A stretch of DNA of 64,000 bases from the NCBI GenBank assembly GCA_020055645.1, contig CM034548.1, positions 930,001 to 994,000 of the forward strand, written 5' to 3'. Each line of letters starts with the position of its first letter. Position 1 is the first letter of the stretch. This DNA is from Tomocerus qinae. Its lineage: Eukaryota > Arthropoda > Collembola > Entomobryomorpha > Tomoceridae. Made by a program: the position numbers and the translations under genes. Under the pieces are notes generated by a model. That model saw only the letters and a program-made list of their open reading frames with translations. It was not told the origin of the DNA and did no database searches. Shown here piece after piece: positions 1-64,000 of this stretch.

Positions 1-560
1 TAGAAAGCAGGGAATGTCTAGATTTATCACATTTCAGAAATCATTAATTTTTAATTAAGGTTTTCACTTATGCACCCCAAAGCATATACCTTCATTCTTC
101 TTGTATTAAATTTTACTTATGAATTGCTTTGGGGTACATCCTTTCTACATCTGAGAGAAATATCGACGAAAATTACACAAAAATGTCAATACTTTAGTAA
201 AAATGAATTAATACTTTAATATAGATTCATGGGTTCATCTACTAATGTTTTCGATAATGTACCCCAAAGCAGTTTACCCGAAGTTTAACACACGATAATG
301 TGTCTATGTCGGGTGCCTTCAAAAGTTAACCGACATAGACCCGTTACTCGACATAGTTACCCGATAGTCTTAATTTGTACTATGGAATATTACGGATTGT
401 AAATGGATGTATTTCTGTACTCTTTGTAAATGATAATGACAGAATATTGATAATATGAAAACTGGAGGACTTTAGGCGGATAGAATATAGGTACTCATTC
501 TGGTTGTTTTCCCTCTAACTGAAAATGTGCTATAGCTTCGCCTCAACTTAAATCAGGGGG
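1..560. repeat. AT-rich intronic DNA with short inverted repeats
   Basis: No coding sequence seen. The motif CCCCAAAGCA occurs at about 75 and 250 and in reverse complement (TGCTTTGGGG) at about 125, so 73-140 can fold. A second hairpin at about 300-350 pairs GTCTATGTCGG with CCGACATAGAC. This looks like decayed fold-back repeat material inside the PDS5 intron that continues past the left edge. Confidence 0.4.
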
Positions 561-569
561 ACTACGACT

Positions 570-2490
570 GATCCCGGGTCGTATAAATTAATTTCTATTA
601 TGCCATATGTACTTAGTTTAGGTAAAGTATTTGAGGCACTTATTGCTAGTAAAATTAGTGAATTCATGACAACTTCTGAACTTATACTTCCTTCGCAATT
701 TGGATTCCAAAGAAACCTTTCTACTACCCATGCACTGATCTCCCTTATATCTCAGATTCATGAAGGCTTAGATAGGTCTAATCTCATTTGTACTCCATTT
801 TATGACTTTAAAAAAGCTTTCCCGTCGGTTAACTATTTAACACTCTTAAATAAGATGAAAAATAACTACCTGATTAAATCCTAAATATTCTAGAAAGTTA
901 CTTTACTGATTGTAGAATATGTATTAAACTAAATAACAGCTTTATTTATGTGCCTAATAATGTTTTCGGTGGTTGTCCAGAAGGCAGTATACCAGGATCT
1001 CTTTGTTTGTTATTGTTTTTAAAGTTCTGACCTGGTTAATTTTGTCAAAACACCTGTAACGCTTTACACAAATGACATTGCTAACATTTTAAAAGGTAAT
1101 TCGGTTGATAACTTATATAATGAAGTATCTAACTCTATGAGTCAGCTTAGCGAATGTTGCGCTGATAACAAGTCTTCTCCAAACTGGGATAAGTCATTCA
1201 TTGTTCACTGTGAAAATGGATATTGTAAAAACAATGAATTGTTACAAGATAAAATTATGGTGAATAATGACGACATGTGCCATGTAAATGTCTTTAAATA
1301 CTTATGAATATCACTACATATATTCGTGATAGAGCGATAAATTTACTTGCCTATATATGTGAGTAACTATGTGTGGTAGGGTAAATAACAGGGTAAATCC
1401 AAGGACCCAGAAGCAATACTAATTCAAATGTTTCGGTTTCAAAACTTCTAAAAAGTGTTAAAAGATACACGTTTACTACATCTTTATTACAAACTACACA
1501 TTGGGATGATATTTGGATAACATTTCAAAATTAAACCGAATGTTGACGCGACACGCGACTATATTTTGAAATTCAATAAGAGTACTGGGAGCATAGTATA
1601 TAGATAAAAATTTAAATTTTGATAAACATGTACCCTATGTTTGTCAAAAAATATCATTTCGTTGTTATAATTTACTACGTCTTCAACCATTATTTATTTC
1701 CCACTCTATTTAAAGCCTTTGTCATCTCTGTAATAAATTATGGCCTACCTACTTATGCTGCGACATTGACATCTAATTTTAAGTAAAATCCAAACAATAT
1801 TCGATAATTTCTTCCTAACTTATTTTATGGCTACAAAAAGTTATGAAGAAAGCTCAGCAGAAATTTGAAATATCCTATTTTATGCATACACTTTATTCTC
1901 AATTTAAAATTCTATCTGTGAAGGAGCAAATAATCTACTCGTCTTTAAATTTGTGTTACCCAATTCTCTCCAATCAATCTTTATATCCTCCTGGGCTAAC
2001 TGCTCTTTGCTTAAAAAAGGATTCGGATCGCTCCTCAAAATTCGTCGATAATGTGACTCCTCCTCATTTTAAAAAAGAATTTTTCAAACAGTCATTTAAT
2101 ATTGATCTATAAAAATGTGGAATGAGTCACCGTCTAATCTTAAAGAGTGTCAATCTATCACTGTTTTCAAGAAAATGCTTACCAAGCACATCCTAAACGA
2201 AAGACAGTGAAGTGTATAATTAAAATTTTTTATTTTCTCTATTTATGGCGATATTTTTATATTTACCTCTGTACTTACTTTGTGTCTTGGTTAATCGAAA
2301 TGATCTACCTCTGTAATTGTATTGTATATTTTGTATTCATATTGACCAACATTTTCATATTAGTTCATCGATATTTTATAATTCTAAAAATCAAATGTCC
2401 CCTTGCCATTATGGAAAACAGCTCAAATTAACTTTTGAGTTGAGATTGAACGACAATAAAGTAATTATTTACTTACTTAATTTATACCTG
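570..2490 (+). mobile_element. non-LTR retrotransposon (LINE) relic, reverse transcriptase and C-terminal region
   Basis: The frame at 600-884 reads GKVFEALIASKI, QFGFQRNLSTTHAL and YDFKKAFPS, which are the reverse transcriptase blocks of Jockey/CR1-like LINEs (the last is catalytic block A). Around 955-1010 the match continues in another frame (GGCPEGSIPG, a worn GxPQGS block). The frame at 1843-2112 matches the C-terminal end of the better copy at 32.2-34.5 kb (KEQIIYS, NQSLYP). The copy is broken by several frame changes and stops and ends in an AT-rich tail with an AATAAA-like stretch near 2455. It lies in the PDS5 intron, antisense to PDS5. Clade not assigned. Confidence 0.7.
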
Positions 2491-2538
2491 AATCAAGCTA
2501 AATAAAAAATAGCAAAATATTTCAAAAATCTCGGCTAC

Positions 2539-2738
2539 CTTCCCAAGAACGCTTGCCACAGCTGAGCATGATGAACTGCTAGGAAAGATTCTTTCTCCGA
2601 AAACATTCTGGCCAATAGAGAAACGGAGCCCAAGCGTTCTCCCTCGTCAGAACTTTTGAGCTTGTACTCCAGCTGAGGGATGACCGAAAGCAGAACACTC
2701 GGGCATATGTGATTCAACTCGTAAATTAGATCATAAAC
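2539..2738 (-). CDS. PDS5: PDS5 exon 5
   Basis: Acceptor TTATAG|GTTTAT and donor GGAAG|GTAGCC. It reads VYDLIYEL, LLSVIPQLEYKLKSSDEGER, LLARMFSEKES and QLWQAFLGR, equivalent to vertebrate FDLILELY, LLSVLPQLEFKLKSNDNEER, LLAKMFGAKDS and LWQCYLGRF. It leaves two bases for the next exon, which would lie left of the window. Confidence 0.92.
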
Positions 2739-5700
2739 CTATAAAATACATATAAAGAGAAAACTGTGAATATGTCGTTAGATTTTTATCTTGACACTGT
2801 ATCATTAAATACGTTGATTACTTACTTTGTGAGTAATAAATAAATCGGAATCATCTCTTCCACATATCAATACTTGATTGAAGAACTATAAATCAAGTAT
2901 AAAAATTAGCAATTATTTGAAGAAGACCTTTGAAATATCGACCACTATAATCAAATACTACAACATGTATTTATTTATAAAATGTACGATGACTGAAAGC
3001 AAACCAAACTGTAAAAATTATGTTAAAGTAAATTATTGTCAATCATTAAGACATTACGTTTTGAATGTATGGTTCCAAAGTTTCTGAACATTTTATTATT
3101 AGTTCCTTGGCAAGATTATATGCATTCTTTTTTGAAGACTTAACCGGTTCCACAATGTTTCCCAATATTATATTCAGTAACTCATTTGATACTGTGTCAC
3201 ATTCAGATACCAATGGACATAAAACGTCCAACATAAACGACTTCACTTTTCCCGAGTGCTCGTCACTAAATTAATACAATTATTTATATATTAATTAACA
3301 GTCAATATAGCGTGTGGAATTTACGACTCGTCATTTCTAACATATGAAAATGAATTGGAAATTACTTGACAATTTGAAAGATTAGTTCAAAGAGACTACA
3401 GAAGATCTCTTGAGCGTCATCAAGTTCAAAGCACATGTTAAAAGACTTAACATATGCCAAATTTTCCAGCAGATAGAAATATCTTTTGAAGGCAGCATCT
3501 TTCGGATCTTTCAACCCTTCCAATTGTCCAATAAGAAACTTGAAGATGGTCTAAACACACAAATTTACTGTAAATTAGATTCATCTTTTACTTAGAAAAT
3601 AATTATTAGATCGTTGGCCTTTAACTTTTAAGGTTAAACAATTTTGTGATTATGTGATGAAAAACTGAGTATAAACCTGGCCAAAGAACAACCTGGCAAA
3701 AATTAAGATTAACCCTTTGTGATTTTGTGAATATATTAATGCCAGCCTTTGTAATATGTAACAATATTAAATACCAAACATTTCAAATTTCAAAATCGAC
3801 AATTTTCAAGTTTTTTGAAATTAAAAAAACAATAATTGAGCATTTAGTCATTGAGTGGTATGAATAAGGTCTACCTTATGCTTTTACTTAAAGTCTTTGA
3901 AGTAAAAGGTTCTTTGGTATGAATAAAAATATTAGCAATTACTTACATTTTGGTATGAATAACATCTTGAATTTACTTCTACTTTGAGTATCTGCTTCAA
4001 AAATTTGAAGCTTCTCCGATAGCAACTTCACCTTTTACTTCTCAACGCAAAAGAGTAGGATTAGTAGGATTTACGATTAATTTTCTAAAGTAACTCATAG
4101 ATAACTCTGACCGGTTACTTATAACCATGACCACGAAATTGCATTTGTGAATTGAAGAGTATAGGTGTGATTCGTTGCTGGTCTCTGATTGGCTGAGTCA
4201 TAGTAACCAATTTTTGCTCTGTACAAAATTGAGAAGTAAATACTACAATTGCAAAGTATTTGCTTGACAGTAAAAGTTTTCTTTTATTTATTCGATTTGA
4301 AGCAAATGCTTTTGCTTCTACCTTTTACTTCAAGTATAGACCTTTTACTTATACTTTTTACTTTGTAGTAAATACTTATTCTTATTCATACCAATCATTA
4401 TATCGTCAATTTGTCATTGTAATTTATAATACGGCATTAATGAAATGCTGATGGGTAATTAGAAGATATGGAAGACAATAAAATATGAAATCTCGAGTGA
4501 CCAATATTTCTTGGCTAAGTGAAATTGGCCAAAGGACTCTGTGAAATCTTTTGGGTTTTAATATTTTGTATCACAAATGGCTAAACCTAGAGTACGAGTG
4601 ATGAGTCACATGGTCCCTGTGTGTGTAAAAGAGTAATAAGTACACCAACTCCGCGGAGGAGGTGTAATCAGTATACTCTTTTAACATTATGTTATTATAG
4701 GTATATTATTATTATTATATATACAGCTTCAAGTAGAAATGTATGACGGGAGCCTGGCTAAGTCGGCTAGGGACCCCTATTGGCTTAAGAAGTACTGAGA
4801 CCTCCCCCTCCACCTTAGATTTACAAAAATGTAAAGGCCTACAGCTACCCCTCCTAGCCGACGAAGTCGGCCAGGTGGGGTAGGCCTTTACGTTGCACGA
4901 CTGACGACTACTATGATATATGATCAAGATCAAATGTGTTAAAAAATGTCTGTGTAGCTCATTTATGACTAATTTTTTAGTAATGTTGCAAATACATCAA
5001 ACAAAATATAGACACTTAAGGAAGAGGTTGTCTCTCACCCAAAAAAATTTTAAGTCGTTTTCCTATACTCTTGCACCCCCTTATCAAAAAAATTTCGCAG
5101 GGTTGGCATTTCACCCAGTGGGAAAGTATGGCCTGGCTTAGCCTGGCGTTATTCACGTTCATTAGCCGTAACGTCAGTCGGCGGTATAACGTGAATTAAT
5201 TCGCTAGCTAAACCGATTTAAGTATATAAGGAATTCGTTTCAGTCTATTTGGCCTACTAAATTAAATTAATTTCAAAAATAGAAAAATCCCCCAAGCGCA
5301 GAATCTGTTTGCGAACAGATCAAAAAAAATCCACTCAAATCGGTCCACAACTCTCGGAATAGACGTGTCCCACAATTACTTTCTTTCTGGTCACCAGTTG
5401 AGGTGAAGCTCAGTAGACGGAAACAGTATTTTCAGTCTTTTTTAGTTTATAATTCTCTACCCCCATCTTCAGTTCAGTTCAACTGGTGACATAGGCGTCG
5501 GAACGTAAATTATCCAGGGGGGACAAAATGGGTTATTTAGAAAGGGGGGGCACCGAAATAATAAAATATTGGTAAAACAAAGACATTATTCGCGCGGAGC
5601 GGGAAAATGTTTTGGATTTTTAACCTTTTTTTCAAAAAAATCGTATTTTCTGGTGCTTCTGTAATTTTAGTTTGGTTTTTGGAACATTTTTAGGGGGATA

Positions 5701-7434
5701 TATCCCTCCTGGCCTTATTCTAGGGGGGACATTGTCCCCCCTGTCCCCCCGGTTCCGACGCCTATGACTGGTGACCAGAAAGCAATTATGGGACACGTCT
5801 ATGGCATTTTCTAAAAATCCGCCGTAACTTTTAAAAATAATTCAATTATATGGGACTAACAGTAGTATTGAGTATTGCAAGAAATTAATAACATATAATA
5901 GTGCCATATAAGCGTTCTATTTCAAATTTTAAACCTTAAACACTATAATTTTTCTAAATTCCACTAATTGAAGGTAGTGATTCCAATGCTACTTACATTA
6001 TCGCACTTGTCACGTCACGTACGTCACTTTCGCTGTAGTTGCTATAATGCCTTACACTTAACTGACTCTCTCTATAATAATAATAATATATTCTTACTCT
6101 TTGTTCTCGTTCCTCTTACTACTATTATTACCATACAGGGTGTCCGCGAAATATGCCCAACTTTTCAGATATACTTTAATTCTAAAAAGTTGTACATATT
6201 TCGCGGACACCCTATATATTTTTAATTACTGCCATACAATTTCAAACTTATAACAAACCGTGCACTTCGCCACTGTTCTCTACAAAATCCTACCAACTAC
6301 CATACAAATACACGCGTATGCCGTACAAGTTAATTCGCATCCACGAATAAAAATTATAATATTATAGAAATACAAAAATACAAACGGATCTGTGATTTTA
6401 CAGGTATAGAGTAATCAAAATTATGCCGAATTCAAAGAAAGCAAAGAGCAAAAATGTATTTTTAACTGCTTGTAATTGTCAATAATGAGGGATATAGATA
6501 GGAAAAAAATTTTTGTATCATCATAGTGGCTAATTACTATATATAAAATTATGTCGCCTATCTATGCCATGGTAAAAGCGGATTTTTGTTGCAATGCACA
6601 TGTGCGTACACAATGAATATTTCATAAAACAATTAAGGAAGTCCAAAATATGAGTGAACATTAGCTTATTTCGAAAATTAAACATTGTTAATATCCCTAA
6701 TCATGTTGAAATTCAGCATTAGTACTGGGGGGATCTATGTTCTTTGCCATGGACCGTGTCGCTTTTTGTTGTAATTTGCAAGCCCGCATATAATGTATAA
6801 TACATAAAAAATTCACTGCGGGTTAACATTAGCGAATTTCGAAATTAAAACAAACGCTGATGCCTAATCATTTTGAAATTCAGCAACTATACTGGTGGCC
6901 TAGTTAAATGTAAGGCACTAATGTATGAAAACGTTTGGATTAAATTACTTAGGTAACAGGTAGGTCCTTTCTGTAAAAAATGCTAATCTTTAACTTTTTG
7001 TGCTTAATCTGGTCTCCTTTTATACTAATACTATATTATATATAGTTTCAATCCGCAATTCATACTGAACAATTTTAAAACCGAAATAGTGTTTACAATA
7101 ATATATTCACCTTGACTTGCTCAGAATCTTTGTAAGGAGCTTCAGGTGCATAAATTCGTAGAATGTCAGCGATGCAGCAAGCAACCAAGAGTCTAACATC
7201 TTTGCTGACGTGATTTAAAAATCCTTCTTCGGCGAGATGAAGACACAGTGGGACATATTCGTCATAGGCGTTTTCTTCTTGACCCATGCCTTGAAACTGT
7301 GACGCTAAAACCTTTAGTCTCCGAATTAGTTCATCAACGTGCATATCCTCTTGAACCTCTTTGCACCCCTGAGGATAGAGGATGGCCTCTGTGGCCATCA
7401 CCGACGAGGACTGCTTCCTCAATATCCTGGACAT
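2539..7434 (-). CDS. PDS5: PDS5 cohesin-associated protein, N-terminal part (gene continues beyond left edge)
   Basis: PDS5 is a HEAT-repeat protein of the nucleus that binds the cohesin ring, with WAPL and sororin-type factors, and regulates sister chromatid cohesion. Five minus-strand exons join without a frame break: 7111-7434, 3366-3550, 3058-3265, 2826-2885 and 2539-2738, each bounded by AG and GT. Together they give about 325 residues that follow the vertebrate PDS5A/B N-terminus in order: YPQGCKE, DVRLLVACCIADILRIYAPE, YFYLLENLAYVKS, FFNQVL, LLSVIPQLEYKLKS and LLARMF. The ATG at 7434 is chosen because an upstream extension is not conserved; a later ATG (MATEAILYPQG) is an alternative. 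Introns hold MITEs and a LINE. The remaining two thirds or more of the protein lies left of the window. Confidence 0.93.
2826..2885 (-). CDS. PDS5: PDS5 exon 4 (20 codons)
   Basis: A 60-nt micro-exon between TTATAG and GTAAGT that reads FFNQVLICGRDDSDLFITHK. The family has FFNQVL at this point, directly after the EPYI stretch of the preceding exon. Phase 0 on both sides, so it joins both neighbours in frame. Confidence 0.88.
3058..3265 (-). CDS. PDS5: PDS5 exon 3
   Basis: It starts after TTTAG at 3265 with one base completing the split codon, and ends YIQN before GTAATG. It reads MLDVLCPLVSECDTVSNELL and AYNLAKELIIKCSETLEPYI, equivalent to the vertebrate block with ICEGDTVSQELL and AYDLAKALLKRTAQAIEPYI. 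208 nt, leaving phase 0. Confidence 0.92.
3366..3550 (-). CDS. PDS5: PDS5 exon 2
   Basis: Acceptor TTTAG|ACC and donor GTCAA|GTAATT give 61 codons plus 2 nt. It reads FLIGQLEGLKDPKD, RYFYLLENLAYVKSFNM and CFELDDAQEIF, matching the human stretch RQLKGLEDTKSP...[27 protein letters not shown]. It is separated from exon 1 by a 3.5-kb intron that holds at least four MITEs. Confidence 0.92.
3855..4400. mobile_element. MITE-like repeat with TTGGTATGAATAAG-type ends
   Basis: The left end reads TGGTATGAATAAGG and the right end CTTATTCATACCA, an inverted pair about 545 bp apart. TTGGTATGAATAA also recurs inside (about 3915 and 3950), and variants of CTTTTACTTCAAGTA occur in both orientations, so the whole block can fold back. 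No coding capacity. It lies in PDS5 intron 1. Superfamily unknown. Confidence 0.55.
4626..4684. repeat. short palindromic repeat
   Basis: TAAAAGAGTAATAAGTACACC at the left pairs, with a few mismatches, with GGTGTAATCAGTATACTCTTTTA at the right around a GC-rich CCGCGG centre. Probably a tiny fold-back MITE. The following ~230 bp (4735-4910) contain GCC/GGC-rich repeats around AGCCGACGAAGTCGGC; no gene is seen there. Confidence 0.4.
5359..5802. mobile_element. MITE (CTGGTCACCAGTT family), copy 1, interrupted
   Basis: Terminal inverted repeats start ATAGACGTGTCCCA and run about 45 bp through CTTTCTGGTCACCAGTTGAA on both sides. A second copy of the family is at 8768-8947, and a possible solo end at 7838-7873. 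This copy is split by a hAT-type element at 5490-5766; without it the MITE would be about 160-170 bp, the same size as copy 2. No reading frame. Confidence 0.7.
5490..5766. mobile_element. non-autonomous hAT-type element with 8-bp target duplication
   Basis: The ends are perfect inverted repeats, CATAGGCGTCGGAAC, flanked by the direct 8-bp repeat ACTGGTGA (5482-5489 and 5767-5774). Eight-base duplications and CA...TG ends are the rule for the hAT superfamily. The subterminal parts are runs of G or C next to TGTCCCCCC. There is no transposase, so it must have been moved in trans. It sits inside the MITE at 5359-5802. Confidence 0.82.
6136..6214. mobile_element. mini Tc1/mariner-like MITE
   Basis: About 79 bp with inverted ends CAGGGTGTCCGCGAAATATG / CATATTTCGCGGACACCCT, bordered by TA on both sides (6134-6135 and 6215-6216). 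TA target duplication and AGGGTGTCC ends are typical of Tc1/mariner derivatives. No coding sequence. Confidence 0.7.
6215..7090. other. AT-rich PDS5 intron, no gene seen
   Basis: Two related stretches (about 6540-6740 and 6725-6900) share CTATGCCATGG and TGAAATTCAGCA and look like diverged direct copies of one repeat. Nothing coding is visible on either strand. Confidence 0.4.
7111..7434 (-). CDS. PDS5: PDS5 exon 1 (coding)
   Basis: 108 codons from ATG to the donor GTCAAG|GTGAAT, phase 0. It contains the signature YPQGCKE, the helix ELIRRLKVLASQF and the most conserved N-terminal block DVRLLVACCIADILRIYAPE. The first 14 or so residues (MSRILRKQ...) are basic and not conserved, as is usual for this family. 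The region just upstream (7435-7500) may be 5' untranslated; no clear promoter element is visible. Confidence 0.92.
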
Positions 7435-7499
7435 TATTTTAAATTTAACGAGTCACGCAGTCGGTCAGCCTTGGAATTTGCAATGTCTAGAAGATCATA

Positions 7500-8765
7500 A
7501 CAAAATTGCCATTTCATAAGTTATGAGAGAGAATTAAACCTATTCTACACATGATAGGTTCTAAAGTAAAATTATGTTGATAAAGTTAGGTTAATAAACA
7601 TAAATTCTAATCTATGCATCTCCAAAAGGACACTGAACGAGGCTTAACAGATCACAATTATCATGTTTACAGATTAAAACGACATTGAGAATGACAGTCG
7701 AAGACAATTAATAGTAAAAAAGTAATGGAATACAGTTTTAATTTTTTGTTTGATGCAATAATAGACGTTTCCAACAATTCTAGGATAACACAGACAGGTA
7801 TTCGAGTCATTTCAATACCTATTCATGTTAATTGGGTGACCGGTCACCAATTGTAGGAAATCTCTATTAGATACAATGTTATTATATTAGGACATTGGGT
7901 TTTCACTTACTGATGTGAAAATGACGGGTAGATACATGTTAAGAAATGTGTAAGTAGTACATTTGGATTAATTTATTATTGGAGTAGTAGTAAACAAGTA
8001 GTAGACAGAGACTGATGAAATGATGTTTACTTCATCTGCATATGTATATCTAGTATAATCTTTTTATCGGTATTTTGACACCTAGTGCAATTCACCTCCT
8101 CTCAATATATTTGATAGCTAAAGAGATTTGTTGAAAATAATCTTCATCGGTTTCACATCAACAACTAAAATTCCACACACCATTTGGTAATTTTGTGTGT
8201 CAGAGCAGACACAAATCCGACTAAAATTTGAACCGACGATGAATTCGTGATTTCATCCACATTCAGCAGTAGACAGACACAGAACTGTTGAACACGGGTC
8301 GAGAAGAATCGGGTATTTATCTCTGTCTGTGGAGTAGTAGTAAGTAGTACTATTAGTAGTAATGAGATAATGATGATGAAGATTTGAAGAAGATGATAAA
8401 TATTATTTGAGTACAATTTTCTGACTGCCCAAGTAGTGACAAGTTAAAGTCAACGGCTGCGGAAGACGGCGGTCCCTATCTTCGCGTACCTTTCCACTCT
8501 CTAAACGGCAATTCCTCCACGCATCTTAACCTCTTAGTCTGTTGGGCAACCACGTCCCCCACAACTCTATGTTACATTTTTTAACAGCAAACTGGCTCCC
8601 AATTAGTCCCAAACACCGAACGACAGATAGACACACCTGTATCACATAAAACTGAAAAATAACTGATACATCGTTTGTTGTTGTTATTCTCAGCGCTACT
8701 TATACATTATACACTGTATGCAACGAAGTTATTGTTGTTGGCTGTATAATAATATTTAAGAAATT
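7500..8765. other. region upstream of PDS5, no gene seen
   Basis: This region should contain the PDS5 promoter or 5' untranslated exons, but no TATA box or conserved exon can be named. A GC-richer stretch at 8440-8560 (GGCTGCGGAAGACGGCGG and following) stands out from the AT-rich surroundings and is the best guess for a promoter-proximal segment. 7838-7873 resembles one end of the CTGGTCACCAGTT MITE family. Confidence 0.3.
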
Positions 8766-8767
8766 AT

Positions 8768-8947
8768 CAATAAAGGTTTCTCACAATTTCTTTCTGGTCA
8801 CCAGTTGAACTGAAGCTCAGTTGTCAGTTGATGGAGGTAGAGAATTATACACTAAAAAGCCTGAAAATACTATATTATTTCCATCTAATGTCTAATAAGC
8901 TTCAGTTCAACTGGTGACCAGAAAGCAATTGTGAGAAACCTCTATTG
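8768..8947. mobile_element. MITE (CTGGTCACCAGTT family), copy 2
   Basis: A 180-bp fold-back element. Both arms read CAATARAGGTTTCTCACAATT then CTTTCTGGTCACCAGTTGAA and CTGAAGCT, about 50 bp in all, leaving a ~75-bp centre. The same arms flank the copy at 5359-5802, although the outermost 15 bases differ. No target duplication could be recognised. Confidence 0.75.
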
Positions 8948-8952
8948 CTTAC

Positions 8953-9030
8953 CGACCAATATATTAGCCATAATTGGCAAGGCTTGGTCAATGTTGCTTG
9001 ATCCACTACTTCGTCCTTGTTCACAAATAC
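8953..9030 (-). CDS. possible internal exon of unknown gene
   Basis: On the minus strand a strong acceptor (TTTGTTTCAG) is followed by 78 nt and a consensus donor (GTAAGC). One phase is open as ICEQGRSSGSSNIDQALPIM and a few more residues; a second phase is also open, so coding is not proven. I do not recognise the peptide. It lies upstream of PDS5 on the same strand and could be a 5' untranslated exon of that gene. The donor is next to the MITE at 8768-8947. Confidence 0.25.
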
Positions 9031-9296
9031 CTGAAACAAATTATAAATTTTATTTTACTGCATAATAAATTGCAAAACCCAGTTATTTATTACATTCGAC
9101 AGATTTTATTTTTAGAAAACTGATGAATATGGAATACTGAAATACGATATCAGCATATTTCTTCCTAATTGACTCCGTCTTTTAGGAAGGAATTCTCCCT
9201 AACAGTGAAGAAGAGGGCAGCATTGAGGGGGGGCATGTACCCCGGTGCCCCCCCAACGAAATCGAGAAACATAAAGACAAAAGAAAGTTTTTTCTA

Positions 9297-9424
9297 GAAA
9301 CGAAAAAGGGCTGAATTTAGGCAGCGGTACCTCGCTGCCGGTGTTGCCAGTGTTGTCGGTACACATTGTTGCCAAATAACTTTCTTACCGGCGACACCGG
9401 CAATACATTTCACATACCCATCTG
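9297..9424 (+). repeat. inverted repeat arm (partner at 11037-11160)
   Basis: About 125 bp starting at GGGCTGAATTTAGGCAGCGG and including CCGGTGTTGCCAGTGTTG and ACACATTGTTGCCAAA. A reverse-complement copy lies 1.6 kb away. The flanks on both outer sides contain GGTGCCCCCCC, so these may be the arms of a ~2-kb element or two opposed copies of one repeat. Confidence 0.6.
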
Positions 9425-9429
9425 ATTGC

Positions 9430-10950
9430 CTTTATCACTTATATTATGTAATATAATCAGTTAACCCTTCCGATCATAACATCTAATATCAACACCTCAA
9501 CATAACATAGTCTGTCAAACGACTACCATTTTAGACACTGGCATTGGCCAGCTTACAGTCACGTTACAGTCATATGGTGAGCATGACATTAGTATGTGCT
9601 GGACAGGAAGATGGTCTACCCAGTAGTAATTATACACCAGTCGTTAGGCAGACTGACTTATGTAAAACCGTGGAAAAGAGCGACGATTTTTGTTTGTAAA
9701 TTTTTTTTACTACCTTAAATGACTGCCAAATAACCTCGATTTAAAAATATAAGCAGAGAAATGCATTTGTGACAAATACAAAAAATTTCAAGATTTTACG
9801 ACATCCGGTTCTTAGTCAAACTGGCCCATAGATTTCAATAGTCTGAGGAAAGACTATGTTATGATCGGGAGAAGATATTTATACTCATTCGACTTTGCGT
9901 TTCACGTTGGGAAACAGTGAATGAGTTAAGAGTCTCAGGTCCAAAAACTGTCTCCGGAGGAGCAAATTCTGTCTCCACCAGGCTTACACTTCATCAGCAG
10001 CGCCAAAGCATAGCATTACAAACCAGCAAGGGAAGCCGCCTCGTCAAAGAGACGGATAGTTGAAGAGAGACACTACGGCGGAGAAGCCTAAAACATTCGG
10101 CTACGTGATTTATTGTTTTTCCCAAGAATAAGGTACCTTGCTTTGCGGTTAGTTTTAAATATTCGTCAGTGGACCCCTAGACTATAGTATAAAATAATAA
10201 ATTAATATAGATCTAACCGTCCATATAATGCGGATATAATAAACCTAACCTAGTAAATGAATTAAACTTAAATAAGGAGGGGATCTGGGGAAAATTGACA
10301 TTCTACCAGATTTGAATATAACGAACATGACCTAATAATTTTTTATTCATAATGATAACTGTCGAATTTGATTATTTCATTTATGTTATGTTTCATGTTT
10401 GTTATATCCGAAATATATGGGCCGCTAGTTCAATTATATATTATAGTATAAGTGATAAAGGCAATCAGATGGGTATGTGTGTTAGGGGGAGAGCACGGCT
10501 ACTACTATTGATTAGTAGAGCTATGCTACCGCTCAAGCCGCGAGGGCTTACTTGCAGTGACTCCCGGAACAACTTTACTAAGTGTACAGACTTACACGAA
10601 GAGACTTAGTGAAGAGTACTGAACCATGAGACGGAACGACTCAACACTGTCCCGCAACTCGATCTGGTGAGCAGGCAGAGAGGGTCCGGGACATGTAAGC
10701 CGACCGCCAGTGACCCCAAGCAAATCACTTATGGCAGTCTACTTCAACCCACCTTATCACCTCATGTGCATCCCATTGTCCAGACTTGTGCTAGGTAGAA
10801 CTCGTAGCACGTATACAGACCAACAGAACAATCCATACACTACAGACAGGGCATTGATAGATAATCATATTGTCACTAAGATAGGCAAATCAATGCTAAT
10901 AACGAATATACGGCAATGACAGCTTCTCCAGCTCCAGACTACTACCTTAT
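9430..10950. other. unassigned DNA between inverted repeat arms
   Basis: No conserved reading frame. The short open stretches here (10352-10609 and 10710-10919) have no recognisable domain. GC content rises slightly at 10480-10690. A weak hairpin lies around 10020-10110 (GCCGCCTCGTC... / GGCGGAGAAGCC). Confidence 0.3.
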
Positions 10951-10956
10951 GGACCT

Positions 10957-11035
10957 GAGGCGCTCCAGAGATTCGAACTCCAGACCTCAGCCTGAGAAGC
11001 GGCTGTTTAGACCACTAGACAGACCTGTACGCCCC
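10957..11035 (-). tRNA. tRNA-like sequence, probably a pseudogene or SINE head
   Basis: On the minus strand 79 nt can fold towards a cloverleaf: acceptor arms GGGGCGT/GCGCCTC (with G-T pairs), an A-box-like TCTAGTGGTCTAA, an anticodon stem CAGCC/GGCTG around GCTTCTCA, and a B-box GGAGTTCGAATCTC. The anticodon loop has eight bases instead of seven and the 5' spacer is too long, so a working tRNA is unlikely. Most likely a tRNA-derived SINE relic. Confidence 0.35.
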
Positions 11036-11036
11036 A

Positions 11037-11160
11037 GATGGATTTGTGGAATGTGTCGCAGTTGTTGCCGGTAAAAAAGTTTTTTGGCAACAATGTGTAC
11101 CGGCAACACTGGCAACACCGGTAACGAGGTACCGCTGCCTAAATTCAGCCCGAAAAAGAA
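11037..11160 (-). repeat. inverted repeat arm (partner at 9297-9424)
   Basis: Reverse complement of the arm at 9297-9424 with roughly one difference in ten bases. The outer flank at 11165-11240 has TTTTCGCGCGAAAA and a run of 11 C. The 1.6 kb between the arms shows no gene apart from the tRNA-like stretch at 10957-11035. Confidence 0.6.
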
Positions 11161-11891
11161 TGGCTAAAATTTTCGCGCGAAAATTATAGTATTCTTTTCT
11201 CTCGGTGCCCCCCCCCCCTTCCCGAAATTGTTTCCTAGCTGCGGCCTTGCCCTGGTGACGAGCCATATGACCATAAAAAGGCTATAAATAAAGATACAAA
11301 TGAGAAATTTTCCAGCTTCTTTTAATTTCATTTCATTTAGGTGTTTAAAACCCTCGATGTTGAATTATAACCTCAATCTCACACCAAACTGCAGGATATT
11401 TTGAAGTAAATAACATTGAAGAACTCTGGAGAGGTAAAAAATTTGAAAGAAAAGGACGAATAGAAAATTTTTCACGTAGAGAATTGCTTCAATTTTATCA
11501 AATAGCCGTTTATTTGACTTTATTCAATACTAGTCATGTTCCAAATAATACCGGGGTCCGGGGCTCAAATATCGATTTATCGATTTTGCAAATAGTAATT
11601 ACAATATTACAAAACAAAATAGTAATAACAATAGTAAAACCAACGAGGCTAATAAAAGGCCCCATCCTTAGATTAGGTTTAATTATGATGAATTAGGTTA
11701 GGTTTTTGGGGTGGGCGACCACCCTAGGATGGCCGGGAAGCCGGAAAGGTAGGACTTAAAGTACTTTTTATTAAGACTCATAAATATGACCCTAAACTCC
11801 TGTAGGCAAATGGGACAAATATGACCTAAATTTAAACGGTGTTTTTTAAACCCATCGGACAAATTATAACCTAACCTAACCTAACAAAAAT

Positions 11892-11996
11892 ATATAACTG
11901 GTTGGCTGGAACAGTAACGTACATCCATTGCCTTGGGTAACTAGGTACCTAGTTAGCCAAAATATTTTTTTTACTGTTCCAGTCAACCAGTCATAT
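11892..11996. mobile_element. 105-bp fold-back MITE
   Basis: Inverted arms ATATAACTGGTTGGCTGGAA and the rest of CAGTAA on the left match TTACTGTTCCAGTCAACCAGT then CATAT on the right. A second inner palindrome, CTAGGTACCTAG, sits in the loop. It lies next to TTAGGTTAGGTT-like repeats at 11690 and 11870. No target duplication is clear. Confidence 0.65.
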
Positions 11997-12251
11997 TTAG
12001 GCTCAGATTTCATAAATTCAGAATTCATCCTACCTTTCCGTTCTCTGGTGATCATACATAGTTGAATATTGTATATCGTATTAGCTAGATAGTAATTTTG
12101 CACTATCAGATTGTACATTACATTACATAGTATATCACAGACGTTTATTTTGGAATGAGATTGAAGAGCAGACAGAGACGGGAGTAAATGTGCATGCATG
12201 TGCTAAAGCTAAAGCAAAGCTTACTGCAAGTGGATTAATGAGTATTGGGAG

Positions 12252-12443
12252 CTATTGAATGTCACTTCTGGAGATCAACTGGAGATTCTCTTGCTCCATT
12301 TGTTCCATAGAAATCAGACTTGCATTCAGTCGGATTGTTCTGACCGAACAGTCAAGATCCAGCAGCTTTTCGTCCAAATCTGATTGCATAGTACCCGAGT
12401 AGTCTGTGATTGTGTCTTTTTCTGTCGTTCTCCCCTTTCTTGT
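12252..12443 (-). CDS. possible terminal exon of unknown gene
   Basis: The minus-strand acceptor TTATCTAAG is followed by 64 in-frame codons ending in TAG. The peptide starts TRKGRTTEKDTITDYSG and continues through DLDEKLLDLDCSVRTIRLN to SLISMEQMEQENLQLISRS; it is polar, predicted helical, and more protein-like than random frames here. No domain is recognised, and there is no upstream exon I can name. Could equally be chance. Confidence 0.22.
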   Translation of the reverse strand, partial: TRKGRTTEKDTITDYSGTMQSDLDEKLLDLDCSVRTIRLNASLISMEQMEQENLQLISRSDIQ

Positions 12444-12826
12444 CTTAGATAAGATCCGTGACCAGAAAATTAAAAAAAGGTTGGGCTGGCGTAATGTGAC
12501 TGTGTTGTAACTTCCTTCTCGGCCACAGAATACCTTTCGGCGTATTCCTATTAGAATGACCGACATAAATAAATATATTACAGATTGTAAATTCATAAAT
12601 ATGTGTATACGTTTGAATTTTTCCTACAGACTGAGATTTATTTGAAATTTCCCCAAAGTTTGCATTCATATCCTTATGTTTTAAACCTCCGTTTTCAAAA
12701 TTCTGAGTTCAAAATTCAACATTGACCCCATATTTAAAATTTTTTAATTATCCCATAATTTTTCCAACCACTGTAGAAAATAAAAGTATATTTAAATTTT
12801 TGTATTTACAAATTTAATATAATAAC

Positions 12827-12933
12827 CTAAGGGAAATACCGATGATTTTTTCGGAATTGTTTTTATTACTGTGATTGGTGGCCTGCTGAATTTCTCTTGA
12901 GTGCTAGGTTCGCCCCTTAGCTGGGTTCACTAG
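12827..12933 (+). mobile_element. 3' end of a Helitron-like element, second terminus type
   Basis: About 105 bp shared with 56733-56840: TTTTTATTACTG, then TGAATTTCTCTTGAGTGCTA, then GGTTCGCCCC and GGGTTCACTAG. Both copies stop at CTAG followed by T, the rule for Helitron 3' ends, and have a weak GGGGCG/CCC-type fold just before it. The body of the element is not recognisable upstream. Confidence 0.5.
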
Positions 12934-13194
12934 TATTATTATAACATCAGAAATCAGAACAATAATAAAAATTTACATTTAAGATGATTATTGGTGATTA
13001 TATTATAGATGGTAATTGAATGGAAACGTTTAGCTCAGAATGTCAGAGCTCAGAATGTCAGAGCTCATAACTTAGGTACTGAGTTGTACGATAAGGTTGA
13101 GATTGAATAAATTAGTTCTACGTACCATATACCTTAACTTATAAAACTTAAAGGTTTAAGGAGCTTATTTTCATGGGAAGAACAATCATAGTGT

Positions 13195-13385
13195 TTGACC
13201 AAGACCAGTTTACTTTTGGCAGTAGGACCAGTTGGTATTTAGCAAGACAAGTTTACTTTTGGCAGTAGGACCAGTTGGTTTTTAGCAAGACCAGTTTACT
13301 AACGCGGGAGGACCAGTTGGTAATTGACCAAGACCAGTTTACTTTATACCTAAAATACCAGTTTACTAGGACCAGTTTACATAGA
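13195..13385. repeat. minisatellite, GACCAGTTTACTTTTGGCAG type
   Basis: Three to four imperfect copies of a ~57-bp unit built from GACCAGTTTACTTTTGGCAG, TAGGACCAGTTGG and TTTAGCAA. Not coding. Confidence 0.6.
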
Positions 13386-13455
13386 ACCCCTCATATCATA
13401 TCATCATATCATATCATAGTTTATTTAGTACCAAATAGTTTAATTCATATAGGAT
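13386..13455 (-). mobile_element. LINE 3' tail fragment
   Basis: In minus orientation it reads GTACTAAATAAACTATGAT followed by ATATGATATGATGATATGAT repeats. The LINE at 32.2-34.5 kb ends the same way (AATAAAGCTATGATTTGATTTG), so this is probably the 3' end of a related, almost fully truncated copy. Confidence 0.4.
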
Positions 13456-13756
13456 GAAATGTGTTAACAACAATCAGCACCGAAGAGGCAAGCCAGTTCT
13501 GTTACCTTACTCCCTCAATCAAAGCTGAGTCGTTGCCAATTATATATTGATAGTCACTATTGTAGAAAATTTTATAGTGAAGACACTTTCTTACTCCTAA
13601 TTATGATCATTTTGATCATAAATACATGTGGTCAGAATTGTTTTACAAATATCCCAATCTATATAATAATCTACTTAACAAAATTATTTTCCCTATTGTA
13701 ATATCAAATACTGGTTTAACAGTTAACCTACTCCAGGGATGCTCTAGAAGTCCACA

Positions 13757-13872
13757 AATGAGCAGGTACAAGTACTCAAATGTATCCGGATATACATTTA
13801 AACAGGTGGAGGTACTCAAATGTACCCGGATACATTTAAACAGGTGCAGGTACTCAAATGTATCCCAGTGAA
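13757..13872. repeat. minisatellite, ~45-bp unit
   Basis: Two and a half copies of a unit containing GGTACTCAAATGTATCCGGA and TACATTTAAACAGGTG. The copies differ by a few bases. It makes short open frames on both strands that are not genes. Confidence 0.65.
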
Positions 13873-14084
13873 TATCCATAAATGAATAACATTGTGTGGT
13901 TTAGGACTTACTGAATTACTAAAGATCACATAACGATTTAAATAATTGATTTACAAAGCTTTGCATGGTGAGATGGTGTGGGTAGATTCGATTTCACAGT
14001 CTCCACTCTCCACGGAAGAATATTAGTATTAGAGAGAAAGTCTTAGTTTTTATATAGTATAGATGTAATTCTTCTTCATTTCAG

Positions 14085-14204
14085 TCTCATAAACCGATTC
14101 ATCGTGTGCTGAGCCACTTTAAAGAGGATCTTCCTCAGGCCAAGCTCCGCCGTTTCTCATGCTTGCTTGGCAGTCTCACTGTCTCACTAAACATTGTTGC
14201 ATAG
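14085..14204 (+). CDS. possible terminal exon of unknown gene
   Basis: A good acceptor (TTCTTCTTCATTTCAG) is followed by 39 in-frame codons and TAG: it starts SHKPIHRVLSHFKEDLPQAK and ends LGSLTVSLNIVA. Only the splice signal and the open frame support it, and no family is recognised. Confidence 0.2.
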   Translation, partial: SHKPIHRVLSHFKEDLPQAKLRRFSCLLGSLTVSLNIVA

Positions 14205-14809
14205 AGCTAACCTGCTAATCTGTATACCCAGGCAGAAAAGATGAACAGGGATCTGCAAGCCGTTATATACGCTTCGCCGATAATTGGCCACTTTTCCGCA
14301 AACAATATTTAGAAAACTTAATATGTCCACACATTTATCAACAGAAAAATTTCGTCACAATAGAAAAAAATTTATAATAGCTCAAGTACCGAATTATCGC
14401 CAGGATTTATTCGTATAACTTATATGCTCCTAGTCGGTTTCGAACTTCAACTCTTAGACTCTTACCTATACTCATTTCTAACTCCTCTACACAACTACCT
14501 ATGTTGACACTACTAACGTCAGCTAAGAAACACTCAAGCTAAATCGTAAACATAAAAATTGACTGTGTTAGGTTATAGTTAAAGCTTGGAAAGCTTTTAT
14601 GTGCCGATTGCAAGCAATTGTGTAACTGCAAAGAAAGGTAAAGAAAAAATGCAGAACATTGACAACCCCAATTTGGGGTAACCGATTTCAAAATGCAGCC
14701 GACAAAATAGAGCACAAAATTCTGCAGGGGGTGGCGTGGCTCTATCTGTGGTGTTCTTTGTAACAGGGGTTCGTACAATAAAGAAAGAGACGAGTTTGTC
14801 AAATTCCCA

Positions 14810-15232
14810 TACCCAGCCACGTTGGCTTGGTGGAGTACTCAGTCGTCTGACTAATCAATGTGTGCTTCCACTGCCAGTTCGATTCTTTGGCTGGGTGAAA
14901 TGGCCGAGGGCTGTTTAAAGGCGAGTGTTTGAGTTGTCAAGGTGGAATTAAGACAAAGGTTAAGCACGAACCCGCAATTTCAAGGGCCGTCCTATTGATA
15001 CCACGTATGTGCTCCTGTGTACGTAGAGTAGCTTTGGATAACCTGTCTTTGTTGGGCTAGTAGACTTCCGATAACAGTCCCACGACAGTGACTCGTAAAT
15101 GACAGCCTTAGGCTTCTCGGGTATTAATTAACAACAATACCAGTGTTGAGGGAGTTGGCAATAGGCCCGTAATGCGGCCTGCGCCCAGTACTATCACTTT
15201 GTAGTGAGGCAGTACACCCCATATAACATACA
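14810..15232 (+). mobile_element. tRNA-derived SINE with 14-bp target duplication
   Basis: The head folds like a tRNA: ACCCAGCC pairs with GGCTGGGT as an acceptor-like stem, GGCTTGGTGGAG is an A box, and CCAGTTCGATTCTTTGG a B box (RNA polymerase III promoter elements). The body continues for about 330 bp with no frame. Direct repeats TTGTCAAATTCCCA at 14796-14809 and 15233-15246 mark LINE-type insertion. No long poly-A tail is visible. Confidence 0.7.
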
Positions 15233-15540
15233 TTGTCAAATTCCCAATCCCATGCATTTCTCCTACTCCGAAGGTAATTTCAATTTAAAAAATGGAAGGA
15301 CTTTTAAAGATTTTAGCCCCCTCTGAAAATCCGTAGGATATTGTTTTCCCACGGGGATTTATTATCAATGTTGTGCGCATCGACGAGTAAGCCTTAACTC
15401 AAACTCACTAACTCAATTCAAAATTCAGTCCACCCATTTCTGCAAATGGCACCCAAATTTTCATTAAAAAATTCAAAAATATTTTTATTTACATTAGACT
15501 AATGGAAAATACAAATTCTGAAAAAATATTCTGAACATTC

Positions 15541-15715
15541 CTACAAGCACGTATCCAGTAGGGGGCGGGAGGGGCGCAGCGCCCCCCCTAAATCTGAGAA
15601 AAAGAGAAGATTTTTCTCAAAAAAGACCAATAATTGCAAAAAATTTTTGCGCTTCGCGTGAATATGTCATAATAATAATATGTGTAATATAATTTCTGGA
15701 TACGTGCCTCCTAGT
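15541..15715. mobile_element. GC-ended repeat of the GCGCTTCGCG family, copy 1
   Basis: It contains GGGGCGCAGCGCCCCCCCTA, then AAATCTGAGAAAAAGAGAAG, and TTTTTGCGCTTCGCG. Related blocks lie at about 23071-23242, 23550-23809, 40553-40802 and 41590-41710. All have a C- or G-run, an AAATCTGAG- or GAAATCCAAG-type segment, AAAATTTTTTG and (in most) a GCGCTTCGCGCG palindrome, with no coding sequence. Probably a non-autonomous DNA transposon family. Confidence 0.5.
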
Positions 15716-15719
15716 ATAA

Positions 15720-17225
15720 TGGCGCACTAGAAAATACGACAATATATAGCTCATTCGAAAGATCTCGTTGAGTGCGTAACGAATATGGTATTTATTTTGG
15801 GGCAACCTTCCAAATAAGAAAGTCATGGTCGATCAAAGTGGAAAATATGACTATTTCGATACCAATATTCTCAGAAAAAGAAGAGTTGCAAGTCCTTTAA
15901 GCATCGATGTTTTGCTTTTCAAGTTGAATTTAACTATGGCAACGGAGTTAAAAACAACATGTAGGCTTGGTTTTGAAAACTTGGAAAGGTTGTTACAATG
16001 GAAATTGGTCTAACGTGCCATTTTCAATTTTCATCAATTTTAAAATGACTGGTCACAATTTGCATCTTTTAAAACCTAACCTAATTAAAATTGTTAAATT
16101 GAACAAAGGATGTGGTCACATATTTCCATTTTTTAACCTAAATTAATGGAAATTGGGCGTTGCGGGAAATTTTTGGCTATTTCAAGCTAAATATGCAAAA
16201 ATAGGCATTTATAGACACTATCAAACTGAAAATAAGATCACAAGTGAAACGTAAAAATACGAGTTATTTCCTGCATTTGACAAAACGGTAAAAATAGGCA
16301 CCTGCCTTTGCCTTAACTGCCTTTTGGGGATCTAGTTATAATATAAAATTAGTCTAACATCTTCGACTCTGACTTAGTAGTTGACTACTGCATCCTGAAA
16401 CTTCTCTATATCTCGGAATATGGATGCGTGATCCCATTATGTTTAATTGGGTCGGACATGACCTGGAGGTCATATATACCCAAATGTATCTAAATGTAGG
16501 GTGAATCATGAAACAACAGTCATTCAGTTTCAAACTTGCCGAGTATCGTCTCACTGTTGCATGTATCGTTATTTTTGCCTCTTTTCTGACCTGACCTAAT
16601 AAAAAAATCAATTGAGCGGAATCGGGTGCATCCACTTCAGCAATGAGTATTTTTGGTTCTATACATCACAGAAAGTCGTTTAGTTTAATAGCTCTTTCAA
16701 AGAAAGTCTCTTATGCAATAATTTTGACTTCGATCGCATTCTAACCACTTTACTTGACTCGAACAACTTCTTTCGACTTCTAATCATTTCGTTTCGCATC
16801 ATATTTCGACTTCGTTGGTTCCAGTGTTACTTTGATTGGCATCTTTTTGCACCGTATAAACCTTGATATCTTGAATCTTGTGACCTTTGACACCCTTGAT
16901 TCCTGCTCTACACCTGTGTTACTAAAGTATATTTTTACTTTTAGTAGGTAGGTCGGACCAGAGCCAAATAATAGGGATGGGTGGCTAAAGAATGAAAGTT
17001 TTATATTTCTGAAAACTGAAGCTTTTATTCCCTAGTGGTGCAACAGTTACAACCAATAGAAGGGCAAGTTTAGAGCAATGTACGACTACGACTTTATCGT
17101 GCTATGCTTTTTAGCGACAGTTTCGTTCGCTCGAGACTTTTTGGATGACTATCCTACTGGTGGTCATTAATATAGTCATCTCTATATATAATCGTAGACT
17201 TGATAAATTTACCTGTCTAGTGTCT
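15720..17225. other. unassigned DNA, no gene seen
   Basis: Only scattered open stretches without domain similarity (for example on the minus strand at 16354-16635). 16700-16800 has several TTCGACTTC repeats. The region ends at the Helitron 3' terminus at 17238. Confidence 0.3.
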
Positions 17226-17368
17226 ATATAATATATACTAGTAAAGTGACCCGTCCTACGGACGGGGAAATAACAGTACCAACGCCAATAACAATATCAA
17301 CGCTTGTGTTCCTTAAAAGATTCAAACTCTCAAGCGTAAAATCAGTAAACTTTTTTGCAGTCAATGTG

Positions 17369-17960
17369 AATTGAGTGTGAAATGTAATATGGAGTGAGTG
17401 CCGAGTACAACATGGAATGAGTGTGGAGTACTATATGGAGTGAGAGTGGAGTACTATATGGAGTGAGTGTGGAGTACGATATGGAGTGAGTGCGGAGTAC
17501 AACATGGAGTGAATGTGGAGTACGACATGGAGTGAGTGTGGAGTACGACATGGAGTGAGTGTGGAGTACGACGTACGATTTGGTGTGAGTGTGGAATACA
17601 ATATGGAGTGAGTGTGGAATACAATATGGAGTGAGTGTGGAGTACATTATGGAGTAAAAAATGTAATGCGATACGGAGAGATAATAGAGTACAGTATGGA
17701 GTAAAAATGGAATGGAATATGAAGAGATAATAGAGAATAATATAAAGTGAGAATGGAGTACAATATGAAGTGAAAATGAAGAGCAATATGGATTGAAAAT
17801 GGAGTACAATGTGGAGTGAATGTGGAGTAAAATATGGAGTAATTGTTTAGTATAATATGCGGTTAGTGTTACTAACAATATGTGATTAGCGTGGAGTACC
17901 ACTGTTTGATTTACAATACGCTAAGAGTGTGAGGTATAATATGGAGATAGTGTGGACATT
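17369..17960. repeat. minisatellite, 23-bp GTGGAGTACAATATGGAGTG type
   Basis: About 25 imperfect units of GTGGAGTACRAYATGGAGTG plus AGT, with some variation in length. It lies between the Helitron helicase stop and the 3' terminal hairpin. Open frames of up to 186 codons on the minus strand (LHTHSMSYSTLTP repeats) are a by-product of the repeat, not genes. Confidence 0.85.
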
Positions 17961-18121
17961 GGGTAAAACAGCTTTTGACAGAAATATCTTAAAATCATTA
18001 GAACTACGATTTTATTCAGACCATAAAAATGACAACAAAAAACTTAATTCATAGCAATCATTTTGAAAATAATTACGCTAAGCTTCAAAAAAATAATAAA
18101 TTGTAACACAAAAACACCATT

Positions 18122-18355
18122 TCATTCAAGAACATCACGATATACTACATTATTAGTAAAATTCAAATCGTCAAAAAATGAGAGACATTCAGTTTTTGTC
18201 GCTGCATCGCAAATTAAAACTTTGATATTATTTTTCAATTTGCATCTAGAAAATGCGGTATACAATTGACCATGAGTAAAAACTGGCTCTGGAAGGAAAA
18301 TGCCTACAAAATTTAGTGTCTGTCCTTGAGACTTGGTAATGGTCATGCTATAAGC
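18122..18355 (-). pseudogene. Helitron helicase, C-terminal piece (motifs V/VI)
   Basis: Reads AYSMTITKSQGQTL and FLPEPVFTHGQLYTAFSR. This is the end of the Pif1-type helicase of Helitrons (MTINKSQGQTL, VFSHGQLYVALSR), including the Q-G-Q and S-R residues of motif VI. It starts exactly where the helicase piece at 21110 breaks off; the Penelope-like element is between them. Confidence 0.9.
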
Positions 18356-18363
18356 TTAAGCTT

Positions 18364-18402
18364 GGAGTAACCTTAAGGCGGACCGCCCTAAGGTTACTCC
18401 AA
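18364..18402. repeat. hairpin at the 5' end of the Penelope-like element
   Basis: GGAGTAACCTTAAGGCGG and CCGCCCTAAGGTTACTCC form an 18-bp stem with one mismatch around a single A. It directly follows AAGCTTAAGCTT, which abuts the Helitron helicase sequence. Penelope-like elements often carry inverted or tandem terminal copies, so this may be a vestige of such a junction. Confidence 0.7.
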
Positions 18403-18662
18403 AAAGGAAAATATCAAGGAATAGCAAAGAAAATACTTCTGAATCAACAACAACTGTCCAATATTATAACCAAGATCGCCAGAAAAGAGTTTTTCATTGG
18501 AAGAATTACAAGCACGAAAATAATAAAAAATCTGCCCACCAATCGTCAAATTCTGCGCTTTCTTCTACTGCACTTTCTTCTAAATTGTCAAAACTCGACT
18601 AGGATACAGCCATTGGTGATTACCATACAAAAACAAAAAAGAAAAATCGGAGATTTCGTAAT

Positions 18663-20636
18663 ATGAAAAAAGTTTTCCAGTTCGATAAAGACGTAAGTAA
18701 AAAACATAACAATAAGTTGTACAAATTATATAATTGCGTACAATCATCTTCTAATATTATTCATAATTTATCAGATATAATAATACCTATTGCATATAGT
18801 CGCGTTTTGTCCCTAGGACTTAAGTTTAGTATGCACTGCTACCCCAATATCAATTCAATTAAATCCGCTTTCTCAGAATGTACAAGGAAAATAGCATGGA
18901 AAATTGATTTAAATACACAAGGAAAAATTAATAGTAACATTTCTAATTTTGATAAATGGAAAATTGATACTAAACGACATCTAAAATCTTTACAAAATGA
19001 GACAATTGCAATTCACAGTGAAATAGAAAATGAGTTATTTCCAAATCCTAATTTACTAAATGAGTTCGAACAAAAAATTAAAGCTAATATCACATACAAA
19101 GAGTTTTTACCACTAAATCTTCTTTACTCTATAAAAGAGTTTTTAGAGAGAAATGAATTGATGGTTAATAATTCAGATAAAAACGCCGGAATATGTGTTT
19201 TTCATAAAGCGAAATATATTGACGCGGTATCTGAGCATTTAAACGATTTGAATGTTTATCACCCGTCCACTAGAACACATTTTCTGCGCGCAGTAGATGA
19301 TTTTACAGATAAACTTAAATGCTTTGAAAAAGACATTAATAGACCGAAGTTTATTTCTAATTTTATTCCTACAAATCCATCACCTTCTAATTTCTCTGGG
19401 TTGTTAAAAATTCATAAAGATTTTGAGGATTTCCCCAAAATTAGACCAATTTGTAGTACACTACGTACACATAACCGTTCCACTAGCAAGCTTTTAGACA
19501 CGTTCCTTCAACCACTTAGTTTATTTGTACCAGACTTATTGATAGATACAACACACTTATTAATCTTATTAAATAACATTAATCTTAAAAGTGATTGTAA
19601 ATATACACTGGTTACGATAGACATAGTTGCTTTGTATACTAATTTATTAGTTTCCAAATGTAAAGATCACTGTCTTACCTATTTCGATAAATATGGCCAT
19701 CTAATTACACTTTCGATTGAAATCAATAGATCAAATCTTAAAACTTTATTAGACTTAAGCCTAGACAGTAATTTTATAAAATTTAACGATTCATTCTTTA
19801 CACAAGCTAAAGGCATACAGATGGGTGGTCCTGCGTCTTGTTCTATAGCAAATATAACGGTATTTGAGGAAATCAAACACTTGTTCCAAAATGCAAAAGA
19901 AATAGTTTTTAATAAACGATTTCTAGATGACATATTTATGATTGTTAACTCTACAGAAATTCAAGATATTGATAGTTGGCTAAAAGAAAAGTTTGTTCAC
20001 TCTTTCTTAGATTTCACCTACTCTTTCAGTGACGCAAAAATCAATTTCCTTGATGTCAATATTCAACTCAATGAAGATAATAGTATAAGTACCTCTATGT
20101 ATAAAAAACCTATGTCAAGACAAAAATACTTGCATTACTATTCTAATCATCCTTGTCATCTTAAAGATTCACTACCATACTCACAAGGTCTAAGAGTTAT
20201 CAGAATAGAATCGGATATAAATAGTAGACAAATAGAATTAAGTGAAATGCTGTATAATTTTGAAACTAGGTGCTATCCTAGAGCAGTACTAGTTAATACA
20301 TTTAATAAATTGAGAGATATTGATAGAACTACATTGTTAATACCTAAAGGTGATTTACATTTAACTAACTTTAGAATAAACAATCCCGAAATTTTGTCTA
20401 AATACAATATCGTTAACATGGTAAATGAAGAACACATCAATATTTTATCTAAAACTTACTGTATAGTTCCTTTTTACAGATCAATTCAAGATTTCAGGAA
20501 AATAATTAAGGAAATGATCTACTCTGAACTCAACAAATGTAAAAATATTAAATACAATAAGGCCATTTCAGAAACGGTAATAATAACCTCTTATACGCGA
20601 ACTAAAAATATTGCAGAGTTAGTTTCTGGTAATTAA
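18663..20636 (+). CDS. Penelope-like reverse transcriptase
   Basis: 657 residues. RT landmarks in order: DKNAGICVF (172-180), GLLKIHK (246-252), KIRPICS (259-265), motif A VTIDIVALYTN (317-327, catalytic D320), motif B GIQMGGPAS (384-392), motif C RFLDDIF (419-425, the DD pair at 422-423), KINFLDV (459-465), YKKP (480-483) and HYYSNHPCHLKDSLPYSQGL (491-510). These are the hallmarks of Penelope-like rather than LINE or LTR enzymes. The frame ends at ITSYTRTKNIAELVSGN, which in canonical family members is the link to a C-terminal GIY-YIG endonuclease; no such domain follows. The enzyme would copy its RNA into the nicked target. The ATG at 18663 is the first in frame; the frame upstream is K/S-rich. 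Confidence 0.9.
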   Translation: MKKVFQFDKDVSKKHNNKLYKLYNCVQSSSNIIHNLSDIIIPIAYSRVLSLGLKFSMHCYPNINSIKSAFSECTRKIAWKIDLNTQGKINSNISNFDKWKIDTKRHLKSLQNETIAIHSEIENELFPNPNLLNEFEQKIKANITYKEFLPLNLLYSIKEFLERNELMVNNSDKNAGICVFHKAKYIDAVSEHLNDLNVYHPSTRTHFLRAVDDFTDKLKCFEKDINRPKFISNFIPTNPSPSNFSGLLKIHKDFEDFPKIRPICSTLRTHNRSTSKLLDTFLQPLSLFVPDLLIDTTHLLILLNNINLKSDCKYTLVTIDIVALYTNLLVSKCKDHCLTYFDKYGHLITLSIEINRSNLKTLLDLSLDSNFIKFNDSFFTQAKGIQMGGPASCSIANITVFEEIKHLFQNAKEIVFNKRFLDDIFMIVNSTEIQDIDSWLKEKFVHSFLDFTYSFSDAKINFLDVNIQLNEDNSISTSMYKKPMSRQKYLHYYSNHPCHLKDSLPYSQGLRVIRIESDINSRQIELSEMLYNFETRCYPRAVLVNTFNKLRDIDRTTLLIPKGDLHLTNFRINNPEILSKYNIVNMVNEEHINILSKTYCIVPFYRSIQDFRKIIKEMIYSELNKCKNIKYNKAISETVIITSYTRTKNIAELVSGN

Positions 20637-20639
20637 ACT

Positions 20640-21050
20640 ATGTATGAATATTTCTGTGTCTCAGTCTCACTTGGTACTAATAACTTTTATGTATGTAATA
20701 TTGAAGGTTTCGTGAGAAATATAATGTGACATGTTAACTTAGCGGTTAAATTTAATCTGACTGATTGGACCACGAATATAACTTAATATGTAAAATATAT
20801 CAATAATCTGACTTATTATATTATTAATTAGGCCTTAAGTTATATTTACTAATGATTAAATTTTAAGGTAATTCCCAATGGCATACTATAATATTATATT
20901 ATGTATAAGTATATTGCTGTTTTGACTTTGTTCATTTTATACTGTAATACTCAATTTAATGTATTCATTTTTTCTGACTAATTGTTATAGCCCTGAAGAA
21001 GAATTCGAAACCGGTTGGCTAAAAAGATAATAAATTTTCACTTTCAAATT
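20640..21050. other. 3' untranslated part of the Penelope-like element
   Basis: About 400 bp, very AT-rich, after the RT stop codon. Nothing coding. It contains the hammerhead-like motif at 20988-21021 and an AATAAATTTT stretch just after it. Confidence 0.5.
20988..21021 (+). ncRNA. hammerhead-ribozyme-like motif
   Basis: TAGCC-CTGAAGA-A-GAATTC-GAAA-CCGGTT-GGCTA. CTGAAGA fits the invariant CUGANGA core and GAAA the second core box. TAGCC/GGCTA would form stem I (5 bp), GAATTC a minimal stem II, and ACCGGT a loopless palindromic stem III, with U as cleavage-site nucleotide 17. Penelope-like elements are known to carry hammerhead motifs, often minimal ones active as dimers. Stem II here is eroded, so activity is doubtful. 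Confidence 0.5.
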
Positions 21051-21109
21051 TATTAAAACTGGGAGTTAGTATTTTGCTTCATCTCTTCATTTGAGATTTC
21101 ATATATACG

Positions 21110-23013
21110 AATTGGAAATTGCTTTCTACTGAACTTAAAAGGCATATCAGTATCTGAAGGGTCAAGGTTTATTTGTGGAATAAATACTCTTTTCCCCTTT
21201 GATTCGCCTGTTAAAATCTCGCAATCTAAAACATTTGGTTGAATTCTCTTAATTATGAGTCTAGTACCATTACACAACCCTTGTTTTGGATGGAGATTCC
21301 TCAATAGCATTACACAACAACCGACTTTTAGATTTAATTTATGAGGAGGCATACCAGATGGCGTTAATGTGTTCAAAAACTCTACAGGATATTGAACTAT
21401 TTCCTCAGGATCGTCAGAAATAATTTTGTCAATGCTGTAAAAAGTTTCTGTATCGCTTTCTAATCTGTTTAAAATTTCTTCATTTAATTGTAAACTATCC
21501 TCATTCTTAGGACATAAAATTGCTCGATCAGATATATCATCTGTTGAAAGGGAAGACATATTGGATCCATATATATCGTCAATGAGATTGCTTGATATAA
21601 ATTCGGACGGTATAGATACAACATTTTCACCAAATTCTGGATATTTTTTGAGATTGTCTTCACCTAAAGCAAGCAACCATTTACTAAAATTCAAATCCTC
21701 GCTTGCTCTCATGTTAGCTTTAAGCTGCAGCTTGAAAAAATGCTCCACGAAGAACTATGTTTGACACACGCTTCTATTGTCTTTTGTCGGTATCCATGCT
21801 TTACAACAGGTAACTTTTGCCGAAAATCGCCTCCAACAACAACAACTTTACCTCCAAAAGGGCTGCTGTTATTCATTATGTCTTTAAAAAGCTTGTAAAC
21901 ACAGGTTAACATATGTTTGTTGCACATTGATATTTCATCCCAAATGATTAAGTCACAATCTCTTTCTGAGCCTCAACGCTGTTGTGTTTTATATTCGAAG
22001 TAGACTTCATTAACATTTAATGGAAGCTTAAATCTAGAGTGCACTGTTCTACCATTGTTAAGTAGTGTAGCTGCTAGCCCTGTCGGAGCTACTGAAATAA
22101 CACGTCCTTGATTCGAATTAATTGTGTGCTGTAAACATTGATACAGAAATGTTTTTCCACTACCTCCAGGACCGTCTAAAAAGAAGCAATTTTTTTCTAC
22201 TTCATTTAAGCTTTCATCTTCACTGTTACTTACGTCCTTGTTCATTGATCCACTTGCTGATACGGTGGTGCATGTTCTATTTTCATATCTTTCATTTACG
22301 TCTTCAAATGCATTTACTCCACCGCTGCCATTACCTACTTCATCAGTATTTACTGCAAACGTAACTGCATCAATACCTACCAATCCATCGATATCTTCAA
22401 CAGTATTTACTTTATCTTTCATACTGGTAGATCCTGCATTATTTTCAATGTTACAATATTGTTTCATGGTAGGACGGCCAATAGCATTTCGATATCGATT
22501 GACGTTTGACATAATAATGCGATAAGCGCTTTTCTGAAGCTTATTTAACTTTCTTATTTAACTGGCACATTTCTCAACAGCCATTTTATCCTCATAAACA
22601 ATATCAAACGTTTTCTGTGGAATGTAACCTTGATTAAATTCTGGCAGTTTGTAATCACTGCACTTTTTTCCAAATAAAAGCAAAACAGATGCAATTTCGT
22701 TCATCGCCAAAGATATTGAAATGTCGATGCTGTTTGAGCGACAAAAATCTTCAATGAAATGCATACGATACTTTTCCCAAATGTTTAGTGGATTTGTAAC
22801 ATTTCCAAAAACACAAATTATTGCAAACATATCACGCATCTGTTTCGGCATTTGGAAAGTAATTGCTTCCTCAATCGCTTTCTCCCATTGAGTATCATCT
22901 TCAAGCAGATTTTTCATTTTTGCTGCGTCTTGAAAAGTGTCACAAAGAATAATAATTAATGTAATAATCCTGTTCATCTTTTCTGCCTGTGCCTGAGAAG
23001 TGCAAGTGCACAA
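21110..23013 (-). pseudogene. Helitron Pif1-type helicase, N-proximal and central part
   Basis: Minus-strand pieces at 22558-23013 (WEKAIEEAITFQMPKQMRDM, FAIICVFGNVTNPLNIWEK), 21973-22512 (Walker A DGPGGSGKTFLYQ, then SVAPTGLAATLLNNGRT), about 21709-21960 (Walker B IIWDEISM, then VVVGGDFRQKLPVV) and 21110-21748 (LKANMRAS, GMPPHKLNLKVGCCVMLLRN, GLCNGTRLI, ending RKQFPIR). The order is exactly that of Helitron helicases. At least three frame changes or stops separate the pieces. The helicase would unwind DNA during rolling-circle transposition; this copy cannot. Confidence 0.9.
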
Positions 23014-23070
23014 GAAAAAAGGGTTATTGTTACCGTTACCGAAAGGGTTAGGTCTCCCCTGATGGCCCTA

Positions 23071-23242
23071 TCAGTACCGTATTTAGAAGTCGATTTAGAA
23101 GCCATAATAAAGTCAAAAGTTCTTTTTGCCGAAAATAAGGCAAAATTACATTAAATCAAAATTTTTTGGTATTTTGAAAATAATTTCTTTTTTCACAGAT
23201 TTCGGGGAGGGAGCCATCCCAGCAAAATACAGCCTTGAGCCC
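23071..23242. mobile_element. GC-ended repeat family, copy 2
   Basis: Begins CAGTACCGTATTTAGAAGTC and ends AGCAAAATACAGCCTTGAGCC, similar ends to the reverse copy at 40553-40802 (GCTGTATTGAGGGGG ... TACAGTACTG). The interior has AAATTTTTTGGTATTTTGA and TTCGGGGAGGGAG. No frame. Confidence 0.5.
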
Positions 23243-23549
23243 TATATAAATTACAAAATGAGGGAGCGTAAAAAATGAGTGTTAGCATTGTTGAGGTTTA
23301 AACATGATTACATAACGTTAGGAAAATTTCATTTTACTCAACCTGATGATTAAAAAATTATATTCAGTTGTGGAAATTACAGTAACACACAGGGCTTAAA
23401 AAACATAAAAACCCGGGTTTTTGGGTAGCAAACAGCAAAATCCCAATACCCAAAAACCCGGGTTTTTGGGTTGGATTTTCCTCGCCAAAAAGCAAAAATC
23501 CATGGGTTTTCATGCCCTGGTAACACATCAAAAAATGTTGATCACAAGC

Positions 23550-23809
23550 AGTACCGTATTTTGAAGTCATTTTCGGAGGGGGCAATGTCGTCAATACGTC
23601 ATACACGCATATGCAATAAGCATATTTGCACGAATTGCAAAAAAATTTGGCTTATTAAATTTTGTCTAAAATGAGTCACAAATACCTAAAAATCACATAA
23701 ACTCGCGCAAAGTGCGAAATTTTTTGGTGTTTTGAGAAAACATTTTATTTTTTCTTGGACTTCGGGAGGGGTGGCATTTGCCCCCAATGCCTCCTCAATA
23801 CAGCCCCAT
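23550..23809. mobile_element. GC-ended repeat family, copy 3
   Basis: Starts CAGTACCGTATTTTGAAGTC and ends CTCAATACAGCCCC. The inside matches the other copies: GCACTTTGCGCGAGTTTATG in reverse, AAATTTTTTGGTGTTTTGAG and CTTGGACTTCGGGAGGGG. It is directly followed by a related GC-rich stretch into which the element at 23927-24885 inserted. Confidence 0.5.
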
Positions 23810-23926
23810 TCGGGATGAAAATCAATTAAACTCAAGGTCTCGAGTAAAGACAACAAAAATTGTGATATTTTTCTCGGTGTCCCCGCCGAAATAATTTTCA
23901 GTGGGGGCCCTGAATTTTTCAATGGG

Positions 23927-24885
23927 TGCCAATTAATTTGTATGGCACACACATGACGTTTGTATGGAGGATTTTTTGACATTTAGTGTGACTTTGTATG
24001 GTATGTTATGACTTACGTAAAGACTTTGTATGGAAATAATTACTATGTATGGTGATAGTTTTATATAAACATGCATATAGTATACCGATGCACGATATAT
24101 ATCACCAAAGGTTTGTAAATTTATTTAAGTCTAAGAATATATATATAGTATAATGATAATACCCAGGTAAAGACGGCATATCAAGCATAAATCATGGATA
24201 GTTAGCTATGTGGATAAAGTGAAGGGAAGTCAATACTCTTAGCTCTGACTTTATCTCCCAATTAGCATGTTATCAGAATTTTTCCAATCAGTATATTTCT
24301 GCTCTGCTGCCTTTGTGTTTGCTTTATTTCCTTACAAATTGCATCTGAGTGAACACAAGAAGTACAATGGCCGGATCAAGAAAATTTGTAAGTTTGGAAT
24401 ACAAAACGGACAGTGACACTGATGATAGTGAAGTTGAAAATAAAGAAAAAACAAAAAAGGAAAGGGTGCAACAGACATGGACTGAAATTGACATTAACTC
24501 TGAAGATTTACTATCTTGGAAATTCAAACAAACATTTACTTACAAAACTTGCAGTACTGAATATTATGATTGTGGTAAAGGTGGTAGGAGTTGCCCAGCC
24601 AGTTTGAAATGTGTTAGTATTCCAGGTGTTAGGTTCCTGTAAATATCCTAACTGACATTTTGCGTTTTGCGACAATATCCACACCTACATAATAACATAA
24701 TTTCTTACATTGCATTTTAAAATCAAATAAACAGGTAACATTACATACCTATAATGTTAAATTAACTTACCATACAAAGTCATAAAGTTCCATACAAAGT
24801 CATAAACCGCCATACAAAGTCACACTATCTAATTTTAGCTCTCCCATACAAGTCATGTGTGAGCCATACAAATTCCTATTTTCCC
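23927..24885. mobile_element. 959-bp TIR element with 12-bp target duplication (Mutator-like)
   Basis: Flanked by the identical direct repeat TTTTTCAATGGG (23915-23926 and 24886-24897). The ends are inverted repeats of about 110 bp rich in the word TTTGTATGG: TTTGTATGGCACACACATGAC on the left against TTTGTATGGCTCACACATGAC in the right arm, and GTGTGACTTTGTATGG on both. A 9-12-bp duplication and long TIRs point to the Mutator-like superfamily. One open frame lies inside (24349-24642). Confidence 0.78.
24349..24642 (+). CDS. small protein of a Mutator-like element, possible zinc-binding domain
   Basis: 97 codons; a second ATG at 24367 (MAGSRKFVSLEYKTDSD) is the likelier start. The acidic, charged N-terminus is followed by WTEIDINSEDLLSWKF, then TFTYKTCSTEYYDCGKGGRS and CPASLKCV. 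The pattern Y-K-x-C ... Y-x-C ... C-P-A recalls FLYWCH-like or other DNA-binding domains at the start of Mutator-like transposases. No transposase core follows before the right terminal repeat, so this is either a truncated first exon or a self-contained DNA-binding protein. The family is an inference. Confidence 0.5.
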   Translation: MNTRSTMAGSRKFVSLEYKTDSDTDDSEVENKEKTKKERVQQTWTEIDINSEDLLSWKFKQTFTYKTCSTEYYDCGKGGRSCPASLKCVSIPGVRFL

Positions 24886-25335
24886 TTTTTCAATGGGCCT
24901 GCTTCACTACGGTTACTTCCCAGGGATAATAATAATAAAGGAGGGCCTTCAGGTGACGCTTGCAGTCACCCTGTCAACTAAATGAAGACGACCGAAATCG
25001 TCTGCAGAAATCATAACTTTCGGAGATTAATACCTTTAAATCTGAAAAATCCAATTTACCGGTTACCTGGAATTGAATTTCTTGGTTGAAGTAAGGCAGA
25101 AGTTGAACAAATACCTATCAATGTTATTGTTTTAATTAGGTTAGGTCCTTGTGGGGTTTATTCCATTTTTAAAATGTGCAATTTCTGTCTTACTTCAACC
25201 CATTTCTTTACTTCAACGTTTAATCCCAAACTTCCAGAAAAGTTTTGATTTCTCCTTTGATGACGTCGGTGCTTTCTGAGATATTATTATAACAAACGTC
25301 CGAATGCTGTTTTTTTCATTATCTCCGGATTGTAG

Positions 25336-25540
25336 GATGATGGCCCCATTGAAGGCAGTGGTGCACATCATGCTGTTAGTATTCCTGTTGGAAAAACGAC
25401 TTCTGAAGGCACAGTCGCCAAGGATTGACCCTTCTGAACAAATGTTTGATGAATACAATCGCCAACTGTGGCACTTAAAACGGGCTGGAGCTCTCGTCGC
25501 CTGGAACCTCAGTATTGATATGAATCCTAAATACCTTGGT
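25336..25540 (+). CDS. ACE: ACE exon with signal peptide
   Basis: Acceptor GATTGTAG|GATG. Two ATGs in tandem at 25337/25340; the frame is also open from an ATG at 25304, but that lies before the acceptor. MMAPLKAVVHIMLLVFLLEK gives a typical secretory signal (basic n-region, hydrophobic core). It then reads EQMFDEYNRQLWHLKRAGAL and VAWNLSIDMNP, matching the AnCE start YLENLNKELAKRT...AAWAYGSNIT. The donor is CCTTG|GTGGGT or four bases later. Confidence 0.82.
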
Positions 25541-28500
25541 GGGTAAACTGAACTCTTTTCAAAGTTTAAATAATGTATTATTTATTTACTAAAAGGTTAC
25601 AGGCAGTTTTGCAGCCGAAATAGTACACGCGAAAAAAACGTTTTATTTCATAGTTCATGTTTATTCAATAAGTGCCACTTAATCAGTTACAAACTTACAA
25701 ACAAGTCAATGTTAACAGCCTTAAAGTCTTATGTAGTCCTAAGGTATGTATGAAATACAAATAGATGAGTTGCTTTAAGTCCACAATTTTTCATTGCGTT
25801 GGGCGTTGGCGAACCGCAAACATCACATGTAAAGGCAGCCAACCAACCTTCTTATTCAACTTGTGCGGTTTTGTTTGCCGATCGTTTAAACGTCTTTTTA
25901 CACAAATTGAAACAAAAAATATCCAAAACAAATAAATTACTCTTAAGTCCGCCTCATGTATAAAAGTTATAAAAAGTGTCGGACCCATCGTTAAAAGCCA
26001 AAAAATGGCAGATGCATCTTCAATTAAATTAAGGAAATTGTAGATCCATTATTAAAAGCCATAAAAAATCTGTGGATTCGTTATTAAAGGCCATAGAAAA
26101 TGGTGGATTCGTTATTAAAAGCGATAGAAAATGGTGGATCCGTTATTAAAAACCATAAAAATCGATGTTGGATGTGTTATTAAATAAGACCATAAATATG
26201 GTGTATCCGTTATTAAAAGCCATATCCATCTTTAATTAAAGGCCATTAATAATGGTGCATCCGTTATTAAACACCGTAAATGTGGTGGATCCGTTATTAA
26301 AGACCATAAATGTAGTGGATTCGTTATTAAAGACCATAAATGTGGTGGATACGTTATTAAAAGCCATATCCATCTTTAATTAAAGGCCATAAAAATGGTG
26401 GATCCGTTATTAAAAGCCATAAAAATCGATGATGGATGTGTTATTAATAAGACCATAAATATGGTGTATCCGTTATTAAAAGCCATATCCATCTTTAATT
26501 AAAGGCCATTAATAATGGTGCATCCGTTATTAAACACCGTAAATGTGGTGGATCCGTTATTAAAGACCATAAATGTAGTGGATCCGTTATTACAGACCAT
26601 AAATGTGGTGGATCCGTTATTAAAGATCATAAATGTAATGGATCCGTTATTAAAAGCCATATACATCTTTAATTAAAGGCCATAAAAATGGTGGATCCGT
26701 TATTAAAAGCCATAAAAAATGGCGGATAAATCTGTAATAAAAGCCATAAAAAATGGTTGATTCATTATTAATAGCCCTAAAAAATGGTGGATTCATTATT
26801 AATAGCCATAAAAAATGGTGGATTCATTGTTAATAGCCATAAAAATGTTGGATTCATTATTAATAGCCATAAAAAATGGTGGATTCATTATTAATAGCCA
26901 TAAAAATGTTGGATTAATTATTAATAGCCATAAAAAATGGTGGATTCATTATTAATAGCCATAAAAATGGTGGATTCATTATTAATAGCCATAAAAATGG
27001 TGGATTTATTATTAATAGCCATAAAAATGGTGGATTCATTATTAATAGCCATAAAATGGTGGATCCATTATTAATAGCCATAAAAATGGTGGATTCATTA
27101 TTAATAGCCATAAAGAATGTGTGGATAATTTATTAATAGCCATAAAGAATGTGTGAATAATTTATTAATAGCCATAAAGAATGTGTGGATAATTTATTAA
27201 TAGCCATAAAGAATGTTTGGATAATTTATTAATAGTCATTAAGAATGTGTGGATAATTTATTAATAGCCATAAAAAATGTGTGGATAATTTATTAATAGC
27301 CATAAAGAATGTGCGGATAATTTATTAAAAGCCATACAAAATGGAGGATCCGTTATTAAAAATCATAAGTATGGTGGATCCGTTATTAACAGGTTAATTA
27401 TAACTTACTTTTAATTAATTTGGGCCCTAACAGTGGGATGGTAATTATTATACTGAATAAAAATTATATTGGTACTGGTAACGTTACCCGTTCTATCGAC
27501 GGGGCAGAAACAGGGCTCTTGAATATTCAAAAAAAATTCAAAAAATTATTATTATACAATGTTTTAAAATTTTCAGTTCAAATCCCTAAGGTTCGAATTA
27601 AACTCCCTACCAGTTAGTTTTAACCCCATTTAGCATTTTAATCTTAACTCCCTTTTAACATTTTAATTTTAACTCCCTTTTAACATTTTAATCTTAACTC
27701 CCTTTTAACATTTTAATCTTAACTCGCTTTTAACATTTTAATCTTAACTCGCTTTTAACATTTTAATCTTAACTCCCTTTTAACATTTTAACCTTAATCA
27801 CCATTAACAATTTTAATTTGAACCCACCCTTGACAATTTTATTTTGAACCTACCCTTAAGAATTTTAATTTTAACCCACCATTAAGAATTTTAATTTTAA
27901 CCCACCATTAAGAATTTTAATTTGAACCCACCCTTAAGAATTTTTATTTGAACCCACCATTAAGAATTTTAATTTTAACCCACCATTAAAAATTTTAATT
28001 TTAACACACCATTAAGAATTTTAATTTGAACCTACCCTTAAGAATTTTAATTAGAACCCACCCTTAACAATTTTAATTTGAACCCACCATTAATAATTTT
28101 AATTTTAATCCACCATTAAGAGTTTTAATTTGAACCCACCATTAAGAATTTTAATTTGAACCCACCCTTAACAATTTTAATTTGAACCCACCCTTAACAA
28201 TTTTGATTTGAACCTACCATTAAGAATTTTAATTTGAACCCACCCTTAACAATTTTAATTTGAACCCACCCTTAACAATTTTAATTTGAACCCACCCTTA
28301 ACAATTTTAATTTGAACCCACCCTTAACAATTTTAATTTGAACCCACCCTTAACAATTTTAATTTGAACCCACCCTTAACAATTTTAATTTGAACCCACC
28401 CTTAACAATTTTAATTTCAACCCACCCTTAACAATTTTAATTTCAACCCACCCTTAACAATTTTAATTTCAACCCACCCTTAACAATTTTAATTTCAACC

Positions 28501-31500
28501 CACCCTTAACAATTTTAATTTGAACCCATCCCTAACAATTTTAATTTGAACCCACCCTTAACAATTTTAGTTTGGACCCATCCTTAACAACTTTAATTTG
28601 AACCCACCCTTAACAATTTTAATTTGGACCCACCCTTAACAATTTTAGTTTGGACCCATCCTTAACAACTTTAATTTGAACCCACCCTTAACAATTTTAA
28701 GTTGGACCCAACTATAGAAATAGCAAGACTACCTAGAAGGGACATATCCGCATCTCTCAATGTAAAAATTTATATGGAAACGATTTTGTACGAAAGGCAA
28801 AGCCCGGGAAACGTGTGTAAAAAGTGTGGAGAATAGAAGCTTTTTGCCTGTTTACAATTTTTCTTGCTACTCTGTTACTTATCCTGTTGTTTTGTTATGT
28901 CAGAATCTAGTAGGACATTAGAAGGATATCTTTCTGTATCTATTGACTAACCTTTAACTTTTTTAATTTTAACCCACCCTCCTCCACACTTTCCTTACAA
29001 AACAGATGACAGCCCTGACAGCAAATAAACAACAGACAGCAGATATCGCTTCATTTCAAACTTGGCTCTGCCAGTTTGAAATTGTTCAATCGATATCCGT
29101 TAGATTCCACTTTGCTACTTCTTGAGCAAAGAAGTGGAATGGAATAAACTATGAGTTGAGAATTGTGTGACTTTGTGTGTGTTGAGAGCCTGGATTTGTT
29201 TGTAACATTCCAACGCCACTGAGCCATATTCAGGATCTCTAACAATAACACACACACTTACATGAACACATTAATTTTTCTCTTTTAAGTATAGAGATAA
29301 TAGAATATTAAATCGTAAATAATGAAAACAGAAAGGAGAAAAATACATACTTAAGATTACTATTAATGTAAATGGAATTATTATTAGACTCGTGCAAGAC
29401 AGAATTTCCATAAGCGAATTTTGAAAGGTTTTTAGAAATTCGCAAAATTTTATTGACGATATGCCTTGGCAACTGCATAATGTCACTATTGAATTTATAT
29501 TTGCTGAATGCAAAATCTAATTCAAAGTTTATCTCATTGTTTAGATACAAATAAAAAACAAATAAAAACGAAATTCGCGTTTCAGATAACCTACTAAGGA
29601 TTGGCACGGGTCTAATTTTAACTACATTTACAATAATTCTATTCAAAATACAGCCATAGGATAAACTTTTTAAATGTTTTTGATAACAGAGCAAAATGAA
29701 AAACTATCGATCAAAACGAACATTTGGAACAACCAGTGGTGCCGTCAGTTTACTGATGTATACAATAAATGGACTTTTGGACAACTGGTAGCCCCCGGGT
29801 ACTGGACTTTTGCACAGTCTCGAGAAGTATATCTTATATGCCGAGGCCCAAGATTCTCATCATACCAACTAAGGTAGTACGAAACTACTGTGGTTGAGTT
29901 TCTTATTATAAGTCTCTGGTGGACTGGCGACCTCACTAAGTCACTAAGGGAGAATCATCGTTACTGTGCAGTGGTGGGACATCTATCGAGAACGGTAACG
30001 ATGATTCTCCCTTAGTGAGGTCGCCACAGTCCACCAAGACTTATAATAAGAAACTCAACCATTGCCATATGTCAAAAGCTTAAAACATGGAGTGGTATAA
30101 ATAAGTAACTGGGCACCCAAACGCAAATTTGACATTTTCTTCTTGATTGAACAAAATTACAATATTACAAAATTACAAATTACAATATTTTGTATTAGTC
30201 ACTGAGCGGCTAAGGAGCTGCAGGCTATTTGAGGAGCGAGATATTATAGTGCCGAGAGGTTAAGGGGCGTGCTATTAGTGGGGCGAGGGGAGATGAATTA
30301 ACTATCACCTTTCCCAGCGCCTATTTAACGAAACTAAAATTACACATTGTGCACGCTTGTCTATTTTGTTGGATTTTGTATCTTCGATAGTCATTTCATT
30401 GTCACACAATATGCAATATTTTTATTAGTCGCTGAGCGGCTAAGGAGCAGGCTATTAGAGGAGCAAAATATTAGTAACCCCAGCGGTTAAGGGGCGGGCT
30501 ATTAGCGGGGCCACCTAGGTGGAGCAACGAGACGTACTAACTAACTATCACCTCCACCTCTACCCAGCAACTATTTAACGAAATTAAAGTAATATTATAT
30601 CCAACAGTCGTCATTGAGCGGGGGCTATGAGGCCGTCACGTCGACCAAAAATTTCTTAAATGCTCTTTAATCGTGCCTTGCCGATTGCATATAAAAGTGT
30701 CACTGCTAACTCTGGGTAAAATAAGTGATAAATGGGCTTATTAGAGACTAAAATGACTTTAGAACCAATTATTATTTATCGGCTGTTCTCTAAATCCTGA
30801 ATTTGGGTATTTAAACTGAAAGATCAATATCTAGATCAAAGGTCAACATAGGGGCTTAAAGTTTGCATAGTTAGAAAGGTCTAATGAAGACCTTTCGGTT
30901 GATATATATCATGCATGGGATTATTGAGATCGACTGAGAGAAAATAAAAATGTGGTAATATTTCGGAAAAGACAGATTTGGGGCGAGAATTACTTTAGAC
31001 CAATATACAACGAATATAAACCTATACATCCCCACTAACCGTTTGCTTTGTCAAAGAGCGGCATGGAGAAATCAATGCCCAAACTTGGGATGTATGCTAA
31101 AAATTTATTCGTTAGTAGCATGGAAAGTAGTAATCTAGATCATGCGTAATTTCAACTTAAACCTTGCCAATCCCTAAGTGAAAATTTTTTAACCACCTAC
31201 TACTGTTATGGGAAGTTTTTCATGTTTGTCACAAAAATTTAATTATGATGGTCTTAGTTGTCAACTAAAATTCTTGCATTGATTTTCTTCGAAAATTTAA
31301 GAAAAATGGTTTTCTGCTGGCTGAACACCGTTTATATTAACAAATGTGGACTTACGCATACAAATGCAAGACCTGACGTAGTTGCCGCAGTTGCAGGGCA
31401 AGCAACAATTTTTGGCTGCCCTAACCCTGTTTTCGGGCAGGTAGGTTATTGTCTCCTCGAAAAGGGAAGACCAAAATATTTTGGTTACCAGAGAGAAAAA

Positions 31501-34500
31501 TATTTTCTGTACGCCAGTCCGAAACTTTTCGAATATTTTACACTACGTTTTATTCCACGGTTTGCAGGTTGGCAGCGCCCATAGCTGCACAATCTTTCTT
31601 GTCCCTTTCGTTCTGCAAGTTGGCGTCCGTTGCATGTCTGGCTTCTGTTCCGTTGACGACCTTGAATATCCCAGGGGGGATAAAAAATGTTTCTCAGGCT
31701 TAATTTCCAAAAGGGAAAATTGTCACAAGCAGATAGCTACTTGACTCCATCGACATCTAGTTTGTAGTTCTTCGTCATAATCATGTTTCACAATGAAATT
31801 ATGAAACTCTTCCAAAAATTTGGGACGTCCTCGGGAAACAGGCTCTCACGGGATCCAACTGCTCCGACGTAAACAATCCTCGGCAAAAGAGGTGGGTGAG
31901 CTACCAAAAATATGGGTCGCCCTCCAGAAACAGGATCACAGGGGATACTCCAGTTTCGACGAAAAATTGCTCCCCAACAGTAACTTCCTCGAATAGTAAA
32001 CTCGCAGTTTACAGGTGACAAATGGGTACCCTCCTAAGTGTCAGCTCCATGGTCCGATGTCTTCCAGTTGATTGCAGATCTCCAGACAGTATGTACTCGC
32101 TAGTACTCACAAAATCTAAAAAAGAATGGACAAAATTTTCAGAAAAGCATCTCATTGAAAATTGTAGTAGGCGAGGTTTCTCAGCTTGGTAGATTTTGTG
32201 CTGGTATAACGTGAAGCATAAATTAGCCTCGTCAAATCAAATCAAATCATAGCTTTATTGTCAAGTTCTTCAGTACAAGTATACACAGGTACTGTTCTCC
32301 CAGATCAGACATAGTCACAATTTGACTAAGTACTAAAAACGAAGAGAGGATAGTAGCATACACAGCTAAAGTCATTAAAGTAAAGATATTGTGAATGGGA
32401 ATGTATTCAACAGTCCTAGCCGGACCTTACACTTACCAGATACCCCAAAAGTTTTTGTTTGAACAAAGCAAACGATTTTTCACGTTTTACACTAATAGGT
32501 AACTTATCCCAAACTAGCGCACCTCTATAAGCAAAAGAATTTTTAAAAAACATCGTATTAAACTTAGGCAATGATACATTGTAGGCTTGTCTAGTCGATC
32601 TGAGAGATTTATTAACAGTATATATATCAGTCAAGGAATTAGGATACAAATTAGCATTTTTTAATAAATTAAACATAGTAGTACATATTGAATAAATTAT
32701 CTGTTCATTAACAGTAAGTATACCGAACTTATCATATAAATCAAAAAGATTTGGCTTATTCACATTTCCAACAGTCATTCTACGTACTACTTTATTACTG
32801 TAATAATAGTTAAGTAAAAACATGTCAAATAAGTTTTGAATTTTCTGTAGATTATCGGTGGAAGTACATGAATAGATTATAAGCCCGTACTCAAAAATAG
32901 AGTAGACTAGGGCTACTCTATTTGGCATTATTATTGGCATAATAACAGACATGGCAGTAGATGAAATTTGGTGTTTATGTCTTAACAAAATGTGTATTCT
33001 AAAAGACATTTTAGTACATATTCTATCTACATGATTACTGAAGTTAAGCTTCTCATCCAAGTCAACACCAAGGTATTTAAATGTATTTACACAAGAGATA
33101 GAATTAGACCCAGAGTATATTAACATAGTATTAGGCTGGGTGATAGTAAGTCTAGGATTCCTAAATACAACAAAATTAGATTTAGCCCAAGAGGGCATAG
33201 AGTAATTATCTGAGCACTAACTGTCAAAACTTTGCATTGAAGATTCAATGGCCATTACAGCGGTAGAATGGTCAGGCTCAACAATGGACTTAGCAACGTC
33301 ATCAGCAAATAAAACTTTTTTGTCAGGTAGGTAATTATTTATATCACTAATATAGAAACAATATAACATGGGCCCTAGCGTTGACTCTTCAGGCAGGCCC
33401 CCAAACACGCTAAACTTTTCAGATATATGTTCACCTAGGCGAATACATGTCTTTCTATCCAAAAAGTAACTACACAAAATCTTTAGTAAATATTCAGGAA
33501 CCTCAAACTGATTTTTAAGCTTGTCAATCAGATGCAGGTAATTTAGACTGGGAAAAGCTTTCTTTATATCATAAAATGATACAGCAACAACTTTACGGTA
33601 GTCAAGGCTTTGGTATATAGAACTAGTTAGGTCTAACAATGCATGCTGAGTGGACAGAAAGCGTTGAAAACCATATTGACAGGGAAAAGACATTTTGTTT
33701 AGGCGCATATGACCACGAAGGGAGCTTAAGATTAACTTCTCAAATGTTTTACCTAAGTAAGGGATAATGGAAATTAGTCTATACGCTCCAGCATTCTGCT
33801 TATCACCGTTTGACTTAAGTAAAGGAGCTGCAACAGTCACTTTCCATTGGCTTGGAAAATGTCCTGTTTGCATTGCTGAATTAAATATCTTAGCTATTAC
33901 GGACAACAGAGGTATTAACATTAATTTTGGCAAGTATAGAGTAAATACCTCCTATATTATTAGCTTTCGTAGTTTTTAAATGTTGTAAAACATAATCTTC
34001 AGAAAAATAGAACTTTTTGTCAGGAGGGATACCCGACCAGAATTCTAACAATTTCTCAGAATTGTTCTCATGACAAAGTGAGAAAGTGTCAAAAAAAACA
34101 TTTAGAAATGACAGTTTTGTCAGAACATAAAACATTAAAATTTAGTATAGTAATAGTTATACTTTGTACAACGAATAATAAAGGTAACTTTGTTTCGTAG
34201 CTTTTTGTATAAAACTATTAAAGCACTGCAGTTAATTTGGTATACAGATTTGTTAACATAGCCCCTGTAGTGTATTAGTTTCTTAATAGGGGCTGTGATC
34301 CATGGGGCAGGCTTAGCTTTAACACGTCTCTTAACAATAGGTATTTGTTCATTGATAACCTCAAGACATAGCTCATTGAAAGTATCCAACATAGGTTCAA
34401 CATTTTCACACGCATCGAGTATAGACCAAGGTCGTCGAAGGTGCTAGTTCTCCTGGTCAATGAGTGAGTATGCTTTCAGATGGTTTTAAATACCACAGTG

Positions 34501-37500
34501 AAAAGAAGAGATAAGTTGACAAATAAGATTAACAAGTGATTTATTCAGGCATACGACAGCAATATTTATACAAAGATTGAAGGTTGAGTGAAACGTAGAA
34601 AGTGGGTAAGGTATTTACATTGACATTAGAAACTATAACAGAATGTAGTAAACACAGTTACTTTATGGTGTATAAAGAAGTATTTCCTATCTAAGAATGT
34701 AGGAAGCAATATCTTTTAGCCTCGGCAATACCGAGCAAAAGGTTTCATAATAACAATAGTAATAACATTCATGCATAAACTGTTTGTCACTATGCATTCT
34801 TCTAATATTAATTTTACTAAAATGAGTACTTTTTCTAATTAAATGAAAGTTGGCTGTGTACCAAGCGATTAATGTCGTTTAAATGACTTTTCTATCTCCA
34901 TCCTATCCTCTGAAGACGACGTTGAAATCTAAATTCCTGCTAATATGTTCATTTACTGCCAGTAGCCCCCAACATGAGTGACTCGATTTTGAAAGATAGG
35001 CATCCAGCAAAATCATGTGTATTGTTTAATTTCGAAATCCTTACAACCGTGGTGGGTTTATTGTTGTGCATACGCGCTTGCGCATTGCGTCCAAAAGTGG
35101 CAAGGTCCAAGAGACACTGATACATGCGACATAGGAATAAATATTTACAATTTAATTTTGCTTTACAAAAATTTGACATTGAAATTTTTTAATTTGTCAG
35201 TCGAAATATAGTTCCCCATATCATTATAATTACCCATGTGGGGAAATATAAGAATATTTTTGAACAAAAAATGGTCCCCAAAATGGAGTTCCCCTGGAGA
35301 ACTAAGTCGATTAATACGGTATTTCATAAACGTGAAAAAACATTTACCAAATTCAAATATGTTATTGAGCACTAACTAAACTACGCGTCTTCAAAATTTG
35401 GATACTCTAACTTTATGGGCAAATATCCAATTGTAATAATATGGTCTTATATGGTTCTCCCCTTCGATCATGAACATCTATCTGATCTGAACATCGATAT
35501 CTCTCACGCTCTGCACTGCTCTGCTTAACGGTTAGTAGGGTCGTATAGACCTACTATGGTACTATCGTTTGGTGAAAATATTTTTTGCGACACCTTTTAA
35601 CTTTCGAAAATATTGAGGATCAAATTTTACCATAATTATCCAGTTTTTCATTTCCTCCCCGGTCGTTTTGTGATGATACCATGCATGATATATATATCAT
35701 TTGAAAGGTTTTAAAAGTTTAGTAGTTGCGAATAACCTTTCGAGCGAGATATTTTATGACGTTTAACAATGTAGAGAACTGAACTCACACCAAATTTTAG
35801 TTTTTGCCCCCACCCACGCACAGGCAGGGTGTTTTCGATTTTGTCCATTTTCAAACTCGACCTCAGCTTTCATCACTAGATACGTACAGAAAGTTTGAAC
35901 TGATAATCAATCTCAAACCGTTCTTGAGTTATCGTGCTGACCGACGGACAGACGAACAGACAGACATACAGATCAGACAGTCCTAAAAGCGGTTTTTAAC
36001 ATCACTTAATAATTACTGGGCATTTGTAATCCGACTGCCTTTGTAATTAGGTCGCCCATAAATGAATGATATACTAAATCTACAAGTTTTGATGATCTGG
36101 TGGTTTGTTTATTGGTTTTATCAACGTCAGCAACATTTTGTCCATTTTGAGTACAATGCAGAGTCTGTATAATGATCAAGTTAGTGTGGATGGAAAGTTC
36201 TATCGGATGGAGCCCGACTTAAACAGATTTATGGAGACCACAAGAGAGGAGAAAAAGCTGAAAACAGCGTGGATTGCATGGCATAGCAAAATTGGAGTCG
36301 CTGTGAAGCCACTCTACGTGAATTTCATCCATATGCTAAATCAAGGAGCACGACAAGCAGGTAAAATTACCCTCAATAATTTCTCAATTGTTCTTTTTTA
36401 TTAAATTGGAGGGGTTAGGCTATTATGTTTGAATGGTATTTTGAACAATCCTCGGTATACTTCAAATACTAACCATAAAAGGAAAACTAAAACCGAACTT
36501 AAAAAGTATCAATAAACTCGCACAACAACAACGCAATTAATAGATGTTACTGCGGGTGTTGAAATACAAGAGCTCAGCCCTACCGTATTTTTTGCAGAGG
36601 ATAGTTATGGGTTATGAGTGTCTTTAAAATCATTGTAGGTCTTGAGGACATGGGTCAGTGCTGGAGACAAGAGAGTGACATCGGAAACCTGCGCACTGTG
36701 GCCAAAAGTTTGTATGCAGACGTCAAGCATTTGTTTTCCCTTCTGCACTCCTACGTTCGATTCAAACTCGAAGAATTTTATAAAATAAATTTACAAAATA
36801 GGTCGATTCCTGCCCACATTTTAGGTAACAATTCCTAATAATCAATTAACCGCACAGCTTATTGTCAAACTGGGCATATTTTAAAGCCTTTTAAATTCAC
36901 AATCACAATCACGAAAACTAAAGCTGTTCTGTTGCAACGTGTATGTATTGAAATGCATAAATCTCTATATAATAAAGCTGTTTACACGTATGCCGCATGT
37001 ATCTATCTATGCCATGGTATTATGGTATTCACGTTAGTTTTCTGAATAAACCTCGAAAACAAAAAGATTGAAAGATAAGAAGACAAAAAAAGCTCACGCT
37101 CGCCTCGGCTCACCGAGGTATATGCGTACCTATTGAAGGAGTGCACAGACTAGCACAGTATGTCTACTTTATAAATTAGTAGACATAATGGCGCAATGTA
37201 TTGAGTAATGATTAAGGACTAGGGGATGGTTGAAGAGCATGAATTAAACATTGTAAAGTGGCACACATAAATAAAACACAAAGCACTCAAAAATTAAACA
37301 ATAAATTTTTTTTTTAAATCAGTATTCTTAAAATTATAAAAGCAATTTGTTTCGACAAACTCACACAAAAAACAACAACTCGTACTAAAATGACATATTA
37401 GATGATTAATATAAATTATACTTATACTACGTGAGAGTATTATGAATTATACTCATATTACGTGAGAGTAATATGAATTATACTTATATTGCGTGAGAGT

Positions 37501-40500
37501 AATATGAATTATACTTATATTACGTGAGAGTAATATGAATTATGCGAAAACGACATTTTCGTATGAATGCGAAAACGACATTTTCGTATGAATGCGAAAA
37601 CGACATTTTCGTATGAATGCGAAAACGACATTTTCGTATGAATGCGAAAACGACATTTTCGTATGAATGCGAAAACGACATTTTCGTATGAATGCGAAAA
37701 CGACATTTTCGTATGAATGCGAAAACGACATTTTCGTATGAATGCGAAAACGACATTTTCGTATGAATGCGAAAACGACATTTTCGTATGAATGCGAAAA
37801 CGACATTTTCGTATGAATGCGAAAACGACATTTTCGTATGAATGCGAAAACGACATTTTCGTATGAATGCGAAAACGACATTTTCGTATGAATGCGAAAA
37901 CGACATTTTCGTATGAATGCGAAAACGACATTTTCGTATGAATGCGAAAACGACATTTTCGTATGAATGCGAAAACGACATTTTCGTATGAATGCGAAAA
38001 CGACATTTTCGTATGAATGCGAAAACGACATTTTCGTATGAATGCGAAAACGACATTTACAATTTTTACAAAAAAGTTGTGCAAACTGGCATAAAGAATC
38101 TATGAGCCAATAAAGAGCAGCACAAGTTACACGACAAAATGACAAATATGTTTGTCAATATTGCCCAGCAAACCGCGTAAGGCTGGGTGAATTTGTCTAG
38201 CTCCATTCAGTTTTGACGTTGTCCCAGAAAAATCAAATAGGACATGGGTAATATTATTTTAATTTAACCGGCTTTTTTACATTTTAGCAAGCCACCTGGA
38301 TAATTTGGCCATAATGGACAAAAATGATTTTTTTGGCTTAAAAAAAGAATCCTCAAAACGTCGTTCCTTTATATTAACACAAACAATTAACTTTTTATGA
38401 ATTTATTGATTAGTTAAATATACAAAATAAAATATGACTTAAATTCAATTTTTAATATTACATTGTACCTAGACCCCCAATTTGGGGTCTAGATTGTACC
38501 GTTTGAGGTTCTACCAGCGGATTGTTGGTACTTGTTTAAATCTACTTCTAACTGGATATTTGTTATAAAGCATTGTTAAAGCTGAGCAAACAAGATTTCC
38601 ACAAATTTTAGGTATAACTACAGCACATCTGGACTCGAAGATTCGAAGTTTTAATTTTCGGACCAGTGTGAAACATTAGAAACGAAATTGTAATTTTCGG
38701 ACCAATGGCATCAATGAAACTTGAAATTTTAATTTTCGGACCAATGGCATCAATGAAACTTGAAATTTTAATTTTCGGACCAATGGCATCAATGAAACTT
38801 GAAATTTTAATTTTCGGACCAATGGCATCAATGAAACTTGAAATTTTAATTTTCGGACCAATGGCATCAATGAAACTTGAAATTTTAATTTTCGGACCAA
38901 TGGCATCAATGAAACTTGAAATTTTAATTTTCGGACCAATGGCATCGGTGAAACTTGAAATTTTAATTTTCAGACCAATGTGCACCATAGGATTCGAAAT
39001 TTCAATGTTTGGACCAGTGTGCACCTTGAGAGTCTAAATTTTAATTTTCGGGCCAGTGTGCACCATGAAAGTTGAAATTTTAATTTTCAGACCAGTGTGC
39101 GCAGTGAAAATAGAAATTTTATTTTTCGGACCAATGTCATCAATGAAATTCGATTTTAATTTTCGGACCAGTGAGCACCATCAGTGTTCCATTTTAGCCC
39201 GGCTAAAAATGATTTTGACCACCCAGCCGGCTAAATTGGCTGAAATGGCCAAAAATCATGGGTTTTCAAATTTCCCGCCAAGTCAAGAATGATTTTCTCA
39301 GTTCGAATTTCCCCATTTGACTATTTTCGGCCATTTAAGCCACTGGCTAAAAAGAATTTCAACCAGCCGGCCGGCCATTTTTGCCAGCCACAAAAAAGGA
39401 ATAAAATGGCTCTAGGAATTTTCTTAAATATCGAGGGGGCTTTTAGCCACGCCACCTTTGAAACTATGTATCATGCCTTAATTAGAGAAGGCATTGATTG
39501 GAACATCTCATACGTTGGATAGAACGAATGCTGAAAGACACTACAGTCATTGCGACTGGAGGTAGTCGAAAGCATAGACGTTAAACGTGGCTGCCTACAA
39601 GGAGGAGTGCTGTCTCGGCTATTGTGGAATCAGTCATTCATGAACGTTTAGTCAAATTACAGGCCTTAAGTTCCACCTACAGACAAGCTTACGCTGATGA
39701 TCTTGGCTTGCTTCAAGTTGGTATCGACGAAGCAACGATGAGAAGTTTGAGTCAAAGGGCCGTTAATCTTTTTGAAGATTGGTGCAGTCATAGGGATTTG
39801 TCTATTAATCCGGACAAAATTGAAATAATAATTTTTCATACTAGACATAAGAAACCTAAAATGAAACCCTTACGCTTAAAGGGCAAAAACATCCCATTAG
39901 TGATAGTGTTTCATTGTTTCCATTGTCCTAGATGTTAGTTCGTAATAGTAATACGATGAATAATGTATTTCAAATACATATATTTTTATATTAATTCAAA
40001 TTGACCTTTTCGCGGTTTCTAATTTGGTGGGACAGAGAGAGGTAGAGTTTTTATGTTGACAGAGAGTCAAGAAATATTCTAAAACTTTGCTTTACTAACC
40101 CCTAGGGTCAACTTTTGTTTTTAAATTGAAATGTGGGTATTGGCAATTTACTCCGGTCACCCACCATGATCAATGATTACATGACTCAGGGTTTACGGAA
40201 CTCTGAACCGCCATTATACATACTGTCATTGATTGATAATGGACCATTTTGAGACGTTTCGTTTTCGTTCAACTAGGAAATTGAATATTTTTGATTGAAA
40301 TTTTGTCCTATAAGAGAGCGTTGACTTTTATATGGAACTTTTTCTCGCATTATCGATTATTGCTGAGCCCCAATCCTGCTATGCTAGCTGGGACCCAGAT
40401 GCATGTAGTAAAGCGTATCACCCTTTGGAAGTAATTATTTAAAAGACCCATGTGAAATTCAAACTCTTAATAGGAAATTTATACTGAACTCACCCGGTGC

Positions 40501-43500
40501 GTGAGGGGAAGTAGTTTATTTGTCTCAGTCGGATAAAACAGAACACCTGGCCAAGGCTGTATTGAGGGGGTGGGCTTTGGGGGCTAAAGCCCCCCCCCCC
40601 GAAATCCAAGAAAAAAGGAAAATTTTTTTCAAAATACCAAAAAATTTCGCGCTTCGCGCGATTTTATGTGATTTTTAGGCTATTTTTGACTCATTTTAGA
40701 CAAAATAAGCCAAAAATTTTCCCGCTTCGCGCGATTATGCCTAATAGATATTGTCCTATGATATCATAGCCCCCACCGAAATCGATTTCTAAATACAGTA
40801 CTGCACCTGGCAGCATAGATGTAACTTGTAGGTAAACATCCAATCCACTCCAAAAGATGGAACATCCAACCACATCCCACCACCAAGCATCCAACCCTAT
40901 CCCATCCATCCCATATCACCAAACGTCCAAGAAAATATCAACATCCCATCCAGCCTATCACTAACATCCAATAACTATCCCATCCAGCCCATCACCAACA
41001 TCCGAATACCATCCAGCCCATCACCAACATCCGAAAACCATCCAGCCTATCACCAACATCCAAAAACCATCAAGCCCATCACCAACATCCAAAAACCAGC
41101 CCATCTCCAGCATCCAAATAAAGTAAACCATCCCATCACCATGCAGCATCCAAATAAAGTAAACCACCCTATCACCATGCAGCATCCAAATAAAGTAAAC
41201 CATCCCATCACCATGCAGCATAGTCCTAAAATAAGTTTCTTGAAAACTATGGATGCATTTTGTATGTCTTAAATACATCCAATCAACTCCAAAGGATGTA
41301 ACAACCAATACCATCCAGTACATCAACAACATCCAAGAAATTAAGAAATTGTCTCTATCCCATCCAACCCAGTACCAACATCCAAGTAATTGTCCCTATC
41401 CCTTCCAGCCCATCCAAACATCCGGATTGGATGGTGGATGGGATAGGGATGTTGGGTAAAATGGATGGAATGTTTACATCTATGCGTGGCAGTATGCATA
41501 AATAATGGTGAGTCAGAGTGACGTAACTTTACCCCAAGTCAAAAATGTGACTTATGTTACATATACTACCATAAATGTATAGTGTCCAAGCAGGTATCTA
41601 TTAGGGGAGCGGGAAGGGCGCTGCGCTCCCCCTAAATCTGAGGAAAATAGAAGATTTTCCACAAACATTTTTCCTATTGTTTTTGGTTGTGCCCCCTGGA
41701 ACATATTTCTGGAGCCCGTTAGTGTAAGCCCGTCAATGCAAGAAAAGTGTCAACTGATTTCTATTACCAACTGGCATTACATTAAATAAATATCCTATAC
41801 TCATAAATATCCACTCACCTTAGAACTACTCACTCCTGACTGAGCTTAGCTTTTCTATTTAAGACATAAAACATTTTTAAACTTCTATTAGCGTAAAACC
41901 ATTTGCAAATTGAAAAAAAAAATATAGTTTCAATGTGAATTGTGAATGGCCAAATTTTAAATTTTTCCGAATATAAAATAATGGGATCCTTGAGCGCATT
42001 GTGCATGCACTGCTTTTTGTTATGAAATATTTTGTGCCCTATGTTGTAATGTAAGCCATATAGGAGACTACACCAATCGCACAATCACACCAGTGGCGGG
42101 GCTAGGATTTTTTCGGACGTGGGCACCAGTAAAAAAACAAAAATTTTCATTTGTTTTTTCAACAATTCCTATAATATCTAAAGTATAAAAACCTAAAATT
42201 ACACGTGGGCACGGGTCTACTTGTGCCCATTACTAGTCCCGCCACTGAATCAAACGGTGTATAATTTTGATGCGCACTTGCACGGGCATGAAGTTCTTCT
42301 GGTTCGGCCGTTTTGGGATCATTATGTGCGTTATTGTGTGCTCGGTTGCGTTTTAGAATTGCGGCAAATCAACATACAGAAGTACAAACATACAAACAGA
42401 ATTGTGTTTTGCCTTTAATATATAGGATCTGTTGGGATAGTATTTCAGAATGTAGTTCTTCATTCGTCATATTCTTTTGTTTTGAATAACTGCACTAAGT
42501 ATAATATTATGACCGATATGCCAATTACACAATGAAGGACATTTAAATTCAAAACTACTTTTTGTATATCCATTTAATGTGCCAATACTGAATTTAATAA
42601 TTGGTGAGATTTTTAATCCAGGAAATATGTGGGCTCAGAAGTGGGACAGCCTGATTGACATAGTTTGGCCGGAGAACGGCGAATCGGTAATGGAGAAAAA
42701 TCCCTTGGTGAAATCTCTTCTTCTGCCTAACAGCAGTGTCCTAAACATGGTGGAGGAAGCCGAATCTTTCTTTATGTCTATGGGTGAGGTTTGTCAATTT
42801 ATGCTAACACAGGTATAAAGTGTAAAACGATGTCTGCACTGCAGTCATGTGGGGAGTTTTATTTTTGTATATTATAAGGTCATTAACAAAATATTGCAGG
42901 AAAATCACCAGCGGAAATTGCATTTTGACAGCACCTACACCTAGGTCAAACTGTCAAGCATATTTTGTACTAGAAATAAGCCCGTCCTACGGACGGGAAA
43001 CAAATACAATACTCAGACAATACTAATCAACATAATAATAATAGCGTATCAAATTCAACATCATTCATAGACTAAGTATTCATAACACAAAGTCCATTTA
43101 CCAATCTGAAGGCAAATTTGAATGCCTATACTGCCAAACCATTGCGCTACGAATTGGCGCCTGTTCTCAAACTCCAATCCACCAGAGGTGGTCATAATTT
43201 AGTCATTGTCATTGGCTGTCAACTAGCCAATAGTAATGATTAAATTATGAGAGATGGCATCAAATATAACAAAGACTTTGGGCATATTAAGCTGTTCAGG
43301 CTTAATCTTAGTATATGAACATCATTTAACCAAACTGTGAAATTTTTTTCTACTGTAAATGTTTTACGTCCTTATCCTTTCATCAGCGCCTGACTTTATA
43401 TTAATATCATTAATTTTATATGTACATAACATATAATTTTAAATAACACCGCACCACCATTTTACATTACCCCGTCATTTTACATGTCATTTTTTTACAT

Positions 43501-46500
43501 TACCCTGTCATTTTAAACAGGCGTCATTTTAACAGACGTTATTTTAAATAATTTCGTCGTACTAAATAACTTCGTCGCTTCAAATCACCCCGTCATTTTG
43601 AATAACCCAGCCATTTTAAATTGAAATAACCTCTATATTTTAAACATTCCTGTCATTTTAAATAACCTCATTATTTTAATTCACCTCATTATTTTAATCT
43701 TCCCGGTTTACAATCCATCGCTTTGTTTCAATTAAGCCCACATTTATTTTAATCATTTATTTTAGTCCAACTTACTATTTTATTTAGCCCTGTCGTTTTA
43801 ATTAACTCCACTATTTAATCGTCCTCGTTATTTAGTATTAGTTAACCCGTTACTTTAATTAACCGTGTTATATTACCCCTTATACCTATGTTATTTGACT
43901 CAGATTAACTGATTTGACATAAATTCAAAGATGAAAGCTGCTGCATAGTACCAAAGAAATCTATTTCTGTTTCACTTTATGTTTATTGAAACCAGTGCTG
44001 TTCATTTCTCACAACCCCAACAGAGCACTACAGTCTGCGCTACCATGTGAGTAATGCGGCATTCTGTATGCAGGCTCCTTATACATGTAAAAGTTGCAAA
44101 TAATTTTATAAATTTTTGAAAACAAAAAATTAAAAAACTAAGCTCTAGAGCCTCTTATTTTGGGTCATTAGCAGCTCCTCAAAAAGTTTCATAATGATTT
44201 ATTTATTTATTAGCACAAATATCACCCTCAATAGAGGTCAATATAATGATCAGTGGAAAACTGTAGGAGATTTTTGAGTTTTTCCATATCCTTTCCTTGT
44301 TAAAGTCTGACTTTCAAAAATTCATAAAACGATTTCTATGAAACCGAGCGTTATGAAAACGCTCATTTGAGTTTCTGACTATGAGAAGTACATACAGTAA
44401 AAATTTCAAACAATTCTAACGGTAATTAGATGTACTTGTGCAGCTAATATTATAGTGATTACAATCCTATTCAATAAGATTAATGTAAAGTGTGTGTGTG
44501 TGTGTTTCCGTTATCATTTCAAAGTCTGAATTTGGCTCAGTGGCGTTGAAATGTTACAAATAAATCCAGGCTCTCAACACACAAAACAAAATAAATAATA
44601 TTATATTCTCGGCTTGACTCTTGCAACTAAAATTCACTAATGGTGTAGCATAAGTGGGAGACATCCAAATCATATTCCTAAATTGTGTAGCATGGGTTGG
44701 AGACTTCCAACTCATATTCCTAAATTGTGTAGCATGGGTGGCAGACTTCCAACTCATATTCCTAAATTGTGTAGCATGGGTGGGAGACTTCCAACTCATA
44801 TTTCTAAATTGTGTAGCATGGGTGGGAGACTTCCAACTCATATTCCTAACTGGTGTAGCATAAGTGGAAGACTTCAAACTCATATTCCTAAAAGGTGTAG
44901 CATAAGTGGAAGACTTCAAACTCATATTCCTAAAAGGTGTAGCATAAGTGGGAGATTTCCAACTCATATTCCTAAAAGGTGTAGCATAAGTGGGAGATTT
45001 CCAACTCATATTCTTAAATTGTTTAGCATGGGTGGGAGACTTCAATCCAAATATCTAAACTTAGTAAACGCACAGGAAATTTAAAACACTTTTGTAAATA
45101 ATAAATTTTTTAAGTTTGTTTTAAATTAGTTTTCAAATTTAAAAAAATTCTTTTCATTTTTTTGAAATTTCAAGCACCCTGTTATTAACTCCGTCCGTAG
45201 GACGGGTAACCGTACTCGTGTGTTTAATAAAAATACATTTTGAAATTTTTGGCCAGCAGCAGGTTGAAACTCAGACGTCATACGTATATATTTCGCATGC
45301 AATAATTTTCACATCTAATGTTTTACATCCTGGGGTAGTGAAGTTTTACACCTGTGATACACAGTGTTACAATTTCATGGATCGGCGGTAATTAGTTAAA
45401 ACTGTGCTTTAATTTCTTAAAAACTGTCTTTCTTATTCTTGTAAAACCTGTTTACTTATATTATGAGAATAATAATTTTAACATTTTTCAAAAACTACCG
45501 ATAAGCCGTTGTATAAGCTCGCCTTAGTAATGTAAATTTTTGACTAGCTTTTCCCGATAAATTGGAGGAGAAATCCATAGCATCCGCCACTGGTGTATAA
45601 GCAGTTTCTAACCGGCTTGTTTAAAACCCGACCATGTATTAGAGAGGCATCGGCGTCCCGTAAAGACTGTGCGGTTCTATAAGCTTGCTTTTTGGAGCCA
45701 CCTATATCTTTCAAAGTAGCAACTAGTAGCAGCTGCAATTTTTTTCAAAAATTTCTACATAAAAATAGATAATTTTTGAAACCAGATTGAAAGGTGAGAA
45801 GTGGTGAGAACAAAAGTTATGTAACATTTTGTATGCGAGAGAATAGGAATCGCGCAGTGAAATAATGTCATATCTTCCGTTGTACATACCACAAAAAATC
45901 TTTAGAGGATATTGTAATTATTCGTATTCAGTACATTATCATGTGAAGTGAAGAAACTTTGTTAGATTAATTAGACTCAATAATCTGTAAGTATAAATAC
46001 GGATTCAAAATGGGGCATTATGCTGAGTGCTGCTTATACAGAAGTCATTAGCAGTAAGTCATTCTCATGCATTTTCTTTACTGCAGGCACGGATAGCGGA
46101 CAGAAACAGAAATCGTAACCCATTGACTACAAATCCACTATCGTCCTACATGATAGTTAATTAAAGTGAGTGTAGGTAGAAAGGACATTTTTATGCGTGG
46201 AGGGGTTTAGTGAGATAAAGTGGATTAGAAAGAGCTGACAAAACTATACGAACAAAAATTAAACATTCTTGTATTGTAAATAGAATTCCCAGAATAGAAG
46301 TAGAGGTGGTTAAGCATATTTCCCTGCCTTTTGGTCTCATTTTAATCCATCTCCATATATTTCATATAAAAAGCCATTTCATGCAAGCGCTATATCTATA
46401 GGCACAAGCCCACCTGGCCTACCCTTCCCCACTACCCATAGTAGAGGGGTACATCAGGTTCCTGGGCTTAAATCTCCTCTTTTCACCCATTTTTATAAGG

Positions 46501-49500
46501 GGCGGCAAGCCACATATCATATCGCCCAGCAAAGCATATAGCTCCCCTGACACATGTCAATCCCTCCCAAACCTGTTAGCCCCTCCCCACCCATAATTTT
46601 TTACCCCTTACCTAAAAAAATTTAAATGTTTTGAAAATTTTTTATCCCCCAAAAAAAATTAGGCCCCCAAACTTAACACAGGACGGCGGGGACTGAGATG
46701 CTTCTACTTGAAAACCTGATGGCCGACTGAGCTGTCCCGCCTTACTACACTGGAGTAATAGACGGTCGGAACATGTGGCTGCCATGCATTCCCAATGGCA
46801 GCCGTTCCGTGCTGCGTTAATTTACCACGACTTTTCAAATCTCGGCACAATTTACTACTCCTTTCACTCAAGTGTACGTACCCTTCCCTTGTAAGGATTT
46901 TCTGTCTACCCAATAAGTATATCCACCCTATTCCCCATTCATTATATTTCTCTATATAGCATCTCTAAAATTAAATTTCACTACGAACTATCCATATCAT
47001 TATATTTCACTATATAGCATCTTTATATCAGCCATAGTAAACTATGGGACAAGTTAAATAATATAGGAGTGAGTACAAATATAATACAAATCCTATCAGA
47101 ACTGTATGGTAAAGCTTTCAAAAGGATAAGATTAGAGGAGGGACACTCAGGGAAGATTGAATTAGCACAGGGCCTGTTACAGGGGGACTCACTCATCCCC
47201 CTATTATTTAATCTATACATTAGTGATATAATAGAGTGGTTAGAGACAGTAGGAGCAGAGGGTATACAAATTGGTAAGAAATTGTTACATGCACTACTTT
47301 ATGCGGACTATACAGTAATCTTAACTTTATCAGCAAAAGGACTGCAGATGAAAATAAAAGCGTTAGAAAGATATTTTAACTCGCTGGGATTGTTAGTCAA
47401 CAAGAATAAAACAAAGGTCGTAATTTTCAGGAGGAAGGGGAAGATCAGGGAAGGAACAAAGTTTGAGTTGGATGGAGAGAGGCTGGAAATTGTAAATGAG
47501 TACAGATATCTAGGGGTGGTTCTTTCATCCAGCATATTATTCAGAAAAGCAGCAGGAAATAGAAGAATAAAAGCTATGGGGGCGATAGGAAAAATTGTAA
47601 ACATACTCGCAAAGGGAAGGACAGATACGTTCGAGTCAATAAATAAACTGTACGAGTCAATAGCCAGAGCCTCATTATTATATGGATGCGAAATATGGGG
47701 ATTGAGATACGTGGATATAATAGAAAGAGCACAAGCTTATTTCTATAAGAGAGTGCTAGGTCAAGGCAGAACCAAGGCAGGATATTTGATCAGGCTCGAG
47801 TGTGGCAGAGTACACACTAAATGGGCAAATCTGGTATCAGGCTCCTGACACAAAAAATAGAGACAGGGGAAGAAGAACACGCAGAAATTGTCAGCATAAA
47901 CTCTGTAAACAAACCTAGAGCAAACCGTAAAAAATAAGACCAGACAAGGTCAAGTATAAGAGCAACATAGAGTGTATTATTGATATAGATATAATTATAG
48001 ATTAGATATATATAAGGTATATATAAGATTTATAAGCTATGTATAATCTGTACTATGTTTAAAGATATGGTTTAATGTATGTAACTGGGGTCCATGGGCG
48101 AGAGCTCACAGGGACCGTCAAAAATAAAAATAAAAATATAGCATCTTTATAATTATATTGCACCACGTGGCATCTACGTATTATTGTAATATCTATATCC
48201 AATATAAGATACACATAATAATTTTAGAATATATAACACAAGAAAATTATGTACCTCAATAGCTTCTATTTCCATCTCTAAACGCTTTCTCGATCCCCCT
48301 CCAACGTTTATACCAGATGTTATATCACACCATGTGAGCCAGATACAAGTAAAAACTCTCCTAATAAACAAACAAAAATACTCCTGCTCCAACAAAAATA
48401 CTCCTGCTTCTAACAAAAATACGCCTGCCCCTAACAAAAATACTCCTGCTCTTCTTCCCAACTTACTTGCTCTTCCTACGAAATCACTTACTCCCCTCCA
48501 AACTATACTTGCTCCTGTCTAAAAAATTACTCCTCTCCCGAAACTACTTGCTGCTCTCCTGAAGCTACTTCCTCCTCTCACGAAAACACTTATTCTTCTT
48601 CTAAACTTTTCACTCTTTTCACGAAAATACTTGCTCTTCTACTCATTTTGCATGCTCATTTTCTTCACTAAGTTAAAATGAACACGATAAACACGATGTA
48701 CGTGGACTTAAAAAACTTTTTGTTACTAAGCAAATGTTGCTGCTGTTCCTACTCATTCCTCGATGAACACGACCAACACAATGAACAGAACAACACTTTT
48801 TTATGCTGAAACTCTATAGCTTAAATGTTTTGTACATTCTTGTCCCCCTTTTATATTCCAATGTTTTTTTCTTTTTAGGTAATCTAAACGAATTCCGTCT
48901 CGAATATTCTTGCCTCTTTCGAGAGTATAAGTATTGTATTGCACCTCATTAAGCTCATTCATGTTCTGATCTCTGAAAAGTACATTCGCTCTTATTTGTT
49001 CTCAAAATGGAGTGCACATTCTGTGGAAAGTCGTTTGACAGAAAATATAATCTTAAAAGACGCAATGAAAATGTCCACCTAACTCCAAATCCATCAAACC
49101 ATATTACATCACAAAAACGGGGACGAGAGGAATTTTCTGAAGAAGATTCTAATCAAAGTTCTTCCAAGCATGCACCAAGGGTCGCCTCCTCTGAAGGAAG
49201 TGACGATATAACATCTTTGCCCAAAAGGAATAAAGATGTTTCAGCGCGGAATTCGGCTTCATTAAGGTGCGTCGTACACAGGTGCTTTTGTATGTGTTTT
49301 CCCACTCTCTTTCAGTCTGAATAACTCGACTAATATTGGGTCAATCTGGACGTATGATGCCTTAAAATAAAGATAAATTATCCTGCTCGGACCTAAGTTC
49401 GAGAAAACTTTACAATTTTGACCTCTAAAGGTCACCCGACTAGGTTAAAATAAAAAAATGTAATATATTTCGGCGGCAAATGTTTATAAATGAATAACAT

Positions 49501-52500
49501 AGCAAATAATAGAAATGTTAGAAAAGTGAGCGTCATAGGTCCGAGATAAATATGAAACAAACTTATGTTCAAAATGTGAAAATTTTCAGTTGACCCGTTT
49601 TTGAATTATACGAACTGAAACACAAACGAAAAATTTGAATTTCAAGTATAATACTCTACACGGAAGAACGACAGAGCGGAAAAGTCATGTGCCCCTTGCA
49701 GCCATAACAATACTATTGCTATTCATTCTACATTCATTCAATGCATACATTCAATGCAAAATTGTGTACAGAAACCGAACATCTGGCTCTTTACTTGTAA
49801 ATTGACATTACTAATTGTGCTATGCTATTGATTGCAATTGACGGATTGACACCAATATTTCTTTTCATTTGATAAATCGGTGTAAGGTCGGTGTTTGTAA
49901 ATACCAGGAATATCTACAAAAGCAAAAATATTATTTGGTAAACATTAAAGAACTTGGGTATTCAACATTTAATTTACTGAGTCAGCTGTGTGATATTCGT
50001 GAGCCTTGAAAAACAATATGTGTACTTTATTAAAAATGGGCAAGTATGTTCAGAAATTACAATTGTTCAAAAATCGAGTGGAGTAGTCAGTAAAATACAT
50101 CCGAGTGATTTTCGCACTAACTCCCAAAAGGTATTATATAACTGAATATTTTAAATCAAACATTAAAAAAATATTATTGAATAGACGAATTGATTCTTCT
50201 TAACCAGCTCTGTAATCATTCCAATTAATACGTATATTGCATTTGTTTTAGTTATCCAACAAGAGACCAATGCAGTACAACATTTAGTTTGAAAAATCGA
50301 GAGGAGTAAAACGTAAAATACATCCGAGTGATTTTAGTTGTCACGAATTAAAGAAAGGTATTATTAACAGTTTTACAGCTATTAATTACATCTACTATAA
50401 ATCCATATATATTATAGTTTCCCGGTAAGGTCTTGCATTACAATAATTTTATGTTTGTATTTTAGAATGCCAAAATACAGAGGCATCCATAGCGGTAAAA
50501 GAAAGAATCCCCATAAACTACTGCAGAGAACAAAAAATCAAAATGGTACAGAAAAACAATCCACCCCAGTTGACATTCCACAACAGCAAACAAATCCACC
50601 CATTACAACACCAGAACCAATAGATGTACGAATGAAGGGGAGACGGTTAATGTCAATTACATTGCTGGAATACTGTATGCAATTAGCAATGAACCATGGC
50701 AAAGTCTGTCCAAAAGGAGTGGGATATATTGCTGATGAAAAACTTTTGGGAATGCGTTCCATTTTCACCATTCAATGTGAATATTGTCGCTGGAAAGAAG
50801 AAGTTGACACCGATTTAAATTGTAATCTGACTGTTAACGAAGCCCTATCATGGGGAACCCTCGCCGGAGCATCAAGTTATGAAGGTAGTAAAAATTTGTT
50901 TCACGTTCTCGAGTGTCATTTCCCTAGTCATAGGACATATCAAAACTATAAAGCTGTAACAACGGAGAAATGGAGTCAAGCGTTAAAAGAAGAGATAGCC
51001 GAAAATGGGAGGTTGGAACAGAAATTAGCAAGAGAAAAAGGGCAATTTGTTGTCGTAAATGGAGTTCTATATCCATACACAATGGAAAAAAATGTACACT
51101 AAATTTTTAAAGTTTTATGAAGAAGATGTAGCTCCAGAGATAATTAACTCGCGTTCTAATCGCAATATGCCAATCAGACAGCCACAGTATCGCAAAGATG
51201 CAATTAATAAAAAACTTTCAAAGCGGAACAAAGAAAACATTCCTCCTCGAAAAGTTTTAAAAAAGCAATGCACATCTTTGGATGGGCTGTCGAATATATA
51301 ATGCTTTATACTATCATGCTTTGTACTCACCCATTACCAATATTTTGGTTTGCCTTTTCTACTTTATTAAAATCCATCCCAGTGATTCAATTTTTAAATG
51401 AATGATAAGTAACAGTTTTACGTAGTTATTATTTTTCTTGAACCATTTTAATTTTATTATTTCAAAATTTAACTTACATTTGTCCTTAATTAAATGTTAA
51501 AGAAGTTGTAAAAATATTAAAGACGATAGAACAAACCGTAACGGGTAACTGACAGCTTGGTTAATTTTATTATTAGCTAATTAAAAAATAAATGTAATAG
51601 ATTATCAAAAATCTAAGAATTGTTAAGTTCACATTATTCCCAATTATCATCGTCATCATCAATTTCACCAGAAAACGTACCTCCAAACTCAAAGTTGTCA
51701 AAATTGATTTTTTTGAATCCTCCCAGCATATTTCGGCATAGCTTTTGTTTTTTCTTACCACTGGCAAATGTTTCTTTCAATGCACAACCTTTAGAACACC
51801 CTTCCCACTTTATGGTTTTAGGATTAACTTTTCTAGATGGCTTTATGTCGCGGTGTTTGTCTAAATCATCGCATTCGAAGCGAGCCTTGTTTGGATACTT
51901 GGTTAAAAAACTTCGCTTTTTTTGTGACATAAAGCTGCTAATCTTGCATCTCTGATGCAGCAATGATGAGGAAGTCCGGCGGGGTTTTCTTGAATATTTT
52001 TCCCTAGAAAATGTACACCTAAGTCTTCTGCAGATATTGCAGTATTTTTCTTGTCCCGAAAAAGTCTTGAAGATCCTCGGTTTTTTGATGAGCAATTTTC
52101 AAAGTTTTTAAATCATTGGAAATGGCAAATCCTATAACTAATTTTCCTTCAATACAGGTTTGTAGCATTTGTCGTACCTGTAATAAAGATTGAAATTTAA
52201 CTCTACTTTTAATTATTACAACGCTGTAAAATAAAGTGAGGATTCCATGTAAAATTCTTAAATTTTGACTAGCCATAATTCGCAATAATCAATAAATAAC
52301 TTACTATATCATAACTTATTCCAGACCCCAGTTTTTCTTTGTCAATTCCAGTCAATGCAGTGTTGTACCGACAAATATTACCGTGTTTGACTATTGCCCA
52401 GAAAATTAATCGTCCGTGTTTGTCGACGACGGCAACTGACGCTGGCAGAGAATTGTGGGTGTTAGCTTCTGTCACATTTTCAATATCTAAGTACATGTTC

Positions 52501-55500
52501 TCACCAGATACGATTAAGTCCCCACGATAAATAAAATTTGTCTATAAATAAACGCAATTATTGAAATTTATGAAATTATGATATTTTATGATTAAATATA
52601 TGAATTTTATAAAAAGCTTAAAAATTACCGAAGAAAATGCCGGAGACGGTTTTAAAGAAGTGAGGTTTGGGGCACTCGAAAATACTGTACATGGTACTTC
52701 ACTCACCCCAACACCCACAGTGGACGACTTTAACTTTTCGTCTGCTTTTTTCTTTCTCTTCAAAGTATTCTGAGCATGATTTTTCACTTTTAGCAGCTGG
52801 TCGTCATCGAAAGGGCTTTTATTAATTAGTTCCATTACAAGATTTAAGTAATCAGTAGAGTTCAGAGAGCTAGCTGCCTTGACCACCGACATCTGAAATC
52901 GACAAACATGATGTATTTAATTTATTATTGATCATTGAACTAATATAATACAATCTAAATAATGCATGATTTATAATATTATCATGTAAGAATGTATTAA
53001 AATACTGCTACCGTTGCAACCGACAAAGACGGGGTTTCTGGGTTTTTTCGGGTTCCATGTGGATTGCAAATTTCTTTTTCCATTGCTAATCGTACGCAAA
53101 GATAACTGTAGTTGAAAGCGTAAGAAAACTCGAAAACTGTCAGTTGTATGAGAATGGAATTGGTTCATCTGTTTGAATATGCCGGTGAAGCAAGTCAGAC
53201 ATTTCTACTCAATCTCTAGTTTCGTTCTAACTCCTGTACATTTTTACTACTTCAAACGAATTCCGCTAGTTGCTTAGTGGTAGCGTACGACAAGCCTTAA
53301 GCTGACGAAAACTATACTCAGGCAACGTCTTAACAACACAATAACCGAAGAGGATATTTGCCAGCAGGAGGAGGATGAAAGTTCATCCTCTAGTGACTGG
53401 GAATGACAGTAACGAAGCTGATGATGAGTCTTCAGAAAGTCTTCTTCTTCCGATTCTGACACTAGTGAACATGAATCTTTAGCCAGTAAAACTGAAAGCA
53501 ATTCAGGAAGTGAAACTGAGACAGAAAGCGAATCCGGGAATAATAGTAACGAATCCGATGATGAATCGTCAGAATGCGAAGATTCTTATAATGAGATAAC
53601 TGCTACAGACTGGACATCCTAAAGGCGTGTTATCCTAAAGGCGGTTGAAAGAATCGAATTCTGCCATTTTCATAATATAGTTTTAAAGATCATATATTGC
53701 AAAACGTACTTCCAGGCATAGTATAGTTTTAGGGATTGTATTTTAATTTAAAAGGATTTCATGAAATTAATATATAAATTACACTACATAGTAATAGAGT
53801 TGCATAATTTAGTAATAAGAATTGCATGATAGGAAAAAGTTTCATCTAGAACTGTCGTGATTGTCGTGTTTGTCGTGTTCATAGAGAAAGAAATAGGAGT
53901 AGGAGCAGGAGTAAAAGTGACATTGGTTATTAACTAAAAGTTTTCAAAGCGCATCGTACGTGTTTATTTTTATTTATTGAACGAAAAAAGCAAATCAGCT
54001 CATGAAATGAGCAAATGAGCAGGTGAAATGAGTAGAAAAGCAAGTATTTTCGTTAAAGTAAGTTTAGAAGAAGAGTAAGTAGTTCAATAGAGAAGTAAGT
54101 TGTTTTAAGAGAGGAGTAAGTAGTTTTGGGATAGGAGTAAGTAGTTTTGGGATAGGAGTAAGTAGTTTTGGGATAGGAGTAAGTAGTTTGGGAAGAGGAG
54201 TAAGTAAGTTGGGAAGGAGAGCAGGAGTATTTTTGCTAGGAGGGGAGTTTTTGCTTGATAACGTAAGCATCTGGCAAGGGAGGGGAGATATAAAATCAGG
54301 TATGAACGTTGGAGGGTATCGAGAAAACGTTAGTGAGTTAGAAATATAAACCATTGAGCTACATAATTTTCTTTTGTTAAAGCTTGAGTTTATGGAGATT
54401 TAAGCCCAGGAACCTGATATACCCCCGTACTATAGGCGGGGGGAGGGTAGGCCTTACGGGGCTTGTGCTTATAGATATAGCGGTTGCATGAAATGGCTTT
54501 TTATATGAAATATATGGGGATGGATTAAAATGAGACCAAAAGGCTTAAACATGCTTAACCACCACTACTAATAGAGATGGCTTAAGCCCATAAAACAGTT
54601 TACATCACATTGTAACGGTAGCATAGGGATTTCTAACCGGCAACATATTACCTTCCCTTGCCCTGTGCCTATATGGTATGGCGATGCATATCTATGTATC
54701 ATATCTGATTGGTTGATATTTTTGAAATCCAGCCATTTTATTGGCTATTTCTATGTCGAAAGTTCTATAGATTACCCAATTGGGAACAGCAAATTTTGGA
54801 ATTTTTACAAGCTGCAATGAAGTCACGTCTAGGTGTTTTAATTACTTAGAAAACCAACCACCGCTTGAATGCCATTAAGAAGTTTGCCAAATCTAAAAAG
54901 AAATTTGTCTATTAAAGGCCACCGTCGTCTGGATAATACTGACAGACCAGGATAGGCAGAAATAGTTTGATGTTTAGAAGTACATCTCTATATTATAATC
55001 GCAGAGTCGAAAAAATTTACGTGTCTATATTTCTATCTATGTATGTACGGTTGGTAGGGTGTTCCGAAAAGCAAAATGCGCATGCTAACTTTCTCTAAAC
55101 CACCGAACAATGCATAGGGGCATGTAAATTTGAATATTGTATCTATCTAATGAAAACTTGCATGTTAAAGTAATGAAAGTTTGCATTTGGGTAATGTCCC
55201 TAAAATGAGCAATGCGCAAGTCCGTATGCAATGCTTTTCTAACATCAGATATCAAAATGCAACATCTGGTGTGTGATTATTTCAAAACTAACAAAACCTT
55301 TGATTTTGATGTGCTTTGTGTTTGTAGTAGATATGGATGTTTTTTATTGCTTTTCGGGTATTGATTGTAGGTAAGTATCTTTCTAACTTAAAACCTACAG
55401 CAAGCCGTAACAGAAGCTCGCCTGAGTAAAGTTTACCGTGTACACATTTTGGTAGCGAAAAGTTACACAAAACCGAGCGTACGGATTTTGATCAAACTTT

Positions 55501-57951
55501 CAGAATTGAGTCTTTATATATGTATCTACGACATATTAAAAATTCAGACATTGATATTATAAGGAAACGAAGCTATATCATTTCAAATATCAACATAAAA
55601 TCAAAATTGATGATTGTTGACCACGAAAATCAATCGAAAATCAAAATTGATTAATGTTGATAATCAAAATCAACCGAAAATAAAAATTGATTAATGTTAA
55701 CAATCAAAATCAACCAAAAATCAAAGTACATTAATGTTGACTATAAAATCAACATAAAATCAAAGTACATTAATGTTGACTATAAAATTCAACAGAAAAT
55801 CAAAGTACAATAATGTTGACTATGAAAATCATCAGATATTCAACTTTGATTGATTATGAGTATTAAAATAAACAGAAATTTAAATTCGGTTAATAATGAC
55901 TATTAAAATTAAAAAGAAATCGCAAAATGGATATTTGACTATCAATTTGAATATAAATGCGAAATTGATTTATTTTCGTCCTATGATGTTTATTTTGCAG
56001 TTTTATTTACGTTATTATAAAATTTTAAATATGGTCGAAGCAGAGTTAAATATTTTATACTATCCCGCTAACAATTAATAGGAAACACAATTGAAATTTT
56101 TATGGCCCATTTTCTGCTTTGACTATCAAATAAAGACAAAGTGAGCGCGCGGTATCTCAGCAACTTATGGACCGATTTGAACCAAAATCAATAGGGTTCG
56201 TCAGCAGTCCATAGGCATAGTTTATGCCAAGTTTGGTCAATATCCATCATTGCTTTCGAAAGTTATCGTGGGTACGGACGGACGGACGGACGGACGGACG
56301 TACGGACAGACTGTGCGGTTCTATAAGCTGCCTTATTCAGGCGAGCTAAAAAATTGTCGACCTGGATTGTTTTGCGAAACTTGTGAAACTGAAAAATTGT
56401 GAAATTAAATTTAAGTAACAGGACTAATGCTGATCAGAAGCAGTTTTTCTTGAAAATGTGTACAAAAAAAATGACTTTAATATTAAATATCTCAGAAAGT
56501 AATGGGACTTTTAAAATAAAACTTGGCAAGTATATTTTAGTAAATATAGGGGACCTTTACTTTCAATACGGACGGGGGTTACGGGCTCCCAAAACATTTG
56601 ACTGACTCAAAATGGTTTGAAATAACATTTTTACACACCCTTCGACAGAATCAATGGATTTCAGCATTTTGAAAATCTGTAGCGCTATTTTAAAATTCAG
56701 AACAGTGTGTTATGCCATAACCATAGTAGGCAACTAAGGCAAATAGCAATGATTTTTTTGGGATTGTTTTTATTACTGGGATGGGTTGCCTATTGAATTT
56801 CTCTTGAGTGCTAGGTTCGTCCCTTTGATGGGTTCACTAGTTTATCTATATTCAGATATCTGTCTGAATATATGTCTGATATCTATACCACAGCTACAGG
56901 GCAAAAAAGGGTAATGTAGTGCCTGACGGCAACAGTACCGTACAACTTTGGTGTTTTCTAAACCTTTCATACATGTCATGCATTGCAATTGGTATTGGTA
57001 ATTTTATTCGAACATTTCAGTTTCATAGTTCGAACATCACAATACAGTAAATCTATAACCCAGAGAACAGCAAGCTAAGAATGAGAATAGACGGACGCTT
57101 ACGTGATAAACGTGAACTCATGTGAATGTCGGATTTGAATACTTACTTATAGTGCAGAGCAGAAAACGGTATTGGAAATTTTCATTTCTAACGTTTTACA
57201 TCTCTGGGTAGTTAAATTATACAACCAAGAAGTGAAGTTATACAATCGAGAACTTGTGAAATTGCAGTACCTGGTTGTAAAACTTCAGTAGTAAGCTCTT
57301 AAGCAGTACATGGATGTACAGATTAAGAGGTTATAATTCCTGGATCCGCACAAAACAAACTTTATTTTTGGGTGTCTGAGGTGTCCAAATATCAGTTTCT
57401 GGGTCTCCCCCGTGGCCTTAATATGGGTTTATTGAGCTCCTTTGGGGCCCAAATTACTGTCATTAAGACACCCAGGGCATTTAGCGACCGACGCGGAGGA
57501 CCTCCGCTACTGTGCGAAGAATAAACAGCCCGACCATTAGTAGTCACCCTCAAAATCTAAGAAAAGAAAGAAATTCAATAGTATGAATTCGCACTTATAA
57601 TTTGCCCTCTCCCTAGTCTATAATTACCTCATTACATGTGAGTAAATCAAGCATTACATTTCTCTCAATATTGATATAGGATTTCCCGCTTTACCGCAGT
57701 CGTTCTGGAGAAATTCTTACTTCGAAGATGGGAATAAAGAAAAACGGAAGGATTCAAATGAAGATTCAGGTGTTGAGTCGCCTTCTCGAAATTGCCACGG
57801 ATCTGCAGCCAATATGTTTGGTTGGCCAGAACCGGATTACCGAATGATGATGTGCGCAGAAGTTAATGATGAAGATTTTATCACCATTCATCACGAACTG
57901 GGGCACATTATGTACTTCATGGCTTACAGGCACCAGCCCACTATCTTTCAG
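25336..57951 (+). CDS. ACE: angiotensin-converting enzyme-like M2 metallopeptidase (partial gene)
   Basis: A zinc dipeptidyl carboxypeptidase family, secreted or membrane-bound, that trims peptide hormones; insect members act in reproduction and moulting. Five plus-strand exons are found: 25336 to about 25540, 36131-36360, 36639-36824, 42622-42783 and 57680-57951. The last four join without a frame break (A-G-LEDMG, ILG-NMWAQ, SMG-FPALPQSFW). An exon for about 60 residues between the first two was not found in the 10.6 kb between them, and the exons after the HELGH site (third zinc ligand Glu, chloride and C-terminal parts) are not in the window either. The introns of 6-15 kb are made largely of satellites and transposons, and carry the 8.3-kb element at 46.3-54.6 kb. 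Confidence 0.9.
25978..27400. repeat. satellite array, ~30-bp GGATCCGTTATTAAAAGCCA type
   Basis: About 45 imperfect units of GTGGATYCRTTATTAAWAGCC plus ATAAAAAT. There are sub-blocks: GGATCCGTTATTAAAGACC early, GGATTCATTATTAATAGCC in the middle (26760-27115), and GTGTGGATAATTTATTAATA late. A ~290-bp higher-order repeat is visible (26165-26340 recurs at about 26410-26640). In an ACE intron; not coding. Confidence 0.88.
27605..28705. repeat. minisatellite, ~20-23-bp TTTTAATTTGAACCCACC type
   Basis: About 50 units. It begins as TTTTAATCTTAACTCCC (20-bp period), changes to TTTTAATTTGAACCCACCCT plus TAACAA (23 bp), with ACCATTAAGAATT variants in the middle and near-identical units at 28240-28540. 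It lies about 100 bp inside the Helitron 3' hairpin at 27487-27503. Confidence 0.88.
28735..29160. other. Helitron interior, no gene seen
   Basis: Unassigned sequence between the minisatellite and the 5' block. Short runs such as AACTTTTTTAATTTTAACCC near 28950 are stray repeat units. No frame with a recognisable domain. Confidence 0.3.
29270..29890. other. unassigned ACE intron sequence
   Basis: Open frames on the minus strand (29308-29694) are lysine/serine/phenylalanine-rich and recall insect chemoreceptor-like composition, but no motif supports that. Nothing else seen. Confidence 0.25.
29892..30060. mobile_element. fold-back element, ~75-bp arms
   Basis: GGTTGAGTTTCTTATTATAA at the left end matches the reverse complement of the right end, and the pairing continues through GTCTTGGTGGACT, GGCGACCTCACTAAG and GGGAGAATCATCGTTAC, leaving a ~35-bp loop. 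The left arm has a small internal duplication (CACTAAGTCACTAAG). No frame; a typical hairpin MITE. Confidence 0.75.
30185..30640. repeat. tandem duplication, ~225-bp unit
   Basis: Two direct copies (about 30185-30350 and 30410-30600) and a third start at 30605. Shared words are GAGCGGCTAAGGAGC, GGTTAAGGGGCG, GCTATTAG and CAACTATTTAACGAAA-type. The second copy contains CGGGCTATTAGCGGG. Function unknown; no frame. Confidence 0.6.
30650..32215. other. unassigned ACE intron sequence
   Basis: 30880-30930 and 35690-35720 share an ATATATCATGCATG-type motif in opposite orientation. 31470-31560 and 31800-31990 are slightly GC-richer, with open stretches on both strands but no domain. No ACE exon recognised here. 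Confidence 0.25.
32416..33198 (-). pseudogene. LINE ORF2 C-terminal region
   Basis: 260 open codons after the RT stop. It covers RT thumb and downstream helices (NTFKYLGVDLDEKLNFSNHV, then DKFGILTVNEQIIYSI) and the usual end, ALVWDKLPISVKREKSFALF. In an active element it would be continuous with 33217-33933. Confidence 0.75.
33217..33933 (-). pseudogene. LINE reverse transcriptase domain
   Basis: 238 open codons with RT blocks 0-5: GKTFEKLILSSL, QYGFQRFLSTQHALLDL, SFYDIKKAFPSLNYL (catalytic D), GLPEESTLGPMLYCFYISDI and VLFADDVAKS (catalytic DD). It ends at a stop just after the FADD block, about 60 residues before a normal RT domain would end. Confidence 0.82.
34470..36100. other. unassigned ACE intron sequence
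   Basis: No gene recognised. 35840-35985 ends with CGACGGACAGACGAACAGAC, the tail of a common dispersed animal repeat whose usual form is TTATCGTGCTGACGGACGG; a similar tail is at 56250-56302. Confidence 0.3.
36131..36360 (+). CDS. ACE: ACE exon, helical lid region
   Basis: Acceptor CAACGTCAG, donor AAGCAG|GTAAAA. It reads ILSTMQSLYNDQVS, then DGKFYRMEPDLNRFMETTRE, LKTAWIAWHSKIGVAVKPLY and VNFIHMLNQGARQAG. The AnCE counterpart has LDTLSAMESNFAKVKVC, LDPEIEEVISKSRDHEELAY, YWREFYDKAGTAVRSQFERY and VELNTKAAKLN. The cysteine pair of the AnCE loop (CDYKDSTKC) is absent here. Confidence 0.85.
36639..36824 (+). CDS. ACE: ACE exon, substrate-cleft helices
   Basis: Acceptor ATCATTGTAG, donor TTTTAG|GTAACA. 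It reads LEDMGQCWRQESD, then LYADVKHLFSLLHSYVRFKL and RSIPAHILG. It matches AnCE LEDIFADIRPLYQQIHGYVRFRL and PIPMHLLGNMWAQ. The codon GGA of the conserved LGN is split between this exon and the next. Confidence 0.88.
36840..37405. other. ACE intron, no gene seen
   Basis: AT-rich. 37085-37125 contains GCTCACGCTCGCCTCGGCTC and CCGAGG, a small GC-rich hairpin. Related TATCTATGCCATGG words occur at about 6560 and 37005. Confidence 0.25.
37411..37543. repeat. 31-bp tandem repeat, four units
   Basis: Units of GAATTATACTTATATTACGT plus GAGAGTAATAT, with one to three differences. It runs without a gap into the 25-bp array that follows; both share the joint word ATGAAT. Confidence 0.85.
37544..38056. 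repeat. 25-bp perfect tandem array, about 20 units
   Basis: The unit is GCGAAAACGACATTTTCGTA plus TGAAT, repeated with no visible difference to 38056. Inside each unit CGAAAA and TTTTCG can pair around CGACA, so the array is a row of hairpins. Because 25 is not a multiple of three and no unit contains a stop on the minus strand, all three minus frames are open; these are not genes. The lack of divergence implies very recent expansion or ongoing homogenisation. Confidence 0.95.
38060..38630. other. ACE intron, no gene seen
   Basis: AT-rich with a local palindrome around ACCCCAATTTGGGGT at 38474-38490. No frame of note. Confidence 0.3.
38640..39190. repeat. 39-bp tandem array
   Basis: Six near-identical central units (38699-38940) of CAATGGCATCAATGAAACTT plus GAAATTTTAATTTTCGGAC, with decayed units on both sides (GTGTGCACCATG variants to 39180). 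39 is 13 codons, so a 13-residue repeat is open on the plus strand (MASMKLEILIFGP) and on the minus strand (PLVRKLKFQVSLM). No start context, domain or splice signals; treated as satellite. Confidence 0.92.
39190..39400. other. short repeats with GCCGGC words
   Basis: Contains CCAGCCGGCTAAATTGGC and CAGCCGGCCGGCCATTTTTG, two related stretches separated by about 130 bp. No gene. Confidence 0.3.
39405..39950 (+). mobile_element. LINE reverse transcriptase fragment (R1-like)
   Basis: Frame 39289-39522 has ALGIFLNIEGAFSHATFETM (block A of R1/Jockey-type LINEs, usually DIEGAF) and IREGI. In another frame come VKRGCLQGGVLSRLLW (39577-39625) and then, at 39624-39938, AYADDLGLLQVG (catalytic YADD) and LSINPDKIEIIIF. 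One or two frame changes and truncation at both ends. A different clade from the 32-34 kb LINE. Confidence 0.8.
40553..40802. mobile_element. GC-ended repeat family, copy 4 (reverse)
   Basis: GGCTGTATTGAGGGGGTGGG at the left end and TTTCTAAATACAGTACTG at the right. It has a run of 10 C, CAAAATACCAAAAAATTT and two GCGCTTCGCGCGATT palindromes (40651 and 40724). Matches copies 2 and 3 in reverse orientation. Confidence 0.55.
40850..41470. repeat. minisatellite with CCATCCCATC words
   Basis: Degenerate units CATCACCAACATCCAAAAACC at the left, three good 36-bp units (CCATCACCATGCAGCATCCA plus AATAAAGTAAACCATC) at 41105-41222, then loose units to 41440. The last ~45 bp are on the opposite strand (GGATGGTGGATGGGATAGGG), giving a terminal inversion. 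Not coding. Confidence 0.75.
41590..41710. mobile_element. GC-ended repeat family, fragment
   Basis: GGGCGCTGCGCTCCCCCTAA, then ATCTGAGGAAAATAGAAG, then TTTTTGGTTGTGCCCCCTGG. It matches copy 1 (15541-15715) closely in its first 60 bases. No frame. Confidence 0.5.
41711..42090. other. ACE intron, no gene seen
   Basis: AT-rich, no recognised repeat. The minus-strand open frame at 41830-42084 has no domain. Confidence 0.25.
42091..42247. mobile_element. hAT-type MITE
   Basis: 157 bp with ends CAGTGGCGGGGCTAG / CTAGTCCCGCCACTG (one mismatch) and inner inverted words CGTGGGCAC/GTGCCCA. The flanks are AATCACAC and AATCAAAC, an 8-bp target duplication with one change. CAGTGGCG...CGCCACTG ends are common among animal hAT MITEs. 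Confidence 0.8.
42622..42783 (+). CDS. ACE: ACE exon with NMWAQ motif
   Basis: Acceptor TTTTAATCCAG, donor TCTATGG|GTGAGG. It reads NMWAQKWDSLIDIVWPENGE, then KNPLVKSLLLPNSSVLNM and VEEAESFFMSMG, the counterpart of AnCE NMWAQQWSEIADIVSPFPEK and FQMGDDFFTSMNL. It leaves one base for the next exon, which begins 15 kb downstream. Confidence 0.9.
42970..43900 (-). mobile_element. Helitron 3' end with degenerate minisatellite
   Basis: On the minus strand the hairpin CCCGTCCGTAGGACGGG (42981-42997) is followed by CTTATTT and CTAG, then T. About 450 bp inside, 43440-43870 is an old array with words such as ACATTTTAAATAACCCCGTC and ATTTTAATTAACC. The 5' end is unclear, so the left limit is firm and the right limit is a guess. 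Confidence 0.65.
43191..43250. repeat. 60-bp palindrome
   Basis: CATAATTTAGTCATT pairs with AATGATTAAATTATG, and ATTGGCT with AGCCAAT, around a GTCAACT loop. It lies inside the Helitron-like block and may be a separate tiny fold-back insertion. Confidence 0.6.
43905..44475. other. ACE intron, no gene seen
   Basis: AT-rich, no frame or repeat recognised. The next block begins with a (GT)n run at 44489-44506. Confidence 0.25.
44480..45218 (+). mobile_element. non-autonomous Helitron with 42-bp minisatellite core
   Basis: The 5' block (44480-44585: GGCTCAGTGGCGTTGAAATG, CCAGGCTCTCAACACAC) and the 3' block (TTTCAAGCACCCTGTTATTA, hairpin CCGTCCGTAGGACGG at 45191-45205, then TAACCGTA and CTCG before T) match those of the element at 27475-29265. 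The core is an unrelated array (44640-45055). Confidence 0.72.
44640..45055. repeat. 42-bp minisatellite, about ten units
   Basis: The unit contains TCCTAAATTGTGTAGCATGG and GTGGGAGACTTCCAACTCAT. Left units have AATTGTG, right units AAAGGTGTAGCATAAG. 42 is 14 codons, so frames stay open on both strands (up to 163 codons); these have no other sign of being genes. Confidence 0.9.
45220..46298. other. ACE intron, no gene seen
   Basis: 45600-45720 shares AGACTGTGCGGTTCTATAAG with 56307-56330, a dispersed repeat. No frame or domain recognised up to the terminal repeat at 46299. Confidence 0.3.
46299..48830 (+). repeat. left terminal inverted repeat (interrupted)
   Basis: Matches the right arm over 46299-46480 and again over 48225-48830. 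The 46490-47011 part has no counterpart on the right, so it is either extra sequence here or deleted there. 48360-48600 is a subterminal array of AACAAAAATACTCCTGCTCC-type units running into TACTTGCTCTTC units. Confidence 0.75.
47028..48135 (+). mobile_element. 5'-truncated LINE with 16-bp target duplication
   Basis: Flanked by ATATAGCATCTTTATA at 47012-47027 and 48136-48151. The frame at 47069-47848 covers RT from block 4: ELAQGLLQGDSLIPLLFNLY, LLYADYTVILT (YADD changed to YADY), then LLVNKNKTKVVIF, YRYLGVVLSSS and FYKRVLGQGRTKAGYLIRLE. It ends in AAAATAAAAATAAAAAT. The loss of the second catalytic Asp makes it inactive. It inserted into the left terminal repeat of the 8.3-kb element, so it is younger than that element. 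Confidence 0.88.
49007..51301 (+). CDS. two-exon zinc-finger protein with Mutator-type transposase N-domain
   Basis: Exon 1 49007-49266 (donor TTAAG|GTGCGT), exon 2 from 50466 (acceptor TGTATTTTAG); the split codon joins in frame. Exon 1 starts MECTFCGKSFDRKYNLKRRN, a C2H2 finger whose first His is Arg, then an acidic/Ser-rich linker. Exon 2 has KGRRLMSITLLEYC, SIFTIQCEYCRWKEEVDTDL, LTVNEALSWGTLAGASSYEG and TYQNYKAVTTEKWSQALKEE, the pattern that precedes the DDE core in a widespread arthropod/cnidarian Mutator-like family. The core (DGxWxKRSY etc.) is absent. A 7-A run at 51086-51092 shifts the frame: reading on in the other frame gives MYTKFLKFYEEDVAPEIINS and a stop at 51301. A DNA-binding role at the terminal repeats is likely but inferred. 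Confidence 0.6.
49267..49984 (+). other. intron of the transposon gene, no further gene seen
   Basis: Begins with GTGCGTCG. AT-rich, with no recognised frame or repeat before the exon-like segment at 49985. Confidence 0.4.
49985..50130 (+). CDS. possible alternative exon inside the transposon gene intron
   Basis: After TACTGAGTCAG the frame is open: CVIFVSLEKQYVYFIKNGQV, then IVQKSSGVVSKIHPSDFRTN and SQK before AAAAG|GTATTA. The final part is repeated at 50288-50357, which argues for a coding constraint. It does not fit the phase of the 50466 exon directly. Function unknown. Confidence 0.35.
50288..50357 (+). CDS. possible alternative exon, paralogue of 49985-50130
   Basis: Acceptor CAACATTTAG and donor GAAAG|GTATTA enclose FEKSRGVKRKIHPSDFSCHE and LKK. 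IHPSDF and the residues before it are shared with the upstream candidate exon, and both are followed by GGTATTAT. Probably an old exon duplication in this element. Confidence 0.35.
51302..51902. other. convergent 3' region between the two transposon genes
   Basis: The plus-strand zinc-finger gene stops at 51301 and the minus-strand exonuclease gene at 51903, so the two converge here. On the minus strand 51634-51902 is open in a frame overlapping the end of the exonuclease (CKGCALKETFASGKKKQKLC, then FEFGGTFSGEIDDDDDNWE). It could be a C-terminal extension used by other splicing, but it is not in phase with the exonuclease frame. Confidence 0.35.
51903..53083 (-). CDS. DEDDh 3'-5' exonuclease encoded in the TIR element
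   Basis: Four exons, all introns in phase 0: 53012-53083, 52629-52892, 52305-52541, 51903-52177, giving about 280 residues. Exo I: NMYLDIENV (D and E ligands), then SVAVVDKHGRLIFWAIVKHG and LTGIDKEKL. Exo II: GKLVIGFAISNDLKTLKI (D). Exo III: SAEDLGVHFLGKN and HHCCIRDARLAALCHKK (H and D). This is the REXO/ISG20-type pattern, with all five metal and catalytic residues present. Such enzymes remove nucleotides from RNA or DNA 3' ends with two metal ions. The N-terminal ~110 residues are polar with a KRKKKADEK patch. A 6-T run (52081-52086, plus strand) puts exon 4 out of frame by one base between Exo II and III. Confidence 0.72.
53084..53259. promoter_or_regulatory. 5' flank of the exonuclease gene
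   Basis: The region between the exonuclease ATG (53083, minus) and the acidic stretch must hold the exonuclease promoter, possibly shared with a plus-strand transcript. No TATA box or other recognisable element stands out, so this is positional inference. Confidence 0.25.
53260..53622 (+). pseudogene. acidic Ser/Glu-rich coding remnant
   Basis: Reads TITEEDICQQEEDESSSSSD-like (frame 1, ending DWE), then NEADDESSES, then SSSSDSDTSEHESLASKTES and NSGSETETESES...ECEDSYNEITATDWTS and a stop at 53622, in three successive frames. The two halves look like duplicated versions of one acidic tail (DESSSSSDWE versus EITATDWTS). It lies between the exonuclease gene and the right terminal repeat; an upstream partner exon is not recognised. 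Confidence 0.4.
53800..54569 (-). repeat. right terminal inverted repeat
   Basis: Reverse complement of the left arm. 54060-54240 is its array, GGGATAGGAGTAAGTAGTTT units repeated three to five times. The outer ~200 bp are about 85 percent alike between arms by eye, the array part less so. Confidence 0.75.
54570..55585. other. ACE intron, no gene seen
   Basis: AT-rich. TGTCTATATTTCTATCTATG near 55025 resembles words at 17170 and 37010. No frame with a domain. Confidence 0.25.
55586..55885. repeat. minisatellite, ~36-40-bp ATCAAAATTGATTAATGTTG type
   Basis: About seven units of AATCAACATAAAATCAAAGT plus ACATTAATGTTGACTAT, with variations. Low GC; no coding. Confidence 0.8.
55886..56160. other. 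AT-rich ACE intron, no gene seen
   Basis: A short plus-strand open frame (55896-56078) consists mainly of I, K, N and Y and reflects base composition. Nothing else. Confidence 0.3.
56160..56340. repeat. dispersed repeat tail with (ACGG)n
   Basis: GGACCGATTTGAACCAAAAT, GTTATCGTGGGTACGG and then GACGGACGGACGGACGG (56276-56302), a form common at the ends of dispersed repeats in many invertebrates. It continues with AGACTGTGCGGTTCTATAAG, also at 45666-45685. Confidence 0.6.
56733..56840 (+). mobile_element. 3' end of a Helitron-like element, second terminus type
   Basis: Matches 12827-12933 over its whole length, ending GGGTTCACTAG before T. The body upstream is not recognised. Confidence 0.5.
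56841..57679. other. ACE intron, no gene seen
   Basis: 57350-57540 is GC-richer (GGGTCTCCCCCGTGGCCTTA, GACGCGGAGGACCTCCGC) and has small inverted repeats, but no frame with a domain. The ACE zinc-site exon follows at 57680. Confidence 0.25.
57680..57951 (+). CDS. ACE: ACE exon with the HELGH zinc site
   Basis: Acceptor ATTGATATAG, donor TTTCAG|GTAAAA. It completes SMG-FPALPQSFW, then has a hydrophilic insert with KEKRKDSNEDSGVESPSRNC and then HGSAANMFGWPEPDYRMMMC, DEDFITIHHELGHIMYF and YRHQPTIFQ. HELGH supplies two zinc ligands and the catalytic Glu. The family stretch HASAWDF is changed to HGSAANMFGW, so the substrate-backbone strand is atypical. Confidence 0.92.
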
Positions 57952-59085
57952 GTAAAATTTTACAATATAGAACCTAGCACCGAGTTCCATCAATTACAAA
58001 GCCTTAAAAATGGTGTAAGTACCTGAGCAGCACAAAAAGTAACTTAGAAGTAAGCCACCTGCGCGTAAGTATCTGCAGATTAGATCGCAATCGCCTTTGT
58101 TTATCCTCCGGGAGGCTACCTGATTATCCCTATGTCCAAGCTGGCGACTTACTGCGCAATCTGCTTAGTAGCTAATCCGCAACCTACTATTTCGCTACTG
58201 GGTCGATTCATAAAAATAGGATTAGTTAGTTAGGATTTTTACCAATGATTTCAAAACAAAGGAGACTTTATGGTGAACACAGCCCGTGCTTGGTCAACGG
58301 CGGCGGTGGCTGTAGCTTTATGTTTTGCGAATATAATCCTTGACCAAATAAATTACCAGCGGCGCCCAAATAAAAAGGGGATTATTATTATCTTCCTCAT
58401 GAGCCAACTGTATGACCACATACAACTGTAAATTCAGAATAAGAGAAAATAATAATAATTTACAACAATAATCTTTACAACGTATGATAAGACTTATGAC
58501 TTTCTCTTTATAACTTATAACCTAACCTAACACTATATTTAAAAAGGTCATCCTAGTCAGAAGAAAAATTAAAAACACATGTCGATGCAAGAGAGATTAC
58601 AAATATTTGAATGTTTAGGTAATTCTGTTTCTAATAGCTGTTCAGGCAATAAATAACTATTTAAATATACCAATACATAATTCTGGACATCATTTGGAGT
58701 AGGGAACCAATATGAAAGATGAACTTGGCGTGTCGCGCGAACGGGCTAACTTTTCAAACTACGTAACTTTTATAATTAAACCTAAAATGTTATTTTTTCC
58801 GAAATTATGTTTATCATGCACTATTGACACATTCGGTACTAAACCCAAGTATTTTTATGGCAATATAAGTTTAACCAAATAAGTGCATTAATACCCGATC
58901 CGACCAAACATTTTGTACCGCTTTAAGCCATAACCAAACACTGCTTGGCCGGGCTGGCCAAAAAATAAGTAAAAATCTTAATTCTCCATTTAATCAAAAC
59001 CTACTCCCGGGGCCACACGGTGTAATCGCGTATAAACCAACGACAAGTAGTAACAGAAATTGCAATGTGGAAGTAAAGCAATGCT
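57952..59085. other. ACE intron downstream of the zinc-site exon, no gene seen
   Basis: The next ACE exon should encode the third zinc ligand Glu in a GANPGFHEAVGD-like stretch; I do not see it here or later in the window. 58050-58200 is GC-richer with no frame. Confidence 0.35.
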
Positions 59086-59089
59086 ATAT

Positions 59090-60110
59090 AAAGTAAAAAG
59101 TGTATACTGTAACAACGAAGGGCAGATTGATGAGTCTATAAACAGCGTTATTTTACTTGCTGGGACCTTAATTGACCTACAAAAGAAAGTTAATGCCTTA
59201 TTCGAATTCCATAAAGACAGAAACTTCAAGTGAAATCTATATAAGCAAAACTAAAGTGTTGGTTTTAGAAGGGCTGGAAAACTGAGTTTTATTCATGTTA
59301 GGTATAGCGACACTGAAATTGAGGTAATCAAGGAATATAAATATTCATGAATCCTTTTCTCCAGCATTTCCTGCTACATAGAAAAAATTTAAAGAAGCAA
59401 AAATAGCTGTTAGCTTAATATGGGGTACAACATGCAAATCGAAGATGGATAACTGGGATGCTAGAATAAAACTATTTGAGTATATTGTAGGGGCCTGTTT
59501 ATTGAATGTTAGTCCAGCTTGGGATTTGAAATACATAGCTGCACAATCCCTTTCCTTATAACGAATTGTTGTTACTTCTACTTTCCCTAAGGTCAGAGCA
59601 CTCCGTTATGTGTATTAATATATTATAATTATGATAGTTTAGTTTATTATATTATTAGCCAATGTTATGATGTGATCAAGATCAATGATAAATATGGTAT
59701 TGGTTAATTACGCTACCTTTCCCTATACTACGATGATATTGTGATGACCCAAATGATACTGGATGTCATGTCACAGTGTTAGATAGAAGTGAACAATTTA
59801 TTATATCCAAATTACAGTAAAAATTATGATGAACCGAATTGTATTAGAATTAGTGTCTTCTCTTCTGGTCGTCTCGCACGTCCAACTCCTAGCTCGTTCC
59901 TTCACTCACTGGCGGCTTCTTCTGCGAGTCTCTTCGTTAATAGCAAACACGAACCAAGTTCTTGCCTTGCCGTAGAGTTTGGTTGATAGGTTGTTGGGAC
60001 CTTCAGAGTCCTTGGTATGGAAAAATCTACTGCAAACTGGATTACGAGACTGGAATGTGGCAGGGTTAAATTATCTTTAATAGTAAATATTTATATTATT
60101 ATTATTCAAA
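59090..60110 (+). mobile_element. LINE relic, same clade as 47028-48135
   Basis: Scattered matches in several frames: KTKVLVLEGLE near 59245, IEVIKEYKYS near 59320, then AKIAVSLIWGTTCKSKMDNW (59396-59455, equivalent to the RT C-terminal helices), LFEYIVGACLLNVSPAW (59470-59520), and RVLGMEKSTANWITRLECGR at about 60008-60070 (compare RVLGQGRTKAGYLIRLECGR at 47.75 kb). Many breaks and inserts; an old copy. Confidence 0.65.
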
Positions 60111-60379
60111 CATTTTAGTTATTTAAGAAAACTGGACATGCATGAAACTCGTTTATCTAAAATAGCTTATCCAGTTAAATGCGAAGGACGACAGTCTTAA
60201 CTGTGTACCGCAATTCAAAGCACTGCTTAAAAATTGTATATCAGTTGGCACAAGCAGGACGGTAAACAGATAACAGCAGTTTTATATTCCATAGTTCGCG
60301 TAAGCACCTTATACAAAAGGGCATAAATAGAGCAAACAATTCAATTTTTAACCCATTGTACAAAACGTATGTGCTGAAT

Positions 60380-60850
60380 CAAAACTAAAGGCAGCGAAAA
60401 TCAGACGCTGAATCAAAACGAAAGGTATCGAAAATCAGACGCTATATCAAAACGAAAGGTATCTAAAATCAAACGCTGTATCAACACGAAAGGCATCGAA
60501 AATCACACGCTGAATCATAACGAAAGGCTTTGAAAATCACAAGCTGAATCATACTAAAAGGTATCGAAAATCAGACGCTAAATCAAAACGAAAGGAATCA
60601 AAAATCAGACGCTACATCAAAACGAAAGGTATCGAAAATCAAACGCTATATCAACACAAAAGGCATCAACAACCAGACGCTAAATCAAAACCAAAGGCAT
60701 CCAAAACCAGACGGTGAATCAAAACGAAAGGCTTCGAAAACCAGACGCTGAATCAAAACCTAAGGCATCGAAAACCAGACGCTGAATAAAAACGAAAGGC
60801 AATTGAGGATGTTTATCGCCGCGCAAACCCATCGAAAATCAGACGCAGAA
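60380..60850. repeat. 34-bp tandem array
   Basis: About 13 units of GCTGAATCAAAACGAAAGGC plus ATCGAAAATCAGAC, with 10-20 percent divergence. One frame of each unit reads DAESKRKASKIR, like the basic repeats in some transposon-encoded proteins, but a 34-bp period cannot keep one frame, so today it is non-coding. Confidence 0.85.
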
Positions 60851-61335
60851 TTGAAACGAAAAGTAATGCAGGATACTGATCGCTTTGTAGCACAGCACAA
60901 AAATCTGATAAAAGCCAATGGCGATTAAAGACGATCGTCGCGATTTTCATCGAACTGTTATCTCTGAATGTATAAGAAATTAGTAAGGATACGGTAATGT
61001 GTATACCAGAAAAGTAAAAGATGTAATTGCTCACCGAAAAGCGAAACTGGATCCAGCATTACGTACTCTGGAAAAGCCAAAGGATGCAATTGCCCATCAA
61101 AAGGAGAGACTTAAACTAGCAGTACGCACTCCGAAAAGAGAAAGTGCCCAATTGCCCAACAAAAAGCAAGAATGAATCCCGAAATACGGACTACTGAGAA
61201 GCAGATAGACGCTGAACCAAAACGGGAAATGCGAAAAATTCCACGTCGTCGCTTAGAAATACAAGGAGCTGAGAGTGAACACAAACGAAAAAGAAACAAA
61301 ACAAATGGATGTAATTATGAATTTACAATCTACTA
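60850..61335 (+). pseudogene. relic of a Lys/Arg-rich repetitive protein
   Basis: Plus-strand stretches read VKDVIAHRKAKLDPALRTLE, KPKDAIAHQKERLKLAVRTP and MNPEIRTTEKQIDAEPKREM, then RKIPRRRLEIQGAESEHKRK. The shape N/D-P-E-x-R...DAExKR recalls basic repeat tracts in Helitron- or other transposon-encoded proteins. Frame breaks occur between the units. The 34-bp array just upstream may derive from the same tract. Confidence 0.35.
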
Positions 61336-61339
61336 CTAT

Positions 61340-62615
61340 TTTAAGAAGCAGATGTAAAGAAAGTCTTGTACAATTCTCAGGACGAATGATGAATGATGTA
61401 TCGGTAGAAATACAGTAAGACGAAGAGTTATTTTTAGACTTTGTTTGGCTAACGGATTAGAATTTATTGCTTACGGTTTGACGTATCGTTTATTTTAGGT
61501 TAAATCCAAAATATTTTCGGTTGCCTCGTAGTTAAGAATCAATCAGGGTGTAACTGTATGAGCAACAGAGGAAGAAAGGAATAAAATCAACGTGAAATCA
61601 GCGTAAATGTATGTTACAGAAACGATTATTACATCACTGAAGCTTGTCCTATTCTACTACATCATTCTACGACTTCTCGCTTGTTACGCGCCATAAACTC
61701 TCACTTACTACTCAAAATTTTATAAGCAGTTGTTAAATAAAGGACAAGATGGCGAAATAGATATTAAAGAACCGGAATTGATAAATACTCTGACGTTATA
61801 ATAACTTAGCCTAATATTATAATATACTATTCTGAAGTGAAATGTGATAACGTAGACAACTCGTAAAAGTAACCATCAAAAATTTTGCGCAAAATTTATT
61901 ATCAGTATCTATGTCGTCCGCTTCTAGAATAGAATAGTACTGCAACCTACTACTAAAAATAATACAATCGACGGGAAATAGATAAATCAGTACTACAACA
62001 GTTACTAATATTACCAACAGTAATCTAATGCAGCGAACAATTGTTCGTTGCTGATTGTTTGGATTCTATTGGTAGACTGGCGTCGGTTTCTCATCTGTTA
62101 GGGCTTCTCCTCAAATCATAACTATGTGCCTGACAATTTTTGATGTTTAAAATTCCTTAGACTTTATACTACACTACCAACCCGTGGACATTCCTCCGGG
62201 AAACAGAAAAGTGGGTGGAGTTTTTGGGAACATTACAAGGAATTCGAGTGACTTCGAGCAACGTCCCTCAAAGTCATACTTGGGGGGTTTGCATGGGATG
62301 GGATTACTCTTCTCGGGGGTTACGTCGGGTTACCCCTCATCTCCATTGGAAATAAAAATGACAGCTAAAGCCAGAACCTTCCCCCTATACTATTCTTGTT
62401 ACATTAAATAGAGACCATTAAATAATCTCTTATTCCTGACACCTGTTACAACAGTTTATTATTTCTAAGCTCCTTCAATGCTGCACCACTGCACTGAATA
62501 CTGATTCTTTACATTCACATCTACTTCAGTGCACCACATTGAATTAGACTAATATGTTAACCTGGAAGAATAATGCTATAGGACGTAAAGCGACAGAGTG
62601 TAGCTCTGAGTGCAG
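61340..62615. other. unassigned DNA, no gene seen
   Basis: AT-rich. Plus-strand 62184-62411 is open and glycine-rich but has no domain. Nothing else could be supported. Confidence 0.25.
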
Positions 62616-62618
62616 CTA

Positions 62619-62793
62619 CAGATAAACAATTGTTGGTCGAGTAAAAGCTGCCCAGCAGTCAAATGGTCGTGGTGTGTATCTCAAAATTCCAAAAAAAAAA
62701 TCATGTGAATGCAAGCAGAGTCTAAAGTTTGAAATCGCGCCAAGACCATTTCACTGCTGGGCAGCTTTTACTCGACCAAAAATTTTTTATCTG
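62619..62793. mobile_element. 175-bp MITE with TA target duplication
   Basis: Arms CAGATAAACAATTGTTGGTC / GACCAAAAATTTTTTATCTG, continuing inward with GAGTAAAAGCTGCCCAGCAGT on both sides. TA borders both ends (62617-62618, 62794-62795). Probably Tc1/mariner-derived. No frame. Confidence 0.75.
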
Positions 62794-62795
62794 TA

Positions 62796-64000
62796 GGTCT
62801 ATGGCTGTTTCCGTGTGGGTTGGTGCAGCATCTGTCAGACACAGACATACTAATAGCCATAGAATGCCCATGGTCGCGGTGAAGCTGCCGCTTCACATTA
62901 GAATACCTACTTCCATAAGAGAAATGGTCCACGCATAGAATACACGTAGGTACAAACTAGAGCCAATGACAGAGCAGCTGCGCACGTCCAATAGCAAAAC
63001 GGCTACGTACCTTGTAGCAACAGCAAAGAGCTCTGATGAGAGATATACTTGTGAGACGTATAGAAGCTTAAGCCGGTCTTCCTTATTCCATGCTAATAAC
63101 TAAAGCCGTGATTATACTACACAGTGTCCACTTTCATAATCAGTTTGTGACAAAAGGGTAATGTGAGACTGAATTAAGTTTTACAGTTTTACGCTAAAAA
63201 ATTCATTTAATTTTTAAACATGGTTCCCTGATGCCAACAAATACAATGTTCCAATGCCTTACGGCATTTAGCCTTCAAAATTTTTTCAAAAAATAAAATG
63301 TTGATTAAAGTGTTTCACCGCTGAGTTTAATGATGTCAAAATTCGGAGAAAACCACTTTTAAGGTTACGAATCTCAGCCACCGATAAATTTCAGTCAAAA
63401 CTGTTTTCAGCGAAAGAACCTTAAGGTTCACATGTACAGTCTCCCGAAAGTTGGGGAACAAAGATAAAAAGTTCTTTTTAATTCTTAATGGAAATCCCAT
63501 ATAAACCGTTTTTAAGGCTACATTCACTGGTAGTTTTATGCAACTTGGAGTATCTGAAATCGCATACCATTTAAAAACTCGGGGTTTTAGACATTTCTTT
63601 GTCTTTTAAAAAGAAAACAACTCATCTAATCACAGAATCATTTATGGGACTTTATAGTCACAAATTGAACAAAGGAAGTGTACACTATAGTGGATTGCTC
63701 TCCTATGATTCCCCCCTTCCAGAGTTCAACTAGCCGACGATATGGGCAATAGGGGCAAAAATCAAAATGAGACTAAATTACACAGTAAAGGATGGAAAAT
63801 TGGCGCAAATTTTTGAATTTTAGGTATTTTTGCCCCTTTTGCCCGGGTGGGTGAGCAAAATGTAAGCCGGCTGAAATAGAATTCTCTTCCTTCAACCGTT
63901 GTGACAGTTGTGAGTTATGGTTTCTACATTCCCCCTATTCATTGGATTCTGATGTTGAGATTGCGATTTTCTGCCTTTTAGAAAAATCTGAAGGCAGGCA
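62796..64000. other. unassigned DNA to the right edge, no gene seen
   Basis: Two slightly GC-richer stretches (62800-62960 and 63830-63870) have no frame with a domain. No ACE exon recognised. Confidence 0.25.

Follow-up and report, generated by a model that had tools for sequence, protein, structure and literature searches.

Organization of the element

The window analysed here is a stretch of 64,000 nucleotides from the collembolan Tomocerus qinae (GCA_020055645.1, contig CM034548.1, positions 930,001 to 994,000 of the forward strand), and coordinates are counted from its first letter. It contains an element with long inverted arms, an exact 6-bp repeat outside them and two convergent genes, one of transposase type and one for a putative exonuclease, each reading inward from one arm. 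The window also includes an exon of Pds5 and a fragment of ACE (peptidase M2), which point to an animal, and to an arthropod in particular. The features of the element are as follows.

46299-54569: whole element, with arms on both sides and the 6-bp repeat AATAGA outside
46293-46298: left 6-bp target site duplication AATAGA, exact match to 54570-54575
46299-46477, + strand: left inverted arm, outer part, 5' start AGTAGAGGTGGTTAAGCAT, 15 of 174 ungapped columns mismatched against the right arm
46480-48230 (approximate limits): left-arm stretch of about 1.75 kb that has no right-arm partner in the arm alignment
47028-48136, + strand: LINE fragment, apparently 5'-truncated (Pfam RVT_1, 6.7e-14)
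48234-48800 (inner limit approximate), + strand: left inverted arm, inner part, with 21-bp tandem repeats, from the arm alignment
49007-49266, + strand: transposase-type gene, predicted exon 1, with a degenerate C2H2 finger, a charged tail and the donor GTGCGT
50466-51300, + strand: transposase-type gene, predicted exon 2, covering the N-terminal part of PF20700 'Mutator'; C-terminal tail basic
51634-52177, - strand: exonuclease exon 4, with Exo II (52132-52097), Exo III (51965-51945), a charged C-terminal tail and the stop
52305-52541, - strand: exonuclease exon 3, 237 bases, with Exo I (YLDIENV, 52493-52473)
52629-52892, - strand: exonuclease exon 2, 264 bases
53012-53083, - strand: exonuclease exon 1, 72 bases, with the proposed start codon
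53800-54569 (inner limit approximate), - strand: right inverted arm, carrying 21-bp tandem repeats; on the - strand its outer end reads 5'-AGTAGTGGTGGTTAAGCAT
54570-54575: right 6-bp target site duplication AATAGA, exact match to 46293-46298

The outermost ungapped arm pair, 46326-46411 with 54459-54544, is 86 nt long and 97% complementary, and gapped pairing extends out to 46299 and 54569. Both kinds of pairing, together with the flanking AATAGA, bear out the inverted arms that a preliminary description had placed at 46.3-48.8 and 53.8-54.6 kb. Mismatches in ungapped columns number 15/174 in the outer stretch, 12/88 in the middle one and 31/204 in the inner one. The left end reads AGTAGA and the right end AGTAGT, giving the termini AG..CT. 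GGTGGTTAAGC is present in the window at the two element ends only; no second copy of the element of at least 60 bases was found in the window, and scans of viral and prokaryotic collections revealed no relatives. The left arm is not the plain arm it had been taken for, as the unpaired stretch and the LINE fragment, flanked by 15-bp direct repeats TATAGCATCTTTATA at 47013-47027 and 48137-48151, had been overlooked. The unpaired stretch is either an insertion nested in the left arm or sequence that the right arm has lost.

The target duplication was searched for at offsets of 12 bases either way, with a skew of up to 2 and lengths of 4-12. An exact 6-bp match arises by chance in 0.0003 of 20,000 random position pairs at fixed ends, and in 0.033 of 1,500 trials anywhere in the whole offset search. 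Within the same limits, no duplication of at least 8 bp with fewer than 2 mismatches occurs at the element ends; the chance rate of an 8-10 bp repeat with at most one mismatch is 0.066 of 1,500. A TTAA sits 11 bases inside each end because the arms are symmetric. A TTAA duplication of the Kolobok type was rejected as less simple, since it needs a prior 26-base near-palindrome between the 6-bp repeats.

The transposase-type gene

The two predicted exons of this gene join in frame. The finger in exon 1 matches zf-C2H2 at 0.0026, under that profile's cut-off, and reads C-C-R-H, with R replacing the expected first H. Exon 2 matches PF20700 at 4.2e-13 over profile positions 2-142 of 357 only, and its frame shifts at an A-run in 51084-51099. 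In the Pfam search the N-terminal part of PF20700 alone was matched, and the gene lacks a DDE core. Searched against Pfam at E up to 1, the six frames of 48700-53640 yield PF20700, the weak C2H2 finger and nothing more. The CCHC finger pattern of PF20700 resembles that of Kolobok, so the Pfam name 'Mutator' may mislead. The convergent arrangement of the two genes resembles the mudrA/mudrB layout of maize.

The exonuclease gene

The exonuclease is predicted to have four exons with GT/AG junctions, and the lengths of the first three are all multiples of three. Exon 4 shifts frame twice, once in a homopolymer run within 52055-52066 and once in another within 51914-51926; mutation or assembly error fits these sites better than programmed frameshifting does. 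The gene carries the DEDDh set of the REXO/ISG20 family, namely D-x-E in Exo I, D in Exo II and, after the first frame change, H-x4-D in Exo III. This catalytic set aligns with SDN1, ISG20L2 and ISG20, the exon 3/4 junction included.

With X at the frame changes, the translation matches PDB chains of SDN1 (E 1.4e-7), ISG20L2 (2.9e-6) and ISG20 (1.1e-4). Two further chains were matched at E up to 10, neither of them a nuclease: eL24 (0.38) and PSF1 (1.6); the PDB contains TREX, ERI1 and exuperantia chains. The part ahead of the first frame change alone finds ISG20L2 at 1.5e-6. The Exo III piece alone gives four weak PDB matches, none of them an exonuclease, so Exo III is assigned from the joined alignment and from its H-x4-D spacing. 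No exonuclease was returned by Pfam at E up to 10, which gave only two spurious matches, or by NCBIfam, which gave three weak unrelated ones.

The gene shares the DEDDh motifs and the Exo I-III spacing with the REXO/ISG20/SDN enzymes (PDB 5z9x, 7yw5, 1wlj). Unlike them, it lies inside a transposon, has a frame broken twice and carries N- and C-terminal tails of its own. The first alignment blocks show an identity of 24-31% (22/93 to 30/97 across the three chains), with 26/87 for human ISG20L2 and 30/97 for plant SDN1, whereas two human REXO-family chains share 44/86 in the same register. The similar distance from ISG20L2 and SDN1, as far as sequence comparison goes, is a mild argument against the gene having been copied recently from a conserved host gene.

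The open pieces total 369 codons, not the 280 residues proposed earlier. Decay was simulated at 5% change per site in 1,500 runs, assuming arms identical at insertion; about 3.0 stops are predicted in these codons, and 0.038 of runs have no stop; the gene itself shows none. The argument is weak because the gene has two frame breaks and its reading frames were picked for being open, and the arms may already have differed at birth, which weakens it further.

The preliminary description was thus right about a four-exon REXO/ISG20-like gene and about the presence of Exo I-III, but it missed both frame changes: the gene is not intact, and Exo III lies beyond the first of them and finds no match alone. 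The zinc-finger/Mutator-N gene it placed opposite is indeed a convergent gene with a C2H2 finger and the N-terminal part of PF20700, although the finger is degenerate and the missing DDE core had been overlooked.

Comparison with known transposons

Kojima and Bao (2022, PMC9587614) described KolobokD, a group of DNA transposons from molluscs, arthropods and cnidarians that encode a DEDDh exonuclease beside the transposase. They proposed that the exonuclease degrades intermediate DNA starting at its 3' end, and described it as TREX/ERI1/exuperantia-like, having also used HHpred. The KolobokD transposase has a DDD/E core with C/DxxH and a CCHC finger; Kolobok elements in general have 4-bp TTAA duplications and 5'-RR..YY-3' termini, with duplications of 3-5 bp in KolobokP (PMC9587614). 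The present element likewise has a DEDDh exonuclease, a likeness of descent and not of present function, the frame being broken twice, and its AG..CT termini fit 5'-RR..YY-3'. It differs in its 6-bp AATAGA in place of TTAA, although Kolobok duplications do vary, and in an exonuclease that by sequence comparison matches SDN1, ISG20L2 and ISG20 only (PDB, E up to 10), not exuperantia, TREX or ERI1. As for placement, the DDE core with C/DxxH and the CCHC finger is absent from this copy. KolobokD is the closest published group, resembled but not fully matched.

Some Dada transposons contain a DEDDy exonuclease within the transposase; they have 6-7 bp duplications and no terminal inverted repeats, and target small RNA genes (PMC3706591). 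The 6-bp duplication falls in this range, whereas the present element has terminal inverted repeats and a DEDDh, not DEDDy, exonuclease as a separate gene.

Mutator-like elements (MULEs) have 8-11 bp target duplications, and arthropod Spectre MULEs combine a C2H2 finger with the transposase (PMC6446971). In Aedes, 10 of 12 long-TIR (Muta) MULE families have subterminal repeats of 9-15 bp (PMC5225508). The element resembles Muta and Spectre in having long inverted arms that both contain tandem repeats, a C2H2 finger and a Pfam 'Mutator' match; it differs in the 6-bp duplication and the 21-bp repeat unit, and of a MULE-type DDE transposase this copy retains only the N-terminal part of PF20700. 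The missing 8-11 bp duplication weighs less against a MULE because two papers, PMC3706591 among them, give 4-10 bp for groups including MuDR; PMC3706591 lists hAT, Kolobok, P and MuDR. In its main text, the MULE survey PMC6446971 never uses the word 'exonuclease'.

Three earlier suggestions can be judged in this light. 'Mutator-like' is an uncertain label, since 6 bp lies outside the MULE range (PMC6446971), though 4-10 bp is reported for groups with MuDR. That DEDDh exonucleases are not a standard part of such elements is partly right, yet KolobokD has one (PMC9587614) and some Dada have DEDDy (PMC3706591). The idea of a little-described lineage aided by an exonuclease gains partial support, but is already in print for KolobokD (PMC9587614). 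The pairing of exonuclease and transposase is therefore known, and from sequence the REXO/ISG20-like type looks like what differs here. Among the matches listed in open-licence PMC full text, none describes a transposon with a REXO/ISG20-type exonuclease, though such a description may still be in print.

Interpretation and alternatives

We favour, at about even confidence, the view that the element is an old, decayed and inactive copy of a two-gene animal DNA transposon with an accessory DEDDh exonuclease of the REXO/ISG20 type. One gene would encode a zinc-finger DDE transposase of the hAT/P/MuDR/Kolobok/Dada assemblage whose catalytic core has been lost in this copy. In the intact element it would bind the arms, excise the element and reinsert it with a 6-bp staggered cut, and the exonuclease would process or degrade exposed 3' ends of the transposition intermediates. 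The exonuclease would then belong to a mobile family and have DNA as its substrate, and a PF20700-type transposase probably moved the element. Because the DDE core is missing, the present copy is a non-autonomous relic that cannot have moved itself in its current state.

A transposon-borne exonuclease is supported by the lone transposase-type gene inside the arms, convergent with the exonuclease, which sits wholly within arms bounded by the exact 6-bp repeat. Further support comes from its complete predicted gene structure with canonical splice sites and from the alignment of its catalytic set, and a 6-bp duplication falls among the sizes reported for hAT, Kolobok, P and MuDR (4-10 bp) and for Dada (6-7 bp; PMC3706591). 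By analogy, the accessory role may be supported by KolobokD, for which the same role has been proposed (PMC9587614). Counting against this explanation, the 6-bp repeat fits neither Kolobok TTAA nor the MULE 8-11 bp, and has a chance of 0.033 in the offset search; neither Pfam nor NCBIfam, moreover, recognizes the exonuclease. The association of exonuclease and arms is seen in one copy in the window.

The main rival is that one transposon copy captured a host REXO/ISG20-like gene, which, as Pack-MULE-like cargo, plays no role in transposition and decays along with the element; we regard this as possible but doubtful. The single copy in view, the host-like predicted exon-intron structure and the two frame changes speak for it, and host gene fragments are frequent in non-autonomous MULEs (PMC5225508). 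The predicted gene, however, is no fragment but complete from start to stop, it is convergent with the transposase-type gene, and its identity to the REXO-family chains (PDB chains only) is low next to the 44/86 between two human ones.

It is rather unlikely, though still worth weighing, that a DDE transposon lineage apart from KolobokD, with 6-bp duplications and Maverick-like AGT ends, independently recruited a REXO/ISG20-type DEDDh exonuclease as a standing second gene. If true, such a separate lineage would imply that DDE transposons have taken up 3'-5' exonucleases more than once, possibly with an RNA-directed role.

We consider improbable a non-autonomous Maverick/Polinton derivative, moved by a Maverick integrase, in which the exonuclease and the PF20700 remnant are unrelated cargo. 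Vertebrate Mavericks most commonly end in 5'-(AGT)2//(ACT)2-3', other motifs also existing, with 6-bp target duplications (PMC8097293), and the AGT-repeat ends, the 6-bp repeat and the inverted arms of several hundred bases recall them. The right end fits this vertebrate motif exactly, but the left departs at the sixth base, and a 6-bp repeat is also on record for Dada (PMC3706591) and, with other ends, for IS3EU. Both genes have predicted introns, whereas intact vertebrate Mavericks have intronless ORFs (PMC8097293). No Maverick gene (protein-primed polymerase, integrase, ATPase, protease or capsid) was matched in the six frames of 48700-53640 with Pfam at E up to 1.

REXO/SDN/ISG20 enzymes act mostly on RNA. 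Still less probable is a transposon-encoded exonuclease that counters silencing by attacking RNA, such as small RNAs or the transcripts of the transposon: the best matches, SDN1 ('small RNA degrading nuclease 1'), ISG20L2 and ISG20, may hint at this, as may the association of long MULE inverted repeats with siRNAs (PMC6446971), but the KolobokD role in print concerns DNA 3' ends (PMC9587614).

Significance

From KolobokD and Dada it is clear that 3'-5' exonucleases can be carried by DDE transposons; their roles there are proposals. If the present pairing does not recur in other copies, the exonuclease is just a captured gene of the ordinary sort, sitting in an old element. If it does, this would be convergent recruitment of a different exonuclease branch, and would make it testable whether transposons need 3'-end trimming or use such an enzyme against RNA silencing.

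Ends, Inverted Arms, and Age of the Element

The candidate DNA transposon extends from position 46299 to 54569, and the alignment of its inverted arms begins at exactly these bases, going inward. Its left end is AGTAGAGGTGGTTAAGCAT and its right end, read on the opposite strand, is AGTAGTGGTGGTTAAGCAT. AATAGA lies directly outside both ends. An exact 6-base match at fixed ends was found in 0.0003 of 20,000 random position pairs of the window, and over the full offset range tried in 0.033 of 1,500. An offset search at the element ends found no flanking repeat of at least 8 bases with fewer than two mismatches (chance rate for 8–10 bases with at most one mismatch, 0.066 of 1,500).

Both arms contain 21-base tandem repeats and differ from each other at 15/174, 12/88 and 31/204 ungapped columns in the outer, middle and inner aligned stretches, respectively. 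The left arm contains a stretch of about 1.75 kb that is unmatched in the right arm and includes a 1.1-kb LINE fragment flanked by 15-base direct repeats. Assuming identical arms at insertion, the change in each since then amounts to roughly 4–8%. In a neutral simulation of 369 open codons, 3.0 stops were expected at 5% change (zero in 0.038 of 1,500 runs); at 7.5% change the expectation was 4.5 (zero in 0.011). The observed number is 0, which may hint at constraint after insertion. Against this, the frames were picked as open and there are two frame changes, and the arms of one element can be unequal from the start; Tm1 arms have a mean identity of 93% (PMC3169594).

Genes Carried by the Element

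The transposase-type gene contains the following predicted exon:
49007-49266, + strand, exon with a C2H2-like finger, first histidine changed to arginine

It is predicted to be spliced in frame (GT..AG) to an exon starting at 50466, which matches the first ~140 positions of PF20700, "Mutator-like transposase" (Pfam; E 4.2e-13, profile 2-142 of 357). This exon changes frame at an A-run (51084-51099) and continues into a basic tail with no recognisable catalytic region. A six-frame Pfam scan of 48700-53640 with E up to 1 yielded PF20700 and a weak zinc finger alone; therefore, a DDE core was not found in this copy. The CCHC finger pattern of PF20700 resembles that of Kolobok, so the Pfam label "Mutator" may be misleading. 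Direct repeats upstream of the PF20700 exon (50066-50142 and 50289-50368; 78% identity, 81 columns), together with a similar stretch seen by eye past its end at ~51366-51440, may represent a nested insertion or a duplication of regulatory sequence.

The exonuclease gene is predicted to have four exons with canonical splice signals:
53083-53012, - strand, exon 1
52892-52629, - strand, exon 2
52541-52305, - strand, exon 3
52177-51634, - strand, exon 4

Exons 1–3 have lengths divisible by three, and exon 4 has two frame changes, entered as X in the joined protein. This protein matched SDN1 (E 1.4e-7), ISG20L2 (2.9e-6) and ISG20 (1.1e-4), the remaining two matches at E up to 10 being non-nucleases. 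The portion ahead of the first frame change alone matched ISG20L2 (1.5e-6), ISG20 (1.3e-4) and SDN1 (1.8e-4). The short Exo III piece searched alone gave no exonuclease match, and Pfam and NCBIfam returned weak unrelated matches only. Identities are 30/97, 26/87 and 22/93 (first printed block of each alignment), low against the 44/86 between ISG20 and ISG20L2 in the same register, and to judge from this comparison the domain is a distant REXO/ISG20-family DEDDh exonuclease. Set against plant SDN1 and the human proteins ISG20L2 and ISG20, it does not clearly look like a recent copy of a vertebrate-like gene.

An acidic, serine-rich open stretch (53300-53622, + strand), located between the start of the exonuclease gene and the right arm, has an internal 39-nt direct repeat of 85% identity. 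No Pfam match to 53428-53622 was found; the stretch may represent another exon of the element, now decayed.

Genomic Setting and Search for Relatives

The 64,000-base window has 35% G+C, and its content is eukaryotic: a Pds5 exon, a fragment of ACE (peptidase M2), pieces of Pif1 helicase and several reverse transcriptase fragments. In the ACE exon (57646-58023, + strand), 93 residues cover 78 profile positions, ~15 residues extra. Minisatellites with periods of ~23–42 bases are numerous, one directly left of the element.
21056-22557, - strand, Pif1-type helicase pieces (PF05970, PF21530), of the kind found in Helitrons and presumably a Helitron remnant
17296-17915, 27600-28800, 37417-38166, 38567-39190, 44536-45123, 60305-60882 and others, minisatellites

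No relative was found in viral contigs with the PF20700 ORF, the exonuclease or an arm sequence, nor in prokaryotic genomes with the exonuclease; the protein scans pick up only relatives that are close. A core motif of PF20700 had 2 matches in the viral and 25 in the prokaryotic collection, and by eye none of them resembles the family. The collections were viral and prokaryotic, not animal, and are therefore silent on further copies in animals; the element is represented by a single copy only.

Classification

Both genes point inward from their own arm, toward each other, like maize mudrA and mudrB, which share this inward, convergent layout. MULE duplications are given as 8–11 bp (PMC6446971), with 8–9 bp in 14/14 Aedes families (PMC5225508), and because of duplication length the element is not classed as a MULE. 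This assignment is dropped more cautiously; since 4–10 bp is given for groups including MuDR (PMC10045372, PMC3706591), there is room for a MuDR relative with a 6-bp duplication.

KolobokD, reported from molluscs, arthropods and cnidarians and with an exonuclease as second gene of a DDE transposon (PMC9587614), is a direct precedent, and Dada, with 6–7 bp duplications, is a looser one (PMC3706591). The inverted-arm element of the preliminary description is real, if misread there in part, and its idea of an exonuclease within a transposon is already in print for another lineage. Kolobok has a TTAA duplication and RR..YY ends, and KolobokP duplications of 3–5 bp (PMC9587614). KolobokD is set aside as a class for the element, since neither the TTAA duplication nor a match to the exonuclease relatives reported for that group turned up when looked for.

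That the exonuclease is a captured host gene, also raised initially, is a possible but rather doubtful explanation. A Maverick-type non-autonomous element carrying cargo appears improbable. Vertebrate Mavericks have a 6 bp duplication, their commonest ends being (AGT)2//(ACT)2 (PMC8097293); the element is not classed there because no Maverick gene was found in the six-frame Pfam scan of 48700-53640. An RNA-directed role of the exonuclease seems slightly less probable still; for the KolobokD enzyme, degradation of DNA intermediates from their 3' ends is proposed (PMC9587614). Overall, the best reading, to which we give about an even chance, takes the element for an inactive copy of a two-gene transposon from the hAT/P/MuDR/Kolobok/Dada assemblage, with an accessory exonuclease of REXO/ISG20 type.
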